A stretch of DNA of 64,000 nt from an uncultured Marinilabiliaceae bacterium (GTDB taxonomy: Bacteria > Bacteroidota > Bacteroidia > Bacteroidales > Marinilabiliaceae), in the NCBI GenBank assembly GCA_937920475.1, contig CALEUX010000052.1:1-64000 (forward strand). Reading direction: 5' to 3'. The position numbers were made by a program, and so were the translations under genes. Shown piece after piece: positions 1 through 64,000 of the stretch. The notes below the pieces were generated by a model, which was not told the DNA's origin, made no database searches, and saw only the letters and a program-made list of their open reading frames with translations. Each line of letters opens with the position of its first letter. Within the stretch, counting starts at the first letter, position 1.

Positions 1-24
1 GTCTCTGACTTTTGAGACACCCTC
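1..24. repeat. Hairpin/dispersed repeat cut by the window edge
   Basis: The window opens inside an inverted repeat: GTCTC (1-5) pairs with GAGAC (14-18) and is followed by ACCCTC. The right arm GAGACACCCTC and the loop are nearly the same as the complete hairpin at 24966-24995. It lies about 95 bp beyond the hydA stop. It could be a terminator or the end of a small mobile repeat; the left arm is outside the window. Confidence 0.6.
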
Positions 25-81
25 TTCTTTGCATCAATCCCAGAAAGGATTTGTATGTGCTGTGTAAATAAATCCGTCAGA

Positions 82-106
82 AAAGCTTCATTTTGAATCA
101 AGCTTT
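82..106 (-). terminator. Weak hairpin after hydA
   Basis: AAAGCTT (82-88) and AAGCTTT (100-106) form a 7-bp stem 14 bp past the hydA stop. On the minus strand only a short TTTT follows, so termination here is uncertain. Confidence 0.3.
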
Positions 107-119
107 CTCACATTTGATA

Positions 120-1910
120 CTAATGTCGTTGTCTCGGCGTATAAGTGGTATGCAACAACTCGTGCGACTTATGTCCGAGAGGCTCTCCCAAGAATTCGCG
201 GTAGAGCTGAACTACTTCAGGATTGTCATGCGATTTGCGAATGGTTTTATGAGCGTCTTCAGAATAAATGGCAGCACTTCGTTTTTTCCGAATTTCGAGT
301 GATGTTGGTATGGGTTGGCCACCGCCACCTAAACAACCACCCGGACAGGCCATTATCTCAATAAAATGATACGAAGCTTCGCCACTCTTAACCTTTTGCA
401 TAATGGTATTGGCATTGGATAACCCATGAGCCACACAGGTTTTAACCTCTACCCCTTCTAAAAAACTCCATTCAGGCAAGGCATTTTCTATTTTAATAGT
501 GGCTTCACGTACGCCTTCCATTCCCCGAACAGGTGTAATATTCAAGCCTTTAAATGGCACTTCCCTGCCGGTAACCACCTCGTAAACAGTGCGCAGCGCA
601 GCCTCCATAACACCACCGGTGGCACCAAAAATAACTGCAGCACCAGAACTCTCACCCATAAAACTGTCGTAATCGGCATCGGGCAACGATTTAAAATCAA
701 TACCGGCCTGCTTAATCATTAGCGCCAGTTCACGGGTGGTTAAAACATAATCAACATCCTGATAACCGCTGGCACGCATTTCCGGACGATTGGCTTCAAA
801 TTTTTTGGCCGTACAGGGCATTATGGAAACGCTCACCATATTGGCCGGGTCGATATCCATTTTTCGGGCATAAAAAGTTTTAACCAAAGCTCCAAACATT
901 TGCTGCGGCGATTTGGCGGTTGAAACATTACCCAAATACTCGGGAAAAGCATGTTCTATAAACTTAACCCATCCGGGCGAACAACTGGTTGTCATCGGCA
1001 ATTTCACATCTTCCCTTTTATCTTTAATAGCCAACTTTAACCGGTTCAGAAGTTCGTGTCCTTCTTCAATAATGGTAAGGTCGGCAGTAAAATCGGTATC
1101 TAAAACAGCATTAAACCCCATGCGCCGTAAGGCGGCTACCATTTTTCCGGTTACAATTTCGCCGGGGTCCATACCCAATGCTTCACCAAGGGCAATTCGC
1201 ACCGCCGGAGCAGTTTGCACCACTACAAACTTTTTATCGTTGTAAATTGAAGCCCAAACCTCATCGATGTAATTCTTCTCTACCAAGGCACCTGTGGGAC
1301 ATCGGTTAACGCATTGTCCGCAGTTGGTGCATACAACCTGATAAAATGGCTTTTCGAAAAAGGTAGAAATCTTCATTTCCTTGCCCTTATGTGAAACTGC
1401 AAGGGCTCCAATACTTTGAAGTTCCTCACAGGTTCTTACACAGCGCTGACAGCGAATACATTTGGAGTCGTCCTTGATGATGGATGGCGAATAATAGTCG
1501 ATGGTATAATTTTTAAACGGTACCAGATTGATAAAGCCGTTTTCACCAATAATGTATTCGTGCGATAATTCCTGCAGTTCACATTTCCCATTTTTGTAGC
1601 AGGTAGTACATTCGGCGCGGTGTTCCGATATAAGCAATTCAATAATTTGTTTGCGGGCCGTTCTAACCTTTATACTATTGGTAAAAATCTCCATTCCATC
1701 AGATACCGGCATGGCACAGGCAGGAATAAGCCGATCCCAGCCAACATGGTCAACTACGCAAACCCGGCAATTACCGGCAACGCATAAATCTTCGTGATGA
1801 CACAAGGTTGGAATCCGTATGTTAACCGCTTTAGCAGCTTCCAGAATGGTAGCACCCCGGTTTACACTAACGGAAATATTATCGATTTTTAAAGAAACTT
1901 GTTCGTTCAT
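120..1910 (-). CDS. hydA: [FeFe]-hydrogenase catalytic subunit HydA (group A3 type)
   Basis: Cytoplasmic hydrogen-forming or -consuming subunit of a trimeric NADH-linked hydrogenase, 596 aa. Domains in order: plant-type [2Fe-2S] (C37, C48, C51, C65), a His-Cys [4Fe-4S] site (H97, C101, C104, C110), two [4Fe-4S] sites (CIRCQRCVRTC at 151-161, CTNCGQCVNRC at 194-204), then the H-cluster domain with TTSCSPGWVKF (C310), MPCTAKKFE (C366) and MACPGGCLGGGGQP (C522, C526). All H-cluster cysteines are present. The C-terminus is the usual short-subunit tail and has no extra [2Fe-2S] domain as in Thermotoga HydA. It is last in hydC-hydB-hydA, 21 bp after hydB. Family assignment is firm; whether it bifurcates electrons depends on HydB, which is atypical here. 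Confidence 0.96.
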   Translation of the reverse strand: MNEQVSLKIDNISVSVNRGATILEAAKAVNIRIPTLCHHEDLCVAGNCRVCVVDHVGWDRLIPACAMPVSDGMEIFTNSIKVRTARKQIIELLISEHRAECTTCYKNGKCELQELSHEYIIGENGFINLVPFKNYTIDYYSPSIIKDDSKCIRCQRCVRTCEELQSIGALAVSHKGKEMKISTFFEKPFYQVVCTNCGQCVNRCPTGALVEKNYIDEVWASIYNDKKFVVVQTAPAVRIALGEALGMDPGEIVTGKMVAALRRMGFNAVLDTDFTADLTIIEEGHELLNRLKLAIKDKREDVKLPMTTSCSPGWVKFIEHAFPEYLGNVSTAKSPQQMFGALVKTFYARKMDIDPANMVSVSIMPCTAKKFEANRPEMRASGYQDVDYVLTTRELALMIKQAGIDFKSLPDADYDSFMGESSGAAVIFGATGGVMEAALRTVYEVVTGREVPFKGLNITPVRGMEGVREATIKIENALPEWSFLEGVEVKTCVAHGLSNANTIMQKVKSGEASYHFIEIMACPGGCLGGGGQPIPTSLEIRKKRSAAIYSEDAHKTIRKSHDNPEVVQLYREFLGEPLGHKSHELLHTTYTPRQRH

Positions 1911-1931
1911 ACTGTTAAATTTAGAACTTCG

Positions 1932-3110
1932 TCAATAAATCATTTCTTCTCTGAAGTTTTCAACAATGGAGCTGAAAGAGTTAGCCACCGATTGACCCAG
2001 ACCACATTTGGCGGTTAAACGCATGGTTTCTGCCAGGTCCAAAAGTTTATCCAGATATGCAGAAGATTTCTCGCCGCGTTTTACAGCTTCAATACCAATA
2101 AGCAGTTGCTGGGTGCCAACACGGCAGGGTGTACACTGTCCGCAACTTTCTTCCACAAAGAAATCGAGGTAATTATGTAAAACATTGTACATGGAACGCG
2201 ATGAGTTAAAAATCATCATAGAGCCTCCGGTTGGCAGCGAAATACCTGTTAACTTACCCTGGTATCCAATTATGGTTTTCTCAAATTTTTTACGGGGAAC
2301 ACAAAATCCAGAAGCTCCGCCCACCTGAACTGCCTTGGCATCGCCATCGCCAAAGTCATCAACAAACTTCTGAAGCGTCATGCCAAATTCCAACTCATAA
2401 ATACCCGGTATGGGCGTATCGCCCGATACCGAAAAAACTTTACTACCGCGGCTGTCTTTTACGCCCAAATCGCGAAACTTCTCAGGGCCATATTTAAAAA
2501 TTGAAAAAGTATGCGCCAATGTTTCAACATTGTTAACCACTGATGGCTTATTCTTATAACCCTTACTGGTTGGATAAGGCGGTTTGTTGCGCGGTTCACC
2601 CCTTTTTCCTTCCATACTCTCGAACAGAGCAGTTTCTTCGCCACAGATGTAAGCACCGGAGCCCATAAAAATATCGACCTTGAAATCCAATTCATGTTTT
2701 TTCAACAATTCATGAAACCGTTCAATCGATTGCTGTAATTCCGGAACCAAAAACTTGTATTCGCCTCTAAGGTAAATGTATCCCTGCCGGGCCCCAATTA
2801 TTCGTCCACATATTGCCATGCCGCACAACACCTTATGGGATACCCTTGAAAGAATCTCTCTGTCTTTAAAAGTCCCGGGTTCGCCTTCATCGGCATTACA
2901 GATTACAAATTTTTCGTCTGATTGAGCCTCAGATGTTAACTTCCACTTTAACCCGGTAGGAAAACCGGCTCCACCACGACCTTTTAAACCTGAGATAATT
3001 AAATCGTTTATAATATCTTCATCCGGACGAGCTAATGTTTGCGCCAGAACGACTTCGGCATCCTGCTCATCCTTAAAAATCAGGTCTAACCTTTGAAGAT
3101 TCCTGGTCAT
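1932..3110 (-). CDS. hydB: NuoF-like hydrogenase subunit HydB, core-only form
   Basis: Binds FMN and NADH and passes electrons to HydA. Visible motifs are the flavin loop GRGGAGFPTGLKW, the NADH site NADEGEPGTFKDRE, GAYICGEETALFESMEGKRG and the cluster ligands ESCGQCTPCRVGT plus a later Cys in TAKCGLGQS. The reading frame is open to 3299 but overlaps hydC and lacks family similarity there, so I take the ATG at 3110 (MTRNLQRLD), giving 392 aa. Bifurcating HydB/HndC proteins are near 600 aa, with an N-terminal thioredoxin-like [2Fe-2S] domain and a C-terminal 2x[4Fe-4S] domain. Both are absent here, and the next gene starts 21 bp on. This resembles the beta subunits of NADH-only hydrogenases; that is inference. 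Confidence 0.92.
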   Translation of the reverse strand: MTRNLQRLDLIFKDEQDAEVVLAQTLARPDEDIINDLIISGLKGRGGAGFPTGLKWKLTSEAQSDEKFVICNADEGEPGTFKDREILSRVSHKVLCGMAICGRIIGARQGYIYLRGEYKFLVPELQQSIERFHELLKKHELDFKVDIFMGSGAYICGEETALFESMEGKRGEPRNKPPYPTSKGYKNKPSVVNNVETLAHTFSIFKYGPEKFRDLGVKDSRGSKVFSVSGDTPIPGIYELEFGMTLQKFVDDFGDGDAKAVQVGGASGFCVPRKKFEKTIIGYQGKLTGISLPTGGSMMIFNSSRSMYNVLHNYLDFFVEESCGQCTPCRVGTQQLLIGIEAVKRGEKSSAYLDKLLDLAETMRLTAKCGLGQSVANSFSSIVENFREEMIY

Positions 3111-3249
3111 ATTGTATAGTTTAAAAATGGTAATAGATTTTGCGTAATCAATTGATGTAGTCAGCCATACAATGAAATATGGGTGCAGATTATTCAAATA
3201 TTCCAACCAGTTTAATCTGCTTTCATAAGCTGAATCATATAACCTGCTG

Positions 3250-3732
3250 TCAGTTAAGAGGCATGTGCTCCTTAATGCGGTATTCGTTGATAATTTCACG
3301 CACTTTCTCAGGCGTTAAATCGGTGTGAGGTGTATCATTAATCAGCATGGCCGGGCCTTTATGGCATTGGCCCAAACAGTTGGTTTCCTTTAATGTAAAA
3401 AGGCCATCTGATGTCGTTTGTCCAGGTTTAACTTTTAATATGTCTTCCAATTCCTGAAGAATCAGATTCTTTCCATGCATCATGCAGGTTATGGTTTTGC
3501 ACAACCTGATTATGTACTTGCCGCTTTTACCCGATTCAAGAAAACTATAAAAGGTGGCAGTGCCATAAACATGCGCTGCAGAAATGTCCAGTTCTCTGGC
3601 TACTTCCACCATGGCCTCATCGGTTAAGGCATGATAGTTCTCATAAACACCTTGTAAAATAGGTAACAACGATTCTTTCGACCGTCCATACCTGTCGGCA
3701 AGATCACGAATGGTTTCCTGAATTTTTGCCAT
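3250..3732 (-). CDS. hydC: NuoE-like hydrogenase subunit HydC
   Basis: Thioredoxin-fold [2Fe-2S] subunit, 160 aa, homologous to complex I NuoE and HndA. The four ligands are in the expected arrangement: C78 and C83 in CKTITC, C119 and C123 in CLGQC. The N-terminal helical bundle (LLPILQGVYENY, ALTDEAMVEVARELDI) is typical. It is first gene of the hydrogenase set. A 22-bp palindrome lies 71 bp upstream of the start. A 139-bp gap separates it from hydB. Confidence 0.95.
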   Translation of the reverse strand: MAKIQETIRDLADRYGRSKESLLPILQGVYENYHALTDEAMVEVARELDISAAHVYGTATFYSFLESGKSGKYIIRLCKTITCMMHGKNLILQELEDILKVKPGQTTSDGLFTLKETNCLGQCHKGPAMLINDTPHTDLTPEKVREIINEYRIKEHMPLN

Positions 3733-3803
3733 TTTGAGTGGATATTAAAGAGATAAATAAGGAAATTTTTCTTTATTTAATTTACAACTTTTAACATATC
3801 CCA

Positions 3804-3825
3804 CAATATGATATTTATCATATTG
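3804..3825. promoter_or_regulatory. 22-bp perfect palindrome upstream of hydC (candidate operator)
   Basis: CAATATGATA (3804-3813), spacer TT, TATCATATTG (3816-3825): ten-base arms without a mismatch, 71 bp before the hydC start in the 190-bp gap after the DUF1858 gene. The size and symmetry fit a dimeric regulator site such as an Rrf2-type or CRP/FNR-type protein. It is not followed by a T-run, so it does not look like a terminator. The regulator is unknown. Confidence 0.55.
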
Positions 3826-3922
3826 GCAATAATCTTCTTAATTTTTATTGTGTCTAAAGAAGATGACTTTTAGGTGTATAAAAACAAAATAATAAGCAGA
3901 AGTAGGAAGACAGAAGAAGAAA

Positions 3923-4450
3923 TTACTCCCTTTTAATGTAGCTCATAATAGTATCACCATCGTTCCTGCTGAACGTGGAAAACCCTTTTTTCCGGAGCAT
4001 ATCTATAATCGGAACCGGTACAAATGGGGTTTTAAGTTCCATTATTTGATGCCCATCCAGTTTTTGGGCTAAAGCTATAATCTCGTTCATGGGGCTTTCT
4101 CCCCGGTTAATAATATCTACGGCATTAAAGCGGATGGAGACTAATTCGGGGTGGTACCATTCTGGAATAACAGCAGACATATAATCCTGATTATCTGTAC
4201 TGATACCCAATTCATCTTCCTGACCAACAGCTTTTCGCAAGCGTAAAACCAACTCGTTAATATTCACATTTCCAGCTCCGGCAGCTTGTTGCAGGGTTGC
4301 TACTTTCGCAATGGTCTTTCGCAATACAGGATGTTTCAATTTCGAGAATGCAGGAGTCATATCAATGAGCAACGACTCAAGTTGGGGATAACTGTCGAGC
4401 AGCTCCCCAACTTTAGTTTTGGGTGTAATAATCAGTTTGTGTTCGCCCAT
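3923..4450 (-). CDS. DUF1858/DUF2249-type protein
   Basis: About 175 aa from the ATG at 4450; a TTG three codons upstream is possible. The N-terminal part (ITPKTKVGELLDSYPQLESLL, then PAFSKLKHPVLRKTIAKVA) is a DUF1858-type domain without its usual Cys pair. The C-terminal 70 aa (IRFNAVDIINRGESPMNEI, then FVPVPIIDMLRKKGF) resemble the TusA/DUF2249 fold. It follows the DUF438-hemerythrin-PAS gene by only about 10 bp, so the two are probably co-translated. Function is unknown; association with redox or nitric oxide response proteins is inferred from this pairing. Confidence 0.75.
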   Translation of the reverse strand: MGEHKLIITPKTKVGELLDSYPQLESLLIDMTPAFSKLKHPVLRKTIAKVATLQQAAGAGNVNINELVLRLRKAVGQEDELGISTDNQDYMSAVIPEWYHPELVSIRFNAVDIINRGESPMNEIIALAQKLDGHQIMELKTPFVPVPIIDMLRKKGFSTFSRNDGDTIMSYIKRE

Positions 4451-4460
4451 ACCGCTCAAT

Positions 4461-5696
4461 TTACTTAGTCGAAGAATAATTCAGCAACCGCTGCTCTCCC
4501 TCCAGTTTACGCAGTTTGGTCAGGTCTTGCGTAAATTCAACAGTCCCCAGATATTCGCCCTGCTCACCACGCATGGCAAAATATTCAATATAAATAAATC
4601 TACCCTGAAAATTTATCCAGAATGCGGCACTGCTTTCGCGGCCACTTTTAAAATCATCAATAATTTTATCGACAATATGAACACTTCCCGGTGGATGACA
4701 CATACGCACATCTCGTCCCAAAATGGCCCGGTTACGCGAAAAAATCCGGTTTGGACCATGAGAATAGAACTTAACCTTATCGTTTTTATCAACAAAAGTA
4801 AGGTCGATGGGCAGGGTTACAAAAAGCGATGCCAATTCGTCAACTGAAAAGCTGCCTGTTGGTAACCGTATTGTTCCATCAAAGCCATATTGAACATCGC
4901 TTGTGGCCATTCCTTCGGGCCGCCATTTATCCTGAGGGTCGTATAAGCAAAATCCATACTCAGGAGTTTGCTGTAAAACCTGGTACCATTCCTCATCGGA
5001 AAGCGTATCCATACTCATGGGTAGCAAAATCTCTTCCTCCTTCATTATCATATCCAAAACAGCCTGAATTGCAGGTTTTAAAACCACACCCACCACCATG
5101 GAAATCTCTTCTATTGTAACCCCTTCGTGAACACTTACGGCTTCAATGGCATTTTTTAACAACACCCTTGTTTCGTCATGCTTGCCCCACATAACTTTAG
5201 GAGGGCCATCAATTCCATGCTGTTCCAGAAATGGAAAAAGCAGATATTCCTTGCGTAAATAGTGCTTATCAACATCCATCAGGCTGTTAAAACGTCCATG
5301 CACATCAATCAGCCATTTTTTTAATTCATCGGGTTTAACCTGCCCAAGTTTCGCAAACAATGTTTTTAACTCGTCGGCTACTTTCTCAAGTTCCCGGTTC
5401 TCTTTTTTAAAAGTGTCAACCGGATGCCCCGGTGGTACTTCTTTGGCTCCGCTTTGGTCGATATGGCCATCCAAAACTTCGGTGTGAATATCGCACAAAC
5501 GCAAAACCTCTTCTACAGGTAACCCTTCAGAGATTAATTCCTGCTCCACTTCAACCACCTCGTCGTATGGAATGCTTTTTAGTAATTCGGTCAGGCGTTT
5601 GCGCACCTGTTCCGGCGCTTGCCCTTCGTGAAGCTCCAGAATCATGTGTTTCAGAAGCTCCTTCCGTTGTTGGGAATTGTTTATCAGTTCACTCAT
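4461..5696 (-). CDS. DUF438 / hemerythrin / PAS protein (copy 1)
   Basis: 411 aa, soluble. Residues ~1-70 are a DUF438 domain (LLKHMILELHEGQ, IPYDEVVEVEQELISEGLP). Residues ~90-245 are a hemerythrin-like four-helix region with candidate Fe ligands (GHPVDTFKKEN, HYLRKEYLLFPFLEQHG, MWGKHDETR, MKEEEILLP). Residues ~285-400 are a PAS domain with the family signature CHPPGSVH. Such proteins are thought to sense or buffer oxygen, NO or iron-sulfur damage, but this one has no output domain, so the partner is probably the DUF1858 protein directly downstream. It is divergent from a paralogue at 5952. Confidence 0.85.
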   Translation of the reverse strand: MSELINNSQQRKELLKHMILELHEGQAPEQVRKRLTELLKSIPYDEVVEVEQELISEGLPVEEVLRLCDIHTEVLDGHIDQSGAKEVPPGHPVDTFKKENRELEKVADELKTLFAKLGQVKPDELKKWLIDVHGRFNSLMDVDKHYLRKEYLLFPFLEQHGIDGPPKVMWGKHDETRVLLKNAIEAVSVHEGVTIEEISMVVGVVLKPAIQAVLDMIMKEEEILLPMSMDTLSDEEWYQVLQQTPEYGFCLYDPQDKWRPEGMATSDVQYGFDGTIRLPTGSFSVDELASLFVTLPIDLTFVDKNDKVKFYSHGPNRIFSRNRAILGRDVRMCHPPGSVHIVDKIIDDFKSGRESSAAFWINFQGRFIYIEYFAMRGEQGEYLGTVEFTQDLTKLRKLEGEQRLLNYSSTK

Positions 5697-5865
5697 AGTC
5701 TATAAATTTAACTTAATGATTTACTAAACATCAATCACATGCTGCAACAACTTGCACTTAATGATTTAATTTACTAATATTTAACACCAATAGCAATACC
5801 GGAATTAAGGCATTAATGTGTTATCAAGTTTTTAAAGAAAACAATCCAATTGGTGAAATGTTACG

Positions 5866-5891
5866 AATAATGGATGTTTTTATCCATTATT
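5866..5891. promoter_or_regulatory. Perfect 10-bp inverted repeat upstream of DUF438 copy 2
   Basis: AATAATGGAT (5866-5875) and ATCCATTATT (5882-5891) with a 6-bp spacer GTTTTT. It sits 61 bp before the chosen start of the plus-strand DUF438 gene, in the 255-bp divergent region with copy 1. It fits an operator and differs from the hydC palindrome. The rest of this intergenic region shows no other clear element. Confidence 0.45.
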
Positions 5892-5951
5892 TTGTCAAGA
5901 TTTAACATTATTATTAAAAAGGTCGTATTTTTATGGTCTAAACCCATTCAT

Positions 5952-7145
5952 ATGTCAAAATTAATCAACACACCAGAAGAGCGTTTAAATCAACTGATTT
6001 CCTTTGCAAAACGAATGGTTAGCGGCGAAAACGGTGTTGAATTATACCATAAATACCGTTCTGTTACCGATAAGGTAACACCCACCGAAGCCATGGAAGT
6101 TTTAGATGTGCTTTTAAAAGAAGGCATTCCGGCCGAAAAGCTAAAAGCTGCCATTGGTAAAATTCTCAATATTTTCTACAAATCCTTATCGGCCTTTGAA
6201 TGGAAAAAGCCCGAATCTGGTCATTTTATTCATTATCTGATGCTCGAAAACCGTGAAGTGGAAAAGATAATGCATGCATTAAAAGCCCTATCAAAAAATG
6301 CCTTTGCATCAAAAAAACCGGAAGATTACCAAATCCTTAAATCAAAGCTTCAGGAACTAAAACCTTATGAATTACATTACATAAAGAAGGAAAACATCCT
6401 GTTTCCTTACATTGAGCAGGCATTTCCGGGTTACAGATGTTTATCCATTATGTGGTCGTTTCACGATGATTTCCGGCGAGGCTTAAAGGTGATAGACGGG
6501 CTTCTTAACGAACCAATTATTGATAACAGGAAACTAAGCAATGAACTCGGAAAACTGTTTTTTACAGTGCTGCCAATTATCTTTCGTGAAGAACATATCG
6601 TGTTTCCTGTAGCTTTACGAGCTATTTCTGATGAGGCCTGGAAAGCCATGATGGCCGAGAGTTTTGAAACAGGCTGGTGTTACATCCCACAACCGGAAAT
6701 AACTTATTATCTGAATAATAGTAATTCCAACAATACTGATTTAATCGACCTCGGCACCGGAATCCTAACCGCCAGTCAAATTAAACTTCTTTTAAATACC
6801 ATTCCGGTTGATGTTACCTTAATTGATGAAAACGATGAGGTTCGGTATTTCTCGGGTGGAAATCACCGTATTTTTCATCGTTCAGCGGCCATTATTGGCC
6901 GTAAGGTACAAAATTGCCACCCACCTGAAAGTGTGCATATGGTAAATCAAATTGTGGATGCTTTTAAATCGGGAACGCGCGAACATGCCGACTTCTGGAT
7001 TACTTTAAAAGGGAAATTCCTGCACATCCGTTATTTTGCTGTACGTAACGAACAGGGAACATATAAAGGCACTTTGGAAGTTAGTCAGGATGTAACTGAG
7101 ATAAGAGCATTGCAAGGAGAGCGACGACTTCTTGAATGGGAATAA
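5952..7145 (+). CDS. DUF438 / hemerythrin / PAS protein (copy 2)
   Basis: 397 aa from the ATG at 5952 (MSKLINTPEERL), which aligns with the start of copy 1; the open frame runs 26 codons further up, through the palindrome. It has the same order as copy 1: DUF438, hemerythrin-like helices (LHYIKKENILFPYIEQ, MWSFHDDFRRG, FREEHIVFP) and a C-terminal PAS with CHPPESVH. The PAS domains are clearly homologous across their length, the N-terminal parts much less so, so this is an old duplication. It is probably an independently regulated sensor or redox-protection protein; the ligand is unknown. Confidence 0.85.
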   Translation: MSKLINTPEERLNQLISFAKRMVSGENGVELYHKYRSVTDKVTPTEAMEVLDVLLKEGIPAEKLKAAIGKILNIFYKSLSAFEWKKPESGHFIHYLMLENREVEKIMHALKALSKNAFASKKPEDYQILKSKLQELKPYELHYIKKENILFPYIEQAFPGYRCLSIMWSFHDDFRRGLKVIDGLLNEPIIDNRKLSNELGKLFFTVLPIIFREEHIVFPVALRAISDEAWKAMMAESFETGWCYIPQPEITYYLNNSNSNNTDLIDLGTGILTASQIKLLLNTIPVDVTLIDENDEVRYFSGGNHRIFHRSAAIIGRKVQNCHPPESVHMVNQIVDAFKSGTREHADFWITLKGKFLHIRYFAVRNEQGTYKGTLEVSQDVTEIRALQGERRLLEWE

Positions 7146-7205
7146 AAAAACGGAGCTGTTTTTATGATAACAGCCCCGAATTATAATCATTTTATATTTT
7201 CAGTA

Positions 7206-8552
7206 TTACACTCTTTTGGCTCGTGGTTCAAGAGATGTTAATCCTTTAATATCAACCGGTTTCCCTGTAGCAACGCTTTTGCGGGCAGCAATGCCTATTA
7301 AAACAGACATAACCCCATCGCGCAAAGTTGCTTGCTGGCCAAGCGGATCAGGCATATTCGGATCTTTAAAGAGTTTATCTTTCATTAAAGGGTCGCCTCC
7401 CCAATGGCCATCTGGCGTGTATTCAACGCGGTATATTTTTGGCTTTTCATTGGTGTACCTGTCAATGGGCGTGAAAATCATTTCGGCAAAGCTCTTTCCG
7501 GGATACCCTTCAATTCTGGCTTCCAGGCGGCCTTTAGTTCCGTTAAAGGCTATCCAGTAACCATCGTAATCGGTGTCGCCGGTTAATGAATAGTTCAGCA
7601 TGGCACCATTTTTATATTTTACCACAGCAGCATGTCGTTCGTATATATCTATACTTTCGCGGAAAACACAATTATCGCGAATGTACCCATCATGCTTTTC
7701 GTTGTTCACATATAAACCCATCAGGTGCTCATTTTTGGTTATATCCCAATAATAAGGACATTTAGCAGTATGTTCGCAACTCCGGCAATTTTTACCCCGA
7801 TATTTTCCATTTTTCCCGAACCTGTCGAGCGATGCATATGCAAAAACCTGCTCTGGTTCCGAATCAAGAAACCAGTTTACCATATCGAAATGGTGTGTGG
7901 CTTTATGTACCCAAAGTGAACCGCCTTTATTCACATGTCCGTGCCAGCGTTGCATGTAAAACATCAGGTGGCTGTGGTGAATGTTCCAATGAAAATCTAC
8001 CGTATTAATATCACCAACCAAACCAGACACAATCAACTCTTTCATTTTTGCTCTGTAAGGCGGATACCTGTAATTGAAGGTGACAATGATATTACGTCCG
8101 GTACGTTTTTCGGCATCAAGAATAGCCTGGGCTTTTACCTCATCAATGGTCAGGGGTTTCTCTGTAATAATGTCGCAACCCATTTCCATCCCTTTAATAA
8201 TCACTTCGTGATGAACAGAATCTTCAGTTGTAACAATCAACACTTCAGGCTTCTGTTTCTTAATCATTTCCTCCAAATTGGTAAAAGTTGGGCATGTGGC
8301 ACCAATGTAACCGGCAGCATATTGCAAGCGACCCGGGTTTGTATCGCACAAACCAACCAATTCAACATACTCGCTGTAATTTCGCAGTAAATCGCGGCCA
8401 AACATATTCACACCCCGAATTCCGGTACCAACTAAAGCCATCCGGCGTTTCTTACCTTTTGGGTTAGAAGTAGAGGCCATTCCAACTGCAGGGCTAACAA
8501 TCAGTGCACCTGCAGCAACTCCGGTACTTGTTAAAAACTTTCTTCTATCCAT
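7206..8552 (-). CDS. Gfo/Idh/MocA family oxidoreductase with Tat signal
   Basis: 448 aa. The start MDRRKFLTSTGVAAGALIVS is a twin-arginine signal, so the folded enzyme is probably exported with its NAD(P). A Rossmann motif follows (MALVGTGIRGVNM), then the family EKP motif in DIITEKPLTID and a C-terminal substrate domain with WVHKATHHFDMVNWFL. Two Cys pairs near GKNCRSCEHTAKC may bind metal. These enzymes act on sugars, inositols or their glycosides in polysaccharide use; the substrate is not readable here. No sugar operon surrounds it. Confidence 0.9.
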   Translation of the reverse strand: MDRRKFLTSTGVAAGALIVSPAVGMASTSNPKGKKRRMALVGTGIRGVNMFGRDLLRNYSEYVELVGLCDTNPGRLQYAAGYIGATCPTFTNLEEMIKKQKPEVLIVTTEDSVHHEVIIKGMEMGCDIITEKPLTIDEVKAQAILDAEKRTGRNIIVTFNYRYPPYRAKMKELIVSGLVGDINTVDFHWNIHHSHLMFYMQRWHGHVNKGGSLWVHKATHHFDMVNWFLDSEPEQVFAYASLDRFGKNGKYRGKNCRSCEHTAKCPYYWDITKNEHLMGLYVNNEKHDGYIRDNCVFRESIDIYERHAAVVKYKNGAMLNYSLTGDTDYDGYWIAFNGTKGRLEARIEGYPGKSFAEMIFTPIDRYTNEKPKIYRVEYTPDGHWGGDPLMKDKLFKDPNMPDPLGQQATLRDGVMSVLIGIAARKSVATGKPVDIKGLTSLEPRAKRV

Positions 8553-8843
8553 GTTTTTGAAATATTATATGTACTTTTTTTGTCAACCTGTATTATGCCA
8601 AATGTTAATGCATTGTATAAAAATATAAAAAAAAGCTATGGAGCGTTAGTTAAACCTGATTGCAAAAGGTGGACATATTGACCAAAAAAGAGTGTTAATT
8701 TGTTTAGCTTTTAAAAATATTATAAACCCTGGTTTTATTTAAAATCAATTTAAATAAAAAATCAAATAATAACCTTCGATTATAAAATTTACAAATGGAA
8801 GAATTCACTTTTTTTTCGAAATTTGAACTATAAAATAAACCGG
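8553..8843. other. AT-rich intergenic region, nothing recognised
   Basis: About 290 bp between the divergent oxidoreductase and AlbA_2 genes. I see no ORF, repeat, tRNA or strong dyad. It must contain promoters for both sides, but none matches the TTTG/TAnnTTTG consensus well. Confidence 0.5.
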
Positions 8844-9506
8844 GTGAGCAAGTATTTAAAAAACTTAATAGCTGAGGGCGAGCATCAAACACAGGATTTT
8901 AAATTCGCCATTAACGATTCGCGCAAAATAGCACGAACTCTGGCGGCTTTTGCCAATACCGATGGTGGCCGGCTTCTGGTTGGAGTTAAGGATAATGGCC
9001 GAATAGCAGGGGTTTCATCGGTTGAGGAGTACTATATGGTTGAGGCAGCTGCCAATATGTATTGCAAACCTCCTGTAAAATTTGAAACCAATACCATTCA
9101 CTTTGAGGGTAAAACCGTATTGGAGGTTATTGTGCCCAAAAGCGTTGATAAGCCCCATAAAGCGCCAACTAAAGATGGCTCCTATAAAGTATATGTAAGA
9201 GTTAACGACCAGAATATTTTGGCCAATGGAATTTTAATAAAAGTTTGGGCACGACAGAAGAAAAAAGAGGGTACCTTACTTAAAATTACCCAAGCCGAAA
9301 ATATTCTTCTCAACTATTTATCTGAACATCCAACTATTACACTTTCAGGGTTTCAGAAAATAGCAGGAATAAAAAGATGGACTGCCGAGCAAATCATTAT
9401 TAATCTATTGGTTATCAACGTTCTTTCCATGCAACTTACCGAAAACCAATGCACCTACAGTTTGAAACCCAAGAAGAGTAAAATTGATTCATCTAAAGCA
9501 CTTTAA
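8844..9506 (+). CDS. AlbA_2/Schlafen-type (AAA_4) domain protein
   Basis: About 220 aa. The N-terminal ~120 aa contain the AlbA_2 motif set: EHQTQDFKFAINDSRKIART, then AFANTDGGRLLVGVKDNGRI, then VPKSVDKPHKAP. The C-terminal region (ILLNYLSEHPTITLSGFQKI, WTAEQIIINLLVINVL) looks like a winged helix. Such proteins are putative nucleic-acid-binding regulators. No ATG fits; GTG at 8844 or TTG at 8823 is the start, and I prefer GTG because it abuts the conserved region. It is transcribed alone and its role is unknown. Confidence 0.8.
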   Translation: MSKYLKNLIAEGEHQTQDFKFAINDSRKIARTLAAFANTDGGRLLVGVKDNGRIAGVSSVEEYYMVEAAANMYCKPPVKFETNTIHFEGKTVLEVIVPKSVDKPHKAPTKDGSYKVYVRVNDQNILANGILIKVWARQKKKEGTLLKITQAENILLNYLSEHPTITLSGFQKIAGIKRWTAEQIIINLLVINVLSMQLTENQCTYSLKPKKSKIDSSKAL

Positions 9507-9558
9507 ACAAAAAAACAGTAATAATATCTTCTTCAAGGGTATCAGATTTAATTAAAGA

Positions 9559-11289
9559 TTAAAATATTAAATCAAACCCATCTCCTGCTTTATACATTTC
9601 TCCTATTGAAACCGATAGTCGTCCGGTGGCATTTATCTCTCCGGCAATAAAATTAAGTATAGCTTCCTGGGCTTCGCTGGTGTCCTGATAAACCATGGCA
9701 AGTCCTGCAATATGCCTGAACTTGTCCCAGCCTTTTAAATGATAGGCATTACCTAAAAACAGCGCCACCGATCGGTTTTTCTCGGCCAACTGCATCAATC
9801 GTAACCTGCGTGTACTATTTTCGCTTTGCCGTCCCCACCGTGAGTCTGCAATAACCACAATAAACCTGGAGAATTTATTGGTAGAGGCTAATACATTGTC
9901 AAAAGCTTTACCATTGGTGGTGGAGAGTTCAATAACAGGAATATTGAATTTCTCTTTAAATCCTGATACAAAAACCGGTGCGTGGCCAATTACCAGGCAA
10001 GCGGTTTTCTCATCTTCATTAATGATAAAAGGGAAAACCGAGTCATTATTGTTTAAAACAGTTACAGATGCTTCGAAAAGCTTTTGGTTGAGCAGGCGGG
10101 CTTCCATTGAGTTAATCTTCATTACAAGAGAATCAGGATTAGCAACAGGCTCCGATTTTGATGTTAAATAATACTTAAAGGCCAGTGTTCTCTTGCATTT
10201 CTTTTCAATATCGTCCCAACTTAGTAAACCTGTTTCAATTGATTTTTTCACTTCCTTAATGGCTGCCAGAAGGTTTTCGGTAAACTCTACCACATCGTTT
10301 CCGGCGGCTAAGGCCAATGCATCCACAACACCCGGACGCCCCATTGTTTTTGCGCCTTGCATATTAACGGCATCAGTAATAACCAACCCTTCGTAATTTA
10401 ATGAATCGCGCAGATAATCAATTAATATTGACTTTGAAAAACTTGCAGGCAAGCCCTTTTTTGGTTCCATAGCCGGAACTTCCAGATGCGCACTCATTAA
10501 ACCCCATAAACCCGATTTTATCATTGATGCAAATGGGAAAAGCTCAACCGATTCGAGTCGTTCACGGCTTTTCCCAACCAATGGAAGGGTTTTGTGCGAA
10601 TCCTTGTCGGTATCGCCGTGCCCGGGAAAATGCTTGCCAACAGCCATAACACCCCCGTCCTGAAGGCCACGCATATAAGCTGTTGCTTTGGATGCTACGT
10701 TGACCGGATTTTCACCAAATGAGCGTGTGCCAATTATGGGATTTGCCGGGTTTACATTCACATCGGCCACCGGTGCTAAATTCACATGAATTCCTAGTAA
10801 ACGACACTGCCTGGCAATTTCAAATCCAAGTTTGTAAACCAGCTCATCATCCTGTACAGCACCTAAAGTCATGGCATGCGGAAAAACAACAACACCCGGA
10901 AAACGCATGGCCAAACCATTTTCTCCATCAACCGATACCAACAACGGAATTTTGGAATGCTCCTGCATTTCAGTTATTACCTTCGAAGCTATTGATGGAG
11001 ACATACTAAAAAGAATGACACCTCCAGGTTTGTAGGTCTCTATTTGATCGAGATACCGCTTGTAAACAGCCTCCTTTTCCGGATTTTCAACAGCCAACCA
11101 AAAAAGCTGAGCAATGCGCTCGTCCTCCGTAAGATTCATGTAAACTGAATCAACCCAATGTTGGCTGAAATCATAAATACTGGCGGGCGTTTTCATGGTA
11201 TTTTCCAACTTACCCGATGGGTTTGTAGTTCCATTAACATGGCACGACATAAAGCCAAATGTCATTGTAAACAATAATATGTAACGCAT
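9559..11289 (-). CDS. GH3 beta-N-acetylhexosaminidase-like lipoprotein
   Basis: 576 aa with a lipoprotein signal ending at GFMSC. Residues ~45-380 form the GH3 barrel, with the NagZ signature KHFPGHGDTDKDSH that supplies the catalytic His-Asp pair, and the probable nucleophile in VITDAVNMQGA. A C-terminal flavodoxin-like GH3 domain follows (LVIGHAPVFV, RFIVVIADSRW). Likely action is on muropeptides or chitin-type sugars at the cell surface; the mature protein probably faces the periplasm or exterior. It follows DUF3467 by 19-20 bp and may be co-transcribed. Confidence 0.9.
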   Translation of the reverse strand: MRYILLFTMTFGFMSCHVNGTTNPSGKLENTMKTPASIYDFSQHWVDSVYMNLTEDERIAQLFWLAVENPEKEAVYKRYLDQIETYKPGGVILFSMSPSIASKVITEMQEHSKIPLLVSVDGENGLAMRFPGVVVFPHAMTLGAVQDDELVYKLGFEIARQCRLLGIHVNLAPVADVNVNPANPIIGTRSFGENPVNVASKATAYMRGLQDGGVMAVGKHFPGHGDTDKDSHKTLPLVGKSRERLESVELFPFASMIKSGLWGLMSAHLEVPAMEPKKGLPASFSKSILIDYLRDSLNYEGLVITDAVNMQGAKTMGRPGVVDALALAAGNDVVEFTENLLAAIKEVKKSIETGLLSWDDIEKKCKRTLAFKYYLTSKSEPVANPDSLVMKINSMEARLLNQKLFEASVTVLNNNDSVFPFIINEDEKTACLVIGHAPVFVSGFKEKFNIPVIELSTTNGKAFDNVLASTNKFSRFIVVIADSRWGRQSENSTRRLRLMQLAEKNRSVALFLGNAYHLKGWDKFRHIAGLAMVYQDTSEAQEAILNFIAGEINATGRLSVSIGEMYKAGDGFDLIF

Positions 11290-11307
11290 GTATAACCGGA
11301 TTACAGT

Positions 11308-11622
11308 TTAAGCCTGACCACCTGGACCGCCAAATACCATGGGGTTAAAACCTGTTTCTTCAATTTTCTTGATGGGTCCAAACTGAGCCTCAAATCGGGT
11401 TACATTCTCTTTTAATGCCGCCAGTAAGCGTTTGGCATGTTCAGGCGTTAAAATAATTCTTGATTTAACTGATGCTTTAGGTACTCCGGGCATAACACGA
11501 ACAAAGTCGATTACAAATTCAGATGGAGAATGACTTATTATAGCCAGATTTGAATAAATTCCCTGTCCTGTTTCTTCATTTATTTCAATGGTAATTTGTT
11601 GATTTTTCTTTGGATCTTCCAT
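11308..11622 (-). CDS. DUF3467 family protein
   Basis: 104 aa from the ATG at 11622 (MEDPKKNQQ); a TTG three codons earlier is less likely. The conserved core is YSNLAIISHSPSEFVIDFVR and RIILTPEHAKRLLAALKEN. The family is small, of unknown function, and commonly sits beside rpoC in Bacteroidota, as here. It lies beyond the rpoC terminator, so it probably has its own promoter; CAAGTTTA just upstream of the start gives a near-consensus minus-strand -7 element. Confidence 0.88.
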   Translation of the reverse strand: MEDPKKNQQITIEINEETGQGIYSNLAIISHSPSEFVIDFVRVMPGVPKASVKSRIILTPEHAKRLLAALKENVTRFEAQFGPIKKIEETGFNPMVFGGPGGQA

Positions 11623-11676
11623 TTGTTGCAAGTTTAAATTATTGTATAAAGATATTGAATTGCGGTGTTATCGCAT

Positions 11677-11702
11677 AAAAAAAGGGAAGCTTTTGGCCTC
11701 CC
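11677..11702 (-). terminator. rpoC terminator
   Basis: On the minus strand GGGAGGC (11702-11696), loop CAAAA and GCTTCCC (11690-11684) form a stem with one G-T pair, followed by seven T (plus-strand A at 11677-11683). It lies 24 bp past the rpoC stop and ends the ribosomal/RNAP operon before DUF3467. Confidence 0.8.
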
Positions 11703-11725
11703 TCTTTAATTATTGGTATGTTGAT

Positions 11726-14700
11726 TTATCGATAAACCTCTTCGGTTTCTCTTTTACCACTCACCAGTCTGTCAAATTCCTCTCTTGAACCAACTATTAT
11801 GCGCTCATATTCACGAAGTCCAGTTCCGGCAGGAATCAGGTGACCGCAAATAACGTTCTCCTTCAAACCTTCAAGTTTGTCAACTTTACCCTGAATAGCT
11901 GCTTCGTTAAGCACTTTGGTAGTTTCCTGGAACGATGCAGCAGACATGAAACTCTGAGTTTGCAGGGCGGCGCGGGTAATACCCTGCAATACCTGACTCG
12001 ATGTGGCAGGAACAGCTTCTCTGGCCTGAACAAGTTTCAAATCGCGACGCTTCAACTGTGAATTCTCATCCCTCAATCGACGTGCAGTGATAATCTGGCC
12101 CGGACGTAATGTTTGAGAATCTCCGGCTTCCATGACAACCATTTTGCCCCAAATCTCATCATTCTCTAGCATAAACTCAATCTTATCCACAACCTGTCTT
12201 TCAAGGAATCTGGTATCACCCTGATCAAATATCTCAACTTTACGCATCATCTGACGAACAATAATTTCGAAGTGCTTATCGTTGATTTTCACACCTTGTA
12301 GGCGATATACATCCTGAACTTCGTTCACAATATATTCCTGAACTGCAGTTGGCCCTTTAATCGCAAGAATATCAGATGGTGTAGTAGCACCGTCAGACAG
12401 TGGAGTTCCGGCACGAACATAATCGTTTTCCTGAACCAGAATCTGCTTGGAAAGCGGAACCAGATACTTCTTCACTTCACCATTTTTAGAAGTGACTACC
12501 ACCTCGCGGTTACCACGTTTAATTTTACCAAAAGTAACTTCTCCGTCGATTTCAGAAACCACAGCTGGGTTCGAAGGGTTACGGGCTTCAAAAAGCTCAG
12601 TAATCCTTGGCAAACCACCGGTGATGTCACCGGCACGTCCTACAGCGCGTGGAATCTTAGCCAATATCTCACCCTGTTTAATCTGGTCGTCTTCATTCAC
12701 AGCAATGTGAGCACCAACAGGAAGGTTGTAAACTCTCAAAACCTCACCACTGGCATCTACAATTTGTACACCTGGGTTTTTGGTCTTATCACGTGTTTCG
12801 ATGATAACTTTTTCACGGAAACCGGTTTGTTCGTCCGATTCTTCCTTGAAAGTAACACCATCAATCAGGTTTTCGAAAGCAACCTTACCAGCTTTTTCAC
12901 TTATAATCAAAGCATTCCATGGGTCCCATTCGCAAATCAGGTCACCTTTCTTAACTTCAGCACCATTTTTAATAAACAATTTAGCACCGTAAGGAATAGG
13001 TTGTGTGGTTAATGCAATGCCTGTGTTTTTATCCACAACGCGCATCTCAGCCAAACGGCCAATAACCACATCAATATCCTGACCATCTTCAGTAACCGAT
13101 GGAACGGTTCTTAATTCATCAATTTCGGCAATACCATCGTAACGGGCCAACAAACTGCTCTCAGATGTAATGTTTGAGGCTGTACCGCCCACGTGGAAAG
13201 TACGCAGCGTTAACTGGGTACCAGGTTCACCAATAGACTGGGCAGCAATAACACCAACAGCTTCACCATTATGAACCAAACGTCCGGTTGCCAGATTACG
13301 TCCGTAACATTTTGAACAAACGCCCTTCTTGGACTCACAAGTCAATACAGAACGGATTTCAACCCTTTCAATTGGCGACTCTTCAATAATGCGTGCCTCT
13401 TCTTCTGTAATTTCCTGACCTGATTTTACTATTACCACACCGGTTGTAGGATTGTACACATCATGAACAGATACCCGACCTAAAATCCTGTCGTACAGAG
13501 ATGCTACCACCTCTTCATTATTTTTAAGAGCTGTAGCCGTTAACCCACGCAATGTTCCACAATCTTCCTCGGTAATAATAACGTCTTGAGACACATCAAC
13601 CAAACGACGGGTTAGATAACCAGCATCGGCAGTTTTAAGAGCCGTATCGGCCAAACCTTTACGGGCACCGTGGGTTGAAATAAAATATTCCAGTACCGAC
13701 AAGCCCTCTTTAAAGTTCGACAAAATAGGGTTTTCAATAATCTGTCCACCCTCAGCTCCCGATTTTTGGGGCTTAGCCATCAATCCCCTCATACCCGACA
13801 ACTGGCGAATCTGTTCTTTCGAACCCCTTGCACCTGAGTCAAGCATCATGTAAACCGAATTGAAGCCCTGTTGGTCGTTGCTCAGCTGGTGCATCAAAAT
13901 CTGTGTTAAACGGGCATTAACGTGTGTCCATATATCAATAATGGCATTGTAACGTTCATTGTTGGTGATGAAACCCATGTTGTAGTTATTCAACACCTCT
14001 TCAACTTCCTGATACCCCTCGGCCACAAGACTTTCTTTCTCTTTTGGAATAATAACATCCTCAAGGTTGAAGGACAATCCGCCTTCAAAAGCCATTTTAT
14101 AACCAAGGTTTTTGATATCATCTAAGAATGCGGCTGTTTTAGGAGTTCCGCAAATTTTATGAACATCACCGATAATATCGCGCAAAGCTTTTTTAGTAAG
14201 CAATTCGTTAATATAACCGGCTTCTTTGGGTACAACTTCGTTAAACAGAATACGACCTACGGTGGTTTCAATCAACTTCAGTTCCAGTTCACCATTATCA
14301 TTCAGGTCGAAAGTTTTAACTTTAACATTGGCATGCAAAGCAACGCGCTTCTCATTATAGGCAATTTTAGCCTCTTCGGGAGAATAAAATACCAAGCCCT
14401 CACCTAATGCACCGGGACGCGATTTGGTCATATAATATAAACCAAGCACCATATCCTGCGATGGCACTGTAATAGGTGCACCGTTTGCCGGGTTCAAAAT
14501 ATTTTGAGAACCAAGCATCAGCATTTGAGCTTCCAAAATTGCGGCATTTCCCAATGGCAGGTGAACAGCCATCTGGTCACCGTCGAAGTCGGCGTTAAAT
14601 GCAGCACAGGAAAGCGGATGCAACTGAATGGCTTTACCTTCAATTAATTTTGGCTGGAAAGCCTGGATACCTAAACGGTGAAGCGTTGGAGCACGGTTAA

Positions 14701-16003
14701 GCAGAACCGGGTGTCCTTTAAGTACATTCTCAAGAATATCCCAAACAACCGGATCTTTACGGTCAACAATCTTCTTAGCCGACTTAACTGTTTTAACAAT
14801 ACCACGTTCAATAAGCTTTCTAATAATAAAAGGCTTATATAATTCGGCAGCCATATCTTTTGGCAAACCACACTCGTGCATGCTTAACTCGGGACCAATA
14901 ACAATAACAGAACGTGCCGAATAGTCAACCCTTTTACCTAACAGGTTCTGACGAAAACGTCCCTGCTTACCTTTTAAGCTGTCGCTCAAGGATTTTAACG
15001 GACGGTTGGCATCGGTTTTAACTGCGTTGGATTTACGTGAGTTATCAAACAATGAGTCTACCGATTCCTGAAGCATCCTTTTCTCATTACGAAGAATTAC
15101 TTCAGGGGCTTTAATTTCAATCAAACGCTTTAAGCGGTTATTACGAATAATAACCCTACGGTATAAATCGTTCAAATCGGATGTTGCAAAACGGCCACCA
15201 TCAAGGGGCACAAGCGGACGTAATTCGGGTGGAATTACAGGAACCACTTTTACCACCATCCATTCGGGACGGTTAACACCTTTTGATTCGCGGAACGACT
15301 CAACAACCTGCAAACGCTTGAGCGCTTCATTTTTCCGTTGTTGCGAAGTTTCAACACTTGCTTTGTGTCTTAAATCGTAGGATAATTCATCCAAATTTAA
15401 CCGGGCCAGCAACATATGCAAAGCCTCAGCACCCATGCGGGCAATAAATTTATTTGGATCATCATCATCCAACTGCTGGTTGCCTTTTGGCAAACCATCA
15501 ATAATATCAAGGTATTCTTCTTCGGTCAGGAAATCCATGGTATTGATACCATCTTCTGCCTTAACACCTGGATTGATTACAACATAGCGCTCGTAATAAA
15601 TAATTGCATCGAGTTTCTTGGAAGGTAATCCAAGTAAGTACCCAATTTTATTTGGAAGTGAGCGGAAATACCAGATATGAGCCACGGGAACAACTAGGGA
15701 AATATGTCCCATGCGTTCACGGCGCACTTTCTTTTCAGTTACTTCCACACCACAACGATCGCAAACGATTCCGCGATAACGGATACGCTTATATTTACCG
15801 CAATGGCACTCATAATCCTTAACGGGTCCGAAAATTCTTTCGCAGAACAATCCATCCCGTTCGGGTTTATAAGTACGATAGTTAATGGTCTCAGGTTTAA
15901 GCACCTCACCGCTGGAACGTTCCAGAATTTCTTCGGGAGATGCCAAACCTATTGAGATTTGGGTAAAATTACTCTTGACTTTCTGATCTCTCCTGAATGC
16001 CAT
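11726..16003 (-). CDS. rpoC: DNA-directed RNA polymerase subunit beta'
   Basis: 1425 aa, normal length for Bacteroidota. The N-terminal zinc site is seen in [20 protein letters not shown] and the catalytic Mg triad in [12 protein letters not shown]. The trigger-loop region ([13 protein letters not shown]) and second zinc site ([13 protein letters not shown]) are intact. It is last gene of the rplKAJL-rpoBC set, separated from rpoB by 73 bp that contain a strong hairpin. Confidence 0.99.
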
Positions 16004-16042
16004 ATATAGTAGAGTATTAGATAATTTAATAAAACAACCAAT

Positions 16043-16068
16043 GGTGAATTCCCTGAAAGGAATTCACC
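16043..16068 (-). promoter_or_regulatory. Hairpin in the rpoB-rpoC gap
   Basis: GGTGAATTCC (16043-16052) and GGAATTCACC (16059-16068) make a perfect 10-bp stem with a 6-nt loop. On the minus strand no immediate T-run follows, so it is more likely an RNA processing or stability element than a terminator. Confidence 0.55.
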
Positions 16069-16076
16069 TGGTAAGA

Positions 16077-19000
16077 CTATTCAAGATTAACACTTAATCC
16101 CAGACCACGCATTTCATGCAGTAGTACATTCAGGGATTCCGGAATTCCGGGCAGTGGCAGAGGATCACCTTTAACAATGGCCTCGTAAGCTTTAGCTCTA
16201 CCAATCACATCATCCGACTTAACAGTGAGTATCTCCTGCAAAATATGCGAAGCTCCAAAAGCTTCAAGTGCCCAAACCTCCATTTCACCAAAACGCTGAC
16301 CACCAAACTGGGCTTTACCACCAAGTGGTTGCTGTGTAATAAGAGAATATGGACCTATTGAGCGGGCATGCATCTTATCCTCAATCATGTGACCAAGTTT
16401 CAGCATGTAGATTACGCCCACTGTTGCTGGCTGATGGAATCTATCTCCGGTACCGCCGTCAAACAGGTATGATTTACCAAATTTAGGAATACCTGCATCC
16501 GAGGTGAATTTCTCAAGATCTTCTTCAGAAGCACCGTCAAAAATTGGTGTTGCAAACGTAACTCCCAACACTTTTCCTGCCCAACCAAGCACGGTTTCGT
16601 AAATCTGCCCAAGGTTCATACGAGATGGTACCCCCAGCGGGTTCAAAACTATATCCACAGGCGTTCCATCTTCCAGGAAAGGCATATCTTCCTGACGAAC
16701 AATTCTTGAAACAATACCCTTGTTACCATGTCGACCCGCCATTTTATCACCAACGGTAATTTTACGTTTTTTGGCAATATAAACTTTGGCCAGCTGCACA
16801 ATACCTGCAGGAAGTTCATCGCCAATGGTAACATTGTATTTCTGACGTTTCTCTTTGGCTTCAAGCTCTTTATAACGAATCCTGTAATTATGGATTACTT
16901 GTTGAATCAGATCATTCTTATCTTTATCAGTAGTCCATTTATTAGGATTAACATTCAGATAGTCAATATCCTGAAGAATTTTCTGAGTAAATTTGGTTCC
17001 TTTCGAAATCACATCTACTCCCAAATAATCTTTCACACCCTGACTGGTTTTGCCATTTATGAGTGTAAACAGTTTATCAACCAATCGGTTCGTGAGCTCC
17101 TCTACTGAACGCTTAAATTCATCATCAATTTTTTGAATAATTGGCTTCTCAGTAGAACGGGCTTTACGATCTTTAATCACCCTCGAAAAGAGTTTCTTGT
17201 CAATAACAACTCCAGAAAGAGATGGTGTTGCTTTTAATGATGCATCTTTTACATCACCAGCTTTCTCTCCAAAAATGGCACGCAATAACTTTTCCTCCGG
17301 TGTTGGATCGCTTTCTCCTTTCGGTGTAATTTTTCCTATAAGGATATCTCCCGGTTTAACGTGAGCACCAATTCTGATTAAACCATTCTCGTCAAGGTCT
17401 TTAGTGGCCTCTTCACTTACGTTTGGAATATCAGAAGTTAACTCTTCAAGCCCACGTTTGGTATCACGAACTTCAAGAGAATATTCATCAATATGTACCG
17501 AAGTAAATATATCTTCCCGAACCAAACGTTCGTTCAATACAATCGCATCCTCAAAATTGTATCCTTTCCAGGGCATAAAAGCAACCTTCAGGTTACGGCC
17601 CAAAGCCAGCTCTCCTTTATCGGTGGCATAACCTTCAGTCATGATTTGTCCGGGAACCACGCGATCGCCCTTTTTAACCATTGGTTTCAGGTTAATACAG
17701 GTATTCTGGTTGGTTTTTAAAAACTTAACCAGTCTGTAACGCTTGGTTTCAGGATCAAAGCTTACAAATCGCTTTTCCTCGGTTAAATCGTAACGAACTA
17801 CAATTTCTTCGGCATCAACATACTCAATAACACCATGACCTTCAGCTACAACCTGTGTGCGTGAATCACGAATCAAAATACCTTCCAATCCGGTTCCAAC
17901 AACAGGTGCTTCGGGGCGTAATAATGGTACTGCCTGACGCATCATGTTCGATCCCATCAATGCACGGTTGGCATCATCATGCTCAAGGAATGGAATCAAC
18001 GAAGCTGCCACTGAAGCAATTTGGTTTGGAGCAACGTCCATCAGTATAACCTCTTCGGGTTCAACTACCGGAAAGTCACCTTCTAAACGTGCTTTAACCC
18101 TTGGGTTTACAAAGAAACCATCTTCATTTAATGGAGCATTTGCCTGTGCAATGGTTTTGGCTTCTTCTTCTTCAGCTGTAAGATACTCCACACCTTCGTT
18201 GGTTAAATCAACCTGTTTGTTGCTGACTTTCCGGTAAGGCGTTTCTATAAAACCAAGCTCGTTGATCTTAGCATATACACACAAAGAAGATATCAAACCA
18301 ATGTTTGGACCTTCAGGGGTTTCAATAGGACACAGACGCCCATAATGGGTGTAATGTACGTCACGAACCTCGAAACCTGCACGCTCGCGCGATAAACCAC
18401 CGGGTCCCAATGCCGACATACGACGCTTGTGCGTGATTTCGGCCAGAGGGTTGGTTTGGTCCATGAACTGAGAAAGCGCATTTGTACCAAAGAAGCTGTT
18501 GATAACAGATGATAATGTTTTACTGTTAATCAGATCGATAGGTGTAAATACTTCATTGTCTCTCACGTTCATTCGCTCACGAATTGTACGCGCCATCCTT
18601 GCCAACCCGACTCCAAACTGGTTAGCCAACTGTTCGCCCACAGTTCGTACCCTACGGTTACTGAGGTGGTCAATGTCGTCGACATCGGTTTTTGAGTTAA
18701 TTAACTCAATTAAATATTTGATGATGGCGATGATATCGTCTTTGGTAAGCACCTTTGTTTCGAAGTCGGTGTTTAACCCAAGTTTTTTATTGATTCGGTA
18801 TCGTCCTACATCACCAAGGTCATATCTTTTATCTGAAAAGAATAGCTTGTCGATAACATCTCTGGCAGTTGCTTCATCCGGTGGTTCGGCATTTCGCAAT
18901 TGTCGGTAGATGTGCACCACAGCTTCTTTTTCAGAGTTACACGGGTCTTTTTGAAGCGTGTTATAAATTATGGCAAAATCAGAGAGATTTTGTTGCTCTT

Positions 19001-19886
19001 TATGGAGCAAAATATTTTTGGCGCCTGAGTCAATGATTTCATCCACGTGCTCATTTTCGAGTACGGTTTCACGGTCGATGATTACTTCGTTCCGTTCAAT
19101 AGAAACCACTTCACCAGTATCCTCATCCACAAAATCTTCAATCCAAGTTTTAAGTACCCTGGCAGCCAATTTGCGTCCAACAACCTTTTTAAGAGTTGCT
19201 TTGGAAACCTTAACCTCGTCGGCAAGGTCAAAAATTTCAAGAATATCTTTATCGCCTTCGTAACCGATAGCTCTTAACAATGTAGTTACCGGAAGTTTTT
19301 TCTTACGGTCGATGTAAGCATACATCACATTGTTGATATCGGTGGCAAATTCAATCCACGAACCTTTCAAAGGAATAATCCGTGCCGAATAGAGTTTTGT
19401 TCCATTGGCATGAATACTCTGACCAAAAAACACACCCGGAGATCTGTGCAGCTGAGAAACTACAACACGCTCGGCTCCGTTGATGATAAAGCTGCCTTTT
19501 TCGGTCATGTAAGGCACTGTACCCAAATACACATCCTGAACAACTGTGTCAAAATCCTCGTGCTCAGGATCGGTACAGTAAAGTTTTAATTTTGCCTTTA
19601 AAGGTACGCTATACGTAAGTCCGCGCTCAATACACTCTTGTATGGAGTAACGAGGAGGATCTATGTTGAAATCTAAAAATTCCAGCACAAAATTATTCCG
19701 GGTATCGGTTATCGGAAAATTTTCCAGAAAAACCTGATTTAACCCTTCCATTTTCCGCTCTTCGGGTGTAGAACCCAATTGAAAAAATTCACGGAAAGAT
19801 TTTAATTGAACCTCAAGAAAATCAGGATAAAGCAGCTGATTCTTGATGGTAGCAAAGCTAATCCTTTCGGCAGTATTTGGAGTCAT
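16077..19886 (-). CDS. rpoB: DNA-directed RNA polymerase subunit beta
   Basis: 1269 aa, full length. The rifampicin region has the usual [25 protein letters not shown] pattern with sensitive-type residues (seen in short blocks SQFMDQ and [13 protein letters not shown]). The C-terminal [21 protein letters not shown] block is intact. It starts 100 bp after rplL, with a terminator-shaped hairpin between them. Confidence 0.99.
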
Positions 19887-19925
19887 TTACAAACATATTA
19901 ATTGAACTTAATAACATATAAGCAT

Positions 19926-19963
19926 AAAAAGGTTTAGGATTCCGCCAGGCGGATTCCTAAACC
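19926..19963 (-). promoter_or_regulatory. Terminator-like attenuator between rplL and rpoB
   Basis: Arms 19931-19946 and 19948-19963 are complementary at 15 of 16 positions around a single central A. On the minus strand the stem is followed directly by TTTTT (plus-strand A at 19926-19930). This has the full form of an intrinsic terminator, yet it lies inside the operon, so partial read-through control of rpoBC is the likely role. Confidence 0.65.
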
Positions 19964-19986
19964 GTTCCCTTATTCAGGTTATCAGA

Positions 19987-20367
19987 TTACTTAAGTTCAA
20001 CTTCTGCTCCAGCTTCTTCTAATTGAGATTTAAGTGCTTCAGCTTCTTCTTTTGAAACTTTTTCTTTGATTGGGGTTGGGGCTTTGTCAACCAATTCTTT
20101 GGCTTCTTTAAGACCAACACCAGTCATCTCTTTTACAAGCTTAACGATGGCTAATTTAGAACCACCGGCAGACTTAAGAATTACGTCAAACTCAGTTTGT
20201 ACAGCAGCCTCTTCGCCCGCTCCACCGGCAGCGGGAGCAGCAGCTACAGCTACAGCAGCAGCTGCAGGCTCTATACCATATTCATCTTTTAAAATTCCAG
20301 CAAGTTCGTTAACTTCTTTTACAGTTAAATTAACCAATTCTTCTGCAAGCTTTTTAATATCTGCCAT
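19987..20367 (-). CDS. rplL: 50S ribosomal protein L7/L12
   Basis: 126 aa: N-terminal dimerisation helices ([20 protein letters not shown]), Ala-rich hinge ([16 protein letters not shown]) and the C-terminal factor-binding domain ([20 protein letters not shown]). Stalk protein present in several copies per ribosome. It is 36 bp after rplJ. Confidence 0.98.
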
Positions 20368-20403
20368 TTTTGTAAGTGTTAATAAATTTCTGTTAGTAAT
20401 TCG

Positions 20404-20922
20404 TTATTCTTTTTCACCTAAAGTTTTGAGGATTCCGTGAATGGTAGTACCACCTGATTGAAGGGCACCAATAACATTCTTCATCGGAGATTGCAGTAAT
20501 GCAATAACATCGCCAATGAGTTCCTCTTTAGATTTAATGTTGGCTAATACTTCCAACTGGCTTTCGCCGATATATACTGACTCTTCTACAAACGCACCTT
20601 TAAATACAGGTACGGTACCTTTTTTACGAAACTCTTTAATGAGTTTTGCGGGAAGATTACCTGTGTTTGAGAAAAGAACAGCGGATGTTCCTTTAAGAGC
20701 TGCGTTGAGCCCGTCAATTTGTTTCTCACTCTGTTCAATAGCTTTTTTAAAGAGGGTATTTTTAACAACTACCATCTTTACATCCTGCTTAAAACAGAGA
20801 CGACGTAGATTACTGGTGGCACCTGCATTTAATCCGGTGGTATCAGTCACATAAAAATGACTGTATTCCTGGATTTTTGATGTCAGGTCGTTGATTATCG
20901 TACTTTTATCTGTCTTTTTCAT
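20404..20922 (-). CDS. rplJ: 50S ribosomal protein L10
   Basis: 172 aa, the base of the ribosomal stalk. The family N-terminus (INDLTSKIQEYSHFYVTDTT) and RNA-binding region are clear. Only 29 bp separate it from rplA, which leaves no room for the long L10 leader that gives autogenous control in enterobacteria. Confidence 0.97.
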   Translation of the reverse strand: MKKTDKSTIINDLTSKIQEYSHFYVTDTTGLNAGATSNLRRLCFKQDVKMVVVKNTLFKKAIEQSEKQIDGLNAALKGTSAVLFSNTGNLPAKLIKEFRKKGTVPVFKGAFVEESVYIGESQLEVLANIKSKEELIGDVIALLQSPMKNVIGALQSGGTTIHGILKTLGEKE

Positions 20923-20951
20923 GTTTCCAAGTTCTTCAGGTTAACACTAAA

Positions 20952-21647
20952 TTAAACACCAAGTGATTTGGGTTCAATATGAATACCGGGACTCATGGTA
21001 CTTGACAGAAAGATGCTCTTAATGTATACACCTTTTGCGGCCGATGGTTTCAATTTTTGAATGACACCAACGAATTCCTGCACGTTTTCAACGAGTTTTT
21101 CAGGAGCAAATGACACCTTTCCAACTGTGGAGTGTACGATACCGTAACGGTCCACTTTAAAATCAATTTTACCGGCTTTTACTTCTTGAACTGCTTTACC
21201 AATTTCCATGGTTACAGTTCCGCTTTTGGGGTTTGGCATCAAACCGCGTGGCCCTAATATACGTCCAAGGGCACCTACTTTACCCATAACGCTGGGCATG
21301 GTAATGATTACATCTACATCGGTCCAACCTTCTTTGATTTTATCAATGTATTCATCAAGACCCACAAAATCGGCGCCGGCGCTTTTAGCTTCTGCTTCCT
21401 TGTCAGGAGTACAAAGTACCAATACTCTGGTTTGTTTTCCTGTACCATTTGGAAGACTTACAACACCACGTACCATTTGATTCGCTTTACGGGGATCAAC
21501 ACCCAAACGGATGTCAATATCCACAGAAGCATCAAACTTAGTGGTAGTAATCTCTTTCACTAAAACTGTGGCCTCATCAATGGCGTACATCTTAGTGGAA
21601 TCGATTTTCGCTAAAGCTAACTTCCTATTTTTTGTTAGTTTTGTCAT
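20952..21647 (-). CDS. rplA: 50S ribosomal protein L1
   Basis: 231 aa from the ATG at 21647 ([16 protein letters not shown]). The open frame continues to 21725 but that part overlaps rplK and is not L1-like. Conserved blocks are [19 protein letters not shown] and [15 protein letters not shown]. It binds 23S rRNA at the E site and typically represses its own operon mRNA. Confidence 0.98.
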
Positions 21648-21663
21648 TTTTAAAAACAGGTTT

Positions 21664-22107
21664 TTAATTGTTACCCGGGAATTCACCGTCAACGGTAATT
21701 CCCATACTTCTGGCGGTTCCGGCAACCATGCTCATCGCAGAATCCAAGGTAAAACAATTCATATCAGCCATTTTATCCTCAGCAATCGTTTTCACCTGAT
21801 CCCAGGTTACTGAACCAATTTTTTTCCGGTTTGGTTCTGCCGAACCAGATTTAATTTTGGTTACTTCCATTAATTGGATTGCTGCCGGAGGTGTTTTAAT
21901 TACAAATTCAAACGATTTGTCTTTATACACCGTAATCACTACAGGAAGTACCTTCCCGGCTTTTTCCTGAGTTCTGGCGTTGAATTGCTTACAGAATTCC
22001 ATAATGTTAACTCCTTTTGAACCTAAAGCAGGCCCAACCGGAGGTGATGGATTTGCGGCACCACCTTTAATCTGAAGTTTGATAAAGGTTTCTACTTCTT
22101 TAGCCAT
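21664..22107 (-). CDS. rplK: 50S ribosomal protein L11
   Basis: 147 aa. The N-terminal domain ([33 protein letters not shown] region) and the rRNA-binding C-domain ([18 protein letters not shown]) are typical. Contacts the GTPase-associated centre. Follows nusG by 113 bp. Confidence 0.98.
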
Positions 22108-22220
22108 TGTAGCAAATTCGTGTTGGTTATTAAAATCAGGTTAATGTAAAAGTTTGCCTTCATTTGTAGAGAAAAAACCGATTGGTTTAATCCTGGAAGC
22201 CCCGCTACTAAATGATGCGT

Positions 22221-22766
22221 TTACTCTTTCTCGACCTGTAAAAAACTTAATTCGAGTGGAGTTTTACGGCCAAAAATCTTGACCATAACTTTTAGTTTCC
22301 GCTTTTCTTCGTTCACTTCTTCTATAACACCATTGAAACCATTAAATGGTCCGTCGGTAACTTTGATGGTTTCACCAACAAAAAACGGTACATTAATTTC
22401 TTCAGCAGTTTCAGACAACTCATCAACTTTTCCTAGAATCCTGTTCACTTCTGAAAGGCGCAGGGGGGTAGGAACATCATTCCTGTCGCTAAGGAAGCCA
22501 ATAACATTGGGAATATTCCTTAGGATGTGAGGAACCTCTCCTACCAAAGCAGCTTCAATAATTACATAACCCGGGAAATAATTGCGCTCTTTGCTTATTT
22601 TCTTTCCATTACGTATTTGATACACCTTTTCGGTAGGTATCAATACCTGTGTTACGTAATCCTGCAATTTAAGACTGCTGATTTCGCTTTCAATGTACTC
22701 CTTGACTTTCTTCTCTTTTCCTCCAATAGCCCGAAGTACATACCATTTTTTATCTGTTTCGCTCAT
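22221..22766 (-). CDS. nusG: Transcription termination/antitermination factor NusG
   Basis: 181 aa. NGN domain (KKWYVLRAIGGKEKKVKEYI, FPGYVIIEAAL, NVIGFLSD) followed by the KOW domain (FFVGETIKVTDGPFNGFNGV). Binds RNA polymerase and couples it to ribosomes or Rho. It is 21 bp after secE. Confidence 0.98.
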   Translation of the reverse strand: MSETDKKWYVLRAIGGKEKKVKEYIESEISSLKLQDYVTQVLIPTEKVYQIRNGKKISKERNYFPGYVIIEAALVGEVPHILRNIPNVIGFLSDRNDVPTPLRLSEVNRILGKVDELSETAEEINVPFFVGETIKVTDGPFNGFNGVIEEVNEEKRKLKVMVKIFGRKTPLELSFLQVEKE

Positions 22767-22787
22767 CCTGATATAATTCTCCTGGGT

Positions 22788-22982
22788 TTAATACAATCTT
22801 TTGTAGAATTCCTCCAGTAGTTTATCAAAAGAGATATCCATTGCGAATATAACTAAAGCAATAATTAATGACGCAATCATCACTACTACTGCGCTATTCT
22901 GCAATTCAGACCAGGTTGGCCAGGATGTTTTGTTAACCAACTCATTGTGAACTTCCTGAAAATAAGCTTTTATCTTCTTCAT
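22788..22982 (-). CDS. secE: Preprotein translocase subunit SecE
   Basis: 64 aa from the ATG at 22982 (MKKIKAYFQEVHNEL). The longer open frame to 23126 runs across the tRNA-Trp gene and is not coding. One amphipathic helix (NELVNKTSWPTWSELQNSA) precedes a single membrane helix (VVVMIASLIIALVIFAM). Part of the SecYEG channel. Confidence 0.96.
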   Translation of the reverse strand: MKKIKAYFQEVHNELVNKTSWPTWSELQNSAVVVMIASLIIALVIFAMDISFDKLLEEFYKRLY

Positions 22983-23019
22983 GTTATCTTCGGTTAAACC
23001 GGTTAAAATTCCGGAATTG

Positions 23020-23092
23020 CACGGGAGGAGAGACTCGAACTCCCGACACCTGGTTTTGGAGACCAGTGCTCTACCAACTGAGCTACACCCGT
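23020..23092 (-). tRNA. trnW: tRNA-Trp (anticodon CCA)
   Basis: Cloverleaf on the minus strand: acceptor ACGGGTG/CTCCCGT with one T-T pair, D arm GCTCAGTTGGTAGAGC, anticodon loop CTCCAAA on a CTGGT/ACCAG stem, T loop TTCGAGT. The 3' CCA is not encoded. It stands between tuf and secE, its usual Bacteroidota position. Confidence 0.96.
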
Positions 23093-23139
23093 GTAAAAGG
23101 TTGGAAACAACTTGCGCCATTCCCAACCTTGTGATTTAA

Positions 23140-24327
23140 TTACTCGATAATTTCAGTAATCTGACCGGCACCAACAGTACGTCCACCTTCGCGGATAGCG
23201 AAACGAAGACCAAGGTTAAGTGCAACAGGATAAATCAGGTTAACTACTACACTTACGTTGTCACCTGGCATTACCATTTCAGTACCTTCTGGTAAGCTGA
23301 TTTCTCCGGTAATATCAAGGGTACGCAGGTAGAACTGAGGACGATACTTATTGTGGAATGGGGTATGACGACCACCTTCTTCTTTTTTCAGTACATAAAC
23401 CTCAGCTTTGAATTTGGTGTGCGGTTTGATAGAACCTGGTTTGGCAAGTACCATACCACGCTTAATCTCTTTCTTGTCAACACCACGCATTAACAAACCA
23501 ACGTTGTCGCCAGCCTGACCTTCATCAAGAATTTTGCGGAACATTTCAACACCTGTACAAACGGTTTTCTTCCCGTCGGCACCAAGACCAATGATTTGCA
23601 TTTCTTCACCAGTTCTGATGATACCAGTTTCGATACGACCAGTAGCAACAGTACCACGACCAGTGATTGAGAATACGTCCTCAACAGGCATTAGGAAAGG
23701 CTTTTCAACATCACGGGGAGGAATTGGAATCCAGGTATCAACTGCATTCATCAGTTCCATAATTTTATCTTCCCACTGAGCTTCTCCGTTCATAGCGCCA
23801 AGAGCAGAACCCTGAATAACAGGAGTATTGTCGCCATCAAATTGATAGAAGCTTAACAGGTCGCGAAGTTCCATTTCTACAAGCTCTAACAATTCAGGGT
23901 CATCAACCATATCAACCTTGTTCATAAAAACAACGATTTTAGGAACGTTTACCTGGCGAGCAAGTAGAATGTGCTCACGTGTTTGAGGCATAGGACCATC
24001 AGTAGCAGCACAAACAAGGATAGCTCCGTCCATCTGGGCAGCACCAGTTACCATGTTTTTAACGTAGTCGGCGTGACCGGGACAGTCAACGTGAGCATAG
24101 TGACGGTTTTCTGTCGAATACTCAACGTGAGCGGTGTTAATGGTAATACCACGCTCTTTTTCTTCAGGAGCGTTGTCAATAGAATCGAAACTCTTAATTT
24201 CGGATAACCCTTTTTTTGCCAATACCATGGTGATAGCGGCAGTAAGGGTAGTTTTACCGTGGTCAACGTGACCAATGGTACCGATATTAACGTGAGGCTT
24301 CGTCCTTTGAAATGTTTCTTTAGCCAT
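23140..24327 (-). CDS. tuf: Elongation factor Tu
   Basis: 395 aa. GTPase motifs are intact: [18 protein letters not shown] and NKVDMVDD. Domain 2/3 blocks ([28 protein letters not shown]) follow. Delivers aminoacyl-tRNA to the ribosome. It lies between tRNA-Thr and tRNA-Trp in one transcription unit. Confidence 0.99.
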
Positions 24328-24390
24328 AACTCGAAATTATTTAGACAATTTGAACAATATTGAAACCACTTTTCAACTTTAACATACAAG

Positions 24391-24462
<72 letters not shown>

Positions 24463-24473
24463 TTAAAACTTTG

Positions 24474-24546
24474 AGCGGGAGACGGGACTCAAACCCGCGA
24501 CCCTCAGCTTGGAAGGCTGATGCTCTATCAACTGAGCTACTCCCGC
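24474..24546 (-). tRNA. trnG: tRNA-Gly (anticodon TCC)
   Basis: Minus-strand cloverleaf: acceptor GCGGGAG/CTCCCGC, D arm GCTCAGTTGATAGAGC, anticodon loop CTTCCAA, T arm GCGGG/CCCGT. CCA is not encoded. First gene of the tRNA-tuf-secE-nusG unit. Confidence 0.96.
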
Positions 24547-24561
24547 ATTTTTTCAGGCCCA

Positions 24562-24569
24562 CAAAGTTA
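24562..24569 (-). promoter_or_regulatory. -7 promoter element for tRNA-Gly/Thr-tuf
   Basis: The minus strand reads TAACTTTG, a perfect TAnnTTTG element, 15 bp before tRNA-Gly, which gives a very short leader as expected for a tRNA promoter. A TTTG lies upstream but at a 15-bp spacing rather than 19, so the -33 element is uncertain. Confidence 0.55.
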
Positions 24570-24724
24570 GTGATTTTTAAAGCACAAAAAAACTCTTAAA
24601 TCAGAATAAATGTTCTAATTTTTGAGACTTTATTAAAAATACGAACCTGACTCCTATATCTACCTGAACTACAGCGCTTTTGTTTAACCAGCTTATAAAA
24701 AGGACGTTACCGACATTTCATTTA

Positions 24725-24757
24725 AATAGGCTGATCACTTGTGATAACCAGCCTATT
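24725..24757. repeat. Isolated hairpin in the tRNA-hpf gap
   Basis: AATAGGCTG and CAGCCTATT arms, extended by ATCAC/GTGAT with a small bulge, in the 480-bp gap between the tRNA promoter and hpf. No T-run follows on either strand. Function unknown. Confidence 0.45.
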
Positions 24758-24886
24758 AAATATTTATGAGGTTATATATCTTTCTTAAAATGGTGTGCAA
24801 ATGTATAATATTTTTCAATTAACACAAAATAAAGAAATCTTTTTTGGTTTTATTAAGTTTTACTGCATCGGGTTGAATAAAAAAAA

Positions 24887-24995
24887 GAGGCTGTCTCATA
24901 AGTTTTTTTAAGGCTCTGAAAATTGAGTATTTGAAAAACTACTCGGGTAGGAGTACAAATAAAAAGAGGGTGTCTCGGACTTTTGAGACACCCTC
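24887..24995. repeat. MITE-like relic with GAGGnTGTCTC ends and internal terminator hairpin
   Basis: GAGGCTGTCTC (24887-24897) and GAGACACCCTC (24985-24995) are terminal inverted repeats matching at 10 of 11 positions. The right end also forms a hairpin with GAGGGTGTCTC (24966-24976), followed on the minus strand by TTTTT, so it can terminate the rpsU-xerC-hpf transcript. The same hairpin arm occurs at 1-24. Ends of this kind are common on insertion sequences in Bacteroidota; no transposase is present. Confidence 0.6.
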
Positions 24996-25030
24996 ACAAA
25001 CCAACCCATAAGTAGGGCAACATAATAGTA

Positions 25031-25330
25031 TTATTTAGCTTTTATTTTTTCTTTCCGTTTGGTTAATTGTTTCTTTAATGCATCACAGGCCAAATCAACA
25101 GCTTCTTCAAAGGTCTTGCTTTGTTTTTTTGCAAAGAGGTTGTTGCCAGGGATATCCAGAGATATCTCCACCAGCTTGTTCTCTGTACTTTCAGACTTGT
25201 CAAGTCTCAGAATGACTTCTGCTGATAGAATTCCATCATAAAATACTTCCAGTTTATTAACCTTCTGATTGATGAAATTTTCCAATTTCTCAGCTGCATC
25301 AAAATGCACAGATTGAATCGTAATGTTCAT
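25031..25330 (-). CDS. hpf: Short ribosome hibernation factor HPF/RaiA
   Basis: 99 aa, the short form without a dimerisation tail. Typical HPF features: MNITIQSVHFDAAEKLENFI, NKVNKLEVFYDG, and a Lys-rich C-terminus. Binds the 30S decoding site in slow growth. It follows xerC by 18-20 bp and ends at a terminator-shaped repeat. Confidence 0.93.
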   Translation of the reverse strand: MNITIQSVHFDAAEKLENFINQKVNKLEVFYDGILSAEVILRLDKSESTENKLVEISLDIPGNNLFAKKQSKTFEEAVDLACDALKKQLTKRKEKIKAK

Positions 25331-25348
25331 GATCTATCCTCCATTGTT

Positions 25349-26233
25349 TTAAGCTCTCGGATGAGCTTGTTTATAAATAGCATTTAATGTTTCAAAAGTA
25401 TTGTGTGTGTAAATCTGGGTTGCGTTTAAATTGCAATGCCCCAGCAGTTCCTTAATGGCATTAAGATCGGCACCTCTGTTAAGCAATACAGTTGCAAAAG
25501 TATGTCGCAAAACATGTGGACTTTTCTTTTGTATAGTAGTTACCAATTTTAAAGATGAATGAACTACCCTGTATATCAGTTTATGGTAAATTTTATCTCC
25601 TTTGTTGGTTAAAAGCAGCCAGGGTGAAAACCCCTTGCCAAATGTTTGCTCTTTTATTATATTATACGTATTCAATAATAAAACAGATTCATTTGTTAGC
25701 GGAATTAATCGCTCTTTATTTCGTTTACCCAAAACTTTTACAAGTTTTCTGGCTAAATCAATATCATAGGTTCGCAACTCAACCATTTCGGACAAACGCA
25801 TACCTGTACCATAAAACAATTCAAGCATCAACTTGTTTCGGATGCCTTCGTAATCGTTGCCAAAATCAATGTGGTCGAGTAATACTTCCATCTCTTTTTC
25901 TTTAAGAAAGAATGGAAGCTTTTTGGGAATTTTAGGCAGGATTACCAACTGGGCAGGATTGCCGTCGACTATTCCCTGTCGGTGCAGATGTTTAAAAAGA
26001 GTTTTGATGGAAGAAATTTTCCGGTGTATGGATCGGGGGCTTATACCCTCTTTGTGCATTTGAACAATCCAACCGCGGATATTTTTTGAATTTACTTCTG
26101 AGATGGAATTAACACCGGCAGACTCAATAAAAGCAAAAAACTGCTTCAAGTCTCCTTCATATGCAGTTATTGTATGAGGAGAACAACGCTTCTCGTACTT
26201 TAAATATTCAAAAAATCCCTCAGTGTGAAACAT
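25349..26233 (-). CDS. xerC: Tyrosine recombinase XerC/XerD family
   Basis: 294 aa from the ATG at 26233 (MFHTEGFFEYL); a TTG two codons earlier is less likely. SAM-like N-domain, then catalytic residues: R in YGTGMRLSEMVELR, H-x-x-R in HVLRHTFATVLLNRGAD, H in LLGHCNLNATQIYTH with the Tyr nucleophile. Probably acts at dif in chromosome dimer resolution; its fixed place between rpsU and hpf argues for a housekeeping role rather than an integrase. Confidence 0.93.
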   Translation of the reverse strand: MFHTEGFFEYLKYEKRCSPHTITAYEGDLKQFFAFIESAGVNSISEVNSKNIRGWIVQMHKEGISPRSIHRKISSIKTLFKHLHRQGIVDGNPAQLVILPKIPKKLPFFLKEKEMEVLLDHIDFGNDYEGIRNKLMLELFYGTGMRLSEMVELRTYDIDLARKLVKVLGKRNKERLIPLTNESVLLLNTYNIIKEQTFGKGFSPWLLLTNKGDKIYHKLIYRVVHSSLKLVTTIQKKSPHVLRHTFATVLLNRGADLNAIKELLGHCNLNATQIYTHNTFETLNAIYKQAHPRA

Positions 26234-26327
26234 GTACAAAAATGTCTTATTTGTCCCCTCTTCTAAACGAATATACGAATAAAAGTGGAGAAAAATAAGA
26301 CATTTTCAAAAAAATATAGTTATTTAA

Positions 26328-26519
26328 CTATTCTTCCTCTCGTTGAAGCTGTTGGATATAAATAGCCTTTTTCTTTTGCTCTCTTTGAACAACGGAAGGC
26401 TTTGTAAAAGCCTGACGTGAACGCAACTCGCGCATTGCTCCGGTTTTTTCAAATTTTCTTTTGAACTTCTTTAGAGCTCTTTCAATGTTTTCGCCTTCTT
26501 TAATGGGTACAACGATCAT
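26328..26519 (-). CDS. rpsU: 30S ribosomal protein S21
   Basis: 63 aa: MIVVPIKEGENIERALKKFK, then RKFEKTGAMRELRSRQAFTK, with a basic Lys/Gln-rich end. Needed for initiation; in Bacteroidota S21 is tied to sequestering the anti-Shine-Dalgarno sequence. First gene of rpsU-xerC-hpf, with a strong promoter just upstream. Confidence 0.97.
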   Translation of the reverse strand: MIVVPIKEGENIERALKKFKRKFEKTGAMRELRSRQAFTKPSVVQREQKKKAIYIQQLQREEE

Positions 26520-26548
26520 AATGGTTTTGTTTTAATTTTTTTGGCTTG

Positions 26549-26579
26549 CAAAGTTATAATTAATATTTGCTATTTCAAT
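26549..26579 (-). promoter_or_regulatory. rpsU promoter
   Basis: Minus strand: ATTG (26579-26576), 19-bp spacer, TAACTTTG (26556-26549). The -7 element is perfect, -33 matches 3 of 4, and the spacing is the Bacteroidota standard. The start codon is about 30 bp downstream. Confidence 0.75.
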
Positions 26580-26687
26580 GCTTTATGGAAAAATATCTAT
26601 TCCATATTGGCAAATTTTTCGGCTGCAAAGAAAATGAAGTTTAGTGATTATGACAAATTTTCTGATGTTTTTTTTATAAGGGCAAAA

Positions 26688-27749
26688 TTATTTCACAGCC
26701 AGATAGTGCTTTAATTTTTCCCAAACCGGATCATTGAAAAGTGGTAATTCAAGAAGTTCGGTGGCACAATTAAACCGCCCTCTTTTCCTCCTCTCTTCTA
26801 ATAATGCCTGCGCTTTATAAAAACCCATGTATGGATGGTCGCGAAGTTGGCGAATGGATGCCCGGTTAATATCCAGTTTTGATAGCTTTAACGAATCGAC
26901 TTTAAGATAAGGCTTGATATTATCAACCAGTATCGAGGAAATTCCGTACACCTCCATTAACTGGTCGGGAGTAATAAAACCTCCAAGTTTATTACGGTAA
27001 GCAACGATACGTCGGCTTAAAACCGGCCCAATTCCTTTTAGAAGCGTCCATTCGGAGGTGTCGGCACTGTTAATTTCGAGTACAAACAAATTATCATTGT
27101 TAGTTTTGTTTTTTTTAGGAACAAGTAGTTTATTCAAGCTTATTACTGAATCAACGTTCCAATTTTTTATACGCGATGTATTGATTCGCTCTTTTATCCA
27201 GTAATTATCTGTGAAAAATTTCAATGTGTCAATCATTGCTTCTGTCCAACCGACAGAGATTAGCTCGTCTTTGCCTATCCTGTTTAAATCAAGTTTAATA
27301 TTGGCATCAAAAGGAAGTTGATCTGAAAGTGCTACTGTGTTTTGGTTGACTTTTGGGAGATACATATATGGTTTTAGCTCCTGCAACAGGACGTTGTCCA
27401 TACCATAAATCCTACCCACATCGTCAATCTTATTAAATGAACCGCCCTTTTTCAGGTAATTTACCCAATTGCCTGCAGTTCGTGCATCGAGACCAATGTC
27501 TAACAGAAACTGGTAGGAAACTTTGTTGGGATTAAAATATGGAATATGATGCAAACCATCTGCATCATTAGAACTTATAATAAAATCCTGCGTTAAAAAA
27601 AGAGAGTCTTCCTTGCTTACAAAAACCTGTGGTGCAGAAACAAACAATGGAGTAATAAGCCTGTAAAGAACCAAAAGCAAGATTATACAGGCCATGAAAA
27701 TAAGCCCTTTTTGTTCCTGACGAGAAAAAGAGAGGTAGTCTTTCCACAT
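26688..27749 (-). CDS. Helix-hairpin-helix (ComEA-like) DNA-binding protein
   Basis: 353 aa from the ATG at 27749 (MWKDYLSFSRQEQKG). One membrane helix near the N-terminus (GLIFMACIILLLVLYRLI), then three or more HhH repeats, e.g. FNKIDDVGRIYGMDN, INSADTSEWTLLKGIGPVLS and KLDINRASIRQLRDHPYMG. The repeats bind DNA non-specifically in ComEA; in Bacteroidota this anchored multi-HhH protein is widespread and its job is unknown. Monocistronic. Confidence 0.85.
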   Translation of the reverse strand: MWKDYLSFSRQEQKGLIFMACIILLLVLYRLITPLFVSAPQVFVSKEDSLFLTQDFIISSNDADGLHHIPYFNPNKVSYQFLLDIGLDARTAGNWVNYLKKGGSFNKIDDVGRIYGMDNVLLQELKPYMYLPKVNQNTVALSDQLPFDANIKLDLNRIGKDELISVGWTEAMIDTLKFFTDNYWIKERINTSRIKNWNVDSVISLNKLLVPKKNKTNNDNLFVLEINSADTSEWTLLKGIGPVLSRRIVAYRNKLGGFITPDQLMEVYGISSILVDNIKPYLKVDSLKLSKLDINRASIRQLRDHPYMGFYKAQALLEERRKRGRFNCATELLELPLFNDPVWEKLKHYLAVK

Positions 27750-27764
27750 ATTTTTTTCATCCAA

Positions 27765-27921
27765 GATAAAAAAAGCATGAAACTATTTCAATAGAAAAAC
27801 TAAGTAGCTGGGTTAGAATTATAAGTTAAAAATTTTTAGACTATAGACATAAGACTTAAGAAAAGTGGCTTATTAGCCATATTTTCAAAAAGTTATTCTG
27901 TACATCACTTTTACTTGTTAG
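27765..27921. repeat. Short 7-bp-period repeat upstream of the HHH gene
   Basis: From 27838 the sequence runs gactata-gacataa-gacttaa, a degenerate heptamer array. A very similar stretch occurs at 37124-37155. Both are intergenic. No ORF is seen in this gap. Confidence 0.45.
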
Positions 27922-29238
27922 CTAAAAACGCAGCAATTCAAGGCTATATAAAAACACAATGGCAATGGCAATAGGAGCCAGAAACTTAATGACAAATACA
28001 AATGGAAGGAAATACCGGGCCACTTTTCCATCGGCTTCCAGTTCGTCGCGAACATTTTTTAGCCCGAGAAACCATCCTACAAAAATAACTATCAACAAGC
28101 CCCCCAGAGGTAGTAACACATTGGATGATGTTTTCTCGAAAAAGGTAAATAGCCGATCATAGGTGGCGCATAAAACACCAAGTGCTGACATGATTCCGGC
28201 AGCCAGCCAGGTGGCAAAGGCCCGCTTCATTTTCAGTTCTTCGGAAAAGTAAGCCACAACCACTTCGAGTAAAGAGATGGAAGATGTGAGTGCTGCAATT
28301 ATTAATAATATAAAAAACAAAATGGCAAAAAAATAGCCGCCTGGCATTTGATTGAAAATTCCGGGTAATGTAACGAAAACCAGTCCAGGCCCCGCGTTGG
28401 GTTGAATTCCAAACGCAAAAACAGCAGGAAAAATGGCCACACCAGCTAAAACAGCAATAAACGTATCGGCCAAAGAAACAGAAATAGCTGTTTGTCCAAG
28501 CGATTCACCCTTTTTAATATAGGAGCCGTAGGTTGCCATAACCCCCATTCCCAGACTTAGCGAGAAAAAAGCCTGACCTAATGCTTCAAGAATCACATTT
28601 GCATTTATTTTACTAAAATCGGGTGTGAATAGAAATTTTAGTCCGGCAGAAGCCCCATCCAAAGTAAGGGCTCTGACATTAAGCAAAATAATAATGACCA
28701 ACAGCATGGGCATTAATATCTTGGTATATTTTTCTATACCATCCTTTATGCCGGAACGCACAATCCAGGCACTTAAACCCATAAATGCCAACATAAGCAA
28801 AATAGATTTCCATACACTGCCCGAAATATCATTAAAAATAGCACTGATTTCATCGGGCGATTTACCGGCAAACTCATTTTTAAAAGCCAGAAAAGCATAA
28901 TCCAACGTCCAGCCAGCCACAACAGCATAAAAAGAGAGAATCATAAAAGCAGCTCCTACCCCCATTATTCCAACCAAAGGCCAAATGCTTCCGGGAGACA
29001 ACTTTCTAAATGCACCAAAAATGTTCATCTGAGCTTTACGGCCAATCATTAATTCAGACAGCATAACCGGCATACCTATAGCCAGAATAAAGAACAAGTA
29101 AAGCAATAAAAACGCAGCTCCGCCATTTTCTCCCAATACATATGGAAATCTCCAAATGTTTCCTAAACCTATGGCCGACCCAGCTGCTGCAGCTATAACT
29201 CCGAATTTACTGGTAAAACTATCCCTGTTCTGGTTCAT
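27922..29238 (-). CDS. Sodium-dependent transporter, NSS (SNF) family
   Basis: 438 aa from the ATG at 29238; a GTG directly before it is possible. About 11-12 membrane helices. The first helix carries the Na+/substrate signature SAIGLGNIWRFPYVLGENGG; later GEALGQAFFSLSLGMGVMATYGS-type blocks are present. Imports an amino acid or related solute with Na+; the substrate cannot be told from sequence. Confidence 0.9.
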   Translation of the reverse strand: MNQNRDSFTSKFGVIAAAAGSAIGLGNIWRFPYVLGENGGAAFLLLYLFFILAIGMPVMLSELMIGRKAQMNIFGAFRKLSPGSIWPLVGIMGVGAAFMILSFYAVVAGWTLDYAFLAFKNEFAGKSPDEISAIFNDISGSVWKSILLMLAFMGLSAWIVRSGIKDGIEKYTKILMPMLLVIIILLNVRALTLDGASAGLKFLFTPDFSKINANVILEALGQAFFSLSLGMGVMATYGSYIKKGESLGQTAISVSLADTFIAVLAGVAIFPAVFAFGIQPNAGPGLVFVTLPGIFNQMPGGYFFAILFFILLIIAALTSSISLLEVVVAYFSEELKMKRAFATWLAAGIMSALGVLCATYDRLFTFFEKTSSNVLLPLGGLLIVIFVGWFLGLKNVRDELEADGKVARYFLPFVFVIKFLAPIAIAIVFLYSLELLRF

Positions 29239-29398
29239 CACGTTAAAATATATGTTCGGTTGATTTGTTCGTTAAAATAAGATTAACGACTTCAGCATTT
29301 AGAGAAAACTTGTAATAAGGCTTCAAATGTATAAAATTCTCATTAAAAGTTAAATCATACTATTAAATTTCAAATATACAAATACAGGGAGCTGAAAA

Positions 29399-29430
29399 AT
29401 TGTAAAAGTTAGCAGGTTTAATTACTTTTG
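29399..29430 (+). promoter_or_regulatory. fba promoter
   Basis: ATTG (29399-29402), 20-bp spacer, TACTTTTG (29423-29430), a perfect TAnnTTTG element about 66 bp before the fba start. Confidence 0.65.
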
Positions 29431-29496
29431 AACCAGATTTCGAATAGATGAGAAGTCTTGATATTTAAACAATAAACAAACATAAAAACTAAAAAA

Positions 29497-30492
29497 ATGG
29501 CTGTTAGTTACAAAGAACTCGGCTTGGTAAACAGCAAAGAACTGTTTGCAAAGGCTGTTGCCGGCGGTTATGCCATTCCGGCTTACAATTTCAACAATCT
29601 GGAGCAGCTTCAGGCTATCCTTCAAGCTTGTGTTGAAACAAAGTCGCCCGTAATTCTTCAGGTATCTTCAGGTGCCCGTAAATATGCCAATGCCACCCTG
29701 CTGCGTAATATGGCAAAGGGTGCAGTTGAGTATGTAAAAGAGTTAGGTTATGAGATACCCATTGTTCTACACCTCGACCATGGCGATACTTTCGAAATTT
29801 GCAAAGAATGTATCGACAATGGTTTTTCATCGGTAATGATTGATGGTTCGCACCATTCGTATGAGGAGAACATTGCGCTTACCAAAAAAGTAGTAGAATA
29901 CGCTCATGCCCATGGTGTTACTGTGGAAGGTGAACTTGGTGTTCTTGCTGGTGTTGAGGATGATGTAGTTGCAGAACATTCGACTTATACTCGTCCTGAA
30001 GAAGTTGAAGATTTTGTGAAACGTACAGGTGTAGATTCTTTGGCCATATCAATAGGCACTTCGCACGGAGCTCACAAATTTACGCCTGCACAATGTACCC
30101 GCAATGCTGAAGGAATTTTGGTTCCTCCTCCATTGAAATTTGAGATTCTGGAAGAAATTGAGAAACGTATTCCCGGATTCCCCATTGTATTACACGGAGC
30201 ATCATCGGTACCACAAGAACATGTAGCCTCTATTAATAAATATGGTGGTGCCATGAAAGAAGCTGTTGGAATTCCTGAGGATCAATTGCGCAGAGCTGCA
30301 AAATCGGCTGTTTGCAAAATTAACATCGATTCAGACGGGCGTTTGGCTATGACTGCTGCCATTCGCAAAGTATTGGCCGAGAATCCGGGTGAATTTGACC
30401 CACGTAAATATCTTGGTCCTGCCCGTGATGTGCTTAAAGCGCTTTACAAGCATAAAAATGAAAACGTACTTGGTTCAGCCGGAAAAGCTTAA
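29497..30492 (+). CDS. fba: Class II fructose-bisphosphate aldolase
   Basis: 331 aa. Zn2+ ligands and active-site blocks are seen in VLHLDHGDTFEICKECID, SVMIDGSHHSYEENI, VEGELGVLAGVEDD and VLHGASSVPQEHV. Cleaves fructose-1,6-bisphosphate in glycolysis and reverses in gluconeogenesis. Single gene with its own promoter and terminator. Confidence 0.96.
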   Translation: MAVSYKELGLVNSKELFAKAVAGGYAIPAYNFNNLEQLQAILQACVETKSPVILQVSSGARKYANATLLRNMAKGAVEYVKELGYEIPIVLHLDHGDTFEICKECIDNGFSSVMIDGSHHSYEENIALTKKVVEYAHAHGVTVEGELGVLAGVEDDVVAEHSTYTRPEEVEDFVKRTGVDSLAISIGTSHGAHKFTPAQCTRNAEGILVPPPLKFEILEEIEKRIPGFPIVLHGASSVPQEHVASINKYGGAMKEAVGIPEDQLRRAAKSAVCKINIDSDGRLAMTAAIRKVLAENPGEFDPRKYLGPARDVLKALYKHKNENVLGSAGKA

Positions 30493-30511
30493 TCAAATTG
30501 TTTATTATAAT

Positions 30512-30542
30512 AAAAAAGGGTGCCCTCCAAGGCACCTTTTTT
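30512..30542 (+). terminator. fba terminator
   Basis: GGTGCC and GGCACC stem extended by A/T pairs, loop CTCCAA, ending in six T. 20 bp after the fba stop. Confidence 0.85.
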
Positions 30543-30654
30543 ATTTGATAAAACTTTCGCAGTGATCATAAAGGTTAGTTATAACAATAAAACACAATTA
30601 TAATAAATCTGAGTTATTATTGTCAAGCTGCATTAACTCTGGTTGGTGAGTGAA

Positions 30655-32991
30655 TCAGAAAGGATAGCCAATAGCAAAATTAAAAGCCACATCATTCCAT
30701 GTATAAGGTCTTGAACCGGGAATCCATTTTTTCCCTGACTCAGCAGAGGGGTCGTGCAGTTTTAAGCCAGTATCGACTCTAAAAATAAAGTATTTAAAAT
30801 CGAACCGGGTTCCAAAACCGGTTCCTAAGGCCAGTTGTTTGTAGAACTCATCAAATTTGAACAATCCTCCGGGAACTGAGGCTTCAGGCCTTATGCTCCA
30901 AATATTGCCCGCATCGAGGAATAAAGCTCCCTCGAGTACCCAAAAGAGTTTAAACCGATACTCGACGTTAAATTCCAACTTTATATCGGCAGTTTGGTTA
31001 TAATAGTTGTACGACGTGAGGTTTTCATCTTTATAAGAACCTGGGCCAAGTCCCCGCACAGGCCATGCCCGCACACTATTCGCGCCACCCGAAAAATAAC
31101 GTTTTTCAAAAGGAAGAACATTCAGGTTTCCATATGGTACGCCCACCCCTCCAAAAAACCTGTAAGTAATGGATGTAACAGTGTTAATGCGTTGATGGTA
31201 TCTAATGTCGACATCATTTTTGAGGTACTGTGCATAACGAATGCCAAGTATCTGATAAAAACCATCATCTGTTTTATCAGACCATAGAGGTGCCATTAAA
31301 TCGAGCAGATTACCTGCTGATTCAATGTTATACCTGAGGTACCAGAAATTCCGGTTTTGACCTAACACCTGTTGGTTGTACAATAAGCTGTAATTCATAT
31401 TGACAATAAGGTGGTCCTCGTAAGTATACTTTAAAAACTTATCTTCAATGTACTCTCTAAAGTTGGCACTGACATGGGGAATATTCACCAGGTTAAAATC
31501 AAGCGGAAAAAATGAGTGTGTTAAAAAACGGGATGAACGCCAGTTGTACCCAAGCCTGGCATTGGCAATGGTTCGTGTATAATCAGGACGTCGCTGGTAA
31601 TTATAAGCCAGGGCGATGGTGGTGCGCGGATTATACTTTTGTCGGAACCTTTCGATTTTAAAAGGTAAAACAAATTTGGGCAGCACAATGGATGTTTCGC
31701 CACCAAATTCGAGTGTATTAAACTGCTCCTTATTGCTTTGCCGCATTACTAATTGGTTCTGTCGGGCCAGGCGTGTGTTCAGCGTAAATAATTCGGCACC
31801 ATTTAACAGATTCTTATGCTGATATTTAAAATTACCTGCAGCGCCAAGGTTACCCGATGAGTTGGTACCTTCAATTTCAACAGCATAGCTTTGATATTTA
31901 CCTGGAACCACGTGTATGATACAATCGAGAAACTTACGCCCATGTTCATCTACGGCATTGTCGACCTCTCTAAAACGAATGTTGATATATTTAAACAATC
32001 GCAAACTACTGAGCAAAAACTGGGTTCTCTCAACCAGATCGGACTGGTAAAGCTCGCCAGGATTAATATAATTGCTGTTGGTAAGCACATCGGGGCGAAA
32101 ATTCATTTTCCCTTCATAGACAATTTTAAAACCCAGATAATGAATGGTGTCGGTTTTGTATGATTCGGTGCTTTCGTTAAGAATTAACTCCTGAGGGTCG
32201 GTGCCAACCTGAAATTGAACATCACCAATTATATATTTACGATGATAATCGCCTGCCTCGGCAACTCCGGTATCCTGTGAAGGCCTCATGAGCACCAGCG
32301 TGTCGTTGATTTTGTAGTTATCCAGTGAACTGTCGGCTAAGAAATATATATACTCACGTGAGAAGGCATAATAACCGTTATTCCTGAGTTTTTGAGTAAT
32401 CCGGTCGCGTTCGCGGTTGTGCAAATCGGTAGTGAAAGCCCGCCCGCGCCTCAACTGAGAGTTTACGGTGTCATTTAAAACCAGGTTGCGAAGGCTATCA
32501 TCTTCAATTCTGTAATAAACATTATTTAAGCGATACCTTGGCCCTGAATGAATTGTATAGGTAACTTTTGCTTTTTTGCGCGATGGAAAAGTAACCGTAT
32601 CAGAAACTTCAGCAAGAAAATAACCCCGGTTTTTCAGGAAAATGCTCATTTGATCAACGGAACGCTGCACAAGGGTTGAATCGTAAATAACGGGAGCTTC
32701 GCCAATTCTCCTTAACCATTTATTGAATCCTTTACTATCGTCTCGTCCCGACAAATTATAAATTCCAAGATGAAACTTCCAAAATCCCAAAATTCTTAAG
32801 TTTTCCTGTTGTCGCAAGTAGGATTTTAATTCCTGGCGGGAAACATCACGTGCAGGATTTTTAATTTCAACTTTAGATAAAAGCCTATCGCCCGGATACA
32901 CATATTTAGTTGACTTACAACCAAAAAACGCAAGCCCAACTAATAAAACCAAACCAATTTTAAATAATATGTGGGATTTATTTCGAACCAT
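30655..32991 (-). CDS. TamA/BamA-like Omp85 outer membrane lipoprotein
   Basis: About 778 aa from the ATG at 32991 (MVRNKSHILFK), which gives a clean lipoprotein signal ending at LAFFGC; the frame is open to 33072 but the upstream part is not signal-like. POTRA-type segments span ~30-380 (e.g. VQRSVDQMSIFLKNRGYF), followed by the Omp85 barrel with the lid-loop motif GGANSVRAWPVRGLGPG and a C-terminal FNFAIGYPF strand. Likely inserts or exports surface proteins. Confidence 0.88.
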   Translation of the reverse strand: MVRNKSHILFKIGLVLLVGLAFFGCKSTKYVYPGDRLLSKVEIKNPARDVSRQELKSYLRQQENLRILGFWKFHLGIYNLSGRDDSKGFNKWLRRIGEAPVIYDSTLVQRSVDQMSIFLKNRGYFLAEVSDTVTFPSRKKAKVTYTIHSGPRYRLNNVYYRIEDDSLRNLVLNDTVNSQLRRGRAFTTDLHNRERDRITQKLRNNGYYAFSREYIYFLADSSLDNYKINDTLVLMRPSQDTGVAEAGDYHRKYIIGDVQFQVGTDPQELILNESTESYKTDTIHYLGFKIVYEGKMNFRPDVLTNSNYINPGELYQSDLVERTQFLLSSLRLFKYINIRFREVDNAVDEHGRKFLDCIIHVVPGKYQSYAVEIEGTNSSGNLGAAGNFKYQHKNLLNGAELFTLNTRLARQNQLVMRQSNKEQFNTLEFGGETSIVLPKFVLPFKIERFRQKYNPRTTIALAYNYQRRPDYTRTIANARLGYNWRSSRFLTHSFFPLDFNLVNIPHVSANFREYIEDKFLKYTYEDHLIVNMNYSLLYNQQVLGQNRNFWYLRYNIESAGNLLDLMAPLWSDKTDDGFYQILGIRYAQYLKNDVDIRYHQRINTVTSITYRFFGGVGVPYGNLNVLPFEKRYFSGGANSVRAWPVRGLGPGSYKDENLTSYNYYNQTADIKLEFNVEYRFKLFWVLEGALFLDAGNIWSIRPEASVPGGLFKFDEFYKQLALGTGFGTRFDFKYFIFRVDTGLKLHDPSAESGKKWIPGSRPYTWNDVAFNFAIGYPF

Positions 32992-33038
32992 CAGGAATTT
33001 ACTTAATACCAAATAAAACGAACTCGAACCGAATTCAT

Positions 33039-33069
33039 TCTGCGAATGTACTATATTATTATAATTTTG
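33039..33069 (+). promoter_or_regulatory. Promoter for the RNA methyltransferase gene
   Basis: TCTG (33039-33042), 19-bp spacer, TAATTTTG (33062-33069). Start codon is 25 bp further on. A minus-strand TAACTTTG at 33081-33074 may serve the Omp85 gene and supports its downstream start. Confidence 0.6.
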
Positions 33070-33093
33070 CATGCAAAGTTACAAATTTGAACC

Positions 33094-33870
33094 ATGCTAA
33101 GTAAGGCCCGACAAAAACTCATAGCATCCTTGGTGCAGAAAAAACAACGTGATATTCACGGGCTCTTTCTGGCCGAAGGCCCACGGATGATTCACGATTT
33201 AATTCAATCCGGCTTACATCCTCAGTTTTTGGTTGGCACCGACCAATGGACTGCTGATGCTGAAATCAGTAAGAAAAACCCTGAAACCATCATTGTAACG
33301 GCCAATGAGTTTAAAAAAATATCGCTATTAAAAACGCCACAACATGTTTTGGGAGTTTTTCCCAAGCCTGAAAATCATTTCAACAATAATGCCATAAAAA
33401 GGGGATTGACTCTGGTGCTTGATGGAATTCAGGACCCGGGCAACCTGGGAACCATCATACGGCTGGCCGACTGGTTTGGGATTGGTAACATTGTTTGCAG
33501 TATTGATACGGTTGATGTTTATAATCCAAAAGTTGTGCAGGCATCAATGGGTGCTTTGGTTAAAGTAACCGTACATTATACCAATCTTATGGCATTTTTA
33601 AGTACTTACAATAATTCATTTAAAAATCCGGTATATGGTGCTTTTCTGGAAGGCGAGAGTATTTATACTCAAACTTTAAGTCAGGATTCCATTATTATAA
33701 TGGGAAACGAAGGCAATGGCATAAGGCCGGATGTTGAGAAATTTATAACCAACAAAATTACTATTCCTGATTTTTCCAAAGCTGGGAAATCTGCAGAATC
33801 GCTCAATGTGGGCGTTGCAACAGCTGTTATTTGTGCCGAATTCAGGCGTCAGTCCATTTCGGGAACTTGA
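33094..33870 (+). CDS. TrmH/SpoU family RNA 2'-O-methyltransferase
   Basis: 258 aa. A short substrate-binding N-domain is followed by the SPOUT knot: VLDGIQDPGNLGTIIRLADW, IIIMGNEGNGI and KAGKSAESLNVGVATAVICAEFRR. Uses S-adenosylmethionine to methylate a ribose in rRNA or tRNA; the exact site is not determinable here. Its 3' end overlaps the convergent FAD oxidoreductase gene by 22 bp. Confidence 0.92.
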   Translation: MLSKARQKLIASLVQKKQRDIHGLFLAEGPRMIHDLIQSGLHPQFLVGTDQWTADAEISKKNPETIIVTANEFKKISLLKTPQHVLGVFPKPENHFNNNAIKRGLTLVLDGIQDPGNLGTIIRLADWFGIGNIVCSIDTVDVYNPKVVQASMGALVKVTVHYTNLMAFLSTYNNSFKNPVYGAFLEGESIYTQTLSQDSIIIMGNEGNGIRPDVEKFITNKITIPDFSKAGKSAESLNVGVATAVICAEFRRQSISGT

Positions 33871-35429
33871 ACGCCGAGCATTGCCGCAGCCATGATGGCA
33901 CATTTTTCGCCATCGAGGGCTGAAGAGGCTATTCCACCGGCATAGCCAGCGCCTTCTCCACATGGAAACAGACCTTTAATTTGAACGTGCTGCAACGTTA
34001 AAGGGTCGCGGGGAATACGAACCGGCGAAGAAGTTCTTGATTCAGTTCCCAAAACTATGGCTTCGGGAGTTAAAAACCCTTTGGCCCATTTGCCAAAGTA
34101 CCGGAATCCTTCGCGCAAGCGGTCAGAAATAATGGGCGGTAAAATAAAATGGAGCGGTGCCGAAATTGTTCCGGGAACATAAGAGCACTCGGGCAAATCG
34201 AACGATAATTTTCCGTTAACAAAGTCGGTTAATCGCTGTGCAGGCGCTATCACATTTTTACCTCCATTCACAAAGCAGTTGCGCTCCACTTCGCGCTGGA
34301 AAGCCAATCCGGCTAACGAACCAAATTTTTTATATCCATCCAAATCTTCAGGACGAATCTCGACCACTATACCACTGTTGGCATATGGCGAATTGCGACC
34401 TGATGGCGACATTCCATTAACCACCATTTCGTCGGGTCCGGTCATAGCCGGCACAATAAAACCACCCGGGCACATGCAAAAAGAATAGACTCCCCGCTCC
34501 TGCACCTGACAGGTAAAAGAATACGAGGCGGCCGGTAAATACTGCCCCCTGCCCTCGGGATTGTGATACTGAATTTGGTCGATAAGGGTTTGAGGATGCT
34601 CAACCCGAACACCCATTGCCCAAACTTTTGATTCAAGCAAAATAGCCTTATGATGGAGCAATTCGTAAACATCGCGAGCCGAGTGTCCGGTTGCCAGAAT
34701 GGTGGCAGCAGCCATGATTTTATCGCCTGATGAAGTAACAATACCCTTTATTTCATCCCCATCAATTATTAAATCGTCGAGTCGTGTATTAAAATGCACC
34801 TCACCTCCGGCTGCCATAATAGTGTTGCGTATGTTTTTAATGACGGTTGGCAGGCGGTCGGTACCAATGTGCGGATGGGCATCAATTAAAATATCTTCGC
34901 TGGCACCATGAAAATTTAAAACTTCGAGAAAACGTTCAAAATCGCCACGCTTTTTGCTTCGGGTATAGAGTTTTCCATCTGAAAAAGTGCCGGCTCCACC
35001 TTCCCCAAAAGCATAATTTGACTCAGGATTAACAGGATTATTCCGGTTTAAAAGCGCCAGGTCTTTCTTCCGTTCACTAACATCTTTTCCGCGTTCAATA
35101 ACAATGGGCTTTAATCTAAGTTCGATGAGCTTAAGCGCTGCAAATAGTCCTCCCGGCCCTGCTCCTATTACCAGTACTCTCTTGCCTGATGATACGTTGG
35201 GATATTGAAATGACACAGGCTGTTTAACCGGGAAAGCTGCATTGGCCCAGGCATTTATATGCAACTGAACCATAACCGGATGTTTGCGGGCATCAATAGA
35301 GCGCCGACGAATATAATAACCGGATACTTTCTGAGGTGCCACTTTCATCTGGCGTGCCACAAGCTCTTTAATTAGCTGATTATTTGCAGCTTCAGCAGGC
35401 TGTAAACGAAGTATGATTTCCTTTTTCAC
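33849..35429 (-). CDS. FAD-dependent dehydrogenase of the COG2509 type
   Basis: 526 aa from a GTG start. FAD-binding GxGxxG in RVLVIGAGPGGLFAALKLIE, then the family signature NYAFGEGGAGTFSDGKLYTR and C-terminal FPCGEGAGYAGGIASSALDG. The redox substrate is unknown. Single gene, convergent with the methyltransferase. Confidence 0.9.
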   Translation of the reverse strand: MKKEIILRLQPAEAANNQLIKELVARQMKVAPQKVSGYYIRRRSIDARKHPVMVQLHINAWANAAFPVKQPVSFQYPNVSSGKRVLVIGAGPGGLFAALKLIELRLKPIVIERGKDVSERKKDLALLNRNNPVNPESNYAFGEGGAGTFSDGKLYTRSKKRGDFERFLEVLNFHGASEDILIDAHPHIGTDRLPTVIKNIRNTIMAAGGEVHFNTRLDDLIIDGDEIKGIVTSSGDKIMAAATILATGHSARDVYELLHHKAILLESKVWAMGVRVEHPQTLIDQIQYHNPEGRGQYLPAASYSFTCQVQERGVYSFCMCPGGFIVPAMTGPDEMVVNGMSPSGRNSPYANSGIVVEIRPEDLDGYKKFGSLAGLAFQREVERNCFVNGGKNVIAPAQRLTDFVNGKLSFDLPECSYVPGTISAPLHFILPPIISDRLREGFRYFGKWAKGFLTPEAIVLGTESRTSSPVRIPRDPLTLQHVQIKGLFPCGEGAGYAGGIASSALDGEKCAIMAAAMLGVQVPEMD

Positions 35430-35516
35430 AAGAATGCGTTGTGATAATTAATTGGTGCTGTTAAACATCCATGAAACTTCCCTTCAAATTATGAATGTAA
35501 AAACCAACTCAGCAAT

Positions 35517-36227
35517 TTATTCGAAATAAAAAGTAAGCACAAAGATACGTGAAGAAAGCCGGTCGAGTACTTTGGTGTAATAAATATCTTCGGGTTCGCC
35601 GGTTCCGGCCGGATTAAGAACATTTGCCAACCCAACCGACAATTTAAACTCAGTAGAGAATCTGAAATAGCTCATATATGAATCAATTCCTGCGCCCAAT
35701 TCCCAATATAAATCGAAGGGACGCATTAAAAGTCCATCTTTTTTACTTTTAGCCAAATCGATACGCGGATTAATGCCGGCAACAAAATAAGGTTTGGCAT
35801 TGTGCATACGAGCCCCATTGAATTTGAGCATAATGGGACATTCCAGAAACGTTGATTTTATTTCAAGTGGATACTCATCTTTCTGGCCTTCGGCATTGAT
35901 AAAAAGGAGGTCGCGCTGTCCAAAACTAATGCCGGGCAATAAACGAAGACTCATATACTTATTCAGCCTGAAATTACTCACCATTCCCAGGTTAATTCCC
36001 GGGTTAAGATTAACAACATCGGCATATCGGGGAGCCACACCATTGCCCAATGCTTCAGGACTTTTATGAACAACTCTGAAATCCATGGTATTAAGTCCAA
36101 TTAAGAATCCAAAGTTCAAGGTTTTATCGTCGAAATTGGGAAGATTTGGAGCTCCCTTGTCGCGAGGTTGTGCATGAAGCGCAAAAGAAGCAATTAAAAG
36201 TAAAAGTATCAGGATTTGATTTTTCAT
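35517..36227 (-). CDS. porT: PorT-like protein (type IX secretion)
   Basis: 236 aa from the ATG at 36227, which gives a standard signal peptide (MKNQILILLLLIASFALHAQ); an upstream ATG at 36332 would add a second hydrophobic segment. The mature part is a predicted outer-membrane barrel with LNFGFLIGLNTMDFRVVHK at its start and an aromatic end (FVLTFYFE). PorT is needed for type IX secretion and gliding. Its place directly after ubiE is a common Bacteroidota arrangement. Confidence 0.82.
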   Translation of the reverse strand: MKNQILILLLLIASFALHAQPRDKGAPNLPNFDDKTLNFGFLIGLNTMDFRVVHKSPEALGNGVAPRYADVVNLNPGINLGMVSNFRLNKYMSLRLLPGISFGQRDLLFINAEGQKDEYPLEIKSTFLECPIMLKFNGARMHNAKPYFVAGINPRIDLAKSKKDGLLMRPFDLYWELGAGIDSYMSYFRFSTEFKLSVGLANVLNPAGTGEPEDIYYTKVLDRLSSRIFVLTFYFE

Positions 36228-36337
36228 CCGAACAGAATTGATTTTTAACGGCCGGATTGCCTGTCCCAATATATCAGAAAAACCTGTGTATGGAATAGCC
36301 AACGTTACTAAAGAAAATAAACGAAACTTCATTGGCT

Positions 36338-37069
36338 TTATTGTAAAGGTTTTTCGGCCACATAGATGGTAGCTATACCAAAAGTTTGCCGCCACTCACG
36401 CGTTGGATACAATCCGGCTTTACGTAATTCATCTAAAAAGTGCTTTCCTTCGGGAAAATTAAAAACCGATGCAGGTAAGTATTTATAAGCCTCTTTATCG
36501 CCTGATATAACGCCTCCCCACCAAGGTAAAATTTTAGTAAAATAAAAATTATACAACTGTTTCATTGGGAAGGAGGATGGCTTTGAAAACTCGAGTACGA
36601 CTAATCGCCCACCAGGCCTTAATACCCGGGTAATTTCAGTAAGACCTTTATTTAGATCGCCAAAATTCCTAACACCAAAAGCAACCGTAACCGCTTCGAA
36701 AGTATTTTTATCGAAGGGCAATGCTTCCGAATCAGCTTCTTTGAGAAAGACAGTGTGTTGCAACCCTCGCTTACGAATTTTCTGCTTAGCAACATTCAAC
36801 ATTTCGGCAGAAATATCCACAGCATAAATCAAAGTAGTTTTTAACCTGGAGGCTTCAATAGCTAAATCGGCTGTACCGGTAGCAACATCCAATATGTATG
36901 GCATCTTTAAATCGGTGAGTAAATTAATAACTCGTCGGCGCCAGATGCGGTCGATACCAAACGACAAAGACCGGTTAAGAAAATCGTAATGGGGAGCAAT
37001 TCGGTTAAACATATTTGTAACCTGCTCTTTTTTAGAACCAACCTGATTATTATAGGGCTTTACACTCAT
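36338..37069 (-). CDS. ubiE: Demethylmenaquinone methyltransferase UbiE/MenG
   Basis: 243 aa. SAM-binding motif ILDVATGTADLAIEASRL and the family blocks RIAPHYDFLNRSLSFGIDRIWR and VTVAFGVRNFGDLNKGL. Carries out the last methylation of menaquinone, the expected quinone of an anaerobic Bacteroidota. Confidence 0.95.
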   Translation of the reverse strand: MSVKPYNNQVGSKKEQVTNMFNRIAPHYDFLNRSLSFGIDRIWRRRVINLLTDLKMPYILDVATGTADLAIEASRLKTTLIYAVDISAEMLNVAKQKIRKRGLQHTVFLKEADSEALPFDKNTFEAVTVAFGVRNFGDLNKGLTEITRVLRPGGRLVVLEFSKPSSFPMKQLYNFYFTKILPWWGGVISGDKEAYKYLPASVFNFPEGKHFLDELRKAGLYPTREWRQTFGIATIYVAEKPLQ

Positions 37070-37489
37070 CTTTTTTCCTGAATTTTCAATCTTACTGATA
37101 CTAAATTGATAATTTTATTTTTTTAGACTCCAGACACAAGACTTAAAGACTATAGAAAAACTAAATATCAAAATATCAAACAATTATTCCAAATATCGTT
37201 TTTGCAAGTCTGCCGGTAAGGCAGGTCTGTATAATCTATTAAGTCTTATCAGCCTATCGGCAAACACGTCTATCTGTCTATCTGTCTATTTCCGATAAAC
37301 CCGAACAGGTGTCTAAACTTCTTATAGTCTTTAATTAAATCAGAAAACTAAATTCAAACAGTTTTTTAATCAGACATCCAATGGTGGTACCTGATATTTC
37401 TGAAATTTAGAATGCAAAAATAGGTGAATTTGAACAGGTTTATAATCGTATAAAGACTTTTCAAAAAATTCAGGCTATTCCAACAATGG
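37070..37489. repeat. 420-bp gap with short-period repeats
   Basis: Between purL and ubiE. A degenerate heptamer stretch (gactcca-gacacaa-gacttaa-agactat) lies at 37124-37155 and matches the one at 27838. A CTATCTGT tandem stretch is at 37268-37290, and CTGCC/GGCAG form a small hairpin at 37210-37224. No ORF or riboswitch is recognised. Confidence 0.45.
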
Positions 37490-39718
37490 CTATTTGGATC
37501 CTTCGACCCAATCTTTTAGCCTGTTCTCAAAAACTTTACGGAAGTCTTCAACAAAACCGTACGATTCATCATCAACTCTGATTTCACCTTTAGTTACATG
37601 CCCTAAAATAGAGAACGGAAATTCCTGTTCAACCATATAATCCACAAACATATCCTGCTTTTCGGGTGATACAGAAACTACAATACGGCTTTGCGATTCT
37701 CCAAACAAGAAGGCATCTTTCCGAATTTCGGCATCGGAGGTAATATCAAATCCGAAACCAAGAGGTACGGCACTTTCGAGCAAGGTAAGGAATAATCCTC
37801 CATTGGATATATCATGAACCGAACGAACAAGGCCATTTTCTATCATGCCGGTCACTACCTGATGCAGCTCCTGTTCTTCCTCAGGAATATAAACAGGCGG
37901 TTTAGAAATTTCAATTTTATGAACCAGACGGATATATTCTGAGCCATTCACATCGTTTCGCGACCTACCCACCAGAAATATCATATCGCCTTTATGTTTA
38001 AACGAAAGCGTGGTATGCTGTTCAGCTTTTCTTAACAAGCCTACCATTCCAATAATGGGTGAAGGCACAATGGGCAGAATCTGACCTTCGACAGAACGCT
38101 GGTTATAAAAACTGACATTACCACTAATAACAGGCACTTTAAATATTTTACATGCTTCGGCCACTCCTTTTACAGAGGCTACAAATGCTCCATAAGCCTT
38201 TGGATCGTTTGGATTTCCGAAGTTCAGACAATCAGAGATGGCCAAAGGTTTACCCCCTGCGCAAACAATATTTCTGGCTGCTTCAGCAACAGCAATCTGA
38301 GCCCCTTTAAAGGGGTCGGCCGACATATAACCGGGATTGCAATCGAGCGTGGTAACCAAAGCTGCTCCATTTTCTTTAATTTCAATAATTGAAGCATCGG
38401 AGGGATATTTTGAGCTGACATCCTCGGCTCTAAGAGATTTGGAGAATTTTTTGCTGAGATATTTTTTTGAAGCCAGATTCAATGAGTTAATCATTTGCTT
38501 TACCACCTTAGGATAATGGTCGGGTTCGGGCAAATCATCCACAACACAGTCATGGGCCAATGTTTCTGCATTTTCGAACTTTGGGTCGTAAACAGGCGCT
38601 TTTCCTCCTAATCCCAAAAATTTTACAGGTAATTGAGCCAGCAAATCACTGCCTGAATAAAGGCTAAAAAGCTCGTCGGATGTTACTTTACCTACTATTC
38701 CGTATTCCACATTATGGTCTAATGCCAAAGAGCGCACTTTGTCGGCATTAGCGGGTGTAATGCAAATAAGCATACGTCCCCAGGTTTCAGATATCAGGAT
38801 ATCGCGTGGAGTTAACCCATTGTCTCTTAAAGGAACCCCATCAGTACGAACAGTAACGCCGCTATTGCCTCTTGCTGCCATTTCGGTGACTGCTCCGGCT
38901 ATCCCCTGTGCACCAATAGGTTGCACTCCAATTATTAATTTCTCCTTAATCAGTTTCTGAATCAGTTTATTCAGATTAACCTCAACCTCTACATTTTTTA
39001 AATAATCAACGGTAATACCTTTGGTTCCGTTATCGGTTATAACATCGGCAGTAAATGCATCGCCATCAATACCCTCGTTACCGGTTGCGATACCTACAAT
39101 AGCAATTAAATTCCCTTCGCCTTTAGCCACTGCCGACACCAAATCGTCCTTACGGGCAACGCCCACTACCATATTATTAACAATAGGGTTTGAATTGTAA
39201 CCATTGCAGAAAAAAACCTCGCCACCTACAACAGGAATTCCAAAGCCCTTTTCAAAGTCGGCCAAACCGTTAACAACCTCATCGAACAACCATCGGGCAG
39301 TATCTCTTTCACCATCGCCAAAACGCAACGAGTTTAAAAAAGCCAAAGGCCTTGCGCCCATTGAAAAAATATCGCGGGTTACCACCCTTAATCCTGTTGA
39401 TGCACCTAGCCTTGGCTGAACAGCACACGGATGATTGTGTGATTCCAGCTTAAATACACATACCAGGCCATCGCCTATATCAATGGCACCGGCACTCTCC
39501 CTGCCTGCTTCAATAACCACACCTTCTCCTTTTCGAGGCAACAGATCGAGCCATTTAAGAGAATTTTTATAACTGGCATGTTCAGACCAAAGTATGGAAA
39601 AAAGTTCCAACTCGAGAAGATTTGGTTTCCGCCCAAGAATCTGCTGAATTCTGTCAAACTCTTCGGATGACAAATTAAAAGTTTCAGCATCATAAATGGT
39701 AACATCGGTTGCAGACAT
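37490..39718 (-). CDS. purL: Phosphoribosylformylglycinamidine synthase, small-type PurL
   Basis: 742 aa, the short Bacillus/archaeal form. Blocks: LFSILWSEHASYKNSLKWL, SHNHPCAVQPRLGASTG, FLNSLRFGD and the second ATP-grasp-like half DCLNFGNPNDPKAYG. It makes formylglycinamidine ribonucleotide in purine synthesis and needs separate PurQ and PurS, neither of which is in the window. Many Bacteroidales carry the long ~1230-aa fused PurL, so this form is worth noting. Confidence 0.93.
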   Translation of the reverse strand: MSATDVTIYDAETFNLSSEEFDRIQQILGRKPNLLELELFSILWSEHASYKNSLKWLDLLPRKGEGVVIEAGRESAGAIDIGDGLVCVFKLESHNHPCAVQPRLGASTGLRVVTRDIFSMGARPLAFLNSLRFGDGERDTARWLFDEVVNGLADFEKGFGIPVVGGEVFFCNGYNSNPIVNNMVVGVARKDDLVSAVAKGEGNLIAIVGIATGNEGIDGDAFTADVITDNGTKGITVDYLKNVEVEVNLNKLIQKLIKEKLIIGVQPIGAQGIAGAVTEMAARGNSGVTVRTDGVPLRDNGLTPRDILISETWGRMLICITPANADKVRSLALDHNVEYGIVGKVTSDELFSLYSGSDLLAQLPVKFLGLGGKAPVYDPKFENAETLAHDCVVDDLPEPDHYPKVVKQMINSLNLASKKYLSKKFSKSLRAEDVSSKYPSDASIIEIKENGAALVTTLDCNPGYMSADPFKGAQIAVAEAARNIVCAGGKPLAISDCLNFGNPNDPKAYGAFVASVKGVAEACKIFKVPVISGNVSFYNQRSVEGQILPIVPSPIIGMVGLLRKAEQHTTLSFKHKGDMIFLVGRSRNDVNGSEYIRLVHKIEISKPPVYIPEEEQELHQVVTGMIENGLVRSVHDISNGGLFLTLLESAVPLGFGFDITSDAEIRKDAFLFGESQSRIVVSVSPEKQDMFVDYMVEQEFPFSILGHVTKGEIRVDDESYGFVEDFRKVFENRLKDWVEGSK

Positions 39719-39871
39719 AAGCGATAGTTTAAGTTAAGTGCTCAGGCATCACTTAAAAATAAGTACCTTTACACTGGTTTGTTTTTAACTTGAAAAACTT
39801 CCTGAAAATAGAAAAATTCAGCCAGACTGCAAACCCGAAAATCAATTTACAGCAAACAAATAATTTGGATT

Positions 39872-40627
39872 ATGAAAAAAATAGCGCTGATTACCGGTGC
39901 AACCTCAGGCATTGGAATGGCAACAGCCAGAAAAGCCGCCAACCTGGGATATAAAATAATAATTACCGGACGACGCATGGAGCGACTTGTAGCATTGAAG
40001 CAAGAATTAGAAAAAAAAGCCATAACCGTGCAAATAATGTACTTCGACGTACGTAATCGTGAAGCAACCCACGAGGCATGGAACGAGTTGCCTTCCGATT
40101 GGAAAATGATTGACGTTTTGGTAAACAATGCAGGATTGGCTGCCGGAAACGACCCAATTCAGGACGGAGATTGGACTGACTGGGAACAAATGATTGATAC
40201 CAACATAAAAGGATTACTCACCATGAGTCAGCTGGTTATACCCGGGATGATAGAGCGTAAAAGTGGTCATATTATCAATGTAAGTTCCATTGCCGGTTCC
40301 GATGTTTATGCCAATGGTAATGTGTATTGTGCCACCAAACACGCGGTTCATGCACTTACCAAAGGTATGCGTATTGATTTGCTTCCTCATAACATTAAAG
40401 TGTCTTCAATATCGCCGGGAATGGTAGAGACTGAATTTTCGATAGTACGCTACCATGGCGATAAGCAAAAAGCAGACAATGTTTACAAAGGATTAACGCC
40501 CTTGTATGCCGAAGATGTGGCCGATGCCATTGAGTTTATGATTACACGCCCGGCACATGTCAATGTAAATGATATGTTGCTGATGCCAACACGGCAGGCA
40601 AGCGCGGTTTATAATTTTAGAGATTAA
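39872..40627 (+). CDS. Short-chain dehydrogenase/reductase (YdfG-like)
   Basis: 251 aa. Cofactor motif ALITGATSGIGMATARKAA, VNNAGLAAG, and catalytic Ser-Tyr-Lys in NVSSIAGSDVYANGNVYCATK. The nearest characterised relatives oxidise 3-hydroxy acids such as serine or allo-threonine with NADP+. Single gene, ends at a bidirectional terminator. Confidence 0.93.
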   Translation: MKKIALITGATSGIGMATARKAANLGYKIIITGRRMERLVALKQELEKKAITVQIMYFDVRNREATHEAWNELPSDWKMIDVLVNNAGLAAGNDPIQDGDWTDWEQMIDTNIKGLLTMSQLVIPGMIERKSGHIINVSSIAGSDVYANGNVYCATKHAVHALTKGMRIDLLPHNIKVSSISPGMVETEFSIVRYHGDKQKADNVYKGLTPLYAEDVADAIEFMITRPAHVNVNDMLLMPTRQASAVYNFRD

Positions 40628-40666
40628 TGGAATGATTGAACCTGCATGGGTTCGTTATACGATACT

Positions 40667-40711
40667 AAAAACCCTAACCTTCGGCTAGCTTGCTGAAGGT
40701 TAGGGTTTTTT
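40667..40711. terminator. Bidirectional terminator between SDR and serpin genes
   Basis: AAAAACCCTAACCTTC pairs with GAAGGTTAGGGTTTTT around a short loop; A/T runs at both ends serve both converging genes. Confidence 0.9.
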
Positions 40712-40727
40712 GATTCAAAGTCCTTAT

Positions 40728-41945
40728 TTATTCTTCCTGTAAAGGATTTTCAATTTTACCGGCAAACAAAACGGCACCGCTTGTTTTTTCAGAGATAATA
40801 AAAACAAAAGGCCTATCGACCCGAAAAACCGAAGTTTGTGGCATACTGGTAAGTTCAAAACCAATACTTGTGGCAGCAGCGGCCTCGGTACCTTTTTCAT
40901 CCACTTCGATAAATGTTTTGTGCTTAACCTCGCTAATAACAATGGGTGCGTCGGCAATATTGTGGAAGCCTGTATTATCGGTAAAAGCCCTATTCATACC
41001 GAGTAATTGCAAGCCGGGAATCAGGTCATAACTGCACTGTGTTTTAAACCGGGGCATGTAAAACTTAACTTTTACTGATGGTTTATTGGTTTTAAGGGCA
41101 GCCCATTCGGAAGCATTTAAACTGGTGATAACCTCATCGGCTTTCACTCCTTCATTTGGAAGCAAAATATTCATGGCAAAAGTGCCGTTTGCATATGGTG
41201 CGCGTAAAAGCGTATACTTATCGCGGCTCGTAATTTCGAAATTGGCTTCCTGATACATCATTTTCACCTGTACATTTGTACCATTTGATAAATAAAAAGG
41301 AGCCGTGGTGGTGTTAGACTTATCGAATTTATTCGACCAAGAGCCATAAAAATAAACTGCATTAATCAGGAACAATATATTATCATCAGAAATGTTATCA
41401 ATAATGGATGGGATTTTCCCTTTGGTGTTTTGGTTCACCCAATCGTTCATTGCTTTTTTAGATGCATTTACATTGGAAAAATCAAGAGCGGATACTTTTG
41501 CATCGTAATATTGTTGCAATGCATTAAAAAATGGCTCCTTAATGGTAAACCCCTGCCGGTACCAGGCCGAATTTGCAATGCCAATGGTCACTTTCGGGTC
41601 GGCAGTTGAAAGTGCACCACGAATATTTTTATAGGCGGCATTCATGCCATCAGTATTGTCGTACCCAAAAACATCAAGCATTTCTTCCAGATTGCTTCCG
41701 GTGGCTCCATTAATGGCCATTCCAAAAGCCTGAGTAATACTTAAAGGAGAGATAACCAAATTCTCACCTTCATCTTCCAGCTGATTCATGGCCTGGAAAA
41801 ATTCCCAGTTAAAAGCATTTGTTTGCTCAATTAACTCAAGCGACTTAAGCGTAAACTCTTCTTTTACAACAACCGGTTCATGGTCGTTTTGGCATCCGTA
41901 ACACAATAAAACGCCTACACTTATTAATGAAAAAATTAGTCTCAT
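40728..41945 (-). CDS. Serpin family protease inhibitor lipoprotein
   Basis: 405 aa with a lipoprotein signal ending at LLCYGC. Full serpin fold: NAVYFYGSWSNKFDKSNT, FNMNILLPNEG-like strand, and hinge EKGTEAAAAT, which has the small residues required for loop insertion, so it is probably inhibitory. The reactive loop is about two residues longer than in alpha-1-antitrypsin; P1 is Thr counted from the hinge or Met counted from the C-terminal RPFVF strand. Likely a surface or periplasmic inhibitor of serine or cysteine proteases. Single gene. Confidence 0.93.
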   Translation of the reverse strand: MRLIFSLISVGVLLCYGCQNDHEPVVVKEEFTLKSLELIEQTNAFNWEFFQAMNQLEDEGENLVISPLSITQAFGMAINGATGSNLEEMLDVFGYDNTDGMNAAYKNIRGALSTADPKVTIGIANSAWYRQGFTIKEPFFNALQQYYDAKVSALDFSNVNASKKAMNDWVNQNTKGKIPSIIDNISDDNILFLINAVYFYGSWSNKFDKSNTTTAPFYLSNGTNVQVKMMYQEANFEITSRDKYTLLRAPYANGTFAMNILLPNEGVKADEVITSLNASEWAALKTNKPSVKVKFYMPRFKTQCSYDLIPGLQLLGMNRAFTDNTGFHNIADAPIVISEVKHKTFIEVDEKGTEAAAATSIGFELTSMPQTSVFRVDRPFVFIISEKTSGAVLFAGKIENPLQEE

Positions 41946-42020
41946 TGCTATCAGTTTTTAAGTTATTACTGTGTTAATGACGACAGAAAACAAAAAGGTT
42001 GCGTAAGAAACCTTTCGATT

Positions 42021-42767
42021 TTACATGAAGCCCTGGTTTTTTAAAACATTGAGCAACGCAGCGGAAAAATGCTCATTATCGGTTTTTTTGTAGCGAACAT
42101 CGGTAAAAACCTGTGCCAATGTTTGCTTGTTATTATCTTTCACAAACTGCTGATACACTTCCATTTGCTCTTTTTCAGCATATAATTGATTAATATCGTT
42201 TGGCGAATAGTCCTTGTAAGTTTCGTAATGCACCACCGCCTCCAGGGGCAAACGGTCGGTAAGTTCTGGTACCTCAGCCGGATAGCCCAAGGTGATGGTT
42301 GTAACAGGAACCACTCCCATGGGAAGTTTTAATATTTCAATGATTTTCTGGGCATTATAGGTAGTTGTGCCCAGGTAACAAATACCCAGTCCTTTGCTTT
42401 CGGCAGCCAGGCAAACATTTTGAGCCACCAGTAATGCATCAATGGCTGCGGTTATAAACGATAAAAAATTATCGTACCCGGGTTCGGCATTACGTTGTCG
42501 ACACCATTTATTAAACCGGTTAAAATCGGCACAAAAAGTAAGCAATACAGGCGCTTGTGTAACCATTGGCTGATTGAAATGAGCAGGCGCCAAAGTCGAC
42601 TTTAACTCTTTGGAAGTAGTAACTACAATACTATAAACCTGCATATTGCCGGTTGTTGAAGCTCTAACCCCTGCTTCCAGAATTGCGTTCAGAAGAGAAG
42701 CCTCAACAGGTTTATCAGAATATTTTCGAATGGAACGATGCTGCATCATTGTTTCAATGACATTCAT
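42021..42767 (-). CDS. Nitroreductase family protein
   Basis: 248 aa. FMN-binding start MMQHRSIRKYSDKPVEASLL, central AAESKGLGICYLGTT and VVPVTTITLGYPAEVP. NfsA/FRP-like NAD(P)H oxidoreductase; the physiological substrate is unknown. Preceded by 75 bp from the divergent-spaced serpin start region. Confidence 0.9.
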   Translation of the reverse strand: MNVIETMMQHRSIRKYSDKPVEASLLNAILEAGVRASTTGNMQVYSIVVTTSKELKSTLAPAHFNQPMVTQAPVLLTFCADFNRFNKWCRQRNAEPGYDNFLSFITAAIDALLVAQNVCLAAESKGLGICYLGTTTYNAQKIIEILKLPMGVVPVTTITLGYPAEVPELTDRLPLEAVVHYETYKDYSPNDINQLYAEKEQMEVYQQFVKDNNKQTLAQVFTDVRYKKTDNEHFSAALLNVLKNQGFM

Positions 42768-42994
42768 ATTGAGTTATTTTAGATGTTTGGTTTTAAATGG
42801 TGTTCTATCCCCTAAAAGTAGGATTTTTAAGGTTATTGGTACAAAGAAATTGCTGTTTACTTGACATTTGAAAACCGATTATCTAATTTCCCTTTCGATA
42901 AGAAAACTAAACACCCGTATGATTCGCCTTATCAGACAGGAAAAAGAATTCATCATGCGGATACTTATAGTACATAACTTTAAAACCTTAACGG

Positions 42995-43675
42995 ATGAAA
43001 CAATTATTTCTGATGGCTATTATTGCCATACTATCAGGCCATGTTAAATCGCAAAATTGTGAAATTTACATTCCCTTTGAAGAAGGTACCGAATTAAGTT
43101 TTACCAGCTATAACGCCAAAGGTAAGGCTATTGGTGAGCACCGGCAAACATTAATATCAAAAACCGAAGAAGCCGGGGCTACTGTTTTTGTTATTCGACA
43201 GGAGAACCTTTCGGATAAAAAAGCACAGCCCATGGATTTAAAATATCGCTGCGAAGGCGACCGGTTTGTTATTGATATGAAAAGCTTTCTGGACCAGAAG
43301 CAACAGGAAACCAAAGATATGCAGATGGATATTACCTTTGAGTCGATTGACATTCCATTTGGAGCAAAACCAGGAACAGTTTTGAAAGATGGTAATGTTA
43401 TAATGAAAGTTGTATCAGACTCACCCATTAATATCAGCACCAAGGTTTACATTACCAACCGGAAAGTGGAGGCCATTGAAACAGTAACAACACCGGCAGG
43501 TACTTTTGAATGCATAAAAATATCGCAAACCATAACCACTGATATGGGATTAATGAAAATGACCGTTAATTCGATTGATTGGCTGGCCAAAAATGTAGGC
43601 TCGGTTAAATCAGAAACTTATAACAAGCAGAATAAATTAATGGGTTCGCAGATATTAACATCTATAAAGAAATAA
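42995..43675 (+). CDS. TapB-like (DUF3108-related) exported protein
   Basis: 226 aa with a signal peptide (MKQLFLMAIIAILSGHVKSQ). The mature part is beta-rich with CEIYIPFEEGTELSFTSYNAKGK near the start and ETVTTPAGTFECIKISQTI, which is the family hallmark, near the end. Periplasmic protein of unknown function. It has its own downstream terminator. Confidence 0.75.
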   Translation: MKQLFLMAIIAILSGHVKSQNCEIYIPFEEGTELSFTSYNAKGKAIGEHRQTLISKTEEAGATVFVIRQENLSDKKAQPMDLKYRCEGDRFVIDMKSFLDQKQQETKDMQMDITFESIDIPFGAKPGTVLKDGNVIMKVVSDSPINISTKVYITNRKVEAIETVTTPAGTFECIKISQTITTDMGLMKMTVNSIDWLAKNVGSVKSETYNKQNKLMGSQILTSIKK

Positions 43676-43721
43676 AAAATAAGCCCCGCCAACTGAATGA
43701 GTCGCGGGGCTTATTTTTTTT
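43674..43721. terminator. Bidirectional terminator between TapB-like gene and dapA
   Basis: AAATAAGCCCCGC pairs with GCGGGGCTTATTT, loop of about 14 nt, T-run on both strands. Confidence 0.9.
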
Positions 43722-43733
43722 ATTCAGAAAATT

Positions 43734-44627
43734 CTATATAACTCCAACTTTCTTTAATTCAGTCAACAAGGCCTCTTTATTCTTGTCTTCCATAGTACAT
43801 AGAGGCAAACGGAATGTCTCTTTAATTTTTCCCATAGCAGCAAGGGCGGTTTTAACAGGAATAGGGTTTGACTCCACAAACATCAAATCCATCAACCTTT
43901 TATACTTGTAAAAAATCTGCCTGGAAACCTCAACATCACCGGCTAAAGAAGCTTTCATGAGTTCATGAAATTCTTTAGGAATTACATTAGCTACCACCGA
44001 TACACACCCGTCGGCTCCTAAAAGGTTGGCAGCAGTTGACAGAAAATCGTCGCCGCTGTAAATTTTAAAACCTTGGGGACGATTGGCTATTAAATTAACA
44101 AGTACTTCGAAATTACCACCAGCTTCCTTAATGGCTATTATATTTTTATGGTCGTTTGCCAATTGAATGGCTAAATCGTAGGGAATTGCACAACCCGTGC
44201 GACCGGGAACATTATATAAAATAACGGGAATATTTACGGCTTTGGCAACACTTGAAAAATGCTGGTAGAGCCCTTTTCGGGTGGGTTTATTATAATAAGG
44301 TGCAACAACCAGAAGTGCATCAACACCTGCTTTTTGGGCTGTTTGCGAATATTTTATACAATCCTGAGTAGAATTACTTCCCGAACCGGCAATAACAGGA
44401 ATACGGCCATTCACTACTTTAACAGCCCGTTCCATCATCATGGCATCTTCCTCCTCCGATAAAGTAGGGGTTTCGCCTGTTGTACCACAAACCACCAGAC
44501 CATCGGTTCCTTGCGCAATATGCCACTCAACGAGGGCATCAAATGCAGTCAGGTCAATTTCTCCGTTTTCTTTAAATGGTGTAGTAATAGCTACAATTGA
44601 GCCGCGTAGGTTTTGGATTTTTGTCAT
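43734..44627 (-). CDS. dapA: 4-hydroxy-tetrahydrodipicolinate synthase
   Basis: 297 aa from the ATG at 44627 (MTKIQNLRGSIVAITTPF). Schiff-base Lys in IIAIKEAGG, Tyr in PVILYNVPGRTG, GTTGETPTLSEEE phosphate/pyruvate block. Condenses pyruvate and aspartate semialdehyde toward diaminopimelate and lysine. Confidence 0.95.
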   Translation of the reverse strand: MTKIQNLRGSIVAITTPFKENGEIDLTAFDALVEWHIAQGTDGLVVCGTTGETPTLSEEEDAMMMERAVKVVNGRIPVIAGSGSNSTQDCIKYSQTAQKAGVDALLVVAPYYNKPTRKGLYQHFSSVAKAVNIPVILYNVPGRTGCAIPYDLAIQLANDHKNIIAIKEAGGNFEVLVNLIANRPQGFKIYSGDDFLSTAANLLGADGCVSVVANVIPKEFHELMKASLAGDVEVSRQIFYKYKRLMDLMFVESNPIPVKTALAAMGKIKETFRLPLCTMEDKNKEALLTELKKVGVI

Positions 44628-44807
44628 AAAATTTTCTTGTTTTGTCTTTATCAATTATTGCCGGCATTAACAACTCTGATTTTCACCAATCTTAGAAATC
44701 ACCAACAATAAAGAATCTATTGTGTAAAGATATTTAAAAGATGAATAATTGCAAAATGGTTAATGGAGTTGTAGTGAAGCAATAATTATTTGCTGATTAT
44801 TCCTTTT

Positions 44808-46649
44808 CTATTTTACTTCTGCAAGAAAGCGACTTTTTTCAATCTTTTTAGAAAACTTAAGAGAGTTAGAAGGATGCGTTTCCCATAATAGCTCTGCCAA
44901 ATCGGTTACTTTAACCTGACTTTGACGTTGCAAAGTTTTCTTGCACATAGGGCATGCCGTAACAACCACATCGGGATTATCCAAGGTAAGTACTTTTAAT
45001 GTATTGGCTGTAATGTTTTGCCGCTCATTTTCAGAAAGTGATAATGAACCAAGATTGTTGCCACAGCAGAGCGACTTTTCGCGCTGGCGCGAGAGCGTTT
45101 GCAATTGGCCCACAGAATCAATTACTTTGCGGGGTGGCTCGTAGCAACTGCTGCCCCGGCCCAAATCGCATGGGTCGTGATAAGCCAATTGCAATGCACT
45201 TTTTTCGCGAACGATTTTTCCTTCATCAATCAACTGCCATAAATATTCAGAATGATGTAATACCGGTATTTCCAGATTATATTCATCCTTAAATATTTTA
45301 TAACAGATGGGACAAGTAGTTACCAAAACCTTGCTATGATATGCTAAAATATTTTCGCGGTTACGATCCATCATTTTTTTGGCAGATTCAGCAGCCCCGG
45401 CCAGCATCATAGGCCGGCCGCAGCAAATGCTCTCTTCTTCATCCATGTGAATAAATGAAACTCCTGCTTCATTCAATAAATTTTTAACCGCCAATGTGGT
45501 TTGAGGGTTGAGTCGCCCCATGCACCCGGTAAATAAAACCACTTCGGTTGTTTCGCGCCAAAAAACCATGCTTCCCGGCATCCATGAATGGTTGAATGAT
45601 GCCTGGTTAAAAATTTTACTTCTGGTTTGATGCCTTAAATTTTCAAGGTTGATACCTACGGGACAAACCTCATCGCATTGTCCGCAGTTCAAACACATGC
45701 CGGAGGTTTGCTCATACCCATTCCCCCGACGAACCTGATTGACAAAGTAAGCCGATTGAAAAGCGATTTCAGTTTTATTAATGGCCGGACAAACATCCAG
45801 ACAAACCCCGCAACCCGGGCACGAATGCACTTCGAATGCCTGTAATCCTTTGTCGGGATTAAATCCCGAGGCAGGCTCAATCTTCCAACGGCGCAGGAAA
45901 ATCAGCACCATTTCGGTGGGTATATGCAGATATCTTGAGAATGGTAATGCCAGAAAAAACAACCCCAACGACCATGAATAGGCCCACCAGAAATACAGTT
46001 CAGACTCAACGGCCCAAGATTGAGGTATGAGAACTCCAACAGAAGCAGTTAAAAAACCTCCACCACCATGAGCAGCAGTGGTAACCGACTCGGCCAGCAA
46101 CCTAAGTGGAAAAATAAGCCAAAGCGCATACAATGCCATTTTGTTGCCAAAGTTATGGCGGGTGGTATTTTTAATTCGTAGAATACTCTTTTTCAGCCGT
46201 TTTGTAAAAGCCAGAGCAACCCCAACCAACACCATTAACAAGGCAAGCTCCATAAAAAATAAAAAAACTCCATGATACATAAGGTGAGTAGAATCAGGCT
46301 CAAAATAACGGAGAAAAATAGCATACCACACCGGATTGGTAAAATCGCCGGTAAAATACCACGATTCGAGCTTGCCTCCAAGAATTAACAGGAACCAGCC
46401 AAAAGCCAGACTCATGTGCATAAAACCCAGAACCGGATTTGTGCGGTAAATTTTCAGATGCAACAAAGCTTCGGCACCAACCTCTTTTATTGCCAAAAGC
46501 GTTTGGGTGGTAAACAATCCCACCGCAATTCTTTTGCGGTTTTCTTTGGAAAATCCTCTGAACCACAAGGCATACCGCACAAACAATATAACCAGCATGG
46601 CCAGAAACCCAATAAAAAAAGGCAATATAAATGGATGGTATTGATTCAT
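44808..46649 (-). CDS. Membrane cytochrome b-like / HdrD fusion
   Basis: 613 aa. Residues ~1-265 hold about six membrane helices of NarI/HdrE type. Next are two [4Fe-4S] sites (CPGCGVCLDVCP at ~277-288, CLNCGQCDEVCP at ~319-330), then two complete CCG domains: C376, C409-C410, C446/C449 and C494, C528-C529, C566/C569. This is HdrE and HdrD in one chain, as in DsrMK-type or HmcF-like proteins. It probably links a quinone or haem pool to thiol-disulfide chemistry on the cytoplasmic face. It is last of the hdr set and starts 14 bp after the small HdrC. Confidence 0.88.
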   Translation of the reverse strand: MNQYHPFILPFFIGFLAMLVILFVRYALWFRGFSKENRKRIAVGLFTTQTLLAIKEVGAEALLHLKIYRTNPVLGFMHMSLAFGWFLLILGGKLESWYFTGDFTNPVWYAIFLRYFEPDSTHLMYHGVFLFFMELALLMVLVGVALAFTKRLKKSILRIKNTTRHNFGNKMALYALWLIFPLRLLAESVTTAAHGGGGFLTASVGVLIPQSWAVESELYFWWAYSWSLGLFFLALPFSRYLHIPTEMVLIFLRRWKIEPASGFNPDKGLQAFEVHSCPGCGVCLDVCPAINKTEIAFQSAYFVNQVRRGNGYEQTSGMCLNCGQCDEVCPVGINLENLRHQTRSKIFNQASFNHSWMPGSMVFWRETTEVVLFTGCMGRLNPQTTLAVKNLLNEAGVSFIHMDEEESICCGRPMMLAGAAESAKKMMDRNRENILAYHSKVLVTTCPICYKIFKDEYNLEIPVLHHSEYLWQLIDEGKIVREKSALQLAYHDPCDLGRGSSCYEPPRKVIDSVGQLQTLSRQREKSLCCGNNLGSLSLSENERQNITANTLKVLTLDNPDVVVTACPMCKKTLQRQSQVKVTDLAELLWETHPSNSLKFSKKIEKSRFLAEVK

Positions 46650-46663
46650 ATATTCTTTGTCTT

Positions 46664-46993
46664 CTATGGCCTTATTGAACTCATTAATAAAATAGCATGG
46701 CGAATATTAACGCCACGAGGACAGGTTAACTGGCATTTTCCGCAAAGCATACAATTCTGAGCTTCTTTCCTGATTTCATTAACCAGGCCACGCTTCAAAT
46801 ACAGGTTAAGCCGGTAAAACCTTAAATCGGTAAAATGACCAGCTGTGCACATGGCGGCACAATTTCCGCAACCAATACACTTCAACAACGATGGTTCCCG
46901 ATGCAAAACACCTTCAATGGTTTCGGGAGTTTCAACATCGAGATTGATGCTGCGTACATTGGCATCAAAAAAACCAAACTTTGTACCGGCCAT
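46664..46993 (-). CDS. Small HdrC-like ferredoxin subunit
   Basis: 109 aa with two [4Fe-4S] motifs, CIGCGNCAAMC and CMLCGKCQLTCP. It starts directly after the hdrA stop and ends 14 bp before the membrane HdrD fusion, so it is most likely the electron carrier between HdrA and that protein. Confidence 0.87.
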   Translation of the reverse strand: MAGTKFGFFDANVRSINLDVETPETIEGVLHREPSLLKCIGCGNCAAMCTAGHFTDLRFYRLNLYLKRGLVNEIRKEAQNCMLCGKCQLTCPRGVNIRHAILLMSSIRP

Positions 46994-48049
46994 TTATTTA
47001 ATTTTGTTATTAAAATAATTCAACACCTCAATGGAGGTGGCTTTGGCATCTTGTAACACTTCCGGTATAGAAGCCGGGCCTTTACAGGCTCCGGTAATAA
47101 ATAATCCCGCTTGTTGATGGTGATTCATCTTTAAAAAAACGTCATCCGGTGTAATAAACGATGAACCATACGCAGGTTGATTAAGATAAACCGCATCATT
47201 CTTCATTTCGAGACTTACAGCAGGAATCATACCAACCATAAGCACCAACATGTCTAAAGTAAGCTTTGCAGGCCGTCCTAACAATGTATCTTCTGCTTTT
47301 ACCTGTAAGCGATTATCCTGCGACGGTGATGCCTCTGATAAACGCCCCCTGATAAATTGAATGTTGTATTTGGTTTGAGCTTCCTGGTACAGCTCTTCGT
47401 ACCCCGTTCCAAACATGCGCATATCCATATAAAAGCAATAAACCGTAGCCCCGGGAAACTTCTTTTTGAGTTCAATAGCCTGCTTTACAGCAGTAACACA
47501 GCACACTTTACTGCAATAAAGATTTCCGCATTTGGCATCGCGCGAGCCAACACAATGAACAATACCAAAACGTAAATCCTTGCCTGATGAGTTGAAAGGC
47601 CATGTCGTCTCGCCTTTGAATATGGATTCCAGATTTTCTGAAGTTACAACTGCAGGGTAAATACCATAGCCGTACTCTTCTTTCTGATGCGCATCAAAAG
47701 TATTAAAACCGGTGGCAATAACCACTGCATCGCTGTTGATGACTAATCCATCGTCGGTACCCAGCTCCCATTGTCCGTTGCTTTTGCTTATTTTGGAAAC
47801 CCGTTTGTTTTTAAAAAATTGAATGTTTTCTTTTTGAATACCTTGTTGTAATACCTTTAAAATTTCATTGGAAGGGCGGCTATCTGGGAACAAATGCGAC
47901 CATTTTTCAAGATGCCCACCGGTTTTAGCTTGTTTATCGATGAGCAATACCTGAACCTGATTTTGTGATAAAACTGTAGCTGCCTGCAACCCCGCCGGAC
48001 CAGCTCCAATTATGGCAACTTGTTTTATATTGTTATTCTTTTGACTCAT
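46994..48049 (-). CDS. Short HdrA-like flavoprotein
   Basis: 351 aa. FAD site AIIGAGPAGLQAATVLSQN, then the HdrA signature GIVHCVGSRDAKCGNLYCSKVCC region (shown by VHCVGSRD and NLYCSKVCC) and MRMFGTGYEELYQEAQ. It lacks the insert ferredoxin and the N-/C-terminal [4Fe-4S] domains of methanogen HdrA, so it matches the short forms seen in sHdr and Qmo systems. It is expected to hold FAD at the centre of the complex. Separated from hdrB by a GxxExxY gene. Confidence 0.88.
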   Translation of the reverse strand: MSQKNNNIKQVAIIGAGPAGLQAATVLSQNQVQVLLIDKQAKTGGHLEKWSHLFPDSRPSNEILKVLQQGIQKENIQFFKNKRVSKISKSNGQWELGTDDGLVINSDAVVIATGFNTFDAHQKEEYGYGIYPAVVTSENLESIFKGETTWPFNSSGKDLRFGIVHCVGSRDAKCGNLYCSKVCCVTAVKQAIELKKKFPGATVYCFYMDMRMFGTGYEELYQEAQTKYNIQFIRGRLSEASPSQDNRLQVKAEDTLLGRPAKLTLDMLVLMVGMIPAVSLEMKNDAVYLNQPAYGSSFITPDDVFLKMNHHQQAGLFITGACKGPASIPEVLQDAKATSIEVLNYFNNKIK

Positions 48050-48059
48050 ATTGTCTAAA

Positions 48060-48470
48060 CTAATCCTTTAGTTGTCTGTACAATTCGTTTACATAAGTTT
48101 TTTGGCCCTCTTTGAAAATATTAGCGGTGTTGAAATTTATCAGTATCCCTTCCGGAGAATTTAATAGCCTCATATAGGTTAATATTTGAGCCTCGTGAAC
48201 CGGTAAAATGGTTTCAAGAGATTTTAATTCGACCACCAATATGTTTTCAACAAATAAGTCACATCTTAACTCTGCTTCTAATTCAAGTCCTTTATAATTA
48301 ACCGGTACTATTATTTCTGATAGAAAACCAATTCCCCTTAATATCAACTCTTTTACCATACATTTATGATAAACACTCTCCAGCAAGCCTGGCCCTAATG
48401 ATTTGTGCACCTCAATGGCTGCACCATAAACCTGATAAACTAAATCTTTTAGATATGTTTTAGTTATCAT
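48060..48470 (-). CDS. GxxExxY family protein
   Basis: 136 aa from the ATG at 48470. The family name motif is seen as GPGLLESVY. Downstream CDLFVENILVVELKS and HEAQILTYMRL fit a PD-(D/E)XK nuclease core, so it may act on nucleic acids. It lies between hdrB and hdrA, out of functional context, 10 bp from hdrA, and has a 9-bp-period inverted repeat array at its 5' side. This looks like an inserted cassette. Confidence 0.88.
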   Translation of the reverse strand: MITKTYLKDLVYQVYGAAIEVHKSLGPGLLESVYHKCMVKELILRGIGFLSEIIVPVNYKGLELEAELRCDLFVENILVVELKSLETILPVHEAQILTYMRLLNSPEGILINFNTANIFKEGQKTYVNELYRQLKD

Positions 48471-48494
48471 ACTCAATTATTTCGTATTTTTTTA

Positions 48495-48652
48495 ACCATA
48501 TAAGGCATATAAGAATCAACATAATAAATTCAAACACGTATACACTTCCTGTCATTTTTTGTTTTAATAAATCATTTGAGACCTATAAGACATATAAGTA
48601 ATAAGATAAAAAACTAATATGCCTTATATTCTTCCTAAATGCCTTATATGGT
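48495..48652. repeat. 9-bp-period inverted repeat array beside GxxExxY
   Basis: ACCATATAAGGCAT (48495-48508) is the exact reverse complement of ATGCCTTATATGGT (48639-48652). Between them are more units of ATATAAGnC type (e.g. acctataag-acatataag near 48581-48599) and inverted ones (atgccttat-attcttcct near 48619). The array fills the 190-bp gap between hdrB and the GxxExxY gene. Confidence 0.65.
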
Positions 48653-48668
48653 AAAAGTACACTTTTGC

Positions 48669-49715
48669 TTAAACCATTAAAACCGACGGCTTTTCAGGCT
48701 TTACTTCATTTTTGTTTCCCAGGTAATATTTTGTTTTGGCTGAATAACGAACACCCATTTTATCGAGTAGCGATTCTACACCAACCTGGTGCATTTGAAG
48801 CCCTAATACCCACGGGTCGAAACCTAAGACCAATCCGGCAGCTTCTTCAAAAGTTAATACAGGAATTCCTCTTCCATCTCTATCATAAGTAACCCCGTTA
48901 ATTTCAGAGAGGGTATATTGCCACCGGTCGAGAAACATATTACACCCCGGACAATTGGTCAGAATAAAATCGGGATTATAAGGCGCCATGGATTCAAATT
49001 TAACTTTTGAGTTGGACACAGAATAGCCTCTGTTAGCCTGAACCAAATAATGCCTAAAACCAAATCCGCAACAATGGCGTCGTTCGGGGTAATCGACCAC
49101 CCGGCCACCCCAGCTTTCTATAATGCCTGTTAAAACAGTAGGAAATTCAGCACCTCCAAAACCTTTCTGAGGGAAAATTTTAGCATAGTGGCAACCTACA
49201 TGCTCTACCCCATTCAGTGGTTGACCGGTTTCTTGATTAACCAGACTGTATTGAGCCATATTGAATAACTCATCGCGAAAGTGATAAATGGCATCAGAAG
49301 CATGAACCACAACCTGAGGCACTTCAAACTCGCGACGGGTAGCCCTCCACAACGCCTCGCGTGTTTGTGCCAGTTTATCGGGAAAGTGGTGCCACATATC
49401 CAATATTTCGAGATAAATGCCAAACGAAGTAACACAGGATACCAACAGGTTTTTATACCCGGCCTCAGTCATTAGCGCCAATTGGCGTGCTACTACCGTC
49501 ATAATGGTTTCCAGCGGAATAATATCGGAATGATAACCTATACCGGTGCAGGTAGTGTGCCGTTTATCTTCAAAAACATCTTTTTTCAGGTACTCCTGCA
49601 TGATGCGTAAAAAAGCAACCTCAGCCCCGGGAAAAAATGATTGCCTGATGCAGCTGCGGACATAAAAAAAGTGGTTATCGGGAACCTGTTTCTGATAATC
49701 CTTCCAGGTTTGCAT
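48669..49715 (-). CDS. HdrB-like subunit
   Basis: 348 aa. The C-terminal CCG domain is complete (C175, C215-C216, C255, C258) and should carry a noncubane [4Fe-4S] cluster. The N-terminal CCG is degenerate: C22, a single C56 in HTTCTG and C94 in SCVTSF, with the CC and CxxC pairs lost. This would leave one disulfide-handling cluster. It follows hdrC by 3 bp and is clearly part of one complex. Confidence 0.88.
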   Translation of the reverse strand: MQTWKDYQKQVPDNHFFYVRSCIRQSFFPGAEVAFLRIMQEYLKKDVFEDKRHTTCTGIGYHSDIIPLETIMTVVARQLALMTEAGYKNLLVSCVTSFGIYLEILDMWHHFPDKLAQTREALWRATRREFEVPQVVVHASDAIYHFRDELFNMAQYSLVNQETGQPLNGVEHVGCHYAKIFPQKGFGGAEFPTVLTGIIESWGGRVVDYPERRHCCGFGFRHYLVQANRGYSVSNSKVKFESMAPYNPDFILTNCPGCNMFLDRWQYTLSEINGVTYDRDGRGIPVLTFEEAAGLVLGFDPWVLGLQMHQVGVESLLDKMGVRYSAKTKYYLGNKNEVKPEKPSVLMV

Positions 49716-49718
49716 ATA

Positions 49719-50402
49719 TTATTCCTGTATAAATTTCATGTATTCATTATCAGCATCAGCGGAAAAAGAAAGATTAAGTTCTTTCGCCTTTGATGCAGAA
49801 GCCTTTTCAATTTGTTCAAAAAGCTTTACGGCCCCGGTTTCTTCAAAAATATTTCGAAGCTCATCCAAAGACGTTTCGTCAATAAGCCTGACACCGCCTT
49901 CACCGGGTTTATAGTAATTTGAGCCCAACTGAGGAAACAGACTTTCTCCATTTTCGTAAACCCAATTCCATACCGGTCCCTGCTCGGGATGCTCTTCCGG
50001 GTTTACCAGTTTTGGATGCACACAATAGCCAGTCTCAAGAATACTATGCCCTATTTTTCGTTTGATAAGTAATTGCTGACGCCCCAAGCGGGAATTAACA
50101 AACAGACCTGTTTGCTGACTAATTTTCCGAATTACCTGAATGATGTAACCCGGCGTATTGTTTCGTGGGCAACGCGTTTTGCACGATAAACACTGGCCAC
50201 ACATCCATATTTCTTCGCCACTCAGAAGTTCAGTAAGAATATCCTCATCGCCGGTTTGTACAAGCTGACAAATTTTGCGGGGGTCGTAGTCGTAATATCC
50301 GGCGGCAGGGCAGATAGCAGTACATACACCACAATTCATGCAGGCTGTAAGACCTTCCTGAAAGCGAATATCGGCCCGCATTTGTTCAATAACAGGTTGC
50401 AT
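49719..50402 (-). CDS. HdrC-like ferredoxin subunit
   Basis: 227 aa. Two [4Fe-4S] motifs, CMNCGVCTAICP and CGQCLSCKTRCP, then a helical C-terminal part that in this family contacts HdrB. First gene of the hdr set; a minus-strand TACTTTTG lies about 26 bp upstream. Confidence 0.88.
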   Translation of the reverse strand: MQPVIEQMRADIRFQEGLTACMNCGVCTAICPAAGYYDYDPRKICQLVQTGDEDILTELLSGEEIWMCGQCLSCKTRCPRNNTPGYIIQVIRKISQQTGLFVNSRLGRQQLLIKRKIGHSILETGYCVHPKLVNPEEHPEQGPVWNWVYENGESLFPQLGSNYYKPGEGGVRLIDETSLDELRNIFEETGAVKLFEQIEKASASKAKELNLSFSADADNEYMKFIQE

Positions 50403-50427
50403 TATTTTGGAATTGATTTAGCTATAT

Positions 50428-50435
50428 CAAAAGTA
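50428..50435 (-). promoter_or_regulatory. -7 element for the hdr operon
   Basis: The minus strand reads TACTTTTG, a perfect TAnnTTTG, 26 bp before the hdrC start. The -33 element at the expected distance is weak. Confidence 0.45.
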
Positions 50436-50523
50436 ACTGATATTCATAACCATAAAAGCAGAACAAATACGTAAACACGATGGGTATAAATACTAATGAC
50501 GGGGGAAAAGTTTCAAGGCTGAA

Positions 50524-50640
50524 GTTGTAAGTTTATGGTTCAGGGTTTTATGTTCAAAGTTTAAAGTTTCTGTCTGAGCGTTTGCGGTTCCCCCTTTAGT
50601 CAGGGCTGTGTCCGCATCCGGTGGAGTTAGGGGGTGTAGG
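50524..50640. repeat. Heptamer array and CCCC/GGGG element after the hdr promoter
   Basis: gttgtaa-gtttatg-gttcagg-gttttat-gttcaaa-gtttaaa at 50524-50572 keeps a 7-bp period. It is followed by a stretch with TTCCCCCTTTAG and GTTAGGGGG, similar in kind to the element at 59789-59861. No ORF is present. Confidence 0.5.
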
Positions 50641-50870
50641 TTGGGAAAAGGGTATATGGTTTATATTTTATAGTTGTTAGCTCCAAGCAACCGGCAACTA
50701 TTATCTGGTGCCGAATTATGATTAACATGCTACCAATTATATTTTCGAATTTAAGCAGCATCAATAAATGAAACTCAAAAAGCAAATTTTATTAAATTTT
50801 AAATATTACCATTAAAACAAGGGGTATGTTTGTTATTTATTGTTTTAATTTAATTTTACACCCCCATTAT

Positions 50871-50901
50871 TTTGACACTGTTTATTTTTTTAATACTTTT
50901 A
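50871..50901 (+). promoter_or_regulatory. Promoter of the ModE-like gene
   Basis: TTTG (50871-50874), 19-bp spacer, TACTTTTA (50894-50901): -33 perfect, -7 seven of eight. It leaves a leader of roughly 150 nt before the start codon. Confidence 0.65.
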
Positions 50902-50924
50902 CAGCAAACAACCCCCGTTTAATT

Positions 50925-50981
50925 TTAAAGAAATTCAATTTCTTTAACCATTGGGTTTTCCTTTTAAATGATTACCCAATG
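50925..50981 (+). promoter_or_regulatory. Two consecutive hairpins in the leader of the ModE-like gene
   Basis: A perfect 11-bp inverted repeat with a one-base centre (TTAAAGAAATT, C, AATTTCTTTAA; 50925-50947) is followed by CATTGGGT/ACCCAATG (50949-50956, 50974-50981). Lying just inside the predicted transcript, the first may be an operator and the second an RNA stem. No known riboswitch is recognised. The remaining leader shows nothing else. Confidence 0.45.
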
Positions 50982-51062
50982 CCATTTTATTAATTCCACC
51001 AGGTAAAAATAATTGATGAACCCTGTTTTTAAGGGTACTAATTTGTAATTAACTTATTAAAT

Positions 51063-51461
51063 ATGAAGAACAAACACTTTAACCTGAATGGAACCATTAC
51101 TATAAATTACAATAACGAACTATTAATGGGGCAGTTGCAATATCGTTTGCTGAATTTAATCATCAACGACCATTTGCTCAACAACACCAATTCAGAATTG
51201 AATATCAGCAAACAAAGGGCTGTAAGTATTATAAATACAATGAACAGAATTGCTCCAAATCAGATAGTTGATATTGATAAGGGAAAACAGGAAACGCGCT
51301 TCAGCCTTACAGATTTTGGCATGAAGCTTTTAAATTCGTATGCCCAGAAAGAGTTCGACCTTTATATGTTTCTGCGAAAAAGTGATGACTATTTAAACAA
51401 TAACATCATTAACAATATGGAGAAAAAACAGGAAGCGATGAGTTTAATGGGTGTTTTATAA
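51063..51461 (+). CDS. ModE-like single-domain winged-helix protein
   Basis: 132 aa. The central part, ISKQRAVSIINTMNRIAP then RFSLTDFGMKLLNSYAQKE, aligns by eye with the molybdate-operon ModE-like protein at 59066 (ISYQHAWNMINDMNKLAP, AQLSDYGKRVIKEYRFIEE). The glycine-rich wing of the latter is replaced by DIDKGKQE. There is no TOBE domain. It is probably a DNA-binding regulator but not necessarily of molybdate. Its long structured leader suggests its own control. Confidence 0.55.
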   Translation: MKNKHFNLNGTITINYNNELLMGQLQYRLLNLIINDHLLNNTNSELNISKQRAVSIINTMNRIAPNQIVDIDKGKQETRFSLTDFGMKLLNSYAQKEFDLYMFLRKSDDYLNNNIINNMEKKQEAMSLMGVL

Positions 51462-51464
51462 TCT

Positions 51465-52109
51465 CTATATCTCAATTAAATGATTTTTTATGGCATAAAC
51501 CACCAGACTGGCCGTATTTTTACATCCCGATTTGAGCAAAATATTGGCTCGGTGCTTTTCAACGGTTCTTTTACTGATAAATAGTTTATCGGCTATTTCG
51601 TTGTTCGACAGGCCCTGGCAAATTTCAATCAGCACCTCCATTTCTCTGTCCGACAGCTGTTCTTCATCAACTAAAACAGATTCATGTTCTTTTTTAGCCA
51701 GAATCAGGTTCCGTAACAATTGATGCGAGAAATAGTTACCACCCTCTGCCACGGCATGAATGGCAGTTTTGACTTCGTGTATATCACTATCTTTTAACAG
51801 GAAACCCCGCACACCGCATTCAAGCATTTTTGAATAATATTCCTGGTCGCCATACATCGACAGGGTAACTATTTTCAGGTCGTGGTCGTTTTCAAGTGCT
51901 AACCGTGAGGCTTGAATTCCATCCATCTCGGGCATAGAAATATCCATTAACACCACATCGGGTTTAGCAGTCTTATAAGTGTTGAGAAACTCTTTTCCAT
52001 TTGAAGCCTCTCCAACTACCAGAAACTCCGGCATGGAACTCAACAGCAATTTTAACCCGTTTAGAAACAAGTTATGGTCGTCGACCAGAAACACCCTTAT
52101 TTTATCCAT
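51465..52109 (-). CDS. NarL/LuxR-type response regulator
   Basis: About 214 aa from the ATG at 52109; one at 52118 overlapping the kinase end is also possible. Receiver domain with acidic pair in VFLVDDHNLF, phospho-Asp in VVLMDISMPEMDG and Lys in FLLKDSD; LuxR-type HTH LSDREMEVLIEICQGLSNNE. Translationally coupled to the kinase gene. Target genes unknown. Confidence 0.93.
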   Translation of the reverse strand: MDKIRVFLVDDHNLFLNGLKLLLSSMPEFLVVGEASNGKEFLNTYKTAKPDVVLMDISMPEMDGIQASRLALENDHDLKIVTLSMYGDQEYYSKMLECGVRGFLLKDSDIHEVKTAIHAVAEGGNYFSHQLLRNLILAKKEHESVLVDEEQLSDREMEVLIEICQGLSNNEIADKLFISKRTVEKHRANILLKSGCKNTASLVVYAIKNHLIEI

Positions 52110-52110
52110 A

Positions 52111-53067
52111 TTAACCATTTATGGGTACCGCAATAGCAACAAGTACACCTTTATCCTTATCAGAAAACACTTCCAAAGTACCTTTAAGCGATTGAACACG
52201 GCTAAGCATATTAAAATAGCCTGTACCTATTGTTTTTTCGTCGGCAAAAAGCGATTCGGTATTAAAACCAACGCCATTGTCGCGATAATTTACTAAAATT
52301 TCCTTATCGTCGGCTGTAAGGTCAATATTAACCCTTGTGGCTCCCGAATGCTTGATGGAATTGTTGAGCAACTCGCATACCGAACGATATATCACCACTT
52401 CGGTACCGGTTGAAAACCTCACATCCATGGCATTGGTTTTAAAAACCACCTTCATGCCTTTGCTTTGGTTTATTTTGTTTACAAAATTACGAATTGCTTT
52501 AGCCACGCCAAAACTGTTTAATACATGAGGACTCAAATTGTTGGAGATTTCCTGAATGCTTTTGATGGCTTCGCTAATTACCATATTGGTATTTTTGATG
52601 ACCGATTGGCTTGAGGGATTGGTTTCAACAGCAGCCAGCGAAGAAACCGACATTTTAATGGTCGACAGTAATGGCCCCAAACCATCGTGCAATTCAGTGG
52701 CAAAGCGGCGTCTCTCGCGCTCCTCGGCCTGAATAATAGCATTGAGGAGGGCTTTTTCCTGTTCACGGGTTTTCTGATCGACCCGTTTCATGTAGTCAAA
52801 GATTTTCTGAATGAGAAAAACCCCAATGGCAAAAAACAAACTGGTGATAGCTCCCAACCATATATAAAACAAACGGAAATCCTGTGGTTTAAAGTCGGTT
52901 ACAAATGGCAAAAACTCAATTAACCGTTGGAATGCCATAAAAACAAAACCAAACGATATTAATATCCACGACAGATTAAACTTGGTGACTTTGGTGAGTT
53001 TTACAGCCACCGCAGCAGCAAAAAACTGGAAGATAATGGTAATAGCGAGGGTTATTTGGAGTGCCAT
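52111..53067 (-). CDS. Sensor histidine kinase (HisKA_3, NarX/DegS-like)
   Basis: 318 aa. Three membrane helices in the first ~100 aa with almost no periplasmic domain, then a coiled coil (REQEKALLNAIIQAEERER) into the H-box FATELHDGLGPLLSTIKMS, and a HATPase_c domain with ELLNNSIKHSGATRV and IGTGYFNMLSRV. Overlaps the regulator gene. The signal may be membrane or redox state; that is inference. Confidence 0.92.
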   Translation of the reverse strand: MALQITLAITIIFQFFAAAVAVKLTKVTKFNLSWILISFGFVFMAFQRLIEFLPFVTDFKPQDFRLFYIWLGAITSLFFAIGVFLIQKIFDYMKRVDQKTREQEKALLNAIIQAEERERRRFATELHDGLGPLLSTIKMSVSSLAAVETNPSSQSVIKNTNMVISEAIKSIQEISNNLSPHVLNSFGVAKAIRNFVNKINQSKGMKVVFKTNAMDVRFSTGTEVVIYRSVCELLNNSIKHSGATRVNIDLTADDKEILVNYRDNGVGFNTESLFADEKTIGTGYFNMLSRVQSLKGTLEVFSDKDKGVLVAIAVPING

Positions 53068-53219
53068 GATTCTTTTTTTATGTAAAAATAGCAGGTTGGC
53101 ACGTGAAAACCTTATTTATAATTCTTAAAATCGTATTGAATCAAATTTTCAATATTCGGTTACGATTGAAAGCGTGCTGTAGTTGCGAAATACAAACCTC
53201 AATTTACATATAGTACAAA

Positions 53220-53349
53220 CTAATCTAATGAATCAGATTTGCTTTTAGCCATCGCACTAAAAGCATCTACGAATTTCTGGTTGAGGTTATACCAATCGGC
53301 ATCCAATTAACTGTTCATCGTTCTCTAATCGCAAGAACATGATAGACAT
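53220..53349 (-). pseudogene. Apparent frameshifted small ORF
   Basis: On the minus strand one frame reads MSIMFLRLENDEQLI from 53349, then hits a stop; a shifted frame continues as DADWYNLNQKFVDAFSAMAK and ends at 53220. Joining them needs one base removed near 53303-53309. Codon use looks like coding DNA. It would be about 42 aa, unfamiliar, in the 300-bp gap after the helicase gene. It could be a broken short gene, the lost end of a longer one, or chance. Confidence 0.35.
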
Positions 53350-53369
53350 AGCATAGGTAAGAGGTGTTC

Positions 53370-56039
53370 TTAACTACCAAACCCGGGCATTTTAAACTTC
53401 ATTGTAACTTCTCCTGTTTCGCGGTTTACTTCAATAGATTGACCATTCATTCCAATATCTTTTCCGGTACTCATTTTAAACAAACCGGCTAAAAACTGGA
53501 GACCATTATTCATAACCTGCTCAATTTCTTCTGGTTGTGGAGCATTGGGTTGTGAAATTGTAGTCTGCTCCTTAGAATCAACATTATCAGAATCTTGTTC
53601 TACCTTATTTTCCTCAAAACTAATATTATCCTCAACGGCTTCTTCCTCAGTCAGTATAGAGGTTGATGTGTCAGCTCCAAAATCATCACCTGCGGGAATA
53701 TCTGCATCGGGAAGTGTTTCTTGTGAAGCAATAAAATCTTCTAATTGAGCAATAAATTGCGAACGACCTTTTGAAGAAAAATCAACGAAGTTTGTATTGG
53801 CATTAGTCCCTAAAACACCATCGAATAAACTTTGTTTAACCAATAATCCGGCAGCAATTTGCTGTTCAATACTATCGCGAGTAATAAAATTGAAAATTGT
53901 AAGTTGACTACTCTTTTGCCCGAGGCGATCAATACGGCCAATACGTTGATTCTTTTTGGCTGGATTCCATGGTAGCTCAAAGTTGATAAGGGTATCGGCA
54001 ACCTGTAAATTTAAGCCGGCCCCACCGGCCTCAGTTGACAAGAAAACCTTACAATGCTCGTTAGTCTCAAATTTACGAATAAGTTCACCTCTTGATTTAA
54101 CCGGGATTTTTCCGTTTAACTCGGCAAAACCTATATGATTGTCGCGTAGCAACTTGCCAATTAGTTTATGTACTTTAACCCATTCCGAAAAAATTATGAT
54201 TTTACGGTTAGAATTACGAATGTCTAACTGGTCGAACAAAATGCTTTTAAGTTCCTCCAGTTTGGGCGATTCGTTGGTTTGATCATCAATTAGGTAGGTA
54301 GAATCACAAACCATTCGCATGCTGGTGAGCAACATTTGTAATTTGTTCAGATCATAAGGAGTAAGAAACTTTTTTCGAATAATGGCACCAATTCCCATGG
54401 CAAAATCAGTGTGGTATTCCCTTTGTAAATCCGAAAGTTCAACAGGAACATTTATTTGCTGAACATTTGGCAATTGGTCAATAACATTGCGCTTCTCACG
54501 ACGAATGAGTATTTTATTGAGCTTTTGGTTTAACTTCTGAAGATCGTAGTAGCCGTTTATTTTATTTGGTTTTTCCGGGTCGAACAAGCAATGCTGATAA
54601 GAAAACTCCCATAAAGGTCCAAGAAAATGAGGATCGAGTATATTTACAATTGAGAAAATATCTATCAACCTGTTTTCGATAGGCGTACCTGTAATAATCA
54701 GAACATGTTTAAAATTTAACCTGTTTACAGCAGAATGAGTTTGTGCTTCGTAATTCTTAACTTTCTGAGCTTCATCAAGAATCAAAAAATCAATCCCTGC
54801 TTTGTTAATTGCAACATGATCGCGAAGTACAGTTTCGTAATTTACAACAAGAAAGTGTTCCTTTGCCGTATGGTATTGACGTTCACGTTCGTGTGGAGTT
54901 CCTTGAATTACAAGTGCTTTTTCGGAAGAAAATTTTTCAATTTCTTTTTTCCATTGTTGCTTAAGAGAAGCCGGGCAAACAATCAGAGTTCGCTTAAAAT
55001 CGAAAATTTCCTTCTTTTTTATAGTGGCAGTAATTGCTTGCAGAGTTTTACCCAATCCCATTTCGTCAGCAATAATTGCTGCCTTTTTAAAAGTAACAAA
55101 CTGCACGCCCTGTTTCTGATAATCGTATAGTTGGGCTTTAATGTTATCATAAGTTAAGATTGTTTGAGATTCAATCTCAGCCAACAGTTTGTTTTCGTAA
55201 GCTAATTCAACTTTTTCACGAACTTCCGGTCTAATCACAATTCTTTCCTCATTTTGAGCTTCCTCAATAAATCCAAGAAAATCAAGTACGCAGCCATCTT
55301 CAATGTAGTTTTTATTCTTAAAGAACTTCGTAATCAATAATCTTTCCTTCAACTCAAGGTTATTGGGATAAAACCAGGATATTTTATAATCATTAAGAGG
55401 GTCACAAAAAATTTCAATAAAAGGGAAATCTTTGCTTAATCTTTTAAATAGTTTTTCATCTTCCTTTATCTTACTAAACACATACATTATATGTTTAGTG
55501 GTGCCAAGTTTATTTTTCCGGGCATCAGGACTGTCGCTATATCCTGTTTCGTTTTCAAAATCTCTCAGAAATACCTTGTACTTAACACCCTTTTCGTTAG
55601 TTAAAATATGGTCACCATAAATATTCGATGCCAATTCGATACGATAATTAGCTTTCTCGGCTTTTACTTTTCTTTCGGATAATACTCGTTTTATCATTCC
55701 CTCTCGGGTGTACCTCTGATGCTCATTACTAGCCTTTGGGTCGAGCAAATGCAACTCATTTTCAATCTGAAGCAAACAAGCATAAGAATATTGATTCCAA
55801 CCTTTAAAGTCCGAATCTGTTTCGGGAAATATTGATTCATCTCCATCAATAAATATCGCAAACTCAATGGGCTCGTTTAACGAAACATCATAAACAATTA
55901 ACTCGAATCTCTCATTTGATTGAGATAATATTTGACAATCACCATTGTTGTAAATTAACTGCCCCAAAGACAGTATGTCTGCATCAATTATTGAGCTTAG
56001 TTTCTTTTTTTGTTTGGATAAGATCTCTATCAACTTCAT
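53370..56039 (-). CDS. SNF2-family DEAD/DEAH-box helicase
   Basis: 889 aa. An unrecognised N-terminal ~300 aa precede the SNF2 motor: DEMGLGKTLQAIT (Walker A), LDEAQ (Walker B), TGTPIENRL, then helicase C-domain motifs STEAGGAGLNLQ and RIGRIDRLGQ. The last ~130 aa are acidic and low-complexity, ending in a short conserved-looking MKFKMPGFGS. It resembles RapA/HepA-like or bacterial SWI2/SNF2 proteins that remodel DNA-protein complexes. No methylase or nuclease partner is nearby, so a defence role is not supported. Confidence 0.88.
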   Translation of the reverse strand: MKLIEILSKQKKKLSSIIDADILSLGQLIYNNGDCQILSQSNERFELIVYDVSLNEPIEFAIFIDGDESIFPETDSDFKGWNQYSYACLLQIENELHLLDPKASNEHQRYTREGMIKRVLSERKVKAEKANYRIELASNIYGDHILTNEKGVKYKVFLRDFENETGYSDSPDARKNKLGTTKHIMYVFSKIKEDEKLFKRLSKDFPFIEIFCDPLNDYKISWFYPNNLELKERLLITKFFKNKNYIEDGCVLDFLGFIEEAQNEERIVIRPEVREKVELAYENKLLAEIESQTILTYDNIKAQLYDYQKQGVQFVTFKKAAIIADEMGLGKTLQAITATIKKKEIFDFKRTLIVCPASLKQQWKKEIEKFSSEKALVIQGTPHERERQYHTAKEHFLVVNYETVLRDHVAINKAGIDFLILDEAQKVKNYEAQTHSAVNRLNFKHVLIITGTPIENRLIDIFSIVNILDPHFLGPLWEFSYQHCLFDPEKPNKINGYYDLQKLNQKLNKILIRREKRNVIDQLPNVQQINVPVELSDLQREYHTDFAMGIGAIIRKKFLTPYDLNKLQMLLTSMRMVCDSTYLIDDQTNESPKLEELKSILFDQLDIRNSNRKIIIFSEWVKVHKLIGKLLRDNHIGFAELNGKIPVKSRGELIRKFETNEHCKVFLSTEAGGAGLNLQVADTLINFELPWNPAKKNQRIGRIDRLGQKSSQLTIFNFITRDSIEQQIAAGLLVKQSLFDGVLGTNANTNFVDFSSKGRSQFIAQLEDFIASQETLPDADIPAGDDFGADTSTSILTEEEAVEDNISFEENKVEQDSDNVDSKEQTTISQPNAPQPEEIEQVMNNGLQFLAGLFKMSTGKDIGMNGQSIEVNRETGEVTMKFKMPGFGS

Positions 56040-56093
56040 ATTTTACTAATTTAGTAACACAAAGAAAGTAATTTGATTTTAAAGGAGTGCCTT

Positions 56094-56984
56094 TTAATTA
56101 CCAATTTTCATAACCAACGGATTAAAGGCCTTTGAAAAAACCATAACCTTGTCGCCTTCGGTTAAATCGGCAATGTCGTTTTCGTATGCAGTTACTTTAA
56201 TTATTTGATTCATGCCTGTAACAACAGTTAGAAGATAGAATGTATCCTGCTTTTGAATTTTTACAATAGTTCCTGCAATTTGCACCTTACCGCTAATTTG
56301 ATTGTTAATAAAAACATCATCGGGACGCCCAAATCCTTTCGCTTTTCCGTTATCGATAAGCATAACTTTTTGCGCCAGTCGAAATACCTCGGCAAGGTCG
56401 TGACTAACCAGCATAGTTGTTGCCTTATAAATTGAATGAGCTTTTAATATTTCATTTTGCAGGGCAGTTCTAATACCTGCATCGAGAGCCGATAAAGGTT
56501 CATCGAGCAAAAGGAATTGAGGTTTACGAGCCAAAGCACGAGCCAAAGCCACCCGTTGCTTCTGACCGCCCGAAAGCTTTTCAGGCTTTCGGTTAGCAAA
56601 TTCTGTGAGGCCAAAGTTATGCAGCAATTCATCAATAAATGTCTTATCCTTATATTTTTGACCATAAGCCACATTTTTAAAAACAGCCATGTTCGGGAAA
56701 AGCGCATAATCCTGAAAAACAAAACCAATATTACGTTGCTGCGGGGGCATGTTAATCCTATCGTTAGAGCTGTACCATACGGAATTTCCAACTTTAATAA
56801 TTCCTTTATCGGGCGAAGTTAATCCGGCAATCATACGTAATATTGTAGTTTTACCGGCGCCCGACTCGCCAAACAACACAACCAACTCGCCAACCGGGAT
56901 TGATGTTTGAATCTTCAACTGCATTCTACCATAAGCAGAAACCAGCTCTTTTTGAACATCAATATAAATTATATCATTTTCCAT
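56094..56984 (-). CDS. modC: Molybdate ABC transporter ATP-binding protein
   Basis: 296 aa. Walker A GESGAGKTT, signature LSGGQKQR, Walker B FLLLDEPLSALD, then a C-terminal TOBE segment (~235-296) that binds oxyanion for feedback. Overlaps modB by 16 bp. Energises molybdate import for nitrogenase and other Mo enzymes. Confidence 0.93.
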   Translation of the reverse strand: MENDIIYIDVQKELVSAYGRMQLKIQTSIPVGELVVLFGESGAGKTTILRMIAGLTSPDKGIIKVGNSVWYSSNDRINMPPQQRNIGFVFQDYALFPNMAVFKNVAYGQKYKDKTFIDELLHNFGLTEFANRKPEKLSGGQKQRVALARALARKPQFLLLDEPLSALDAGIRTALQNEILKAHSIYKATTMLVSHDLAEVFRLAQKVMLIDNGKAKGFGRPDDVFINNQISGKVQIAGTIVKIQKQDTFYLLTVVTGMNQIIKVTAYENDIADLTEGDKVMVFSKAFNPLVMKIGN

Positions 56985-57649
56985 GAGTCGCTCCTTCTGT
57001 GAATAGTATAAATAAGCGTAAGAATAACAAACGATATTATAAATAAAGTAAATGCGTATTGATTAGCCATATCGAAATTTAGAGCCTGCACCTCATCATA
57101 AATGGCAATTGAAGCAACACGAGTTTCGCCCGGCATGTTACCCCCCACCATAAGAATAATACCAAACTCGCCAATGCAATGAGCAAAAGTGAGCGCAATT
57201 GCCGTAATTAACGATGGTTTAATACCCGGCAATAATACCCTGAAAAAAGTTGTTGTTTTAGACTTTCCCAAGGTGTAAGAGGCTTCGCGCAGACTAACCG
57301 GCACGGCTCTTAGTCCGTTAGTTAGAGGTTGCACCATAAATGGAAGGCTAAAAACTACAGAAGCCAAAAGAATTCCCTCGAAAGTGAATGCCAAATGCAC
57401 ATCGAACCATTGACTTAATAATCTCCCGAACCAAAAATTGGGACTGTAAGCTACCAATATGTAATATCCTATAACCGACGGCGGCAAAACAAGCGGCATA
57501 CTTACCAAAGCTTCGAGCACCGGTTTAAACCTGAACCGGGAGTAGGCCATGAAATAACTCAGCGGCAGTCCGATTATCAGCAAAATTGATGTGGTATAAA
57601 CCGCAAGTTTCGCTGTTAGGATGAGTGTTTGTATGAATGGGGTTGGCAT
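56969..57649 (-). CDS. modB: Molybdate ABC transporter permease
   Basis: 226 aa, five or six membrane helices, with the EAA loop LREASYTLGKSKTTTFFRVLLPG region (LREASYTLGKS and FFRVLLPG) that docks on ModC. ModB hallmark PLVLPPSVIGYYIL is present. Confidence 0.93.
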   Translation of the reverse strand: MPTPFIQTLILTAKLAVYTTSILLIIGLPLSYFMAYSRFRFKPVLEALVSMPLVLPPSVIGYYILVAYSPNFWFGRLLSQWFDVHLAFTFEGILLASVVFSLPFMVQPLTNGLRAVPVSLREASYTLGKSKTTTFFRVLLPGIKPSLITAIALTFAHCIGEFGIILMVGGNMPGETRVASIAIYDEVQALNFDMANQYAFTLFIISFVILTLIYTIHRRSDSWKMI

Positions 57650-57663
57650 GTTTTAGTTTTGAG

Positions 57664-58149
57664 TTATGAGTTTGATAGTTTATTGTTGAGAGTTGATAGT
57701 TGAGGGTTGAGGGTTGATAGTTGAGGGTTGATAGTTGATAGTTGAGGGTTGGGTTGTATTAGGGATATTTCGTTGGCTTTTATGAGTGCTGTAACCGAAG
57801 TTCCTTCTGTAAGTTCGAGTGCGTTAACCGCCCGTGTTGTAATGGCAGAATACAAAGTTTGTTCACCAAAGTTTAATTCAACCAAACTAAGCAGTTCGCC
57901 TCGACTTATTGATTTAACAATACATGAAAATCTATTACGCAGACTTATTTTGCCGAAAAGATTAACTGCGATAGAAAGCTCAGACTCTTTAAAAACCGCA
58001 AGTGCCTCAGCATTTGGGACTAACCATGGCGGCAAATCATCGGCATCGATAAGAAGAGCCGACATTTTTGTATTGTCTGATTCTAAATCGACAAGAACAA
58101 CACCGCCTGATGTTGTGATGCTTTTTATTATGGCTGGAATTTTATTCAT
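57664..58149 (-). CDS. Double-TOBE molybdate-binding protein with a heptapeptide-repeat tail
   Basis: 161 aa. TOBE-like half ~5-65 (IPAIIKSITTSGGVVLVDLE) and a clearer one ~68-133 (SLRNRFSCIVKSISRGELLS, NALELTEGTSVTALIKANEI). It likely buffers or senses molybdate beside ModABC. The last ~25 residues repeat NPQLSTI/L units and are encoded by a 7-bp DNA array that elsewhere is intergenic, so the natural domain end is near residue 133 and the tail is acquired. Lies between modA and modB. Confidence 0.8.
   Translation of the reverse strand: MNKIPAIIKSITTSGGVVLVDLESDNTKMSALLIDADDLPPWLVPNAEALAVFKESELSIAVNLFGKISLRNRFSCIVKSISRGELLSLVELNFGEQTLYSAITTRAVNALELTEGTSVTALIKANEISLIQPNPQLSTINPQLSTLNPQLSTLNNKLSNS
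57673..57752. repeat. Heptamer array inside the 3' end of the double-TOBE gene
   Basis: Plus strand units of gttgaga / gttgata / gttgagg follow each other with a strict 7-bp period. Three units make 21 bp, so the minus-strand reading frame yields a 7-residue repeat. Same unit family as the arrays at 61575-61745 and 63054-63160. Confidence 0.8.
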
Positions 58150-58195
58150 AATAGAGTCTGTTTTAAGTTGGTGTTTGTCGTAGAATGACTATAAA

Positions 58196-58942
58196 CTACC
58201 AGTTACACACGAATCCGTATTTTTCCAAGATATTAATAGCGTGATGTGAAGAGACAAACTTTGCGAAATCGTGAGCAATAGCGTTCTCTTTGGCACGATT
58301 TAAAATAACAAAGCCCTGCAAAAGCGGATTGTGCGTATCAGCGTCAATTAAACAATAATTACCTCTGTTTTTCATGTTGGGAGCAAGTACCAGCGAAAGC
58401 GCTAAAATTCCAAATTGCGCATTTCCGGTAAGGCAGAACTGAGCAGCTTGTGAAATATTTTCACCATAAATAAGCTGAGGCATAATATTATCATAAATTC
58501 CATAATGTTTTAATGTTTCCACGGCTCTTTGACCGTAAGGAGCATGCGAGGGATTTGCAATGGCGATGCGGGCTCGCGGGTTTTCTGTTAAAACGCTTAT
58601 TCCTTTACTCACGTCTATAGAACTGCTCCATAAAGCAATTCGACCGATGGCATACAATACCGGTTCGTGAACAGTTAATCCATCCTCATGCAATTTTTGC
58701 GGATAGGCAATATCGGCCGAGAAGTAGATATCATAAGGCGCTCCGCCGTTTAAAATTTGAGTGAAAGCATTACCCGACGAACCGTAGATAACTTCTAAAT
58801 CGGCATTTGGGTGACTTTTTTTGTATTCAGCCACAACTTCGTCCATTGCAAAACGCAAATCGGCAGCAGCTGCTATTCTTACTTTTTGGGAGTATGATGC
58901 TGAAATAATAGTCAGGAATAATAATGTAAATATGGTCTTCAT
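58196..58942 (-). CDS. modA: Molybdate-binding protein ModA
   Basis: 248 aa with a cleavable signal (MKTIFTLLFLTIISASYSQ) and no lipobox Cys. Oxyanion-binding features: AAAADLRFAMDEV, YGSSGNAFTQI, DIYFSADIAYP, and ANPSHAPYGQRAVE. Periplasmic receptor that hands molybdate to ModBC. Confidence 0.93.
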   Translation of the reverse strand: MKTIFTLLFLTIISASYSQKVRIAAAADLRFAMDEVVAEYKKSHPNADLEVIYGSSGNAFTQILNGGAPYDIYFSADIAYPQKLHEDGLTVHEPVLYAIGRIALWSSSIDVSKGISVLTENPRARIAIANPSHAPYGQRAVETLKHYGIYDNIMPQLIYGENISQAAQFCLTGNAQFGILALSLVLAPNMKNRGNYCLIDADTHNPLLQGFVILNRAKENAIAHDFAKFVSSHHAINILEKYGFVCNW

Positions 58943-59065
58943 AAATATATGTTTTGCAATTTTAGACTTTGCTTTATAGACTTATTCTATCAATTGACAT
59001 CGGATTAGCTATGTATTCTTTAAATCTCGTTATAAACAGCATTAGATAACGCCGGCTAAAAAAAA

Positions 59066-59398
59066 TCACAAAGTAATTTCCACGTTAATTTTTTGCACCA
59101 GACTGTTTACATGCTCTTCAATAAATCGATATTCTTTAATAACACGTTTGCCATAATCTGACAATTGGGCACCACCACCATTAAGTCCGCCACGCTGTTT
59201 AACAACCAATGGTTGAGGAGCCAACTTATTCATATCATTAATCATATTCCATGCATGTTGATAAGAAATGTTTAGCATTTTGACGGCACTGCTAAGACTT
59301 CCAGAGAAATCTATAGCATTAAGCAATGATGTTTTAGGACTGTCTAAAAAGGCAGTCCCATTTCTTTTGATGTTTATATTGCATATAATCTCAATCAT
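59066..59398 (-). CDS. modE: ModE-type DNA-binding domain protein
   Basis: 110 aa, only the N-terminal winged helix of ModE: LLNAIDFSGSLSSAVKMLNI, SYQHAWNMINDMNKLAPQPL, VVKQRGGLNGGGAQLSDYG. The C-terminal molybdate-binding TOBE pair is missing, but a separate one-domain molbindin is encoded 3 bp upstream, so sensing and DNA binding appear split over two proteins. Expected to repress the mod genes when molybdate is ample. Confidence 0.85.
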   Translation of the reverse strand: MIEIICNINIKRNGTAFLDSPKTSLLNAIDFSGSLSSAVKMLNISYQHAWNMINDMNKLAPQPLVVKQRGGLNGGGAQLSDYGKRVIKEYRFIEEHVNSLVQKINVEITL

Positions 59399-59401
59399 AA
59401 C

Positions 59402-59695
59402 TTATTTGCAACCACAACCGCAATCATTTTTTGTTTCTTTAGGTTTACACCCACAATTATCATTATCCCCATCGTGCTTACAATCGCATGGCGTTCCAAT
59501 AATAACTTCGGTTGACTTAATAATTGCAATAGCATCTTTTCCCTCTTTTAAATCGAGGTCGGCAATTGCATCCTTCGATATTATTGCAGAAATAATATTT
59601 CCACATCCTAAATCGAGAACTACTTTTGAGGTGATTAACCCTTCTTCTACGTTTACAACTTTCCCTTTGAGTTGATTTCTGGCGCTTAGTTTCAT
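59402..59695 (-). CDS. mop: Molbindin (Mop) with Cys-rich tail
   Basis: 97 aa. Residues ~1-68 are one TOBE/Mop domain (LSARNQLKGKVVNVEEGLIT, AIISKDAIADLDL, DAIAIIKSTEVIIG). The tail ~70-97 carries seven Cys in CDC, CGC and CGCGC groups with Asp, Asn and Lys between, unlike usual 68-70-aa molbindins. The tail could bind thiophilic metal or tether a Mo-S or Mo-Cu unit. First gene of the mod operon. Confidence 0.85.
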   Translation of the reverse strand: MKLSARNQLKGKVVNVEEGLITSKVVLDLGCGNIISAIISKDAIADLDLKEGKDAIAIIKSTEVIIGTPCDCKHDGDNDNCGCKPKETKNDCGCGCK

Positions 59696-59768
59696 TTTTA
59701 ATTAGTTTAGAAATATTGGTTATTGTTGATAAAGTCACTTGAGAAAATTCAATACTCGCAATTTAATA

Positions 59769-59892
59769 TCGTTTAGTTAAGCTCTTTTACCCCTAAATCC
59801 CCTAAAGGGGACTTTACAAGATGCCATGGAAATTCACTCTTCAAGGGGTTAGGGGGTAAAATGAGTAGCAATAAATTTTCTTAACTAAACGA
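59769..59892. repeat. Nested palindromic element between mop and nifV
   Basis: Outer arms TCGTTTAGTTAAG (59769-59781) and CTTAACTAAACGA (59880-59892) are exact complements. Inside are CTTTTACCCCTAAATCCCC and GGGGTTAGGGGGTAAAA, which also pair in part. About 124 bp, no ORF. MITE-like in form, and may act as a terminator for nifV. Confidence 0.7.
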
Positions 59893-59917
59893 CATTGACT
59901 CGTAATTGGCCAAATAA

Positions 59918-61129
59918 TTAATACGCCAACCAATCGTTTTCAATTCGAGAAAGGGTTGTTCGCATAACCAATGCAGGATGGGACAACGTTAAGTTCTTTT
60001 CTCCTTGAATTTGATTGTAATACTCCAAAATCTCCGATTCGGAAATTGCCCGCTTTAATTTAATTGATTGCCGTTTAACCTGTTCAAGAATTTCATTGCA
60101 TTCGCTTTCCGAAACTTCGATATTTAAGCACTTAAAGAAGTGCCTTATGCTTTCCCCTCCGCTGTGTTTTCCAAACACAAAAGGAAGCTCTTTACTACCA
60201 ATTGCATCTGCATCAATCAACTGGTACGATTTTCTGTGGCGAAGGATTGACGAAGTGTGAATCCCACTCTCGTGTGCCATGGCCAGATTTCCGGTAATGG
60301 GTTTAGAATCGGAAATTGGGCGTTTAGAAGCCTTAGCCACGTATTGCGACAGCTTAGAAAAAACTTTGGTATTGATACCTGTTTTACAGTTTTCGCCATA
60401 TTCAAAAGCCATAACCACCTCTTCCAAAGCAGCATTACCGGCGCGTTCTCCCAAACCGTTAACAGTAACACTAAAACTCTGAACACCTGTTTCGAAGGCA
60501 GCCAGCACATTGGCAGTGGCCAAACCTAAATCGTTATGGGCATGAAATTCCAAGGGAACATCGGGATGCACCAGAAAAATGCCATTAAAAAGTTTTGATG
60601 TTCCCCGGGGAGTTAAAGTTCCAACGGTATCGGCAATCCTTATTCTGGAAGCACCAAAATCAAGAGCTTTACCAATAAATTCGTTCAGAAAACCTATTTC
60701 AGCTCGTGATGCATCCTGTGCCCCAATTGTTACGAAGCGGAACTCATTCAATGCCATTGATACAATTCCTTTCATAGAATCCATCACCCAATTGTGGCTC
60801 TTGTTCATGCTGTTAAGCAAGATGGTTGAAACCGGAAACGATATGTGTACCCCATCGGTGCCACATTGCACGGCAGCTTTAATATCATCCTTATTAACCC
60901 GGCACCAGGCTGTTGTAATAAAACCAAAGCCTGCAGAAATAAGTGCTTTTATGTCAGCCACCTCAGATGCTCCCATAGCAGGTGTACCGATTTCCAGTTC
61001 GGGAATTCCTGCATCGCTCAACATGCTGCATATAGCCAACTTATCGTTGAGATTAAAAACTACACCGGGAGCTTGTTCTCCATCGCGCAGGGTGGTATCT
61101 AAAAAACTAGGCTTAAAATTTTCATGCAT
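59918..61129 (-). CDS. nifV: Homocitrate synthase
   Basis: 403 aa. Catalytic start DTTLRDGEQAPGVVF, metal-binding HxH in EFHAHNDLGLATAN and GLGERAGNAALEEV. Condenses acetyl-CoA with 2-oxoglutarate; homocitrate is the organic ligand of FeMo-co. The nifB/nifN context favours NifV over isopropylmalate or citramalate synthase. Confidence 0.92.
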   Translation of the reverse strand: MHENFKPSFLDTTLRDGEQAPGVVFNLNDKLAICSMLSDAGIPELEIGTPAMGASEVADIKALISAGFGFITTAWCRVNKDDIKAAVQCGTDGVHISFPVSTILLNSMNKSHNWVMDSMKGIVSMALNEFRFVTIGAQDASRAEIGFLNEFIGKALDFGASRIRIADTVGTLTPRGTSKLFNGIFLVHPDVPLEFHAHNDLGLATANVLAAFETGVQSFSVTVNGLGERAGNAALEEVVMAFEYGENCKTGINTKVFSKLSQYVAKASKRPISDSKPITGNLAMAHESGIHTSSILRHRKSYQLIDADAIGSKELPFVFGKHSGGESIRHFFKCLNIEVSESECNEILEQVKRQSIKLKRAISESEILEYYNQIQGEKNLTLSHPALVMRTTLSRIENDWLAY

Positions 61130-61150
61130 AGCAATTTAGCTTTAAAAAGA

Positions 61151-61261
61151 GTCTTCGGGGATGCCATTGAGCTGTTGTTTATAAAAACCAGGCAACACTA
61201 CCTAAGCCCAACCCTACCATGAAAAAAGGGCTTTAAGCACCACCCGAAGACAATTTTCGGG
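61151..61261. repeat. Inverted repeats in the fdx-nifV gap
   Basis: GTCTTCGGG (61151-61159) pairs with CCCGAAGAC (61243-61251), and CCCGAA/TTCGGG (61243-61248, 61256-61261) form a local hairpin right after the ferredoxin stop. The two structures share an arm, so they are mutually exclusive. No T-run follows. Confidence 0.45.
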
Positions 61262-61570
61262 TTAGTTTGATACCAAATACTTCTCGCATGAAAGACCATC
61301 TTCCAGGGCATCCAATATTTCGTCGATGGCTGCTTCGTTTTCCACTTTTCCGTACCATAAATTGTTGGGATGGATAACGATGACAGGCCCTTCGGAGCAA
61401 ACATTAAGGCATCCGGTGGATGATACGGCCACATCGAGACCGCGGTCGGTAGCCTCTTCGGTAATGTATTGTATCAATCCGGTGGCACCTTTTTTATTAC
61501 AAGCCCCCTGGGCATCGCCGGCAACACGAAATGAGTTGCATACTAAAATGTGATAGGTTGGTTTTTTCAT
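61262..61570 (-). CDS. nif-associated thioredoxin-fold [2Fe-2S] ferredoxin
   Basis: 102 aa. Cluster ligands are in CNSFRVAGDAQGAC near the start and TGCLNVCSEGP near residue 60. This is the Clostridium pasteurianum/Azotobacter FdI-type [2Fe-2S] ferredoxin found in nif clusters, implicated in FeMo-co assembly or electron supply to nitrogenase. Lies between nifB and nifV. Confidence 0.9.
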   Translation of the reverse strand: MKKPTYHILVCNSFRVAGDAQGACNKKGATGLIQYITEEATDRGLDVAVSSTGCLNVCSEGPVIVIHPNNLWYGKVENEAAIDEILDALEDGLSCEKYLVSN

Positions 61571-61574
61571 GGCT

Positions 61575-61745
61575 GTTTAGTTTAGTTGATGAGTTTTAAG
61601 TTTAGAGTTTATTGTTTAGAGTTTAGAGTTTAGAGTTGGTTGTTGGTTGTTGATAGTTGATTGTTTGGGGTTTTGAGTATTATGCCTTCTGACCTTGGAA
61701 CCTTCTTACCTTCCAACCATCAACTCAAAACTCCCCAACTAATGA
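61575..61745. repeat. Heptamer array with inverted half, nifB-fdx gap
   Basis: tttagag/gtttaga and gttgata units (61600-61665) run one way; caaccat-caactca-aaactcc units (61712-61740) run as the complement, so the array can fold back on itself. Fills the 195-bp gap. Confidence 0.7.
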
Positions 61746-61765
61746 CTGAACACTGATAACTGATT

Positions 61766-63037
61766 TCAGGCACATCCCTGGGCGTTTCCTTTGCAGTTTC
61801 TGCCGCAACGGAAGGCGTCTTGTTTGGCGATGCTTCGGATGGGTTTATGGTTGTAAATACCATCCAAACCCTCGTCGATAAGGCCAGTCATTTCGATGAT
61901 GCGAACCCCGCAACTGCCGATGATGGCTTTCGGGTTTTCGCCCACACCTGAAACCAACAGTGCACGGCAATCCTTTAAGAGGCGAGCCATATCGAGCCAG
62001 CGGTTATCGCCTGTACCAGCGGGTGGTGCTTCGCGCTCTTCCACAAACTGAAACCCTTTGGGCGATTTGCGGAAGATGTAAAAGGCTTTGGTTTCGCCCA
62101 AATGCATATTCACCAACAGTCCTTCACGGGTGGCCACAGCCACGTAGGGTCGCTCCTCTTCGGTGAATGGTTCTCGTTTTGCAAATTCTTTTAGCATCAC
62201 ATGCGTATCATTTAAATCTTTACCCAATAAACCGGCAGCATCGGCACGACAACGGGCACAGTGCGACATCAGCTTCAGATATTTAGATGCTTCCATGCGT
62301 GTTTTAAAAACCATTTTAGAATCAGGCTGCACTATGTTCTCAAAAGCGGTTCCTTTGGCGGCAATCATGGGGATACAATTTATCACATCGGCACCCAATG
62401 CTGCGCAAACTCTTGCCACCTCCCCAATGTGATGGTCGTTGATGCCCGGCATTATTACCGAATTAATTTTAACCGTGATGCCTTTCTCCTTTAGAGCGGG
62501 AATGCACTGCAACTGCTCACGCAACAGCACTTTGGCACCCTCTTCTCCCCTATACACCTTTTTATTGAAGCGCACCCATTTATAAACTTTCGCCGTAACG
62601 GCAGGGTCGATGGCATTGATGGTTATGGTGACATGCGACACGCCAATTTTCGCCAAATCATTGATATACGGATAGAGGTTTAGCCCATTGGTTGAAACAC
62701 AAAAGAGTTTATCGGGATAAGCTTCTTTGATGCGCTGCATGGTTTCCAACGTTTCATCGGGGTTGGCAAACGGGTCGCCAGGCCCGGCAATTCCCACCAC
62801 CGACAGGTTGTCCAGCTTATCGTCTAACGCCCTGAAATACTCATACGCCTGAAAAGGTTTCAGCACCGTGGAGGTAACCCCCGGCCGGCTTTCGTTAACG
62901 CAATCGTACTGACGGTTGCAGTAGTTGCACTGTATGTTGCAATTGGGAGCAACCGGTAAATGCACCCTGGCGTGAGAATGCCTCGCTTCTTCATCGAAAC
63001 AGGGATGGGCTACGGATGTGTTGGTTTCGTTTATCAT
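61766..63037 (-). CDS. nifB: NifB radical SAM enzyme fused to a NifX-like domain
   Basis: 423 aa. Start SVAHPCFDEEARHSHARVHL, radical-SAM Cys in CNIQCNYCNRQYDC, GPGDPFANPDET, and the second cluster region CARCRADAAG. Residues ~290-423 form a NifX/NafY-like domain (YVAVATREGLLVNMHLGE, IIGSCGVRIIEMTGLIDEG). Fuses two [4Fe-4S] clusters with SAM-derived carbon into NifB-co, the core of FeMo-co. Ends CGRNCKGNAQGC. Confidence 0.95.
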   Translation of the reverse strand: MINETNTSVAHPCFDEEARHSHARVHLPVAPNCNIQCNYCNRQYDCVNESRPGVTSTVLKPFQAYEYFRALDDKLDNLSVVGIAGPGDPFANPDETLETMQRIKEAYPDKLFCVSTNGLNLYPYINDLAKIGVSHVTITINAIDPAVTAKVYKWVRFNKKVYRGEEGAKVLLREQLQCIPALKEKGITVKINSVIMPGINDHHIGEVARVCAALGADVINCIPMIAAKGTAFENIVQPDSKMVFKTRMEASKYLKLMSHCARCRADAAGLLGKDLNDTHVMLKEFAKREPFTEEERPYVAVATREGLLVNMHLGETKAFYIFRKSPKGFQFVEEREAPPAGTGDNRWLDMARLLKDCRALLVSGVGENPKAIIGSCGVRIIEMTGLIDEGLDGIYNHKPIRSIAKQDAFRCGRNCKGNAQGCA

Positions 63038-63053
63038 GGCGTTTCTTTATTAG

Positions 63054-63160
63054 TTTAGGGTTTAGGGTTTAGGGTTTAGGGTTGAGAGTTGTCTCAGATT
63101 CCAACCATCAACTCTGAACTATCAACTATCAACTCCGAACTTTAAACTTTGAACTTCGAA
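63054..63160. repeat. Heptamer array with inverted half, nifN-nifB gap
   Basis: Four consecutive TTTAGGG units at 63054-63082, then gttgaga, and after a short spacer caactct-gaactat-caactat-caactcc-gaacttt-aaacttt-gaacttc units to ~63160. The second half is the complementary class, so the whole can form a long imperfect hairpin. Confidence 0.75.
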
Positions 63161-63161
63161 C

Positions 63162-64000
63162 TTATATATACTTATACCCTACCGGGCTGTTTTCCTGTTT
63201 GTATTCGATGAGGGCGTTTACAATGCGGTCGAACAATTCCTGGGTGCCACGATAACCGATGTGGTGGATGCGTGATGCGCCAAAGCGGTCGTGAATGGGA
63301 AAGCCGGCGCGAACCAAAGGAATTTTCATCTCCCGGGCGATGTAGTAGCCTTTGCTGTTGCCTATCATGATATCAGGCTTAAGCTCCTGCATGATTTCAC
63401 GCATTGAGGCAAAGTCGGAGCCATCGGCAATGCAGATATCGGGACCGGCAATCGTCTCAAGGGTGCTTTTCATTAACCCGCTTGCAGCACCCGAGGCTAC
63501 CAAAACCGGCACCATTCCAATCTCAAGAAGAAAAGCCGCCAGTGCAATCACAAAATCCTCTTCGCCATAAATCACGGCACGTTTGCCAAACACATATTTA
63601 TGGGCATCCACGTAAGCATCAATCAGGCGGCCGCGCTCCTTTTGGTGTTTATCGGGCATCGGACTTTGAGCTATACCACTCAGCAGGTTAAAGAATTTAT
63701 CACTGACATCTATGCCAATTGGAAAACCAAGCTGGTGGTTCGTTACAAACATTTTTTCCTGTAGCCACTGTCCGGCACTTACTATTGAGTTTCCAATTGT
63801 ACTTTTTCCACCACGATTAAATACAGTCCCAAATTCTATGGTTGCTTTTGCAGAGCCGGTCATCTCAAGCTCAGAAATGGTAGTCCCACCCGAAGGAACC
63901 AATTGATACTCGCGGGTGTGCACATTGTCGAGTGTTTCTGAATAGTCGGGAAAAACAGTGGCAGGTATATGAAAATCGATGCAAAGTTCTTTCAGATACC
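63162..64000 (-). CDS. nifN: Nitrogenase FeMo-co scaffold NifN, 3' part
   Basis: About 278 codons of the C-terminal part; the frame is open through the window edge, so the start is outside. NifN features: PDYSETLDN near the edge, SGGTTISELEMTGSA, GIDVSDKFFNLLSGI, KRAVIYGEEDFVIALAAFL, LVRAGFPIHDRFGASRIHHI. With NifE it receives NifB-co and matures it. Upstream of nifB in the same direction. Confidence 0.92.
   Translation of the reverse strand, partial: YLKELCIDFHIPATVFPDYSETLDNVHTREYQLVPSGGTTISELEMTGSAKATIEFGTVFNRGGKSTIGNSIVSAGQWLQEKMFVTNHQLGFPIGIDVSDKFFNLLSGIAQSPMPDKHQKERGRLIDAYVDAHKYVFGKRAVIYGEEDFVIALAAFLLEIGMVPVLVASGAASGLMKSTLETIAGPDICIADGSDFASMREIMQELKPDIMIGNSKGYYIAREMKIPLVRAGFPIHDRFGASRIHHIGYRGTQELFDRIVNALIEYKQENSPVGYKYI

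Follow-up and report, generated by a model that had tools for sequence, protein, structure and literature searches.

The locus raises the question of why 2 proteins built from DUF438, hemerythrin-like, and PAS domains, one of them followed by a DUF1858/DUF2249 protein, are encoded beside an [FeFe] hydrogenase, and what they respond to. We refer to the 2 proteins as copy 1 and copy 2, to the DUF1858/DUF2249 protein as the partner, to the whole 64,000-nucleotide stretch analyzed as the window, and to the loci and genomes compared by L- and G-numbers. The open reading frames (ORFs) reported in an earlier note on this DNA are all present at its coordinates. Copy 1 (411 aa; 4461..5696, minus strand) consists of DUF438 (Pfam E = 2.5e-23; 82.2 bits, cut-off 25), Hemerythrin (8e-15; 55.9 bits, cut-off 25.3), and PAS_10 (4e-25; 89 bits, cut-off 22.1) domains, each scoring above its family cut-off. 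Ten nucleotides separate its stop codon from the start of the partner (175 aa; 3923..4450, minus strand), whereas copy 2 (397 aa; 5952..7145, plus strand) is divergent from copy 1. Alignment with relatives indicates that the partner most likely starts at ATG 4450 rather than TTG 4459, and copy 2 at ATG 5952 rather than 5874. Copy 2 matches Hemerythrin (4.6e-10) and PAS_10 (5.3e-30); Pfam returns no DUF438 match for it at E ≤ 0.1, and profile–profile comparison with the N-terminus of copy 1 (probability 96.8, E = 2.4e-10) points to a diverged DUF438 at its N-terminus. In agreement with the earlier note, Pfam finds no output domain in either copy, and likewise no DNA-binding or kinase domain in copy 1 or the partner.

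The 2 copies had been described as duplicated, which holds for their paralogy but not for the implied recency. They share 34% identity, and phylogenetic analysis separates a copy 1 clade (24 rows) from a copy 2 clade (22 rows) by a branch with 100/100 support; a recent duplication was rejected on these 2 results, and on tree and identity the copies are old paralogues. In 12 stand-alone loci, where copy 2 occurs without copy 1 nearby, a single neighbor recurs, in 3 loci of one genus, and the idea of a conserved copy 2 neighborhood away from copy 1 was dropped on this count.

The coupling of copy 1 to a DUF1858 protein, which had also been proposed, extends well beyond the window. In the partner, DUF1858 is recognized directly (E = 1.3e-15; 57.6 bits, cut-off 32.2; 178-aa ORF as first called), DUF2249 is sub-threshold in the window protein (Pfam E = 0.016) and is found at E ≤ 0.01 in 37 of the 40 members of the partner-family alignment, and structure prediction gives its C-terminal half a fold like that of TusA/TsuB (Z 9.6–8.4), so that Pfam, family members, and fold together give the order DUF1858 then DUF2249; the model also resembles the fold of 2fi0 (Z 9.8). 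The partner adjoins copy 1 in 14 of 14 relatives with a full-length copy 1. In our survey of the best 80 of 499 relatives (19 of the 80 loci being under 9 kb), tblastn detected it in 62 loci, 42 times at full length and 20 times as the DUF2249 half only, and every placeable partner ORF (60 of 61 clustered) comes next to copy 1 in the same orientation. In another 4 loci (L029, L035, L045, and L064), copy 1 itself carries a fused DUF2249-like end; 2 of these were checked with Pfam and gave matches below the Pfam cut-off (E = 4e-4 and 2e-3). Other arrangements include a DUF2249-hemerythrin-PAS_10 fusion (L148), a hemerythrin-PAS_10-DUF1858 fusion in Prevotella nigrescens, and, on plasmids of Lactococcus, Limosilactobacillus, and Latilactobacillus, DUF1858 immediately before a DUF438 match, the DUF438 gene itself being tabulated for Lactococcus only. 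The view that copy 1 and the partner form one functional unit is well supported by gene order and fusions in the Bacteroidota lineage studied. Among the titles and abstracts listed in searches of the open-licence PMC literature, none describes this pairing. TusA chemistry uses a cysteine. Although the partner shares the fold of the sulfur carriers TusA and TsuB (YeeD) in its C-terminal half, the window protein has no cysteine anywhere, and TusA-like transfer by a persulfide carrier was ruled out for this reason.

The CHPPxSVH motif described in the PAS domain of both copies is borne out by the sequence, with CHPP located at residues 333–336 of copy 1 (4689..4700, minus strand) and at 6915..6926 (plus strand) in copy 2. 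C333-H334-P335-P336 is invariant across 55 aligned proteins (51 copy 1-like and 4 copy 2-like); in copy 2-like proteins that stand alone, the final proline and SVH are variable. The PAS fold of copy 1 is matched equally well by haem and non-haem PAS structures (Z about 9.5–11.7).

The candidate metal site departs from expectation. A canonical diiron site of this fold has 6 ligands, which in YtfE we take to include H84, H204, and E208. MAFFT alignment, together with common spacing to the FP/LP end of helices, places E99/N100 (the least certain match), H145, K149, H173, M216, and E220 of copy 1 at the 6 YtfE positions, and copy 2 has the same residues apart from Ile in place of M216. The published description of YtfE lists H129, E133, and H160 among its ligands (PMC5701242). 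Of the candidate hemerythrin ligands noted earlier, therefore, H145, H173, and E220 stand and the other 3 positions do not; by alignment neither copy has the 6-ligand set of a diiron hemerythrin or RIC, which weakens the diiron idea and led us to reject a canonical site at the alignment level. K149 is invariant among the 55 proteins. The wider copy 2 set also has Gln for H145 (L140 and L146) and Gln (L147) or Ile (L144) at the K149 position, and Asp replaces H173 in L148 as well as in those members from Bacillota, Fusobacterium, and Prevotella in which the motif could be located.

Among known relatives, PF0695 of Pyrococcus furiosus (PDB 3cax) has the hemerythrin-like and PAS_10 layout and the CHPP motif of copy 1, and the copy 1 model matches it over 318 residues (Z 24.9, rmsd 3.3, 36% identity), yet PF0695 carries Glu (HYNREE) at the equivalent of YtfE E133, where both copies have Lys. 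The 3cax entry is titled “uncharacterized protein.” The RIC/YtfE/ScdA proteins share with copy 1 a hemerythrin-like fold, a neighborhood, and a predicted promoter box, but they possess an ScdA_N domain with CCGG and 6 diiron ligands, whereas copy 1 has DUF438, PAS_10, 3 of the 6 ligands, and a separate cysteine-free partner. Pfam places ScdA_N in none of copy 1, copy 2, and the partner, the RIC equivalog scores copy 1 at 14.9 bits (cut-off 204.7), and the hemerythrin segments of copies 1 and 2 give weak local profile matches to RIC (probability 36 and 6, respectively); this sets them apart from RIC/YtfE. As a candidate relative of ScdA_N, DUF1858 is suggestive only (probability 46). Ddes_1165 and DVU2590 of Desulfovibrio, as published, combine hemerythrin and PAS domains and are induced by NO or nitrite, NO in the case of Ddes_1165 (PMC5701242). 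From the published residue numbers, H234, E239, and H262 of Ddes_1165 have the spacing (5 and 28) of H145, E150, and H173 in copy 1, and by the same description Ddes_1165 has about 89 more residues ahead of the site (PMC5701242).

Evidence for the stress involved begins with the promoter. The divergent copy 1/copy 2 promoter contains an inverted repeat (5866..5891, unstranded; arms of 10, loop of 6), which matches the RIC-Rrf2 promoter and is a predicted Rrf2-type operator. Its pattern, chosen by eye, like the RIC training sites, after the window box was known, occurs without mismatch at 3 sites in the 3.35-Mb assembly, namely this promoter and 2 sites before the RIC-Rrf2 genes; the 4 sites with 1 mismatch all lie within ORFs, and allowing 2 mismatches yields 42 sites versus 14 for the reversed pattern. 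A RIC-promoter matrix that excludes sites of the own genome gives the window box 11.8 bits, a value reached by 3 of 200 single-base shuffles. Boxes of at least 11 bits are predicted before copy 1 in 7 of the 14 genomes with copy 1, among which G020 and G030 are close kin. The remaining 7 have none at that score: the maximum in G014 is 7.6 bits, and in 6 genomes (G002, G058, G015, G001, G060, and G025) scores are at chance, so that a box before copy 1 was discarded for the more distant relatives. Only 3 of 21 copy 2 promoters reach at least 11 bits, all adjoining copy 1. The Rrf2 protein encoded beside RIC exceeds the Rrf2 superfamily cut-off (80.5 versus 73.3 bits) and has a Cys-x6-Cys-x5-Cys motif, but reaches only 30 bits with the NsrR equivalog, for which the cut-off is 182. 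It scores better with models of RirA, SUF regulators, and IscR than with NsrR, all far below cut-off; because this Rrf2 fits NsrR less well, iron or Fe-S status may be the signal sensed in place of NO. The sharing of a predicted operator within one genome makes the regulon link of copy 1 and the partner with RIC well supported in the lineage studied.

The gene neighborhood points in a similar direction. At least 1 of 5 NO markers occurs in 35 of the 80 copy 1 loci (NorB in 21, RIC in 11, YgbA_NO in 7, NrfA in 4, and Hcp in 3), and the other 45 have none of the 5 in the DNA examined, 19 of the 80 loci being under 9 kb; the 24 control loci are biased, since L160 has a RIC-like match and L159 and L160 were picked for DUF1858 matches. 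PepSY_TM is present in 21 loci, and Rrf2 in 30 when counted as a single-linkage cluster (4 members checked with Pfam) or in 10 by tblastn with one cluster member. In L042 the genes run Rrf2-Fer4-norB-cupin-copy 1-small ORF-PepSY, and in L153 a PepSY-ferredoxin-DUF1858-DUF2249 fusion directly follows Rrf2 and norB. Across genomes, and ignoring kinship, NorB is found in 7 of 14 with copy 1 versus 7 of 47 others (p = 0.011), and NorB or Hcp in 13 of 14 versus 28 of 47 (p = 0.024). G000 (76.7% complete) has no NorB or Hcp match and does have RIC, which was sought in the copy 1 genomes and G024 only. In 2 Lactobacillus-group plasmids the neighbors suggest Fe-S assembly instead of NO. Overall, the context favors NO, which the earlier note had named merely as a test condition, as the stress.

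Taking these results together, we regard it as probable that copy 1 and the partner act as partners within an NO/Fe-S-stress regulon; the pairing, fusions, neighborhood, common box, and ligand changes can be read from the DNA itself. With somewhat less assurance, though still leaning in its favor, we propose a complete cycle in which they form a module of an Rrf2-controlled regulon for NO and Fe-S damage shared with RIC. The 2 proteins would constitute a cytoplasmic module, and an Fe-S-cluster Rrf2 repressor, presumably the one encoded beside RIC, would occupy the copy 1/copy 2 repeat and the 2 like repeats before RIC until NO or cluster damage frees it and copy 1, the partner, and copy 2 are produced. 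The atypical metal site (H145, H173, E220, and perhaps H91), the CHPP-bearing PAS domain, or both would then meet NO or damaged iron, copy 1 acting with its partner as a single unit, possibly a complex. The DUF2249 domain might pass the effect on through iron or electron transfer to clients, their repair, or a protein–protein signal, and the adjacent hydrogenase would be one client at most, not the module's reason. The best reading is an atypical RIC-like protector or an NO-state relay. Operon, fusions, and common promoter box would thereby tie 3 Pfam families without assigned function, DUF438, DUF1858, and DUF2249, into one unit with a concrete stress attached, and the ligand changes raise the biochemical question of which metal, if any, is held by a hemerythrin fold that has kept 3 of its 6 ligands. 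The analysis also corrects 2 readings that come easily to mind, namely that the pair is a hydrogenase sensor and that its diiron site is canonical.

How the module would work chemically is where the alternatives divide. A RIC-like enzyme repairing Fe-S or iron centers, split over the copy 1 and partner chains and not a sensor, is a serious but tentative possibility. It would account for the company and predicted promoter box held in common with RIC, and Ddes_1165 is proposed as a YtfE equivalent in the published description (PMC5701242). DUF1858 also lies beside or fused to FeS_assembly_P (DUF59) in the Lactobacillus-group plasmids, and the same pair is reported in SufT architecture S6 (n = 4; PMC4982691). 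However, 3 of the 6 diiron ligand positions are changed, the partner lacks cysteine, its DUF1858 resembles ScdA_N only weakly, and because G000 has RIC as well, the pair is no simple RIC replacement. Signaling ranks close behind such protection or repair as the chemistry. An NO or redox relay, in which the PAS and hemerythrin-like domains sense and DUF1858/DUF2249 signals to a regulator or to a PepSY_TM electron-transfer membrane protein, strikes us as rather unlikely in itself, even though a PAS domain is present, no enzyme domain was found, DUF2249 or DUF1858 is fused behind PAS, and PepSY_TM recurs near copy 1 and is also fused to DUF1858-DUF2249. The published account of Thermus thermophilus DrpB links a DUF1858-DUF2249 architecture to nitrogen oxides and to transcription of nitrate respiration, but DrpB has 2 DUF2249 domains and works with DrpA, which has DUF2249 only (PMC6282519). 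Against a relay, neither window protein has a recognizable DNA-binding or kinase domain, and the only recurrent regulator seen, Rrf2, has a three-Cys motif of its own. Its broadest form, that DUF438-hemerythrin-PAS and DUF1858/DUF2249 proteins constitute a widespread, unnamed, phosphorylation-free NO relay from Bacteroidota to Bacillota, is speculative and harder still to credit; there, NO would be read by a non-canonical iron site with 3 retained ligands and by the CHPP PAS, after which a protein of TusA fold that lacks cysteine would carry the state to an NO-reductase/PepSY-ferredoxin chain or to Fe-S clients.

The regulon reading leaves little for the hydrogenase, to which the pair had been tied as a possible sensor near an oxygen-sensitive enzyme. 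The neighboring genes, which are not part of the module, encode a group A6 [FeFe] hydrogenase (120..1910, minus strand; NF040763, 875 bits, cut-off 765), an HndC/NuoF-like subunit (1932..3299, minus strand; ORF start probably too early), and an HndA/NuoE-like subunit (3250..3732, minus strand; 2Fe-2S_thioredx E = 1.4e-45). That a diiron hemerythrin and PAS protein senses O2 or redox state and signals through DUF1858 to this operon gains from the position of copy 1 and the partner, 190 bp upstream of hndA on the same strand with no terminator between partner and hndA in a simple scan, from Alkaliflexus (L050/L122), which keeps the order copy 2 < > copy 1-partner-hndA-hndC-hydA, and from the hydrogenase-type genes near copy 1 in L057. 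We nevertheless consider it highly improbable and dropped it on neighborhood, co-occurrence, and the G024 case. Only 2 of 80 loci have a hydrogenase-type gene near copy 1: L050 (group A6) and L057, where HndA- and HndC-like genes and a divergent Fe_hyd_lg_C gene lie upstream of copy 1, the latter product falling outside our filter of 40% identity over 250 residues. The matches scanned in L068 include nothing beyond a HoxU/NuoG-like subunit of ferredoxin type. HydA6 exceeds its cut-off in 10 of 14 genomes with copy 1 versus 31 of 47 others (61 genomes; p = 1.0), G020, G030, and G036 (97–99% complete) keep the pair without HydA6 over cut-off, and in G024 the pair has decayed to fragments beside full-length hydrogenase genes. 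Only half of the canonical diiron ligands are conserved, and a separate inverted repeat (3804..3825, unstranded; core ATGAT-N4-ATCAT) precedes hndA; its core recurs upstream of hndA in Alkaliflexus (G008) but does not appear in the list of repeats for G024. This second repeat is a hint that the hydrogenase operon is controlled separately. On these comparisons, the hydrogenase looks incidental to copy 1 and the partner. Least credible of all is that the module is decaying or unused in this lineage, as the fragments in G024 might suggest, since in the window each copy has an open frame of full length and keeps the family-invariant residues, and the promoter box is held in common with RIC.

Copy 1, a 411-aa protein with DUF438, Hemerythrin, and PAS_10 domains (5696-4461, minus strand), and its diverged paralogue copy 2, a 397-aa protein (plus strand, 5952-7145, with the ATG at 5952 as the most likely start), flank a divergent promoter region of 255 bp. 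Copy 2 comprises Hemerythrin and PAS_10 domains and a diverged DUF438 detectable by profile comparison only. Encoded directly after copy 1 is a 175-aa partner (4450-3923, minus strand) with DUF1858 and DUF2249 domains and no cysteine; its DUF2249, sub-threshold in the window protein but matched in 37 of the 40 members of the partner alignment, is predicted by modeling to adopt the TusA/TsuB fold. A 190-bp gap separates the partner from an [FeFe] hydrogenase operon (HndA, HndC-like, and group A6 HydA). To the right of copy 2, past a GFO_IDH_MocA protein, lies a lone Schlafen/AlbA_2-domain protein (8823-9506).

The 2 copies share 34% identity, and a single branch with 100/100 support parts them in a 46-row tree, where the closest kin of copy 1 are from Marinilabiliaceae (Alkaliflexus, 82% identity). 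Stand-alone copy 2-like proteins occur without copy 1 in other genomes of the same order, and their genes have no broadly recurrent neighbor. Judged from the sequences, the copies are old paralogues; the earlier note's description of them as duplicated sensors holds for the existence of 2 divergent paralogues, but not for a young duplication.

Copy 1 loci were studied as the best 80 of 499 relatives, 19 of the 80 being under 9 kb. The partner was detected by tblastn in 62 of the 80 (42 full length, 20 with the DUF2249 half only) and was the next same-strand gene in 60/60 clustered cases that could be placed; a further 4 loci have it as a C-terminal fusion with copy 1 (2 checked with Pfam). An adjacent DUF1858 protein was likewise present in 14/14 genomes with full-length copy 1 among 61 genomes. 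Other arrangements include a hemerythrin-PAS_10-DUF1858 fusion in Prevotella nigrescens, a DUF2249-hemerythrin-PAS_10 fusion (locus L148), and plasmids of Lactococcus, Limosilactobacillus, and Latilactobacillus in which DUF1858 lies before the DUF438 match. The partner is a constant companion of copy 1, in a pairing that spans phyla, which bears out the proposed coupling to a DUF1858 protein. In a Lactobacillus crispatus locus (L230, 3421-3999), a FeS_assembly_P (DUF59)-DUF1858 fusion is located directly before DUF438-hemerythrin-PAS and after nrdD/nrdG.

The recurrent wider company of copy 1 handles nitric oxide (NO). At least 1 NO marker was found in 35 of the 80 loci (NorB 21, RIC, a YtfE/ScdA-type iron-sulfur repair protein, 11, YgbA_NO 7, NrfA 4, and Hcp 3) and none in the stretches scanned of the other 45, versus 1 of 24 control stretches. 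Rrf2 regulators of one cluster (4 members checked) occur in 30/80 loci. NorB is more frequent among genomes with copy 1 than among those without it (7/14 versus 7/47, p 0.011, uncorrected for kinship). A recurrent layout, exemplified by L042, is Rrf2-ferredoxin-norB-cupin-copy 1-partner position-PepSY_TM, the 91-aa ORF in the partner position having no Pfam match. Directly behind Rrf2 and norB in L153, PepSY_TM, ferredoxin, DUF1858, DUF2249, and NMT1-like domains are combined in one 1157-aa protein (6581-10054); L154 has the same marker matches in identical order. On 2 Lactobacillus-group plasmids, the neighbors are Fe-S assembly (DUF59-type) proteins instead of NO genes.

An inverted repeat with 10-base arms between copies 1 and 2 (5866-5891), a predicted Rrf2-type operator, has 2 close matches in the RIC-Rrf2 promoter of the same genome and would link the copy 1-partner module to RIC. 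A pattern written from these 3 sites had no other zero-mismatch site in the 3.35-Mb assembly; its 4 one-mismatch sites all lie inside ORFs, and 42 sites in all carry up to 2 mismatches, versus 14 for the reversed pattern. As the pattern search is in part circular, RIC promoters from other genomes, with training sites picked by eye, served to build a matrix. The window box scores 11.8 bits, a value reached by 3/200 single-base shuffles. Boxes of at least 11 bits precede copy 1 in 7 of the 14 copy 1 genomes (the own genome G000, Alkaliflexus G008, and relatives G006, G020, G030, G036, and G017); the best box in G014 reaches 7.6 bits, and 6/14 have none above chance. In G017, a box lies upstream of each of RIC (a training site), NorB, and copy 1. 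Across 209,089 bases of the own genome, scanned with a matrix that included its own sites, 14 sites reached at least 11 bits, the top 3 being the 2 RIC boxes and the window box. The Rrf2 protein of this genome keeps a Cys-x6-Cys-x5-Cys motif and fits no named equivalog, so that NO, iron, and Fe-S status are all possible signals.

The metal ligands of YtfE include H84, H204, and E208. H129, E133, and H160 are given as ligands in PMC5701242. Aligned with RIC, copy 1 keeps H145, H173, and E220 (YtfE H129, H160, and E208) and has K149 at E133, M216 at H204, and E99/N100 at H84. Because ligand positions are replaced, a canonical diiron centre appears unlikely in copy 1- and copy 2-type proteins; the candidate hemerythrin ligands of the earlier note hold at 3 of the 6 positions. 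H91, H145, K149, E150, H173, and E220 are invariant in a 55-protein alignment. Among stand-alone copy 2-like proteins, H91 is variable, and H145 and K149 differ in 2 rows each; Asp replaces H173 in more distant family members. Archaeal PF0695 differs from copy 1 in having retained Glu where YtfE has E133. NO-induced Ddes_1165 shows a like peculiarity: its ligands as quoted in PMC5701242 (H234, E239, and H262) have the spacing of copy 1 H145, E150, and H173.

The best-supported reading is that copy 1 and its partner form an NO/Fe-S-damage stress module, in which RIC, the copy 1-partner operon, and the divergently oriented copy 2 would all be under an Rrf2 repressor, and copy 1 and the partner would act jointly. 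As to their chemistry, repair or protection is a tentative first choice and a relay, close behind, a rather doubtful second; iron or electron delivery is another option. Published precedents cover single pieces of the module: Ddes_1165 is tied to NO (PMC5701242), DrpB to nitrate (PMC6282519), and a Bradyrhizobium NnrR regulon table includes a DUF1858 gene (PMC6710368). No description of the pair was found in the literature searched at the level of titles and abstracts.

A tie of the sensors to the adjacent hydrogenase, which the earlier note thought plausible, finds little backing, and the neighborhood looks incidental. In the DNA scanned, 2 of the 80 loci have hydrogenase-type genes: Alkaliflexus (L050) with a group A6 enzyme, and L057 with a divergent Fe_hyd_lg_C protein and HndA-/HndC-like genes upstream of copy 1. 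Over-cut-off HydA6 occurs in 10/14 genomes with full-length copy 1 versus 31/47 without (61 relatives, p 1.0); 3 genomes that are 97-99% complete have copy 1 and the partner and no such HydA6, and in 2 of them copy 2 is present in the same divergent arrangement. G024 carries full-length hydrogenase genes and just fragments of copy 1 and the partner. The hndA promoter has a separate inverted repeat, whose core ATGAT-N4-ATCAT recurs in Alkaliflexus and is missing from the repeats listed for G024. A simple scan found no terminator between the partner and hndA, and transcriptional read-through is conceivable. Within L057 (3-4361), the HndA-/HndC-like genes are divergent from the 619-aa Fe_hyd_lg_C protein, and the G024 fragments (L152, 9187-9785) lie about 5 kb from the hydrogenase genes. 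Elsewhere, the own genome encodes another group A6 [FeFe] hydrogenase together with HndA-/HndC-like subunits (contig C31; L164, 8281-11952); a scan of 450 bases upstream of it listed no inverted repeat.

Elsewhere in the window, ORFs read by eye resemble a molybdate transporter (56094-58942), beside a small protein (57664-58149) with a tail of repeated NPQLSTLN-like units that seems to stem from a tandem repeat in the DNA extending into its gene. NifV-, NifB-, and NifE/N-like ORFs (59918-63923, by eye) suggest a putative nitrogen-fixation cluster at the right edge.

Follow-up and report, generated by a model that had tools for sequence, protein, structure and literature searches.

A GxxExxY nuclease-like gene with its palindromic repeat arrays between hdrB and hdrA: an apparently undescribed and probably mobile cassette of Bacteroidota

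Background

REP hairpins are regarded as the sites of action of RAYT transposases. In the REPtrons and TIRtrons, the latter with terminal inverted repeats, a RAYT gene is accompanied by palindromes, repeats without the gene are dispersed, and one genome can contain several such families (PMC3733652). Another small gene that lies between complementary termini is S23, the gene of the intervening sequences of 23S rRNA; RNase III cuts the terminal stems of these sequences, and mobility has been proposed for them (PMC4990558). The Avd protein of diversity-generating retroelements has been described as a homologue of S23 (PMC10053308), and heptamer arrays were noted earlier in Bacteroidetes, without a link to S23 (PMC4679880). 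In the literature outside subscription papers and preprints I found no description of a link between GxxExxY genes and repeats; GxxExxY is mentioned there in passing, and I found no role for it.

Results

The window, that is, the whole analysed stretch of 64,000 nucleotides from an uncultured Marinilabiliaceae bacterium, contains on its minus strand a heterodisulfide-reductase-like operon with hdrC-, hdrB- and hdrA-like genes (46664-50402). As the preliminary description of this DNA had claimed, a GxxExxY (PDDEXK_3) nuclease-like gene of 138 aa (48060-48476, minus strand) separates hdrB from hdrA, which is now borne out by profile matches of the gene and of both neighbours: the HdrB-like gene upstream (48669-49715, minus strand; NF041780) and the gene of the HdrA-like flavoprotein downstream (46994-48049, minus strand; NF040770), both with scores below the curated cut-off. 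Between the stop codon of hdrB at 48669 and the start of hdrA at 48049 lie the nuclease-like gene, for which ATG at 48470 is a likelier start than TTG at 48476, and a hairpin-forming gap of 192 nt that reaches from the hdrB stop to this gene (48477-48668, minus strand). The stop of the GxxExxY gene is 10 bp from hdrA, and these 10 bp are without any array. The spacing of the remaining hdr genes, 0-14 bp, is as had been described.

Within the gap lie four array copies with CATATAAGNCATATAAG as their unit, in one outer and one inner inverted pair, as located by searches for inverted repeats and for the unit. The outer arm beside the GxxExxY gene (48491-48515, plus strand; TTTAACCATATAAGGCATATAAGAA) has its complement beside hdrB (48632-48656, minus strand); these 25-nt arms are 88% complementary and enclose an exact 14-bp inverted pair, ACCATATAAGGCAT at 48496-48509 and ATGCCTTATATGGT at 48639-48652, which the preliminary description had already seen. 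The inner copies are located at 48575-48598 (plus strand, ending in ACCTATAAGACATATAAG) and 48614-48630 (minus strand, AATATAAGGCATATTAG). With up to two mismatches the unit has four matches in the window, all within the gap between hdrB and the GxxExxY gene, where 0.07 would be expected. Folded as RNA, the gap reaches -50.6 kcal/mol, which corresponds to z = -6.0 when compared with 200 shuffled sequences. A known RNA family was considered for it and rejected, as Rfam gave no match at 47900-48800.

In order to see whether gene and array were inserted into the operon, 26 relatives with a match to hdrA were compared, in 25 of which hdrB is adjacent. As none of these 25 carries a GxxExxY gene at the hdrB-hdrA junction, the gene with its array looks inserted relative to them, and a fixed feature of the hdr operon is rejected. 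The junction measures 619 bp in the window but does not exceed 111 bp in 23 of these relatives, often only a few bases or an overlap, and 13 bp in the closest of them (L147, hdrB 76% identical), in agreement with the initially supposed insertion of about 600 bp. At the same junction one relative (L157) has a gap of 296 bp with an array that lacks the gene and is built of another unit. I found neither a fresh insertion event nor a target-site duplication, and the AT-rich flanks prevent an exact placing of the ends.

The protein belongs to its family by a wide margin (129.2 bits against cut-offs of 35 for TIGR04256 and 22 for PF13366). A sequence search yielded no convincing solved structure. 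Comparison of its AlphaFold2 model (pLDDT 94.9, pTM 0.88) with solved structures gave Cas4 SSO0001 as the closest fold (TM 0.5), followed by lambda exonuclease; most of the PD-(D/E)XK proteins that resemble it in fold are DNA nucleases, and Cas4 profiles match the protein weakly. E33, D73, E83 and Y101 do not vary across 42 diverse relatives, and at least 90% of these keep K85 and Q97; the conserved E, D, E-x-K, Q and Y are what an active RecB-like nuclease should have. An anti-phage system was rejected, PADLOC giving weak Cas4 matches alone and PHROGs none. Strong purifying selection acts on the protein, as judged by dN/dS, which lies at 0.02-0.19 between GxxExxY orthologues from the same site; such low values at fixed sites fit a gene useful to the host as well as a selfish one. 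GxxExxY genes are present in about half of a Bacteroidota sample (182 of 395 genomes), with up to 10 copies.

Arrays accompany these genes elsewhere as well. When the 300 nt upstream are aligned locally with the reverse-complemented 300 nt downstream, the score has a median of 41 for 75 GxxExxY loci versus 20 for 162 control open reading frames from the same loci (p = 3e-28); 85% of the GxxExxY loci exceed the 95th percentile of the controls and 61% exceed their maximum, so that the array-bearing gene of the window is no isolated case. Nearly every inspected GxxExxY gene in other genomes is flanked by an inverted array, as a rule with AACC-unit-unit-unit upstream and its reverse complement downstream; the arms have a period of 8-10 and a unit sequence that varies by locus. 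When the 75 loci, window included, are classed, 47 have arms across the gene only, 14 combine such arms with a hairpin on one side or on both, five have a one-sided hairpin alone and nine have neither. The window falls among the five: both of its arms lie upstream of the gene and the downstream arm is absent, whereas the arms of most relatives flank the gene on both sides, so that this copy is atypical among GxxExxY cassettes. Both neighbours are on the strand of the gene in 58 of 70 GxxExxY loci, while among control genes this is so for 57 of 117 (p = 2.6e-6, an overstated value, as orthologues from the same site were left uncollapsed). A single repeat for all GxxExxY genes is rejected, as three more of these genes in the window's own genome are without the ATATAAG unit of the window and have other periodic flanks.

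Several individual loci deserve mention. At L036 (G049:C3:14906-18310), hairpin units of about 119 bp (CACATGAGGCACATAAG type), arranged in tandem, lie to either side of a GxxExxY gene 70% identical to that of the window. Local amplification is possible in two cases: at L348 (G022:C4:18500-33500) several similar GxxExxY genes with arrays of the CCGCGAATTA type are clustered, and at L347 (G171:C4:67500-71000) a GxxExxY cassette is duplicated in tandem. In two genera (L037, L040) the GxxExxY copies adjoin the same gene of a cysteine-rich protein, which is another shared junction; the copy at L040 has two internal stops.

The unit follows the protein. In 81 loci with arms, after removal of pairs with homologous neighbours, k-mer similarity of the arms correlates with protein identity (rho 0.56), versus 0.15 for segments of equal length further out (Mantel p = 5e-4). 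This supports a link between nuclease and repeat that is general and at the same time specific to the protein clade, even between unrelated sites. Part of the covariation comes from gene and arms descending together as a single cassette; a cognate element predicts this, but it is in itself no proof that the protein recognises the unit.

Most copies of the unit in the window's own genome are found without a gene. This genome has 37 ATATAAG half-sites (up to two mismatches) versus 5 for the reversed pattern, many of them in inverted pairs, and gene-less copies stand at about 16 places; a repeat confined to the GxxExxY cassette is thereby rejected. The suggestion that the nuclease gene has repeats of its own thus holds in that the unit tracks the protein clade, and fails in that the repeats are not exclusive to the gene. 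All 18 assessed places are outside open reading frames, and among the 16 with both neighbours known, one lies between divergent and six lie between convergent genes. The copies are unevenly spread, with few in a 663-kb sample of other contigs; the unit patterns of the other three GxxExxY copies were not clearly above control in these 663 kb. In 150 Flavobacterium genomes I found up to 94 half-sites each, with the reversed pattern nearly absent. At least two half-sites are present in each of the 25 genomes that encode a close relative of the protein (E at most 1e-52), and in 36 of the 88 that encode none (p = 1.5e-8, for related genomes and uncorrected for phylogeny). Seventeen genomes without a close relative nevertheless keep at least 12 half-sites each, and the gene is therefore unnecessary for the persistence of the arrays.

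The same junction can be found in several states. Among relatives, the mutA-mutB junction is empty in eight cases, carries a GxxExxY cassette in eight (one truncated, one with mutA unresolved), a cassette with an S23 gene in eight, and a gene-less array in four, two of which (L243, L245) seem to have arisen from a GxxExxY cassette by internal deletion. The window's own genome has an S23 cassette there (L226, C166), and sister genera have a GxxExxY cassette or nothing. The range at sufE-sufT in Flavobacterium is the same: some junctions are empty, with 4-6 bp, others carry full cassettes, and hairpins of other units occur as well; at L285 and L296 a hairpin of a different unit (CCACGAATTNCACGAATT) is found where others have the ATATAAG cassette. 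Presence and absence of the element at one site among relatives, as in mobile elements, is thus observed at mutA-mutB, sufE-sufT and hdrB-hdrA. In the protein tree the two site groups are separate from each other, and the mutA-mutB genes form one clade, so that the insertion at mutA-mutB is old, and loss or replacement followed.

The S23 genes at such junctions (PF05635, four-helix bundle) are unrelated to GxxExxY, and some junctions are common to both families. In the same genomes they form similar cassettes, with arm scores of at least 27 in 22 of 29 cases versus a control maximum of 28, and with lags of exactly 7, 14 and 21, that is, strict 7-bp units. The window itself contains three arrays with a 7-bp period of the kind that flanks S23, with no S23 gene noticed adjoining them: TTGATAG at 57672-57751, within the 3' end of the open reading frame 57664-58149, where it encodes a repeated PQLSTLN tail, and GAGTTTA at 61591-61718 and GTTTAGG at 63053-63163, both intergenic and palindromic-looking by eye.

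Discussion

Among described systems, REPs with their RAYT gene come close, as a single gene is flanked by palindromes that are also dispersed alone between genes, which is what I find here. However, RAYT is an HUH tyrosine transposase and the present protein a PD-(D/E)XK nuclease; REPs are single palindromes, whereas the arms here are runs of about three 8-10-bp units, for which transposition is an inference; and the REP end tag GTAG (or CGTC) has no conserved counterpart by inspection in arms that begin with AACCA. The 23S rRNA intervening sequences likewise place a small gene between complementary termini in a transcribed region, and S23 homologues occur at the very same junctions; but these sequences reside in rRNA and are cut out by RNase III (PMC4990558), whereas the element of the window lies between hdrB and hdrA, with mRNA as the host transcript, its gene is a GxxExxY nuclease instead of S23, and its units measure 8-10 instead of 7 bp. 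Gene-less inverted repeats dispersed between genes, some apparently derived by internal deletion from a gene-bearing copy (L243, L245), recall MITEs, from which they differ in that no known transposase family is linked to them. A target-site duplication was not seen, in AT-rich flanks in which the ends cannot be placed.

The protein itself resembles Cas4 and lambda exonuclease in its fold, in the E/D/E-x-K and Q-x3-Y residues and in the weak Cas4 profile matches. Cas4, however, has four cysteines for an iron-sulphur cluster and a CRISPR neighbourhood, whereas four conserved cysteines are missing among the nearly invariant columns of GxxExxY, and the gene of the window, at 138 aa, has no cas neighbours and is tied to its own repeats. 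With free-standing homing endonucleases the element shares an inserted nuclease gene that leaves its neighbours unharmed, presence and absence per site, and decay; it differs in carrying a repeat family of its own, gene-less members of which are found at many unrelated places, and no single cognate target was seen.

The explanation that I favour, and to which I give an even chance, is that of REP/RAYT-like element families in which a Cas4-like PD-(D/E)XK nuclease is the probable cognate enzyme and the cutting of hairpins drives the spread. Each family would consist of a GxxExxY gene, encoding a minimal nuclease of the Cas4/lambda-exonuclease type, and palindromic arrays of a family-specific unit with a period of 8-10 bp (ATATAAG in the window); these arrays lie on the flanks of the gene and stand alone as well, as short gene-less intergenic hairpins. 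Such elements would insert after stop codons into gaps that are transcribed, frequently within operons and without damage to the adjacent genes, and would later either be reduced to hairpins without the gene or be lost. The target of the nuclease would probably be a hairpin of the cognate unit, formed by single-stranded or cruciform DNA; after cutting at this hairpin, copies would spread or be copied in by repair, by analogy with RAYT on REP hairpins. The insertion relative to relatives, the matching arms, the covariation of unit and protein, the dispersed gene-less copies, the site states and the purifying selection are observed; that the nuclease acts on the arrays and thereby moves the element is what I infer.

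Against this stand the similar cassettes of S23 at the same junctions, given which the nuclease may not be the creator of the cassettes, and the several genomes with many gene-less copies but no close nuclease. The failure to find a fresh insertion or a target-site duplication, the single clade of the mutA-mutB genes, the dN/dS values that would equally suit a host-useful gene, and the missing downstream arm of the window copy also count against it. It is above all the occurrence of S23 at these junctions that calls for caution, as the process that makes cassettes may be general and the GxxExxY gene a passenger. In that case other machinery, either a transposase in trans or template switching of replication at hairpins, would make or move the cassettes, and the nuclease would use or resolve the hairpins, for instance by trimming them or as a guard against breakage. 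I regard this as unlikely, though as the strongest of the alternatives: the same layout with strict 7-bp units in the unrelated S23 family, the abundant gene-less copies in genomes without a close nuclease and the strong purifying selection at fixed sites speak for it, but a general mechanism would not predict that the unit tracks the nuclease clade across unrelated sites, nor that every genome with a close nuclease has the cognate unit. Distinctly less probable is that the arrays act as RNA, with hairpins in operon transcripts that stabilise, process or terminate mRNA and balance expression of the nuclease gene, mobility being merely historical, as it may be for the 23S rRNA intervening sequences. 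The co-directional neighbours (58 of 70 loci versus 57 of 117 control genes, with same-site loci uncollapsed), the fold of the gap (z = -6.0) and the RNase III-cut terminal stems of the rRNA intervening sequences to which the S23 gene belongs (PMC4990558) would suit it; however, a regulatory hairpin has no need of a gene-specific unit common to dispersed copies, six of the 16 copies in the own genome lie between convergent genes, and the fold relatives of the protein are mostly DNA nucleases. Coincidental palindromes in an AT-rich gap beside an ordinary small gene have hardly any probability left: short repeats are common in AT-rich regions, but four matches versus 0.07 expected, the fold at z = -6.0, the layout shared by most of the 75 relatives (p = 3e-28) and the covariation refute chance or a compositional artefact.

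Beyond the single cassette, I tentatively propose, with somewhat less confidence than in the favoured explanation itself, that GxxExxY proteins are the cognate enzymes of an undescribed superfamily of mobile palindromic array elements, in which a Cas4-like nuclease spreads hairpins of its own evolving unit to operon junctions, and that the S23 family evolved independently as its second version, with units of 7 bp. The general plan of dispersed palindromes with a cognate enzyme is already known; what differs is the class of enzyme and the design of the arrays, in a gene-repeat cassette that is widespread, apparently undescribed and probably mobile. For the GxxExxY proteins, the clade-specific repeat offers a direct and testable candidate substrate. 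The parallel S23 cassettes bear on the nature of the rRNA intervening sequences and their S23 gene, and the link between GxxExxY and repeats could account for part of the short intergenic repeats in Bacteroidota genomes.
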